Of a stretch of DNA of 25,424 nucleotides, positions 1 to 25,424 are shown piece after piece. The notes under the pieces are model-generated. The model saw only the letters and a program-made list of their open reading frames with translations. It made no database searches and was not told the DNA's origin. The stretch is from IMG/VR virus record IMGVR_UViG_3300027759_000385, positions 1 through 25,424 of that record; one strand, given 5' to 3'. This DNA comes from a virus. How positions within the stretch are numbered: the first letter of the stretch is position 1; the number at the start of each line of letters is the position of its first letter. The position numbers and the translations under genes are program-made.

Positions 1-699
1 AATTTAGAAGCTGGCAGAAATATCAACATGAAAGCATCTGCTGTACATGAAACAGGAGGCGGCAACTTTCGTGTAGACACAGAAGCCAATACTAGATTTT
101 TTGTCAAAGGCGATACAAAAATTACCACAGAAGGTGAAGTTCATATTGCTACACTTATGAGCAATCATATAACTTCTTCAATGGACAATAATTTTAAAAG
201 CATATTGTCAACTTATATTCAGTCGAGTACAGATACTCATTTAAAAGCTGGAACTAGTATTAACATTCAGTCTGATACAAGCATGGATATTAAGTCGGGT
301 GATGCGATGCAGGTAACAGCAGGAGGCGACGGAAGCTGGGGAGCTGCCAATTTAACATTCACCGGTGGCGCTATTAACCTAAACGGACCCGAAGCAGCAG
401 ACGCAGCAGAAGCCACAAAATCAACCGCAGCCACTCCTACACTAGCACTAGGCATTACAGGAAATATAGTAATAAATCCAAATCAAGCAGAATGGATCAG
501 TGATAGGTACGATACGTATACTCCGTTAGACAGCATTATGTTTAGAATACCCATGCATGAGCCTTGGCCTAATCATGAAAATTTAGATCCACTTTCTTGG
601 AAACCCGATCTAACAGATAGAGAGCAAGCTGGCGGCGGCGAAGACGGTCTAGCAGCAGGTGGCGATGCTGGTGGCGATCCACCACCAGAGGAAGAATAA
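1..699 (+). CDS. gp5: Central tail spike, gp5-like C-terminal beta-helix (5' partial)
   Basis: The reading frame is open from base 1, so the gene starts upstream; the in-frame ATG at 28 lies inside the repeats and is not the start. Codons 1 to about 125 have the alternating hydrophobic/polar, Gly/Asp/Asn/Thr-rich pattern of a gp5/VgrG-type triple-stranded beta-helix. They end in an 'INLNGPEA' motif typical of where such helices finish. The lysozyme and OB-fold parts expected in gp5 are not in the window. After an Ala-rich linker comes a short domain with MHEPWPNHE (His at codons 186 and 192), then a Gly/Asp/Pro/Glu-rich acidic tail. In the family this trimer is the membrane-piercing needle under the baseplate hub. 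gp25 starts 3 bases after the stop, which fits a baseplate operon. A VgrG-like spike of another myovirus is the alternative, but the neighbours favour gp5. Confidence 0.82.
   Translation, partial: NLEAGRNINMKASAVHETGGGNFRVDTEANTRFFVKGDTKITTEGEVHIATLMSNHITSSMDNNFKSILSTYIQSSTDTHLKAGTSINIQSDTSMDIKSGDAMQVTAGGDGSWGAANLTFTGGAINLNGPEAADAAEATKSTAATPTLALGITGNIVINPNQAEWISDRYDTYTPLDSIMFRIPMHEPWPNHENLDPLSWKPDLTDREQAGGGEDGLAAGGDAGGDPPPEEE
687..694 (+). promoter_or_regulatory. Ribosome binding site for gp25
   Basis: AGAGGAAG lies inside the last codons of the spike gene, with its GGA core 10 bases before the ATG at 703. It supports that start and suggests translational coupling to the spike gene. Confidence 0.6.
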
Positions 700-702
700 A
701 AT

Positions 703-1137
703 ATGGCAAAATTATACAATCAACAATCAGTGGCAACTAACAAAGCCACAACAGCTCAAACAAGTTCTAGTTTTACCTACAGAGGATTTAGCTCTAATGA
801 AGTAAAAAATAACTTTAAACTCTATGATATCAATTTAGTTAAACGAGATTTAATGAATCATTTTTATATTCGTAAAGGTGAAAAATTAGAAAATCCTAAC
901 TTTGGAACTATTATTTGGGATATGCTGTTTGAAAATTTCACACCCGAAATTAAAAAAATGATCACAGAGGATGTGCAACAAATTATTAATTACGATCCAC
1001 GAGTTAAGGTTAATTCGCTGACTATTGATACTACAGATATGGGAATCCGTATACAAGCAGATGTAGTTTATTTGCCCTTTAATATCAATGAGCGTATGAC
1101 TTTTGACTTTGATAAAAAGAATAATATTGTTAACTGA
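703..1137 (+). CDS. gp25: Baseplate wedge protein gp25 (gp25/GPW-like)
   Basis: This 144-residue protein is close in length to T4 gp25 (about 132). After a Ser/Thr-rich N-terminus of about 28 residues comes a compact alpha/beta domain typical of the gp25-like lysozyme-fold family (PF04965). Its marks are 'KGEKLENPNFGTIIWDMLFE', then 'QQIINYDPRVKV' with the conserved (E/D)PR turn at residues 98-100, and a closing beta-hairpin. In T4 and related contractile injection systems gp25 sits in the wedge core, touching gp6 and gp53 and the first sheath ring. The fold resembles lysozyme, but the family is structural. Its position between spike and gp6 fits this role. The start at 703 has a good Shine-Dalgarno sequence; the stop is TGA, whereas all other complete genes here end in TAA. 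Confidence 0.93.
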   Translation: MAKLYNQQSVATNKATTAQTSSSFTYRGFSSNEVKNNFKLYDINLVKRDLMNHFYIRKGEKLENPNFGTIIWDMLFENFTPEIKKMITEDVQQIINYDPRVKVNSLTIDTTDMGIRIQADVVYLPFNINERMTFDFDKKNNIVN

Positions 1138-1151
1138 CCACTTTATTTTTT

Positions 1152-1178
1152 AAGGTAAATATGATATCAGGGCGTTAA
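1152..1178 (+). promoter_or_regulatory. Leader with a five-codon mini-ORF upstream of gp6
   Basis: The 42-base gap between gp25 and gp6 is the longest in the window. It holds an AAGG Shine-Dalgarno-like site (1152-1155) placed for an ATG at 1161, which opens a frame of five sense codons ending at the TAA at 1176-1178, one base before the gp6 ATG at 1180. The gp6 start itself has only a weak AGGG (1169-1172). This could be chance or a short coupling leader. Confidence 0.3.
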
Positions 1179-1179
1179 A

Positions 1180-4100
1180 ATGACAACTACTACAAGACAA
1201 ACAAATTTAATTATTAATCAGGATTGGACAAGGATCTATCAGACCTTTAAAAATGCTGACTTTAAAAGCTACGACTTTGAGAATCTTCGTCGAGTTATTA
1301 TCACATACTTACGTGAAAACTATCCAGAAGACTTCAATGATTATATTGAAAGCAGTGAATATCTTGCCCTGATTGATGCTATTGCTTTCCTTGGTCAAAG
1401 TCTTGCTTTCCGTATAGATCTTGCTAGTCGCGAAAACTTTATTGAATTAGCTTCTCGTAGAGAAAGCGTCCTTAGAATAGCTCGCATGTTGAGTTATAAT
1501 GCTAAGAGGAATGTCGCCAGCAAAGGTCTATTAAAGTTTGATACTGTAAGCACATCAGAAGCTCTACTAGATGCCAACGGAAAAAATCTAGCACGTCAAA
1601 CAATTATTTGGAATGATCCTACAAACTCCAACTGGAAAGAACAATTTGTTGCTGTTCTAAATGCCGCTATGGCTGACAATACAGAATTCGGCCGCAGTCA
1701 AGGTAATTCTACAATACAAGGAGTTCCTACAGAACAATATCGTTTTAGAACAGCTAATAGAGATATTCCTATATTTTCCTATGAGAAAAACGTTGCCGGG
1801 CGTAGCATGCCGTTTGAACTAGTAAGTACAGCATTTAAAGGCAGCGAAGAAATCTACGAAGAGCCTCCAGTTCCCGGCAATCAGATTGGATTTGTTTATA
1901 GAAATGATGGTAAGGGGACATCAAGCCCTAATACCGGATTTTACTTTATGTTCAAACAAGGTAGTTTAGAACTTGCTGATTTTTCAGTAGCAGCTCCTAC
2001 CACTAACGAAAAAGTTTCAGTAGATGCTAACAACATTAATAATGACGATGTTTGGTTATTTTCTTTAGCATCTAACGGTGCCCAACAAGATCAATGGACT
2101 AAGGTTTCAGCTCTTGCAGGAAATAATATTGCTTATAATTCTATAGAAAAAAATATTAGAAATATCTATGCAATATCTACAAAAAACAACGATAGGATAG
2201 ATTTAGTTTTTGCCGACGGAGTGTATGGAAACCTACCGCAAGGACCATTCCGTGTATATTATCGTACAAGTAACGGATTATCCTACAGTATTTTGCCTAA
2301 TGAAATGCGAGGAATTAATATTAATATTCCGTATGTAAGCAAATCCGGCACCAGACAAACACTCAGCATTAGCATGAGTTTAAAATATACAGTTAGCAAT
2401 AGTGTTCCTGCTGAAACAGTTGAAAGCATTAGAACAAAAGCGCCTGCTCAATATTATACACAAAATAGAATGATCACAGCGGAAGATTACAATCTTGCAC
2501 CGTTGACTAGTAGTCAAGACATTTTAAAAGTTAAAGCAGTTAATAGAACCAGCAGCGGCGTGTCTAGAAATTTTGACATCATTGATGCCAGCGGAAAATA
2601 TTCCAGTGTAAATGTTTTTGCTGATGACGGCTTAATATACAAACAAGAAAGCGAAAAAAGTCTAGCATTTAAACCAATCAATAGAATTGATTCGGTTAAT
2701 TTTATTAGACAGAGTATAGAACCATTGTTTACTAGCACAGGTGTTTATAATTACTATTTTACAAAATATGATAAAATTTTGTTTACTGATAACAACACTA
2801 CTTGGACACAAATTACCAATGATGTAAATGAAAGCACAGGATATTTTTTAAATGCTATTGATTTAACATTACAAAAAGTAGGCGGATACACAACCAATAC
2901 TTTAAAATATGTAACGGCTGGTTCATTAATAAAGTTTGTACCTCCTGCAGGAAAAAGTTTTAAACGTGGTGAATTAGTAACAACTAATGTGTTAGATCCT
3001 GATCAAACTGATCGTATGTGGACAAAGATTATTAGGGTAGTTGGAGATGGTACCAACGCTAATAGAGGTGTATTAAGTACAGGTAAAGGTCCTATTGTGT
3101 TCAACGATGTTATTCCAACAGGTGCTATTGCCGCTAGGATTGTTCCTAAGTTTGTTAATAATTTGCCTGATGCATTAGAAACACAAATTGTTAATCTTTG
3201 TGCAGAAAATAAAAACTTTGGATTAAGATTTGACTTAACAACTTCCACATGGAAAATTATTACAGCTCCTAACATTGATTTGATTAATGCATTTGCATTA
3301 GGTAAAGCAGGAGATACAACTAACAATAACGTTGACACTAGCTGGTTACTGTCATTTACAAAAGAAGCCGACGAATATAAAATTCGTGTAAGAATTTTAA
3401 ATTATATTTTTGGTAGTCTTGAACAGAATAGGTTCTATTACGATTCGGGACAAAAAATTTATGACAGTAAGACCGGAAAAGTAATTAAAGATCAAATTAG
3501 AATTTTAGGTATAAATCCTAAACCTACAGACACTGCTCCTATCAAAGAATCTTTGATATTCGAAGTAGACGATTCAATTAAATTCGAAGATGGCTTTCAA
3601 AGTTCAGAAGAAGTGCAGATTGCATTTGCTGATAGAGACGATGATGGCATAATTGATAATCCTGATGCATTTGAACAAATTGTTGGCAGCGATCAAGATT
3701 TAAAATATTTGTTCTTCGTTGAAAACAAAGACACATTTGGCAATGTTGTCTACAGTTATTTTGATAACAGTCAAGAAGTTATAAAAATAAGACAACAAGA
3801 AAATGCAGTTAGTGTTACAGACTTCAACGACGGAGATCTAGTATATTTTTACGATAGTGCAGAAGATCGAGTTAAGCGTGTAGATTATACATCAAACTCA
3901 TTTATATTAGAACCTACATACAATGCTAATATTGGCAGATCGAGATTAAATTTTCAATACATTCATAATGCCAATGTAGATCGTAGAATTGATCCTAGTG
4001 TAAGCAATATTATTGATGTTTATCTATTAACAAAATCCTATGATAATAGTTTTAGAAAATATCTATCCGGTGGTCTATCAACTAAACCAGAAGCGCCGAA

Positions 4101-4578
4101 TAGCGATAGTCTAAGAATAAGTTTTGGTAGTGCCCTAGGAGAAATTAAATCAATTAGCGATGAAATCATTTATCATCCTGTAAACTACAAAGTATTATTT
4201 GGATCAACAGCTGAATATGCCCTTCAAGCACAGTTTAAAGTAGTTAAAAACCCTAACAAAACAATCAATGATAATGATTTAAAGGTAAGAATTGTTTCTG
4301 CTATCAATGATTTCTTTGACGTTGCTAATTGGGACTTTGGAGATAGATTCTATCTAGGTGAATTAATCACTTATATTACCAATGCAGTTAGTCCGGATCT
4401 AAGTAACTTAGTAATCGTTCCAAGACAGCCAACACAGAGTTTTGGTAGTCTTTTTGAAATTCAAAGCGCCACAGATGAAATATTTGTTAGTGGAGCAACA
4501 GTAGATGACATTGTTATTGTAACTGCAATCTCGGCATCAGAGATTCGTGTAAGTGCATCAAATATTGTATCATCATAA
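1180..4578 (+). CDS. gp6: Baseplate wedge protein gp6 (baseplate J-like), enlarged
   Basis: The N-terminal ~110 residues match the gp6/J-like pattern: a helical block with 'YPEDFNDYIESSEYLALID', then repeated aliphatic helices and 'NFIELASRRESVLRIARML'. Residues ~338-366 hold the J-like signature 'FADGVYGNLPQGPFRVYYRT'. The segment beginning 'RMITAEDYN' at ~430 is the usual following motif in which successive sub-sequences are joined. Near the C-terminus 'LKVRIVSAINDFFD..NWDFGD.FYLGELITYI' matches the dimerising end of gp6, and 'FGSLFEIQ' closes the fold. gp6 dimers form the inner ring linking the six wedges around the hub. At 1,132 residues it is far longer than T4 gp6 (about 660). The extra sequence lies mainly between ~470 and ~980 and has no clear signature. 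A large J-family wedge protein of another myovirus lineage is the only serious alternative. Confidence 0.87.
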   Translation: MTTTTRQTNLIINQDWTRIYQTFKNADFKSYDFENLRRVIITYLRENYPEDFNDYIESSEYLALIDAIAFLGQSLAFRIDLASRENFIELASRRESVLRIARMLSYNAKRNVASKGLLKFDTVSTSEALLDANGKNLARQTIIWNDPTNSNWKEQFVAVLNAAMADNTEFGRSQGNSTIQGVPTEQYRFRTANRDIPIFSYEKNVAGRSMPFELVSTAFKGSEEIYEEPPVPGNQIGFVYRNDGKGTSSPNTGFYFMFKQGSLELADFSVAAPTTNEKVSVDANNINNDDVWLFSLASNGAQQDQWTKVSALAGNNIAYNSIEKNIRNIYAISTKNNDRIDLVFADGVYGNLPQGPFRVYYRTSNGLSYSILPNEMRGININIPYVSKSGTRQTLSISMSLKYTVSNSVPAETVESIRTKAPAQYYTQNRMITAEDYNLAPLTSSQDILKVKAVNRTSSGVSRNFDIIDASGKYSSVNVFADDGLIYKQESEKSLAFKPINRIDSVNFIRQSIEPLFTSTGVYNYYFTKYDKILFTDNNTTWTQITNDVNESTGYFLNAIDLTLQKVGGYTTNTLKYVTAGSLIKFVPPAGKSFKRGELVTTNVLDPDQTDRMWTKIIRVVGDGTNANRGVLSTGKGPIVFNDVIPTGAIAARIVPKFVNNLPDALETQIVNLCAENKNFGLRFDLTTSTWKIITAPNIDLINAFALGKAGDTTNNNVDTSWLLSFTKEADEYKIRVRILNYIFGSLEQNRFYYDSGQKIYDSKTGKVIKDQIRILGINPKPTDTAPIKESLIFEVDDSIKFEDGFQSSEEVQIAFADRDDDGIIDNPDAFEQIVGSDQDLKYLFFVENKDTFGNVVYSYFDNSQEVIKIRQQENAVSVTDFNDGDLVYFYDSAEDRVKRVDYTSNSFILEPTYNANIGRSRLNFQYIHNANVDRRIDPSVSNIIDVYLLTKSYDNSFRKYLSGGLSTKPEAPNSDSLRISFGSALGEIKSISDEIIYHPVNYKVLFGSTAEYALQAQFKVVKNPNKTINDNDLKVRIVSAINDFFDVANWDFGDRFYLGELITYITNAVSPDLSNLVIVPRQPTQSFGSLFEIQSATDEIFVSGATVDDIVIVTAISASEIRVSASNIVSS

Positions 4579-4580
4579 TC

Positions 4581-4584
4581 AAGG
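4581..4584 (+). promoter_or_regulatory. Ribosome binding site for the giant structural gene
   Basis: AAGG followed by TATAAGAA lies 8 bases upstream of the ATG at 4593, in the 14-base gap after gp6, and supports that start. Confidence 0.55.
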
Positions 4585-4592
4585 TATAAGAA

Positions 4593-7500
4593 ATGGCAGA
4601 TCAAATTTTCCCTCAAAGCGGACTTCCTATTAGAAGAACCGTTGACCTATTGCCTCAGGTATTTAAAACAGAAACCAATGATAAATTTATGGCTGCTGTG
4701 GTTGATCCTTTGGTTCAACCTGGTGTTCTACAAAAAACAACAGGGTATATTGGTCGTCGTTGGGGGAAAACATATAATAGTTCTGACATTTATCTTGATG
4801 ATGACACTACATTAAGAAGCAGATATCAACTTGAGCCGGGCGTGGTAATTAAAAACGAGCAAGGTAATGTTGAGAATTTTTATGACTATATTGATTTTAA
4901 AAATCAATTACAGTTTTTTAACAACTATAATGAGCGTGATGATAAAATCACCAGCCAAGAGCATTACAGCTGGACTCCTCCGATTGAATGGGATAAGTTT
5001 GTAAACTTTCGTGAATACTACTGGGTTCCTAGCGGACCTCCCAGTGTAAAAGTTTTAGGCCAAGGCAACGACATTGTTAGCACGTACAGAGTAAGACAAG
5101 GCACAACGTCTACTTGGATTTTTTATCCTGATGGATTAACAAATAATCCTACAATCACTCTTTATAGAGGACAAACTTATAAATTTAATGTTAATAGTCC
5201 TAGAGAAGGTTTCTTTATTAGAACTGCCTACGATACCGGCAGTTTAAAATATAGACCAGAACTTCCTTATATTCCAAATCAACTAGCAGTATATGACGGC
5301 AAGTTGTGGAGGGCCAAAACTTACGTTAACGCCAGTGTTGATGGAACAATTACGGAAGGACCGGACTGGGAAATAGTTGAAGATAGTGTACAAACATCTA
5401 AGTTTGATTACTCGTCAGGGATCACTAATAACGGTACAACCAATGGTACAGTTACATTTGAAGTTCCTTTTGATTCCCCTGATATACTTTATTATCAAAG
5501 TGCAATTAATCCTGATAGATTTGGTAGATTTTTAATTCAAGATATTGACAGCAATACCAGCATTGATATCGATAAAGAAATCACAGGAAAAGAAACCTAT
5601 ACAAGTAGCAACGGAGTTGAATTCACCAACGGGCTTATTGTAAGATTTGGTGGAAATGTCACTCCTAAAAAATACGCAAAGGATAATTGGTTAGTTGAAA
5701 AAGTTGGGAGATCTATCGAATTAATTAAGTTCTCATCTTTAGAAGTTCCAATTATCACCAGTCAAGTCCCAGAAGTTATTTTTGATAATACAGGATTTGA
5801 TACTGATCCCTTTGATGATGCCACAGCTTACCCCGGGGAAAAAGATTATATTACTATTTGTAGGGCCAGCATTGACAGCAATCCTTGGTCTAGGTATAAT
5901 CGTTGGTTCCATAAATCTACATTAGAACAAGCCCATAAACTTAACGATAGTGATTTTGAAGCCGGTGATAGTTTTAGAGCCAAGCGTCCAATTATTGAAT
6001 TTAGACCCAACCTACAATTATTTAATCACGGAAGTGTTGCTAAAACTCCTGTTGATTTTATAGACACATTTACTACTGATGTATTTTCAACAATTGAAGG
6101 CAGCGAGGGTTATAGTATTGACGGTGAGTTTTTATATAACGGTGCAAGAATATTAGTAATTGCTGATACTGATACATTAGCAAATAATAAAATATATCAA
6201 GTTAGTTTTATTACTCACAACAATCGTAAACAAATAGCATTAAAACTTGTAGACGATTCTGAACCTTTGCTAGGCGAAGGAGTGTTGGTAAGATCTGGCA
6301 ATGCAAATAAAGGCTTGATGTATTATTTCAACGGAACAAATTGGATAAAAAGTCAAGACAAAACTAAAGTAAATCAACGTCCGTTGTTTGATATCTTTGA
6401 CGTTAACGGAATTAGTTTTGGTAATTCAGATTCTTATCCAGTTAGCACGTTTCTTGGAACTCCAATTTTAGAATATAAGATTGGTAACAGTGTTGCTGAC
6501 AGTGAATTAGGTTTCAGTTTAGATTATCTAAACATCGATAATGTTGGAGATATACAGTTTAAATTTAATCTTGACTCTGACTCATTTACCTATTCATTAA
6601 ATCAACAAACAGTTACAGTTAATCTAAACACTGGATTTTATAGATTTAATCCTTTAGATGATTTTGGAAATTCGTGGACTACAACAGACGCTGAGTATCT
6701 GCAACCAATTTTAGATAGTAAGATTATTACAGAAGTAACAACTTCCGTAACACTAACAACAGTAAATTGGGAATTATTCAATGATGCTGAATCTAAAATT
6801 TTATTTTATTTAAATGGCATACATTTTAAAGAAAGCTACACACGAGTAGAAGGAACATTTACGTTTGCAAATAATTTTGCTGTCAATGATGTATTGTCAG
6901 TTAAAATTTTTACAAACTTAGATCCTGATCAAGGATATTATGCAATACCACACGGACTTGAAAAAAATCCGTTAAACACAGAATTAAAAACTTTCACATT
7001 AGGGCAGGCTATCGATCACCTTAGTTTTGCACTCGATGTTGATTCTAGATTCAGTGGAATTTATCCCGGCAATAGTAATCTTAGAAACATAGACGGATAT
7101 CAAACCAACGCTATAAGATTTTTAAAACATTCCGGAGTAGCCCCTCTGGCTATTGATGTTCTTTGTGACAAAAATACAAATCTTATCAAAGCTCTAAGAT
7201 ATAATTCTAGATCTTATTCAACATTTAAAAATGAATTTATTACAAGAATAACAGAAACAATGCCTGAAAATAATATTGCAGACTTTGTAGATACTGTTAT
7301 TTCTAATATGGGATTAGCCAAAGATATATCAAATCCTTTCTCCGGAACTGATATGATCGGCAGTGGCGCCCATACTGACATCGACTATACTGTTGAGGAT
7401 GAAGGTATTAAAGTATTTGCTCTAAGTCAAAAATTTAATTTAACAGATCTTAGCGATAGAGCAGTTTATGTTTACTTAAATGATATTCAACTTATTAACG

Positions 7501-10500
7501 GATCAGACTATACGTTTGACGACACTTTTGGTTTTGTAAGATTGTCAGTGACATTAACAGAAGGCGATTCTATCAAGATAAAAGAATATGTTTCTACCGC
7601 CTTTAACTATATTCCTTATACTCCTACAAAATTAGGTTTATATAAAAAATATCTACCACAGAAATTTCTTGATGATACATTTCAAACACCTAGAGATGTA
7701 ATTCAAGGTCACGATGGCAGTATCATTACTGCATTTGATGATTATAGAGATGATGCTATTTTAGAATTAGAGCGTAGAATCTATAACAATATCAAACAAG
7801 AATACAATCATACATTATTTGACATAGATGCAATCTTTGGCGGATATTACGGAAATGCACTCTATACCAAACAAGATTTAGATGCAATTGTTGCTCCAGA
7901 CTTTTTACGTTGGGTATCTAATACAGATATAGATTATACAAATAATGATTTGTACTTTGACAGACAAAATAGTTTTACCTATACCTATAGTAATATGACA
8001 GACCCTACAGGTCTAAAAAATCTTCCAGGTTACTGGAGAGGTGCATATCTATGGTTTTATGATACTTCACGTCCACATACCTGTCCGTGGGAAATGTTAG
8101 GATTTAGTGAAAAGCCTGTATGGTGGGAAAGCGAATATGGACCGGCACCATATACTTCTGGTAACTTAATACTATGGGAAGATATTAGTCAGGGTATTAT
8201 TCGTCAAGGTCCACGTGCAGGCACCTATGATCGATATGCTAGAAAATCAATATTGAGTCACATTCCTGCCGACGGCGATGGTAAATTATTAAGCCCGTTG
8301 GATTCTGGTATGGCTACAAACTATACTTTGGTTAACAATAAGGGAGATTATAAACTAGGAGATATTAGCCCTTCGGAATTTGCCTGGAGATCTAGTTCAG
8401 AATGGCCATTCTCTGTTATAGTAGCATTATCATTATTAAAGCCTTTTGAATTTATCACTGACAATTTTGATAAGTCTAGAATGACTGTTAATAAATTAGG
8501 TCAAACGGTTTTTAGTGATACAGGAATATTTGTTAAACTGTCAGACATGCAAGTTCCTACAGTGGGTAAAACCAAAGTATCTGGATTAATATCTTTTATT
8601 TCTAGTTATATAAAAAGTAAAAATTTAGATCCCGAACAGTTAATAACACGTATTAATAATTTAGATGTTAAGATATCATCTAGAATTTCTGGATTTGTAG
8701 ATCAAACTGAACAAAAATATTTGTTAGACAGTAAAAATCCTAGCTCAACATCAAGTAGTATCTATGTTCCTAACGAAAACTATGACATTATTTTTAATGT
8801 TAGTTCCCCAATTGCTAGTCTTGTTTATAGCGGAGTCTTAATTGAAAAACTAGCAGAAGGTTGGAAGGTAAGAGGATATGATAACCAATTATCGTATTTT
8901 AATTATTTTGAACCTATTGCCAGCAGTACAGATCCGTTAACTAGTGTTGGCGGAGTTAGTGCAAAATTTTATGATTGGGCCCCAGATAAACTTTACAGCA
9001 ATGGAGATATTGTTAGAACTCAAAATGTCTATTATCGTGCTTTAAAATCTCATACCAGCACTAGCACATTTGATAAAGCATTATGGAAGATTTTACCCAA
9101 GTTACCCGTGGTTGGTGGCGTGGATGCTTATTTTAGAAAAACATTTAATAAACTTAAAACTAAAAAAATGTATTATGGGACAGTTTTAACAACTGTACAA
9201 GATGTTGTAAATTTTATGTTAGGTTATGAAGCCTATTTAAAGTTTATAGGGTTTAATTTTGATCGTTACAACTCAGAAACACAAACAGCATACAACTGGC
9301 AAACTAGCTGTAAAGAGTTTTTATTCTGGACAAAACATAACTGGGCCGTAGGCAGCTTATTAACACTAAGTCCTAGTGCTGAAGAAGTTGATGTAAACAT
9401 ACTAAGCGGTGTTCCAGATAATTTATTTGACAGTTTTTATGACTACGAAATTTTTAAAAGCGACGGCGCTCCACTATTACCTATATTCTTAAATGTTAAG
9501 AGAGATTTTCAAAAGGTTGCTGTTAGCACAGTGAATACCAACGACGGTATATATTTCTTAAAATTAAATTACGTTTTAAAAGAACACGTTGTATTGTTTG
9601 ACGATCGAACAGTATTCAATGATGTTATATATGACAAGACTACCGGGTATCGCCAAGAAAGAATCAAGAGCCGAGGATTCCGCACAGTTGACTGGGACGG
9701 AGATTACACTAGCCCAGGATTCTTGTTTGACAATGTAAACATTCAGCAATGGGGTCCTTATACTGATTATCGATTAGGAGACATTGTATCTTATAAGTCG
9801 TACAATTGGGTAAGCATACAAAACCAACAAGGTTCAGAAACGTTTGATGATACTGTTTGGTCAAAGTTAGACACTGATCCTAAGAAAGGCCTAGTTGCTA
9901 ATTTTGATTATAGAATTAATCAGTTCCAAGACTATTACGAATCTGATGCAGACGGTCTAGGCTCTAGTCAACGTGATCTAAGTCGACACGTTATAGGTTA
10001 TCAAACTAGAGAATATCTACAAGCCATGGCTGAAGATAATGTTAGTCAGTTTAGAATCTATCAAGGATTTATTAGAGAAAAAGGAACAGCTAACTCTGTT
10101 ACTAAAGTATTTGAAAAATTAAGCAGAACCGACAGCGGTAGTATTGAACTAAATGAAGAATGGGCTTTCCGTGTTGGTAGACTTGGCGGCACCGCGCAAT
10201 CAATAGAAACAGAATTTAGAATTCACAAAAACGATTTAAAATTAAATCCGCAACCTATTCTACTAGCACCGACTGACACGGCCACTGATGTATTAGATTT
10301 ATATCTTCGTGTACCAGTAAATGATTTTACAATAGCAACAGCTCCTTTTAATAGGGATGTAAATCCTGTTAAAAAATATACATTAACTCCGAGAATTGCT
10401 GGATATGTTAGTGTATTAGATGTTGATTATATTCTTCCTACAAGAGATGATATTTTAAAACTTGATATTACTAAGTTTGAAGAAAATACACAAGTTTGGA

Positions 10501-13500
10501 TTACCTTTGAAGAAAATTCGTGGACAGTATTACGATACAATATTGAAAAATTATTATTCTTAACAGATTTAAATGTTAATAAGACCAGAGTAGAACTTGT
10601 GGTCAACAGACCACACGGACTAAGTGTTGGAGATATTTTTGGTATTAGAAATGTGCAAAATCTTCAAGGCTTTTATAAAATAACCGAAATTCCTAATGTA
10701 AATGCCTTGGCGTTTCAACTATCTAAAGATGCTAAAGATCCTAAGTGGGAGCCAAGCACAGTGATAAATCTTGAATTGTTTAATGAAGCAAGATTTTCAT
10801 CTTATCAAAGTTTAGACCTTGACAAGATAGCTGCCCTTACAGACGGTTCTAAACTTTGGATCGATAAAAATGAAACTAATAGATGGGAAGTTGTAGAAAA
10901 ACAAAGTCAGTTTAAGGTCACAGATCTTGCAGAATACGGAATATCTACCCCTATTAATAACGGTAAGTCTGTAGTATATTCTGATACCTTGGCACAGATT
11001 ATATCGTCAATGCCTGGCAGTAACATGGTAGTGGCTTATCTAGAAAGAGCCGAAGGACTTAAACCGTTCCAAACATTATTAAAACCAAATAATATAAGCA
11101 GCGCAGTTGATAAAGTGTTCGGTGAAACACTAGCAATTAGTCCCGATGGACGTTGGCTTGCAGTTGGATCTCCAAATGCCAGCGGTGTTAAATCAGATTA
11201 CCAAGATATTTTTGTTCCATCAGCTTCTTACTCCGAAGGAGATATTGTATTATATCAAGGCAGATTGTGGAGAGCTAAAACAGATATCGTTGCCGACGGT
11301 AGTACAATAAATCTAGCCAATGACAATTGGGAAACAGTAACAATAATTACGGCCAATGATCAAGGAGCCAACTCCGGCTACCAAAAACAAGGTGCTGTTA
11401 CAATGTATGAATGGAGCGGCCAAAATTGGGTAGAAAAATTTACCTTTGTTAGTCCGCGCCAAGATGCTAATGAAAACTTCGGTGAAAAAATCTCACTTGG
11501 TGTAGATTCCGGAAATTATTATATGGCAATTTCTGCACCCGGAGCACTTAACGAAACTGGTAGAGTATATCTTTACAAGTATGCTCCTATTGTAGAAGAT
11601 GCATCTCAGACAATTACATTATCTGTTACAGTAGGCCCACCTCAAAATTCTGATACAGGATACAAGTATTATATTAATGATGAATATCGTCCTGGTCTAA
11701 CATTAGAAGTTGGTAATACATATATCTTTGATCAAACTGATTTAAGCAATGTTTATTTCCCTAATCCTGTAGAAGGAACAGTTACAAATAGACATCCTAT
11801 TAATTTTAGCTCAGATGATATTAACGGTACACTAGGTAGTGGCACCTTATATACAACCGGAGTTACCTATTATCTAGACAATAGAGCAGTTACTCAATCT
11901 CAATACATATCTAGTTTTGATGTAGCTACAACTAGATATGTTAAGGTAGTGGTAACAGAATCAACAGCTGGTGTTTTTTATTACTTCTCTTCAGCATTGC
12001 CATTAATGATGGGTAATTCTATAATCAAAAAATATCCAACAATTGCTAAAGAATGGCAAATTGATCAGAATCAAAATTACAAAGGTGTTTATAACGCTAC
12101 AGGTGCTACAACCTATGAAGTTGGATCTGTAGTATGGTATGACAATGCATTATGGCAATCCTTAGAAGACCAAGTTGGCGACGGAAGTACAATTACTATC
12201 AATTCAGGACAATGGCAAAAATTAGATCCTGTGAGTACACAAAGCTCTCTTCCTTCTAATCCTTCTATAAATGACATTGATGATTCCACAATAATATTAG
12301 CTGAAGGAATGTTGTCTACAGATCAGTTAGCAGAATTAGTTAAAAAAGGAGATCGATTCGGATCAAGCCTAACTATGAATAGAGACGGATCTATTTTAGT
12401 TATAGGAGCACCTTTAAGCGACGGACAATATTTTACAAATTACAGAGGCGAATGGAATGCATATCAAGAATATGCACAAGGCGATACTGTTAAACGCAAT
12501 GGATCTTATTACCAACTTGGATCCAATGGAGTTGATTCTTCTTATAGAAGTTATGGCGAAACTCCGTCTCCTTCGGGAACACCGTGGAGTTTAATAACCG
12601 TTGAATCTTCAACATCGTCTGGAAAAGTTTATATCTACAAGAAAAACGCCTACGGATTATATAATCTAATGCAGACAATTAATGCAGGCAGTTTACCAGA
12701 TATTAATGATTTGCCTATATATGAAATTGTAGCTTCGGGCGATCTGTTTGGATTTGCTATTGATGTAGATTACTCGGGAACAACATTAGTTGTATCAAGC
12801 CCTCAGGCAGATATAGGCCTACAAAATCAGGGAGCAGTTTATGTCTTTAAATACGATACAGATTCTACCATTCCTGAATACAGATTAAAACAAAAATTAC
12901 AAAGTTATGAAACTTACAACAATGAATTGTTTGGGTTTGGACTTTCAATTAGTGAAAGAACAGAACGAATTGTTGTAGGAGCAAAAAATACTCCTTACAT
13001 GCTGCCTACGTTATTTGACATTGGTCAAGGAACTAGATTTGACGGTGGCCGAACAACATTCTCAGAAGATCAGGGATATCCTGGACAAGTTTATGTTTTT
13101 GAATTAAAAGATCAAACTTATATCTTATCCGAAAAATTACAGGCTAACCTCGGGGACAACGAAGGCTTTGGTTATGCAATTGATGCTACTGCTTCTGCCA
13201 TCGTAACAGGGTCTCCTGATTATATGGTGTCTGGTATTAAAGTTGGCCGCACTAGAATTTTTAGAAAAGACCCTACAAAAAATAGTTTCACTACAATAGG
13301 CGAAGAAACTGATCTAGTTAACATTGATTTGTTAAAGAGCATTTCTTTATACGATGATGAAAAAAATGTTAAGCTAGCAGACGTTGATATTATTGACACA
13401 AATAAATTTAAAATTCTAGGCTCAGCTGAAGAAGAAATTAAATTTAAAACACCTTATGATCCTGCAACATATACCAACGGAATAGATCAAGTTGTTGTAG

Positions 13501-16500
13501 ATGCAGACCAAGCATGGTTTGAAAAAAATGTAGGAGCGTTATGGTGGGATTTAAGTAAAGCAAAATGGGTATCACATGAGCAAGGAGATATTGCATACCG
13601 ATCAGGTATGTGGAATCAATTAGCACCGGGTGCCTCTATAGATATCTATGAATGGGTAGAAAGTCCAGTATCTCCAACGGAATGGAATAAACTTGCAGAC
13701 ACTGTAGACGGATTGGCCAATAATATATCAGGCCAGCCGGCATACTCTAACGCTGCCTATAGTATCAAGAGATTTACTAATTCGGCAACAGGTCTTCAAT
13801 CAAGTGCAAAGTATTATTTCTGGGTAAAAAATAAAACGGTTATCCCACAGGGGACTCCAGGCAGAAAGATTTCTGCGGCAAACATTGCATCATCAATAGT
13901 TAACCCTATTGCTGAAGGTGTTCCAATTATTGCAATTATTGATAAAGATAAGTTTCTTGCTTATAATTTTGATTCAGTAATCAAAGGAAACTCCGCGCTA
14001 CTTAATATTGAATATTATAAAGCAGAGAGAACTCCAAACGTTATCCATACAGAATATCAATTGCTAACAGAAGGACAAGCATCGAGCTTGCCTAGCGAAG
14101 CTTTAGAACAAAAATGGATAGATAGCTTGGTAGGATTTAATCAATCAGGTAATCCAGTTCCGGACCCAACACTGCGTCCTAAACAGAGATATGGATTAGA
14201 ATTTAGACCAATACAAACTATTTTTGTAAACAGGGCAACAGCCTTAAAAATTGTTATTGATAGAATTAATACTATCCTGACAACAAAACCATTTGGTGAT
14301 CTAATTGATTTTGAATACTTAAACAAAATAGATCCTCTTCCTAATGCTTCTTTAAACTTATATGATGTATCCATTGATACCTATGTAGAATTATCAGAAG
14401 TTGGTATTGTAAGGGTAAAACCTGCTACCTTATCTGCAAATGTTGTAGATGGTATAATTGATACGATTGATGTTATCGATGCTGGATTTGGTTATAGAAC
14501 TGTGCCACCAGTGGTAATTACCGGTGACGGCATTGGAGCAAAAGCAGAGGCAGTGCTAGATAATCAAGGACGAATAAGTTCGGTTACTGTATTACAGCAA
14601 GGAAGAAAATACACAACAGCAGATGTTTCTGTACGTAGTTTTTCTGTACTGGTAAAAGCGGACTCTACATTTAAAAATTATTGGGCAATATATTATTGGG
14701 ATAGTGTGCGCGAAGGATTTTTTAAATCTAAAGTGCAGGCATATAATACAACCAACTATTGGAACTACCTAGATTGGTATGCAACCGGATTTAATTCTAC
14801 AACTAGAATTGTCAGAGAAATTCCTAGCATTTTTCAAGAAATAAATTATTCTTTTGAAATAGGTGATGTATTAAGAATTCGAGAATATGCCAACGGTGGA
14901 TGGGCATTGTTACAGAGGGTAGCAGACGGAACCGGAAGTATTCTATCTAATTATGAATTAGTAGGAAGACAAAATGGAACGATCGAAATAGACAAAGACG
15001 TATACAACGTAAAAGTCTATGACTATATTGCCACGTATGATGAAGAAGTCTATGATAATCAACCAACTAGAGAATTAAGAAATATTTTAAATGCTGTAAA
15101 GTATAATATTTTTATTGACGATTTAGATGCCGAATGGAATAAGTTATTCTTTACTAGCATGAAATATGTGTTCTCTGAACAACTATATGTTGATTGGGCT
15201 TTTAAAACCAGCTTTTTAAATGCCGTACATAACGTAGGCGATTTGGACCAACGTCCAAATTATAAAAATGATAACTTGTCTAGTTTCCAAAGATATCTAG
15301 AAGAAGTAAAACCTTTTAGAACTACTATTAGAGAATACACAAGTAGATACACAGATATAGATCATCAAGGTGCAGCTATAACTGACTTTGATGTTCCACC
15401 TAAGTACGATAAGCAAAATAAACAGATATTGCCAGTGTTGTCTAACTCTTTAGAATTAGATGCATACCCTTACAAATGGTGGAAAGATAACAATGGATAT
15501 GAAATAATAGATATTCAGTTGTCTAACTCAGGCGGAGATTATAAAACTCCACCTAAGGTTTATATTACTGGCGATGGCATAGGAGCTACGGCTCAAGCCT
15601 ACATATCTAACGGTAAGGTATCTGGAATTAAAATGTTAACCACAGGATCGGGATACACTGTAGCCGCTGTTGGATTGATTGGCGGAAATGCTTCTTCGAC
15701 AAACATCGCTAAAGCATCTCCAATACTAGGCAATGGTAAAGTTAGATCGTTTAATTTAGCATTGCGATTTGATAGAATAACCAAAGACGGATCATATTCA
15801 AACTATCAATACGAACAGACGTTTACCGCTGACGGATTTACCGCAATATTTGATTTAAATTATCCTCCTACAAGAGACAAGACCAAGATATCTGTGACTA
15901 TCAACAGTGAAATAATATTAGATAGTGATTATTCTTTAACATTCTATATGTTAGAAACTGATACTTACGAATTGTTAAGAGGAAAATTAAAGTTAGGATC
16001 TTTACCAACAGCAGGCGATGTTGTTACAATTTCCTATGAAAAAGACGATTCTGTTTTAGATGCAGTTGATAGAATTAACAAGTATTATAGCCCAACAGCA
16101 GGTATGCTAGGCAAAGAAATAAATCAACTAATGACAGGAATTGACTTTGGCGGCGTACAGATCCAAGGCACTACTTTTGACGTCAGCGGCGGCTGGGATG
16201 CTCTTCCTTGGTTTACTGATACTTGGGACAGTGTGGAATCTAATAACGATTTTCACTACATTTCAGACGGAAGTACAAATTATGTAACCCTTCCAGAAGC
16301 ACCTGCACAAGGTCAACGAATCTCCGTATATCTAAAACGTGTAGGTGATGGCATTGTTCGCAGCATTGATACTTTAGATTCAGCCGGAGCACCGAGAGTT
16401 GTATTTGATCCCGGAAAACCTGTTCCAGAAACAGTCCGTATTGATGATCCTAGTTTTGTTGTTTTTCCGGACGGATCCACAAATTGGGACTCAACAATAA

Positions 16501-18845
16501 TATTAAATCCTCATGCTCAAATGCCAACATTTATCGGTGACGGTGTAGCTAAAAATGTTGAAATTGGCCAATACATTACAGTCAATGCTGGCGATACTTT
16601 GATATTTAGGCCGTTTGACAGCGATGGTACAGTTAATATTACTGACATTAATATTATTGATACAAATCTTTCTGGAGGAAGTCTCAGTGCAGTTAGCGGA
16701 GCCTATATAACAGCTACCGGTACAATGGCTGAAGACATTAGCATAGATGGCGGAAAATTTATTGGACCAGATCAAGTGCCTGCCCCAGAAGAAAATATTC
16801 CTGGACAGGTTTTAGAAAGTGTTAGTATTAAAGTATTTCACACAGTCCAAACTGGAGCAACTCCGCTGCAATCAAAAATTGTTAACGGTAACGGCATTAC
16901 TAAAAATTTCAAGATAGGATTAGATATATTAGAATCTTCATCTTTGATGGTATATCTTGACAAGGTTAAATGTGATAGTACTGACAGCACATTAACATAC
17001 ATTATTGATTATAATGCTAACGAAGTAGTTTTTGTAGATGCTCCTCCTGTAGGCAGTGTTGTTGAAATTTTAGCTATTGGCGTTGGCGGTGCTGCACTAT
17101 TAGACTATCAAGAATTTGAAGCCGACGGAGAAACTTCTAATTTCTTAACAAAAGCAAATTACACAGACACTACTAGTGTGTTAGTAACAGTAGATGGAGT
17201 GCAGGTTGATGCATTGTTTATTAACAGTACCGATGTAACTGATATAACAGGTAAGACTTTGATTCAATTTGCTAATCGTCCCGAGCGTAGACAAATTGTA
17301 AAAATTGTTTGTCTAGGAGCATCTGCTGATGTTGATTCTAGTCAGCAATCTGTAGTACGTGTAAATCAACAAGTTTTAATATTTGACGGAAGTACTTTAA
17401 GTTATGATCTTGATAAATTTGTAAATTTACAAAGAGCTAGTGCTACTGGATCAGTACTAGTTGAAGTTAACGGAATTAAATTAACAGGCCCCGAAACTGA
17501 ATTTGTTACCTATGATGGTACAAATAATGTTATTGTAATTTTAAAAGATCCACTGCAACCAACAAATACTGCTACTCAGCAAAATATTGAAGTTTTTGTT
17601 AACAATGAGCAAATAAGATATATTTTAGATTATGTTTATGAAGGTAACAATAATACTATAACTGTATCTACAGAAGTATTAACAGTAGGCGATGAAATCA
17701 AAGTTGTTGTAGATGTTAGCAGTCAATATACGTTTGATAACAATAATATTGTATTAGCCGGAACAAGTTTTGTAGAAAATGATAGTACAACTACATTGCA
17801 ACAAGGCGATGCTATCACGGTCACTTGGTTCAGTGAGTACCCAAGCATGAATATTATCAGTGACGAATATTCCGGTGGCAAATCTAGATATCAACTTTCT
17901 AGAGAACCAATTAGTGCAAGTTATATTTGGGTATATGTAAATGGACAACGATTAACTCAGGAAAAAGATTATGAAGTTTCCATTCCTAGAAGTTTTGTTT
18001 ACTTACAACAGCCAACAGTATTAACAGATACAATTAAGATTGTACAGTTTGGAAATTACACAAGAAGACAAAGTTTAGGATTTGAAGTGTTTAAAGATAT
18101 GCTAAACATACATCATTTCAAACGATTCAGTATAGACAAATCAGTTACCTTAGTTAATGATTTATATTATTACGATCAGGAAATTTCCTTAACAGACGCT
18201 TCTGGATTATTTGATCCTATACCATCGAGAAATATTCCAGGAACTGTTTATATCAAAGGCGAACGTATAGATTATTATGTTAAAAACGGAAATATATTAT
18301 CTCAATTAAGAAGAGGAAGTTCTGGTACTTCAATTGCAGAAATATACCTTGCTGATACTCCTGTAGTTGATGTTAGCCGAGTTGAGAGCTTACCGTATAC
18401 TGAGGAACAGGAAAGATTAGATTTTGTCAGCGACGGAAGCAGTTTATTAATAGGTCCGCTATCTTATGTTCCTTTGCTCAGCGAAAAAACTTGGACTAGA
18501 AATACAATTCCGGTCGAATTTGATACTTGCGATCAAATAGAAGTCTTTGTTGCAGGACGTCGTCTTCGCAAGGATGCTGTCATAGTCTATGATCAAACTC
18601 TAAATATAACAAGTCCTCAAGCAGACGTTGAAGTTGAGCCTGAATTTACAGTTGACGGCACAAATCCTTATATTAGATTAACTGACATAGTTCCTGCAGG
18701 AACACGTATTACAATCATAAGAAAACTAGGAAAAGTTTGGTATGATAGAGGAGAAAGTTTAGCCAGCTCGGGTAAAACACTGCTTAAAAATCTAGGAGCA
18801 ATCCCAGAATTTTTAAAACAAAAGAGCACCGAGCTGCCTGAATAA
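4593..18845 (+). CDS. Giant multidomain virion structural protein (4,750 aa), probably baseplate- or fibre-associated
   Basis: One uninterrupted frame of 4,750 codons, over 500 kDa. No signal peptide or membrane segment is seen, and Cys is very rare (about seven by eye). In order: an N-terminal block (1-145) ending in aromatic 'NFREYYWVP'; a cupredoxin-like module with an insert (171-319); a block with 'SNPWSRYNRWFH' (~430); two 'vYvND'-type beta modules (~740 and ~960); a mixed region with 'DTSRPHTCPWEML' and helical 'FMLGYEAYL..WTKHNWAVGSL' (~1100-1610); a segment with 'YQGFIREKGTANSVTKVFE' (~1825); an FG-GAP propeller (~2145-2893); two 'GDGIGA' modules (~3289-3347 and ~3637-3697) flanking a helical block with 'VDWAFKTSF' (~3535); and seven more 'vYvNG' modules to the C-terminus. 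It sits where T4-type genomes carry gp7/gp8, so a wedge or peripheral baseplate role is inferred. Several blocks resemble very large virion proteins of marine phages, recalled from memory. Enzymatic motifs were not recognised. Confidence 0.8.
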   Translation: MADQIFPQSGLPIRRTVDLLPQVFKTETNDKFMAAVVDPLVQPGVLQKTTGYIGRRWGKTYNSSDIYLDDDTTLRSRYQLEPGVVIKNEQGNVENFYDYIDFKNQLQFFNNYNERDDKITSQEHYSWTPPIEWDKFVNFREYYWVPSGPPSVKVLGQGNDIVSTYRVRQGTTSTWIFYPDGLTNNPTITLYRGQTYKFNVNSPREGFFIRTAYDTGSLKYRPELPYIPNQLAVYDGKLWRAKTYVNASVDGTITEGPDWEIVEDSVQTSKFDYSSGITNNGTTNGTVTFEVPFDSPDILYYQSAINPDRFGRFLIQDIDSNTSIDIDKEITGKETYTSSNGVEFTNGLIVRFGGNVTPKKYAKDNWLVEKVGRSIELIKFSSLEVPIITSQVPEVIFDNTGFDTDPFDDATAYPGEKDYITICRASIDSNPWSRYNRWFHKSTLEQAHKLNDSDFEAGDSFRAKRPIIEFRPNLQLFNHGSVAKTPVDFIDTFTTDVFSTIEGSEGYSIDGEFLYNGARILVIADTDTLANNKIYQVSFITHNNRKQIALKLVDDSEPLLGEGVLVRSGNANKGLMYYFNGTNWIKSQDKTKVNQRPLFDIFDVNGISFGNSDSYPVSTFLGTPILEYKIGNSVADSELGFSLDYLNIDNVGDIQFKFNLDSDSFTYSLNQQTVTVNLNTGFYRFNPLDDFGNSWTTTDAEYLQPILDSKIITEVTTSVTLTTVNWELFNDAESKILFYLNGIHFKESYTRVEGTFTFANNFAVNDVLSVKIFTNLDPDQGYYAIPHGLEKNPLNTELKTFTLGQAIDHLSFALDVDSRFSGIYPGNSNLRNIDGYQTNAIRFLKHSGVAPLAIDVLCDKNTNLIKALRYNSRSYSTFKNEFITRITETMPENNIADFVDTVISNMGLAKDISNPFSGTDMIGSGAHTDIDYTVEDEGIKVFALSQKFNLTDLSDRAVYVYLNDIQLINGSDYTFDDTFGFVRLSVTLTEGDSIKIKEYVSTAFNYIPYTPTKLGLYKKYLPQKFLDDTFQTPRDVIQGHDGSIITAFDDYRDDAILELERRIYNNIKQEYNHTLFDIDAIFGGYYGNALYTKQDLDAIVAPDFLRWVSNTDIDYTNNDLYFDRQNSFTYTYSNMTDPTGLKNLPGYWRGAYLWFYDTSRPHTCPWEMLGFSEKPVWWESEYGPAPYTSGNLILWEDISQGIIRQGPRAGTYDRYARKSILSHIPADGDGKLLSPLDSGMATNYTLVNNKGDYKLGDISPSEFAWRSSSEWPFSVIVALSLLKPFEFITDNFDKSRMTVNKLGQTVFSDTGIFVKLSDMQVPTVGKTKVSGLISFISSYIKSKNLDPEQLITRINNLDVKISSRISGFVDQTEQKYLLDSKNPSSTSSSIYVPNENYDIIFNVSSPIASLVYSGVLIEKLAEGWKVRGYDNQLSYFNYFEPIASSTDPLTSVGGVSAKFYDWAPDKLYSNGDIVRTQNVYYRALKSHTSTSTFDKALWKILPKLPVVGGVDAYFRKTFNKLKTKKMYYGTVLTTVQDVVNFMLGYEAYLKFIGFNFDRYNSETQTAYNWQTSCKEFLFWTKHNWAVGSLLTLSPSAEEVDVNILSGVPDNLFDSFYDYEIFKSDGAPLLPIFLNVKRDFQKVAVSTVNTNDGIYFLKLNYVLKEHVVLFDDRTVFNDVIYDKTTGYRQERIKSRGFRTVDWDGDYTSPGFLFDNVNIQQWGPYTDYRLGDIVSYKSYNWVSIQNQQGSETFDDTVWSKLDTDPKKGLVANFDYRINQFQDYYESDADGLGSSQRDLSRHVIGYQTREYLQAMAEDNVSQFRIYQGFIREKGTANSVTKVFEKLSRTDSGSIELNEEWAFRVGRLGGTAQSIETEFRIHKNDLKLNPQPILLAPTDTATDVLDLYLRVPVNDFTIATAPFNRDVNPVKKYTLTPRIAGYVSVLDVDYILPTRDDILKLDITKFEENTQVWITFEENSWTVLRYNIEKLLFLTDLNVNKTRVELVVNRPHGLSVGDIFGIRNVQNLQGFYKITEIPNVNALAFQLSKDAKDPKWEPSTVINLELFNEARFSSYQSLDLDKIAALTDGSKLWIDKNETNRWEVVEKQSQFKVTDLAEYGISTPINNGKSVVYSDTLAQIISSMPGSNMVVAYLERAEGLKPFQTLLKPNNISSAVDKVFGETLAISPDGRWLAVGSPNASGVKSDYQDIFVPSASYSEGDIVLYQGRLWRAKTDIVADGSTINLANDNWETVTIITANDQGANSGYQKQGAVTMYEWSGQNWVEKFTFVSPRQDANENFGEKISLGVDSGNYYMAISAPGALNETGRVYLYKYAPIVEDASQTITLSVTVGPPQNSDTGYKYYINDEYRPGLTLEVGNTYIFDQTDLSNVYFPNPVEGTVTNRHPINFSSDDINGTLGSGTLYTTGVTYYLDNRAVTQSQYISSFDVATTRYVKVVVTESTAGVFYYFSSALPLMMGNSIIKKYPTIAKEWQIDQNQNYKGVYNATGATTYEVGSVVWYDNALWQSLEDQVGDGSTITINSGQWQKLDPVSTQSSLPSNPSINDIDDSTIILAEGMLSTDQLAELVKKGDRFGSSLTMNRDGSILVIGAPLSDGQYFTNYRGEWNAYQEYAQGDTVKRNGSYYQLGSNGVDSSYRSYGETPSPSGTPWSLITVESSTSSGKVYIYKKNAYGLYNLMQTINAGSLPDINDLPIYEIVASGDLFGFAIDVDYSGTTLVVSSPQADIGLQNQGAVYVFKYDTDSTIPEYRLKQKLQSYETYNNELFGFGLSISERTERIVVGAKNTPYMLPTLFDIGQGTRFDGGRTTFSEDQGYPGQVYVFELKDQTYILSEKLQANLGDNEGFGYAIDATASAIVTGSPDYMVSGIKVGRTRIFRKDPTKNSFTTIGEETDLVNIDLLKSISLYDDEKNVKLADVDIIDTNKFKILGSAEEEIKFKTPYDPATYTNGIDQVVVDADQAWFEKNVGALWWDLSKAKWVSHEQGDIAYRSGMWNQLAPGASIDIYEWVESPVSPTEWNKLADTVDGLANNISGQPAYSNAAYSIKRFTNSATGLQSSAKYYFWVKNKTVIPQGTPGRKISAANIASSIVNPIAEGVPIIAIIDKDKFLAYNFDSVIKGNSALLNIEYYKAERTPNVIHTEYQLLTEGQASSLPSEALEQKWIDSLVGFNQSGNPVPDPTLRPKQRYGLEFRPIQTIFVNRATALKIVIDRINTILTTKPFGDLIDFEYLNKIDPLPNASLNLYDVSIDTYVELSEVGIVRVKPATLSANVVDGIIDTIDVIDAGFGYRTVPPVVITGDGIGAKAEAVLDNQGRISSVTVLQQGRKYTTADVSVRSFSVLVKADSTFKNYWAIYYWDSVREGFFKSKVQAYNTTNYWNYLDWYATGFNSTTRIVREIPSIFQEINYSFEIGDVLRIREYANGGWALLQRVADGTGSILSNYELVGRQNGTIEIDKDVYNVKVYDYIATYDEEVYDNQPTRELRNILNAVKYNIFIDDLDAEWNKLFFTSMKYVFSEQLYVDWAFKTSFLNAVHNVGDLDQRPNYKNDNLSSFQRYLEEVKPFRTTIREYTSRYTDIDHQGAAITDFDVPPKYDKQNKQILPVLSNSLELDAYPYKWWKDNNGYEIIDIQLSNSGGDYKTPPKVYITGDGIGATAQAYISNGKVSGIKMLTTGSGYTVAAVGLIGGNASSTNIAKASPILGNGKVRSFNLALRFDRITKDGSYSNYQYEQTFTADGFTAIFDLNYPPTRDKTKISVTINSEIILDSDYSLTFYMLETDTYELLRGKLKLGSLPTAGDVVTISYEKDDSVLDAVDRINKYYSPTAGMLGKEINQLMTGIDFGGVQIQGTTFDVSGGWDALPWFTDTWDSVESNNDFHYISDGSTNYVTLPEAPAQGQRISVYLKRVGDGIVRSIDTLDSAGAPRVVFDPGKPVPETVRIDDPSFVVFPDGSTNWDSTIILNPHAQMPTFIGDGVAKNVEIGQYITVNAGDTLIFRPFDSDGTVNITDINIIDTNLSGGSLSAVSGAYITATGTMAEDISIDGGKFIGPDQVPAPEENIPGQVLESVSIKVFHTVQTGATPLQSKIVNGNGITKNFKIGLDILESSSLMVYLDKVKCDSTDSTLTYIIDYNANEVVFVDAPPVGSVVEILAIGVGGAALLDYQEFEADGETSNFLTKANYTDTTSVLVTVDGVQVDALFINSTDVTDITGKTLIQFANRPERRQIVKIVCLGASADVDSSQQSVVRVNQQVLIFDGSTLSYDLDKFVNLQRASATGSVLVEVNGIKLTGPETEFVTYDGTNNVIVILKDPLQPTNTATQQNIEVFVNNEQIRYILDYVYEGNNNTITVSTEVLTVGDEIKVVVDVSSQYTFDNNNIVLAGTSFVENDSTTTLQQGDAITVTWFSEYPSMNIISDEYSGGKSRYQLSREPISASYIWVYVNGQRLTQEKDYEVSIPRSFVYLQQPTVLTDTIKIVQFGNYTRRQSLGFEVFKDMLNIHHFKRFSIDKSVTLVNDLYYYDQEISLTDASGLFDPIPSRNIPGTVYIKGERIDYYVKNGNILSQLRRGSSGTSIAEIYLADTPVVDVSRVESLPYTEEQERLDFVSDGSSLLIGPLSYVPLLSEKTWTRNTIPVEFDTCDQIEVFVAGRRLRKDAVIVYDQTLNITSPQADVEVEPEFTVDGTNPYIRLTDIVPAGTRITIIRKLGKVWYDRGESLASSGKTLLKNLGAIPEFLKQKSTELPE
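5103..5549 (+). other. Cupredoxin-like module 1 of the giant protein, with nested aromatic module
   Basis: Residues 171-319 read as a small cupredoxin-like beta-sandwich: 'PTITLYRGQTYKFNVNSP' opens it, and 'ITNNGTTNGTVTFEVP' followed by 'DILYYQSAINPDRFGRFLI' closes it. Between the halves, 5250-5388 encodes a CBM5/12-like aromatic module ('NQLAVYDGKLWRAKT' to 'PDWEIVEDS'), which looks like a domain inserted in a loop. The usual copper-ligand loop C-x2-H-x2-M-x-G aligns with S303, N306, R309 and G311, and the upstream His position with E205, so no copper site is expected. The assignment is from motif reading only. Confidence 0.5.
8970..9105 (+). other. CBM5/12-like aromatic module 2 of the giant protein
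   Basis: 'YDWAPDKLYSNGDIVRTQ' followed by 'YYRALKSH' and a closing 'ALWKIL' match the short three-stranded ChiC/CBM5/12-like pattern: 'Y..GDIV', an aromatic pair, then W near the end. It is followed directly by a helix-rich segment. Carbohydrate binding is possible but not shown. Confidence 0.45.
9747..9872 (+). other. CBM5/12-like aromatic module 3 of the giant protein
   Basis: 'QQWGPYTDYRLGDIVSY', 'YNWVSIQNQ' and 'FDDTVWSKLD' give the same small aromatic beta-module pattern as module 2. It precedes the conserved-looking 'YQTREYL...YQGFIREKGT' segment. Confidence 0.45.
11217..11342 (+). other. CBM5/12-like aromatic module 4, inside the propeller
   Basis: 'PSASYSEGDIVLYQGRLWRAKT' in two halves with a closing 'NDNWETVT' repeats the pattern of the N-terminal module; 'LWRAKT' is identical to that in module 1. 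It lies within the first propeller blade, between 'LAVGSPNASG' and the strand 'GAVTMYEW'. Confidence 0.5.
11607..12026 (+). other. Cupredoxin-like module 2, inserted in the propeller
   Basis: 'YKYYINDEYRPGLTLEVGNT' with 'YIFDQTD', then 'NRHPINFSSD', 'GTLYTTGVTYYLDN' and 'AGVFYYFSSALPLMMG' match a cupredoxin-like module common in marine phage structural proteins. The first His is kept (H2401), but the ligand loop usually written Y-Y-C-x2-H-x2-M is F2465, A2468 and L2471 here. It lies between propeller blades 2 and 3. Confidence 0.5.
12078..12227 (+). other. CBM5/12-like aromatic module 5, inside the propeller
   Basis: 'YKGVYNATGATTYEVGSVVW' then 'ALWQSLEDQVGDGST' and 'GQWQKLD' carry the same layout as modules 1 and 4, including a G-S/T-[TI]-rich loop before the last Trp. 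It directly follows the second cupredoxin-like module. Confidence 0.45.
12441..12599 (+). other. CBM5/12-like aromatic module 6, inside the propeller
   Basis: 'YRGEWNAYQEYAQGDTVKRN', 'SYYQLGSNG' and 'GTPWSLIT' follow the same pattern, lying between the blade-3 FG-GAP strand and its 'GKVYIYKK' strand. Confidence 0.45.
14457..14633 (+). repeat. 'GDGIGA' module, copy 1 in the giant protein
   Basis: Residues 3289-3347 read I-D-x-G-x-G-Y-x3-P-P-V-V-I-T-G-D-G-I-G-A, then 'AEAVLDNQGRISSVTVLQQG'. It shares the core ITGDGIGA with copy 2 at 15501-15683. This is a short beta-repeat of unknown function seen in many phage virion proteins. Confidence 0.6.
15501..15683 (+). repeat. 'GDGIGA' module, copy 2 in the giant protein
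   Basis: Residues 3637-3697 carry 'YKTPPKVYITGDGIGATAQA' followed by 'NGKVSGIKMLTTGSGYT', paralleling copy 1 about 350 residues earlier. The DNA of the shared core differs at several third-codon positions, so it is not a recent duplication. Confidence 0.6.
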
Positions 18846-18848
18846 ATA
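18841..18848 (+). promoter_or_regulatory. Late-promoter-like AATAAATA abutting the next start codon
   Basis: AATAAATA differs from the T4 late element TATAAATA only at its first base and fits the NATAAATA form reported for T4-like cyanophages. It overlaps the stop of the giant gene and ends 4 bases before the ATG at 18853, so a transcript from it would start at about that ATG. An AT-rich chance match is quite possible. Confidence 0.25.
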
Positions 18849-18852
18849 TACT

Positions 18853-19518
18853 ATGGAACAGAAAAAAACAAGTGAACCGACTATGAAACACCAAAAACCG
18901 CAGGAAAATCAACGCCCTAACGAGTCTACAGGATGGCACTTTCAAGGCCACATCAAAATTTTTGATCCTGAAACCAAAGAAGTTTTTATTGATAAACGCA
19001 ATGCTATCCACTACGAAAATATGAGTGTAGCAATGGTTAATAGCATGTCGAATCAAGGGCAGGGCTGGATCTATCAAATGGCATTTGGCAGCGGCGGAAC
19101 TACTGTTGATCCTACCGGTTTAATTACATACTTAACTCCAAATACTATTGGAGTTAATACAGGATTATACAATCAAACCTATGCTAAAACTGTTGATCAA
19201 AACGCTACAGACAACGTAGATCCAACAAGAAATAAAATGGAAATACGCCATGTCAGCGGTGCAACCTATAGCGATATTGTTATTAGTTGCTTGTTAGATT
19301 ATGGCGAGCCTGTAGGTCAGCAAGCATTTGACAACAGTCAAGATATGAACAGCAGTTTTGTATTTGATGAACTAGGTTTAAAGAGCTATAATCCTAACGG
19401 AGAAGGAAAATTGTTAACTCATGTGGTTTTCCACCCTGTTCAAAAGTCGTTGAATAGATTACTTCAGGTAGACTATACAATACGTGTACAGAGTTTAACT
19501 GGTTTCACTGAGGTCTAA
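18853..19518 (+). CDS. Unrecognised phage structural protein, 221 aa
   Basis: I do not recognise the family with certainty. The first ~30 residues are charged, Gln/Pro-rich and probably disordered. The rest looks like a compact beta-rich domain: 'GHIKIFDPETKEVFIDKRNA' opens with a strand-turn-strand, followed by 'MAFGSGGTTVDPTGLITYL', a Thr/Asn-rich middle, and a C-terminal 'DELGLKSYNP..EGKLLTHVVF' leading to 'DYTIRVQSL'. This style is common for small baseplate or fibre-attachment proteins of marine myoviruses. It lies 7 bases after the giant gene and 2 bases before the first fibre gene, so a connector between baseplate and fibres is a reasonable inference, no more. It does not resemble T4 gp8 by eye. 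No Shine-Dalgarno sequence precedes 18853; an in-frame ATG at 18883 is an alternative start that would remove 10 residues. Confidence 0.75.
   Translation: MEQKKTSEPTMKHQKPQENQRPNESTGWHFQGHIKIFDPETKEVFIDKRNAIHYENMSVAMVNSMSNQGQGWIYQMAFGSGGTTVDPTGLITYLTPNTIGVNTGLYNQTYAKTVDQNATDNVDPTRNKMEIRHVSGATYSDIVISCLLDYGEPVGQQAFDNSQDMNSSFVFDELGLKSYNPNGEGKLLTHVVFHPVQKSLNRLLQVDYTIRVQSLTGFTEV
19509..19514 (+). promoter_or_regulatory. Ribosome binding site for the collar fibre gene
   Basis: TGAGGT, within the last codons of the preceding gene, lies 6 bases before the ATG at 19521 and supports that start and translational coupling. Confidence 0.6.
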
Positions 19519-19520
19519 AC

Positions 19521-19914
19521 ATGCCATATATTGTTAATTTTACAGACAAAGAAAACAAAGTACCTATTACGGTATATGACAACACCTCCAACACAGATAC
19601 CAGTTTAAAATTTCCTGGTAGAAACGTTACAGGTTATGGACAAATTATTGCAGAAAATTTCCTTGCGGTCTTAGAAAATTTTGCAGGATCAACAGCACCA
19701 ACAAATCCTATTGAAGGTCAATTATGGTATGATAGTTCTGCAGGTGTTTTACAACTATGGGACAACACACAGTGGAAAGCAGCGTCTAACATTCAAAAAA
19801 GCACCAGCGAACCCAGCGTTGAAACAAGTCGAGTTGGTGAGCTCTGGGTAGATACTACTAATCAACAGTTATATGTATTCTCTGGATCAAGCTGGATTTT
19901 GATTGGACCTAATT
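19521..19914 (+). repeat. Fibre N-terminal domain, copy 1 of 3
   Basis: Residues 1-131 share a layout with the starts of the next two genes: 'GRNVTGYGQIIAENFLAVLE' then 'NFA', 'PTNPIEGQLWYD' and 'VGELWVDTTNQQLYVF..SSW.LIGP'. Within it a G-x-(L/I)-W-x-D...L-x-(V/L)-(Y/F/W) unit occurs twice. It is presumed to be the trimeric part that docks to the baseplate. Confidence 0.75.
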
Positions 19915-21791
19915 ATTCTTCCGGCCTACGAAGCGGCCCAGTTGTAGAATCTGTTATTGACAGTGACAACTACGATAGAGTTATCCTAACATTTTTTATT
20001 GAAGACAAACCAATTCTTATTTTTAGTAAAGACAGCTTTACTCCAAAAAATACCATTAGCGGCTTTTCGTCAATTAAGACTGGTATTAACATTACATCGT
20101 TAGACATAGGTGAAGGTGGGTTTCTTCCTAAATTCTACGGAACAGCAGTTTCAGCAGATGCTCTTAATATTGCCGGAACTGCAATTAGCTCTGCTAAATT
20201 TTTACGTAGCGATACTGTAAACACCACAGAACAAGCATTTAACATTCGTAACAACGAAGGGTTAACATTAGGAGTAGACGGCACATTTAGTTTAACCAGC
20301 AGCTCAACAGCGTCTAAAATTTATAATGCCACTGCAGGTTCTAGTATAGATTTACAAACAAATAGAAATGGTATTCCTAATACAGTTGTAAAAATTGTCA
20401 ACACCACAGTGGGTATTAATGTTGCTGCTCCTGACGAAGCACTAACTGTTAGTGGAAATATTAAAACAGATGGCAGTTTAATTCTAACCAATGCTACAGA
20501 AAGCACAAATTTTAACAATGGAAGTTTTAGGACAGCAGGCGGCATAGCTGTATCAAAAGGTATCTTAGTAGGAAAAAACTTAGAAGTTTATGGTTCTACA
20601 GTAGTTAATACAATTGAACCAAGAGAAACAGACAAGTATGAAAGCGGTACACAATTTAGACGCTGGAACACCGTTAGAACAAAAACTTTAGTAGCTGATA
20701 CAATTGTTGGAGCTCTTGAAGGTAACATTATTGGAAATGCCACTACCGCTACTAACCTGCGGTTTCCAACTACTTTTAAAATGCAAGGCGACGTTACATC
20801 AGGCAACCTTACTTTTGACGGCCAAGTAGGTGGTACAACTAAAACTTTTGACACTGTTATTACTTCTGGAATTATTTCTAATAAAGTAGAACCAAGTCCT
20901 AATAAAAGTAAAAAAGATGATTACACATTGGTATTTAGAACAGGTGAAGGATTATTAAAACAAACTAGAGATGTATTTGTTGGCGATTTGGGTGTTCCTG
21001 TAGGAACAATATTACCTTTTGCTGGAGCATCAGCACCCTATGGATATTTGTTATGCGATGGCAGCGAACAAGAAATTGCAAAATATCGTGACCTATACAA
21101 CATCATAGGTACTACCTATGGCAATCCTTTTAGAGGACAAACTGGATTAACATTTGTATTGCCGGACCTAAGAGGTCGCTTTGCATTAGGTAAACACGAC
21201 ATGGACAATAATTCAACAGTTCCATTAGGTGGCGGATTTGTTGACGGCGGTGGCGGCTTACCAGCTAACGAAACAGTTACAGCTGGAAATTTTGTTATTA
21301 ATAGAAGATATAAAATTGCCAGCTTAGGTTCTACAGTATGGACCGCAGTTGGAGCATCAAGCAGCGCAATCGGTACAGTCTTTACAGCTACAGGTCCTGG
21401 ATCAGGAACTGGTGTTGCAACCTTATTACCTAGAGTTGATGATACACAAGCGTCTACATTAGGTGGATCAAAAGGCGATTATCAAAATACGTTAATTCCT
21501 ACAAATATACCACAGCACGAACACGATTTAAAAGCATTGAAGAGTGATGGTACAAAAGGATTTGATCAGTACTATGTTACAAGATTAGCGACCACAGTCC
21601 CAGAAGATACTGCGGTGGCTGACGGAGCATTTTTAGGTAGGGGACCAACTACACCGGGTCAAACACAGTACTTGCCAACGTCGGGAGGAATTCAAGGATA
21701 TACATCGGCCCAATTAGGTCAACCGTTCTCCATTATGAATCCTTACTTGGTTGTGAATTATATCATCCGTTCAGGACCACCAATATTCTAA
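19521..21791 (+). CDS. Tail fibre with phage tail-collar domain (gp12-like receptor-binding protein)
   Basis: This 756-residue protein has three parts. Residues 1-130 are the N-terminal domain shared with the next two genes. Residues ~130-490 are repeat-rich fibre shaft, including 'EALTVSGNIKTDGSLILTN', 'TAGGIAVSKGILVGKNLEVY' and 'RRWNTVRTKTLVADTI'. From ~492 comes a phage tail-collar domain (PF07484): 'VPVGTILPFAG..APYGYLLCDGS' (Cys512), then 'LPDLRGRFALGKHDMDN'. The protein ends like T4 gp12-type fibres, with 'TLGGSKGD', 'PQHEHDL' (His666 and His668, the HxH pair that binds metal in T4 gp12), and 'LGQPFSIMNPYLVVNYIIRSG'. The role is probably irreversible receptor binding, with the N-terminus on the baseplate. 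A separate beta module (residues ~586-634) interrupts the collar-to-tip region. The closest T4 function is the short tail fibre gp12. Confidence 0.85.
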   Translation: MPYIVNFTDKENKVPITVYDNTSNTDTSLKFPGRNVTGYGQIIAENFLAVLENFAGSTAPTNPIEGQLWYDSSAGVLQLWDNTQWKAASNIQKSTSEPSVETSRVGELWVDTTNQQLYVFSGSSWILIGPNYSSGLRSGPVVESVIDSDNYDRVILTFFIEDKPILIFSKDSFTPKNTISGFSSIKTGINITSLDIGEGGFLPKFYGTAVSADALNIAGTAISSAKFLRSDTVNTTEQAFNIRNNEGLTLGVDGTFSLTSSSTASKIYNATAGSSIDLQTNRNGIPNTVVKIVNTTVGINVAAPDEALTVSGNIKTDGSLILTNATESTNFNNGSFRTAGGIAVSKGILVGKNLEVYGSTVVNTIEPRETDKYESGTQFRRWNTVRTKTLVADTIVGALEGNIIGNATTATNLRFPTTFKMQGDVTSGNLTFDGQVGGTTKTFDTVITSGIISNKVEPSPNKSKKDDYTLVFRTGEGLLKQTRDVFVGDLGVPVGTILPFAGASAPYGYLLCDGSEQEIAKYRDLYNIIGTTYGNPFRGQTGLTFVLPDLRGRFALGKHDMDNNSTVPLGGGFVDGGGGLPANETVTAGNFVINRRYKIASLGSTVWTAVGASSSAIGTVFTATGPGSGTGVATLLPRVDDTQASTLGGSKGDYQNTLIPTNIPQHEHDLKALKSDGTKGFDQYYVTRLATTVPEDTAVADGAFLGRGPTTPGQTQYLPTSGGIQGYTSAQLGQPFSIMNPYLVVNYIIRSGPPIF
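21276..21422 (+). other. Small beta module inserted in the collar/tip domain
   Basis: Residues ~586-634, 'VTAGNFVINRRYKIASLGST' continuing with 'VWTAVGASSSAIGTVFTATG' and 'PGSGTG', match a compact module often found as a stand-alone unit in marine phage fibre proteins. Here it lies between the conserved 'GRFALGKHDMDN' and 'TLGGSKGD' segments, which are normally joined by a short variable loop. Confidence 0.55.
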
Positions 21792-21800
21792 GAGATAACA

Positions 21801-22190
21801 ATGGCATACTTAATTAACAAATCAGATGGGTCGGTATTAACAACAGTGTCAGACGGTCAAATAGACAATTTGACCACTGATCTTACCCTTATTGGCAAAA
21901 ACTACAGCGGTTTCGGTGAAGCATTCAATGAGAATCTTGTTAGACTTCTGGAAAATTTTGCCAGTACATCTAGACCAACAAAGCCTGTAAGAGGACAAAT
22001 TTGGTTTGACGTTACAGAATTAAAACTAAAAGTTTATAACGGAACAGCGTTCCAACCTGTTAGTTCTGCAACAATTGCCGCAACCCAGCCAACAACACTT
22101 ACCCCTGGCGATTTATGGTTTGATGATACCAATAAACAATTGTACTTTTATGATGGTATCAGCACATTGCTTCTAGGCCCGTCCTATGGA
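21801..22190 (+). repeat. Fibre N-terminal domain, copy 2 of 3
   Basis: Residues 1-130 align with copies 1 and 3. The two internal 'G-x-(I/L)-W-F-D' units are both present, but the Trp that ends each unit in copies 1 and 3 is missing here ('NGTAFQPV' and 'GISTLLLG'). Confidence 0.75.
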
Positions 22191-23585
22191 ATTAGTCAAG
22201 GTCTAAGCGGAATCAAAGTATCTACAATTTTAGATACATTAAATCAAAGTAAAGTTATAACCAGTCTCTATAATAATGGAACATTGATAGGTATTTTTTC
22301 TAGTTCTGGTACTGAATTTACTCCTAAGATTCCTATTGCAGGATTTAGCGGAACAATTACACCTGGATTTAATGCAGGAAGTTTAGCCGGTATAAAATTT
22401 AATGTTACTGCTACCAACTCAGAAAGGTTAGGGGGTAGATTAGATACTACTTATGTTCGTAATGATACCAATAGTGAAATTGATGGCCGAGTTAAAATTA
22501 ATGGCGGAGTTGAAATTGGCGGTGCAGGCAACGTCAAATTATTAGAAGTAAATGGTAATTTATTATTACAAAATACAGGTCAAAATAAAACAGTAGTAAT
22601 CAGTGCTAGATCCGGTGGCAATCAATACGATGCTATAACTATTGAACCAGCCAGTCAGACTGTTAAGATCTATGATGGATTTACATCCAGTGAAGTTATC
22701 ACTGGCGGAAATTTAACAGTTAATGGAGATTTAACTGTATTAGGTAACACTGTAGCTGTTGATGTTTCTAATCTAAGAGTTGAAAACAAATTTATTGAGT
22801 TGGGTATAAAATCAGACAGCACAGTATTAACTGATGAAGAAGCTGATAAAGGTGGTATAATTTTAAAAGCCACTGCCGATAAAGAATTAATATGGAACTA
22901 TGCTAAACAAGCATGGGTTAGCAGTGAAAATATTGATCTAGCAGAAGATAGGTATTTTAGTATAGGTGGGATTGCCTTACTACGTAAACAAGGAGATACT
23001 TTTGCATTAACCAATGCAGTTACATTGGCAACAGGTATTCAAATTTTTGGTACGCAGGCAGAATTTACCATTGACAATGTTTATATAAATTCTAACAGAA
23101 TTTCTACGCTAAACTCTAATGGGAATCTTGAGTTAGAACCCAACGGCAACGGAAATATTGCTCTTATAGGGCTTCCAAGAATTACGGATATGGGAGAACC
23201 TACAGGAATTTCTGATGCTACAACAAAAAATTACGTAGATACACAATTACGTGCAAGAAGTCTAGCATTTACTTTTGACATTAGTGACGGTATTTCAAAT
23301 AATGATATTGCAGTTTGGTTAGAAGACCTAGCGCCTGTGATAGAATATGATAATGGTACAGTAGCAAGAATATTATGTACAGTTACTAGTAATCTAAGTA
23401 CAGACGTTAACCTAAATACAAACTTAAATCAATCAACGGACACATTTAATACTCCGTCCGGAACAGCGTCTGCGGTAACTAACGTAAGTTTTAGTACTCT
23501 TGCTATTCCTGGTTCTGCAACTAACATAACAAGATTGATTAAAACTTATCAAATTATTGCAAATGCTTGGACATTTGTAGCATAA
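21801..23585 (+). CDS. Tail fibre protein, paralogous N-terminus, distinct distal part (594 aa)
   Basis: Residues 1-130 repeat the shared N-terminal domain ('GKNYSGFGEAFNENLVRLLE', 'PTKPVRGQIWFD', 'PGDLWFDDTNKQLYFYDG'). The middle is a fibre shaft. At 22717-22920 a module with 'NGDLTVLGNTVAVDVSNLRV' and 'GGIILKATADKELIWNY' is of a type seen in many marine T4-like fibres. 'NLELEPNGNGNIALIGLPRI' and 'DATTKNYVDTQ' follow; the latter resembles a motif near chaperone or oligomerisation junctions of long fibres. The last ~120 residues, from 'RSLAFTFDISDG', form a beta-rich tip without Cys clusters or a collar domain. It is probably a second, separate fibre or adapter segment. An AGAG site (21791-21794) lies 6 bases before the ATG. 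No enzymatic motif was found. Confidence 0.78.
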   Translation: MAYLINKSDGSVLTTVSDGQIDNLTTDLTLIGKNYSGFGEAFNENLVRLLENFASTSRPTKPVRGQIWFDVTELKLKVYNGTAFQPVSSATIAATQPTTLTPGDLWFDDTNKQLYFYDGISTLLLGPSYGISQGLSGIKVSTILDTLNQSKVITSLYNNGTLIGIFSSSGTEFTPKIPIAGFSGTITPGFNAGSLAGIKFNVTATNSERLGGRLDTTYVRNDTNSEIDGRVKINGGVEIGGAGNVKLLEVNGNLLLQNTGQNKTVVISARSGGNQYDAITIEPASQTVKIYDGFTSSEVITGGNLTVNGDLTVLGNTVAVDVSNLRVENKFIELGIKSDSTVLTDEEADKGGIILKATADKELIWNYAKQAWVSSENIDLAEDRYFSIGGIALLRKQGDTFALTNAVTLATGIQIFGTQAEFTIDNVYINSNRISTLNSNGNLELEPNGNGNIALIGLPRITDMGEPTGISDATTKNYVDTQLRARSLAFTFDISDGISNNDIAVWLEDLAPVIEYDNGTVARILCTVTSNLSTDVNLNTNLNQSTDTFNTPSGTASAVTNVSFSTLAIPGSATNITRLIKTYQIIANAWTFVA

Positions 23586-23598
23586 AAGGAATTTGGAG
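23586..23598 (+). promoter_or_regulatory. Ribosome binding site region for the third fibre gene
   Basis: The 18-base gap holds AAGGA and then GGAG (23595-23598), the latter 5 bases before the ATG at 23604. It is the clearest Shine-Dalgarno sequence in the fibre cluster and fixes this start. Confidence 0.6.
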
Positions 23599-23603
23599 CG
23601 AAC

Positions 23604-23981
23604 ATGGCCTATATAATTAACAGATTTGACGGAACACAGTTAACCATAGTAGATGACGGAGTCTTGGATAACTCCACTCCGTTGAGTCTAGTAGGTAGAA
23701 ATTACACAGGCTACGGCGAATCGCAAAATGAAAATTTTATTTTCCTATTAGAAAATTTTGCAAATATTAGCCCACCTACTCGTCCGCTAACGGGGCAGGC
23801 ATGGTATGACAAAAATGCAAGAGCACTTAAAGTTTATAACGGCACTACTTGGTTAAGCATTGGTAATGCAACAGTCAGTGAAACTGAACCTGCTCATAGC
23901 AATGGCGGCTTGTGGTTAAAAACAGTCACTCAACAATTGTATATCAGTGACGGTACTACATGGAGATTAATTGGACCAGAA
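23604..23981 (+). repeat. Fibre N-terminal domain, copy 3 of 3
   Basis: Residues 1-126 align with copies 1 and 2 over the whole length, including the 'L.GRNYTGYGE..NENF..LLENFA' helix and both 'G..W...' units. In the second unit the Asp after Trp is replaced ('GGLWLKTVTQQL'). Confidence 0.75.
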
Positions 23982-25424
23982 GCAGTTGAGGGATTTGCTG
24001 TTACCAAAATGACCAGCAAAAAGATAAAATCTATTACCGGTCAATATTATCCTGTTATTACCACTGAAATAAATGCTGTCACAACAGCTATACACGCCGA
24101 CGCTGAATTTACAATTTCTACAGATGAAGCAGTCCCTGGATTTACAATAATTTATCCAGGATTAAATTATCCAGCTACTGGCGCATCTGAATCGGTCACA
24201 GAAGAAGTATTAACTTCTATAGTATTGGTTGACCCAACCAATACTAGATTTAACAATTTAGTTTTGACACAAGAAATAGCTCCGGGTACCTCAGCATCAT
24301 GGTATCAATTTTACTATAGCGATGACCGCAATATATATTTAGGTCAGTTAACTAAGGATGCAAATTGGAAATTATTCGATAGAATTTCTAATATTACCAA
24401 ATATTCTCAAGTTCTCATTGCTGATCCTAGAGGAATTACTACATGGTATGATGCTCCTCCTCAAACAACTAGTTCAGCAACAGTAGTTACAGGCCCTACT
24501 ATTAACGGAACTACATCATTTATAGTTTCGCCGGTACCAACGTCAAAATACGCTGTTACTGGTAATGTAAGAGGTAATGCAGATTCTGCAACTAGATTAA
24601 AAGATGCAAGAACAATTAACGATGTTAATTTTAACGGTACTAATAATATAGTTATAAAGGCCAGTACAACAAATTCTCTAACGCCTGGCGATTATATTTT
24701 AGGACAAACATTTGACGGTGGGATAGCCCAGACCTGGGACATTGATGCAACTCCTCAAAATTTAGTAGGAAAAGTAGTAGCTAGAGATTCAACAGGTGGA
24801 TTTTCTGCAACTGCAATCACAGCTGATTTATTTGGCAATGTAACTGGTAGTGTCACTGATTTAGGAATTAGCTATTTTAATGCTATTAATGTAAGTAGAA
24901 TAACTGGAGATACATTTAGTGGTTTATCTGCTCGTGCAACAAAACTAGCTGCACCTAGATTAATTAACACAATTCCATTTGACGGAACAGCAGATATTAC
25001 TTTGCCAGTGCCTGCCAACACACTTACCACAGATACTCTAGCAGATAACGTTGTAAATTCTAGTCTAGTAAATCTAGGCAAATTAGAATTTTTAGAAGTC
25101 GAAGCTCCTGGTATAAAAATTGGCGACGGAAATAACATTAATATTTTCATTGAAGGCTTTACTCCGACTATTGAGTCTGATGTTAGCAACGCTATTAAAC
25201 TAAAACTGGCCACAGGCAATGCTAGCCTTGCACAAACTACAATTACATTTGTTTCTTCATTAACTGCCAGTCAAAACGGCGGCCTTGCTCCGGCATTGGT
25301 TCCAGATTTCACACTATCAACCAGTGAAGATCTAAGACCAGCCCTAGGTTTGCCAAGTTATAGATGGAGCAATATACATGCCAAGAAAGTTACTACAGAT
25401 ACTGCTCAACTAACAACCCTTACT
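23604..25424 (+). CDS. Tail fibre protein, third paralogue (3' partial, 607 codons visible)
   Basis: The frame from the ATG at 23604 stays open to the last base, so the 3' end lies outside the window. Residues 1-126 are the shared N-terminal domain ('GRNYTGYGESQNENFIFLLE', 'PTRPLTGQAWYD', 'GGLWLKTVTQQLYISDG'). After a region with no clear motif come shaft units typical of long fibres: 'NADSATRLKDARTINDVNFN' and 'ARATKLAAPRLINTIPFDGT', two copies of an A-T-x-L-x-x-x-R-x-I-x-x-x-x-F-(D/N)-G-T pattern. Between them, at ~24680-24800, lies 'PGDYILGQTFDGGIAQTWDI' followed by 'KVVARDSTGGF', a module recalled from cyanophage fibres. The visible end, 'LGLPSYRWSNIHAKKV', looks like the start of a further distal module. 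It is probably a long side or adhesin fibre; receptor specificity cannot be read. Confidence 0.8.
   Translation, partial: MAYIINRFDGTQLTIVDDGVLDNSTPLSLVGRNYTGYGESQNENFIFLLENFANISPPTRPLTGQAWYDKNARALKVYNGTTWLSIGNATVSETEPAHSNGGLWLKTVTQQLYISDGTTWRLIGPEAVEGFAVTKMTSKKIKSITGQYYPVITTEINAVTTAIHADAEFTISTDEAVPGFTIIYPGLNYPATGASESVTEEVLTSIVLVDPTNTRFNNLVLTQEIAPGTSASWYQFYYSDDRNIYLGQLTKDANWKLFDRISNITKYSQVLIADPRGITTWYDAPPQTTSSATVVTGPTINGTTSFIVSPVPTSKYAVTGNVRGNADSATRLKDARTINDVNFNGTNNIVIKASTTNSLTPGDYILGQTFDGGIAQTWDIDATPQNLVGKVVARDSTGGFSATAITADLFGNVTGSVTDLGISYFNAINVSRITGDTFSGLSARATKLAAPRLINTIPFDGTADITLPVPANTLTTDTLADNVVNSSLVNLGKLEFLEVEAPGIKIGDGNNINIFIEGFTPTIESDVSNAIKLKLATGNASLAQTTITFVSSLTASQNGGLAPALVPDFTLSTSEDLRPALGLPSYRWSNIHAKKVTTDTAQLTTLT

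Follow-up and report, generated by a model that had tools for sequence, protein, structure and literature searches.

A gene of 4,750 codons stands behind the genes of the inner baseplate wedge in the virus DNA studied here, and the question is what a protein of this size does at such a place. The DNA (referred to as the window) is a linear virus record of 25,424 bases, of which all listed genes lie on the plus strand (Table 1). We propose, with a probability of roughly 70%, that the giant protein organises the outer wedge of the tail baseplate in a jumbo T4-related phage.

The giant gene, its neighbours and its family

The first-pass annotation had described a 14.25-kb frame without a stop, and we find the same: one open reading frame from ATG to TAA with zero internal stops, encoding a protein with a calculated mass of 532.7 kDa. 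In other contigs, relatives about 73% identical over 4,720–4,728 aligned codons have unbroken frames of 4,785–4,794 aa; the nearest of them (L017, L018 and L058) keep intact frames of this same length in codons. The retrieved IMG/VR loci contain 139 complete ORFs carrying the conserved core (2,492–6,190 aa, with a median near 4,550), a count in which some contigs appear twice across scans. After duplicate removal, 110 distinct complete proteins remained, including those of the window and of named relatives.

We compared the frame with its two nearest relatives in ten blocks of 475 codons. The dN/dS ratio is at most 0.2 wherever dS can be estimated, and synonymous change is saturated in three of the ten blocks against L058 and in three against L017, where dN is 0.13–0.23. 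This codon comparison indicates that the whole giant frame is under purifying selection. An assembly error or a fusion of neighbouring ORFs has the size of the ORF in its favour and nothing else. Independent unbroken frames, purifying selection and the cultured jumbo phages, which carry the giant as the same single gene, leave such an artefact a negligible chance. Since intact frames recur in independent contigs, mis-assembly or chance is discounted, and these comparisons refute the artefact for the family, a statement that does not extend to the window's own copy. Among 84,980 species genomes of bacteria and archaea, the giant has three matches, every one in MAG contigs, and a prophage or host gene is rejected on this ground. 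Such rarity in host genomes is expected of a lytic phage gene.

The giant had been placed next to gp6, and the locus agrees, with homologues of gp25 and gp6 both lying upstream. Of 182 related loci with sufficient flanking sequence, 180 have gp6 immediately before the giant, and all 182 have gp25 upstream. Directly downstream, 114 of 134 loci have a phrog_11259 gene. This family occurs in all eight giant-bearing jumbo genomes and in none of the four genomes of T4, V09 and the cyanophages, and its 221-aa product is a possible partner that replaces gp8.

Among the named phages inspected, we notice one clear break of the gp6–giant order. In SCTP-2, the giant (gene 140, L004:8609-29400) lies about 90 kb from gp6 (gene 239, L014:8001-11726) and follows the product of gene 141, a 3,096-aa beta-propeller-repeat protein of phrog_8401. 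The gp6 of Vibrio phage 2.275.O (L007:13572-17435) is annotated with a carbohydrate-binding module (CBM) of family 5/12, and such modules thus also enter the inner wedge protein. At the other end of the locus, the product of positions 1–699 is repetitive and beta-rich, is cut by the window start, and is by its sequence probably the needle end of gp5.

Positions 19521–25424 hold three consecutive genes of fibre-like proteins (756 aa, 594 aa and, truncated at the window end, at least 607 aa). An N-terminal domain of some 130 aa is homologous in all three, which suggests that they may bind to sites of a common type. The first of them also contains a Collar domain, together with a match to Gp10_C below threshold.

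The giant matches PHROG 10938 ("virion structural protein") with an E value of 0 and 1080 bits over four stretches, covering profile positions 21–2478 in four pieces. PHROG 10938 is found in eight of eight jumbo genomes and in zero of four from T4, V09 and the cyanophages. It is filed under 'head and packaging', a label that can mislead automatic annotation of the giant. All named jumbo relatives inspected possess the giant: RaK2 (ORF070, 3,326 aa), XbC2 (3,339 aa), GAP32 (GAP32_230, 3,341 aa), CBB (CBB_236, 3,340 aa), Vibrio phage 2.275.O (3,771 aa), SCTP-2 (gp140, 3,807 aa), PA5oct (gp355, 3,857 aa), Atu_ph07 (gp180, 4,449 aa) and Phosso (4,555 aa). The giants of RaK2, GAP32, CBB, PA5oct, Atu_ph07 and SCTP-2 show the same core and order, the same position after gp25 and gp6 (SCTP-2 excepted) and a phrog_11259 gene in the genome. 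With its 4,750 aa, the window's giant is longer than those of the named phages (3,326–4,555 aa), owing to extra CBM-like, FG-GAP and Ig/T7-like modules, and its core is about 20–49% identical to theirs.

The named phages among the matches listed are jumbo phages of 284–490 kb, except two short partial records, and on this basis the window is probably from a jumbo phage. A scan of IMG/VR confirmed at least 588 stretches as relatives of the giant. By its sequence, the giant adds a member to a catalogued, poorly characterised family of giant virion proteins. Such a protein is not unprecedented: the named jumbo relatives inspected have it, and the same slot holds an analogous giant in cyanophages.

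Relatives of the giant are found in virions. CBB_236 was detected there by mass spectrometry with 21 unique peptides and 7.72% coverage (PMC5259590). In phAPEC6, the 381.9-kDa 'hypothetical protein' gp245 gave 17 virion peptides at 7.6% coverage and is numbered right after gp244, a 131-kDa baseplate wedge protein (PMC7247149). We assign gp245 to the giant family by position and mass, without a sequence test. PA5oct gp355 is marked ESI-MS/MS by a note in its record. A very large virion or baseplate protein beside gp6, as first suggested, is supported by the family annotation and by the virion mass spectrometry of relatives.

Table 1. Features of the window; residues are numbered along the encoded giant protein.
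Feature	Residues	Positions	Strand	Evidence
gp5-like gene end		1-699	+	weak match to gp5 (baseplate hub and tail lysozyme), E 0.001
gp25-like inner baseplate wedge protein		703..1137	+	PF04965, E 3.9e-8
gp6-like inner baseplate wedge protein, 1,132 aa		1180..4578	+	phrog_10646, E 3.5e-294; phrog_219, E 1.5e-21
Giant virion protein, baseplate-wedge position, PHROG 10938	4,750 aa	4593..18845	+	ORF; profile match; relatives
221-aa protein, phrog_11259		18853..19518	+	E 1.9e-71
Conserved core, N-terminal	15-160	4635..5072	+	110-protein alignment
Conserved core, small gap 727-733	410-936	5820..7400	+	alignment
Conserved core, most conserved block (PWEMLGF etc.)	994-1456	7572..8960	+	alignment
Conserved core	1521-1717	9153..9743	+	alignment; within model of aa 1500-1965
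Conserved core with helical K-G-T motif	1762-2096	9876..10880	+	alignment; helices in predicted model
K-G-T motif	1830-1832	10080..10088	+	K in 109/110, G in 110/110
Conserved core, small gap 3036-3046	2896-3270	13278..14402	+	alignment; model
Conserved core, 3443-3483 less conserved	3357-3639	14661..15509	+	alignment; model; ends with helical VKPFRTTIR
CBM5/12-like module 1, weak	193-270	5169..5402	+	E 3.5e-5
CBM5/12-like module 2	1432-1508	8886..9116	+	Pfam CBM_5_12; iterated profile
CBM5/12-like module 3	1691-1767	9663..9893	+	iterated profile; fold match 8fqc_P1
CBM5/12-like module 4	2181-2256	11133..11360	+	Pfam search; iterated profile
CBM5/12-like module 5	2474-2552	12012..12248	+	E 1.1e-6
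CBM5/12-like module 6	2594-2645	12372..12527	+	Pfam search; iterated profile
Six FG-GAP propeller blades	2153-2901	11049..13295	+	Pfam FG-GAP_2, E 9.2e-13; iterated profile
GDGIGA repeat modules	3243-3349	14319..14639	+	profile; source of phrog_438 'gp8' match
GDGIGA repeat module	3630-3718	15480..15746	+	iterated profile
Ig/T7-tail-like module, weak	936-1010	7398..7622	+	E 1.4e-4
Ig/T7-tail-fibre-N-terminus-like modules, four copies	3980-4328	16530..17576	+	PF03906, E 1.7e-6
Module common to N-terminal part of cyanophage gp7-slot giants	4516-4595	18138..18377	+	hhalign E 3e-8, probability 95%

Conserved core and variable modules

A core can be defined from the residues that 80% or more of the 110 aligned complete proteins share; it comprises about 2,518 of the giant's 4,750. 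Structure and sequence-profile searches of solved structures reveal no PDB match for the core fold beyond a CBM-like module. For the AlphaFold model of aa 1500–1965 (pLDDT 75), Foldseek and VIA-align return essentially the CBM5/12-like module alone, which dominated the search, and no gp7 chain is among the matches listed. The model of aa 2890–3640 (pLDDT 81) has no PDB match above Z 3.9 in the fold families listed; in BFVD, it finds its own family and repeat modules of cyanophage structural proteins only. Searched against PDB sequences, the full-length giant gave chance matches to Mcl-1 only.

The remainder of the protein consists largely of repeated modules, and their copy number varies between proteins. 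The window's giant carries six CBM5/12-like modules, six FG-GAP blades, three GDGIGA modules and five Ig/T7-tail-fibre-like modules; across the 110 proteins, the numbers range over 0–7, 0–7, 0–13 and 0–7 per protein, respectively. None of the four module types is detected by iterated profiles in the RaK2 giant, the profiles being seeded from the window's giant, so that distant copies in other proteins may escape them. The FG-GAP blades are interrupted by CBM-like modules 4–6 and one further beta-rich insert.

Most of the blocks named in the first-pass annotation correspond to these modules. Its propeller is made of FG-GAP blades (Pfam FG-GAP_2, 44.1 bits for the whole giant against a curated cut-off of 23), its aromatic carbohydrate modules are CBM5/12-like (Pfam CBM_5_12, 51.3 bits against 26.2), and its 'GDGIGA' and 'vYvNG' blocks, the latter Ig/T7-tail-like, recur as repeated modules. 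The cupredoxin-like block is left without profile support. The absence of an enzyme motif agrees with our Pfam profile searches, which find no enzyme family in the giant. The YHYH domain, by which some UniProt relatives are named, was rejected, since the giant lacks the motif and 2 of 110 relatives have it.

CBM-like sequence profiles match solved structures and reach chitinases and chitin deacetylases. In the model of module 3, model residues 215–261 (aa 1714–1760) superimpose on 8fqc_P1 of the phage Milano baseplate with a Z of 8.4 and an rmsd of 1.1 over 45 aligned residues. The tail spike chain in the baseplate structure of phage Milano has a CBM-like fold as in this model.

These modules might also point to a giant that is mainly a host-recognition protein, such as a giant tail fibre or skirt on the baseplate, rather than a block of the wedge. 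The six CBM5/12-like modules, the FG-GAP blades and the T7-fibre-like modules, with numbers varying between relatives, fit such a protein, and so do the tail-fibre-like genes downstream. However, about 2,500 aa of core are conserved even where the sugar-binding-like modules are lacking, as in RaK2 with none detected, the partnership of the giant with gp25 and gp6 is fixed, and T4-type gp7 and gp8 are missing. We consider a primary function in adsorption unlikely and favour the organiser of the outer wedge. With a constant core and modules that vary between relatives, the giant resembles a stable frame carrying interchangeable contact parts.

Relation to gp7 and gp8 of T4

In T4, gp6 is followed by gp7 and then by gp8, and the giant occupies the gp7 position. 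Like the giant, T4 gp7 (1,032 aa) sits between gp6 and the outer baseplate genes; it is present in six copies (PMC3004832). On the other hand, the giant is more than four times longer, and T4 also has gp8, gp10 and gp11. The gp7 family (phrog_964; Pfam Gp7_helical, Gp7_5th and Gp7_6th) has no match to the giant at E ≤ 1, whereas the T4 gp7 control matches phrog_964 and all Gp7 Pfam profiles. Profile-profile comparison, for which the positive control of T4 gp7 versus V09 gp7 worked, reveals no direct homology to T4 gp7, gp8, gp10, gp6 or gp53. The claim that the protein has no counterpart in T4 thus holds at the level of sequence, but by position its counterpart is gp7.

By searching whole records, we found phrog_964 in T4 and in V09, a KVP40-like phage, and in none of the eight jumbo genomes. 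The gp8 family (phrog_977) is present in T4, V09 and both cyanophages (4 of 4), and again in none of the eight. Matches to gp7 and gp8 are also absent from 19 giant-bearing IMG/VR records, one of them 453 kb long and another the 490-kb genome of Atu_ph07. Extreme sequence divergence could account for this non-detection in jumbo phages.

In cyanophages and pelagimyophages, T4 gp7 is reported to be missing and 'substituted' by the large VrlC (PMC7029224). The jumbo phages appear, from these sequence searches, to be a parallel case in which gp8 is apparently gone too. The gp7-slot giants of cyanophages (phrog_2885, 'VrlC' or 'baseplate wedge initiator') include that of ACG-2014i, with 3,494 aa, and that of S-RIM14 (L011:13110-31706), which with 6,198 aa exceeds the window's giant. 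Like the latter, they are giant and modular and lie directly after gp25 and gp6, and GDGIGA and RG..GT modules are common to both groups. They differ in having no PHROG 10938 match and in carrying the K-G-T domain at the N-terminus, whereas it is located mid-protein in the window's giant. Cyanophages also keep gp8, in contrast to the jumbo relatives, which are without detectable gp8. PHROG profile searches give no match of phrog_2885 to the giant, and the giant matches the cyanophage giants at the level of modules.

The cyanophage proteins could nevertheless link the giant to T4 gp7. The giant would then be a divergent and hugely expanded true orthologue, with the helical K-G-T domain as the ancestral gp7 core and everything else added by insertion. 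Residues 733–789 of T4 gp7, around STKG, match the N-termini of the cyanophage gp7-slot proteins (hhalign E 7e-5), and the S-RIM14 giant has a 30-residue phrog_964 motif match at 729–758 (E 3e-5). In the window's giant, the best site of the cyanophage domain is aa 1815–1843, where K-G-T is in register and the score is 22.6, the next site scoring 15.7. The motif is invariant or nearly so among the 110 relatives, its K-G being common to T4 gp7 and the giant as a weak indication, and the gene position is the same. However, the match at aa 1815–1843 is weak (E 0.002 per scanned window, over 116 such windows), T4 gp7 itself gives no match to the giant, the LP helix preceding the motif in gp7 is not recovered in the giant, and the fold search of aa 1500–1965 is swamped by the CBM-like module. 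We hold descent from gp7 to be a real possibility, with the odds clearly on the other side. Because of the weak E value, the lack of a T4 gp7 match and the CBM-dominated structure search, we do not file the giant under the gp7 family. By its position, the giant would perform the job of gp7, and sequence does not establish descent from it. A split gp7 domain, with the N-terminal 'LP' helix as one half, was a separate candidate and found no support in profile comparison.

A fusion with gp8 was also considered, since the giant has a match (E 4e-20) to PHROG 438, a family named 'baseplate wedge subunit'. T4 gp8 matches phrog_438 as well, and a separate gp8 is undetected in the jumbo genomes. However, the best match of the giant covers positions 188–262, a repeat, whereas that of T4 gp8 covers 3–86; in relatives, several unrelated ORFs contain this repeat, and no gp8 profile matches the giant. 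The phrog_438 match to the giant is the repeat module alone, the fusion is rejected, and we regard a gp8 hidden in the giant as highly improbable. The name 'baseplate wedge subunit' that PHROG 438 gives to a mobile repeat can mislead automatic annotation.

Proposed role in the baseplate

The organiser of the outer wedge remains our preferred reading. It is based on the order of gp25, gp6 and the giant, on gp7 and gp8 being undetected in relatives, on the build of core plus modules and on presence in virions. The fibre-like genes downstream, one with a collar domain, are also in favour. Counting against it are the missing profile homology to gp7 or gp8, a core without a PDB fold match, the SCTP-2 giant remote from gp6 and the PHROG filing under head proteins. 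The first-pass annotation had suggested a scaffold for an unusually large baseplate or a whisker or fibre network. We retain the baseplate protein and not the whisker network: the tail whiskers of CBB were unassignable to gene products by its authors (PMC5259590), and the family also occurs in relatives without reported whiskers, for example GAP32.

We infer that the giant is located in the baseplate and not in another part of the tail, presumably in six copies by analogy with gp7, and that it contacts gp6, binds glycans and attaches fibres. In the proposed arrangement, the core of about 2,500 residues would dock on the inner wedge ring of gp6 and gp25. The giant would take the place of T4 gp7 and probably gp8, perhaps jointly with the downstream 221-aa protein, and six copies would form an outer wedge of about 3 MDa in total. 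The variable modules, inserted into or appended to the core, would reach the baseplate rim and help hold the fibres, with the products of the downstream fibre genes attaching to the giant. We speculate that the sugar-binding-like and propeller modules at the rim make reversible contacts with host-surface glycans before contraction.

More tentatively, at somewhat short of even odds, these phages may have a distinct jumbo type of baseplate, in which the giant and its 221-aa PHROG 11259 partner replace gp7 and gp8, and gain or loss of modules on a fixed core tunes host contact. Each giant chain reaches about 0.5 MDa and, if there are six copies, they would make up about 3 MDa per virion.

This analysis adds four points: the giant consistently occupies the gp7 slot, gp7 and gp8 appear to be missing together, a partner gene goes strictly with the giant, and the core can be told apart from the variable modules. 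The giant family is widespread in environmental viral contigs, yet it is annotated merely as 'virion structural' or 'hypothetical'. The core alignment may serve structure work, and the giant may serve as a marker gene for jumbo T4-related phages. Its placement in the gp7 slot, together with undetected gp7 and gp8, gives a testable idea of how very large phages may build their baseplates.
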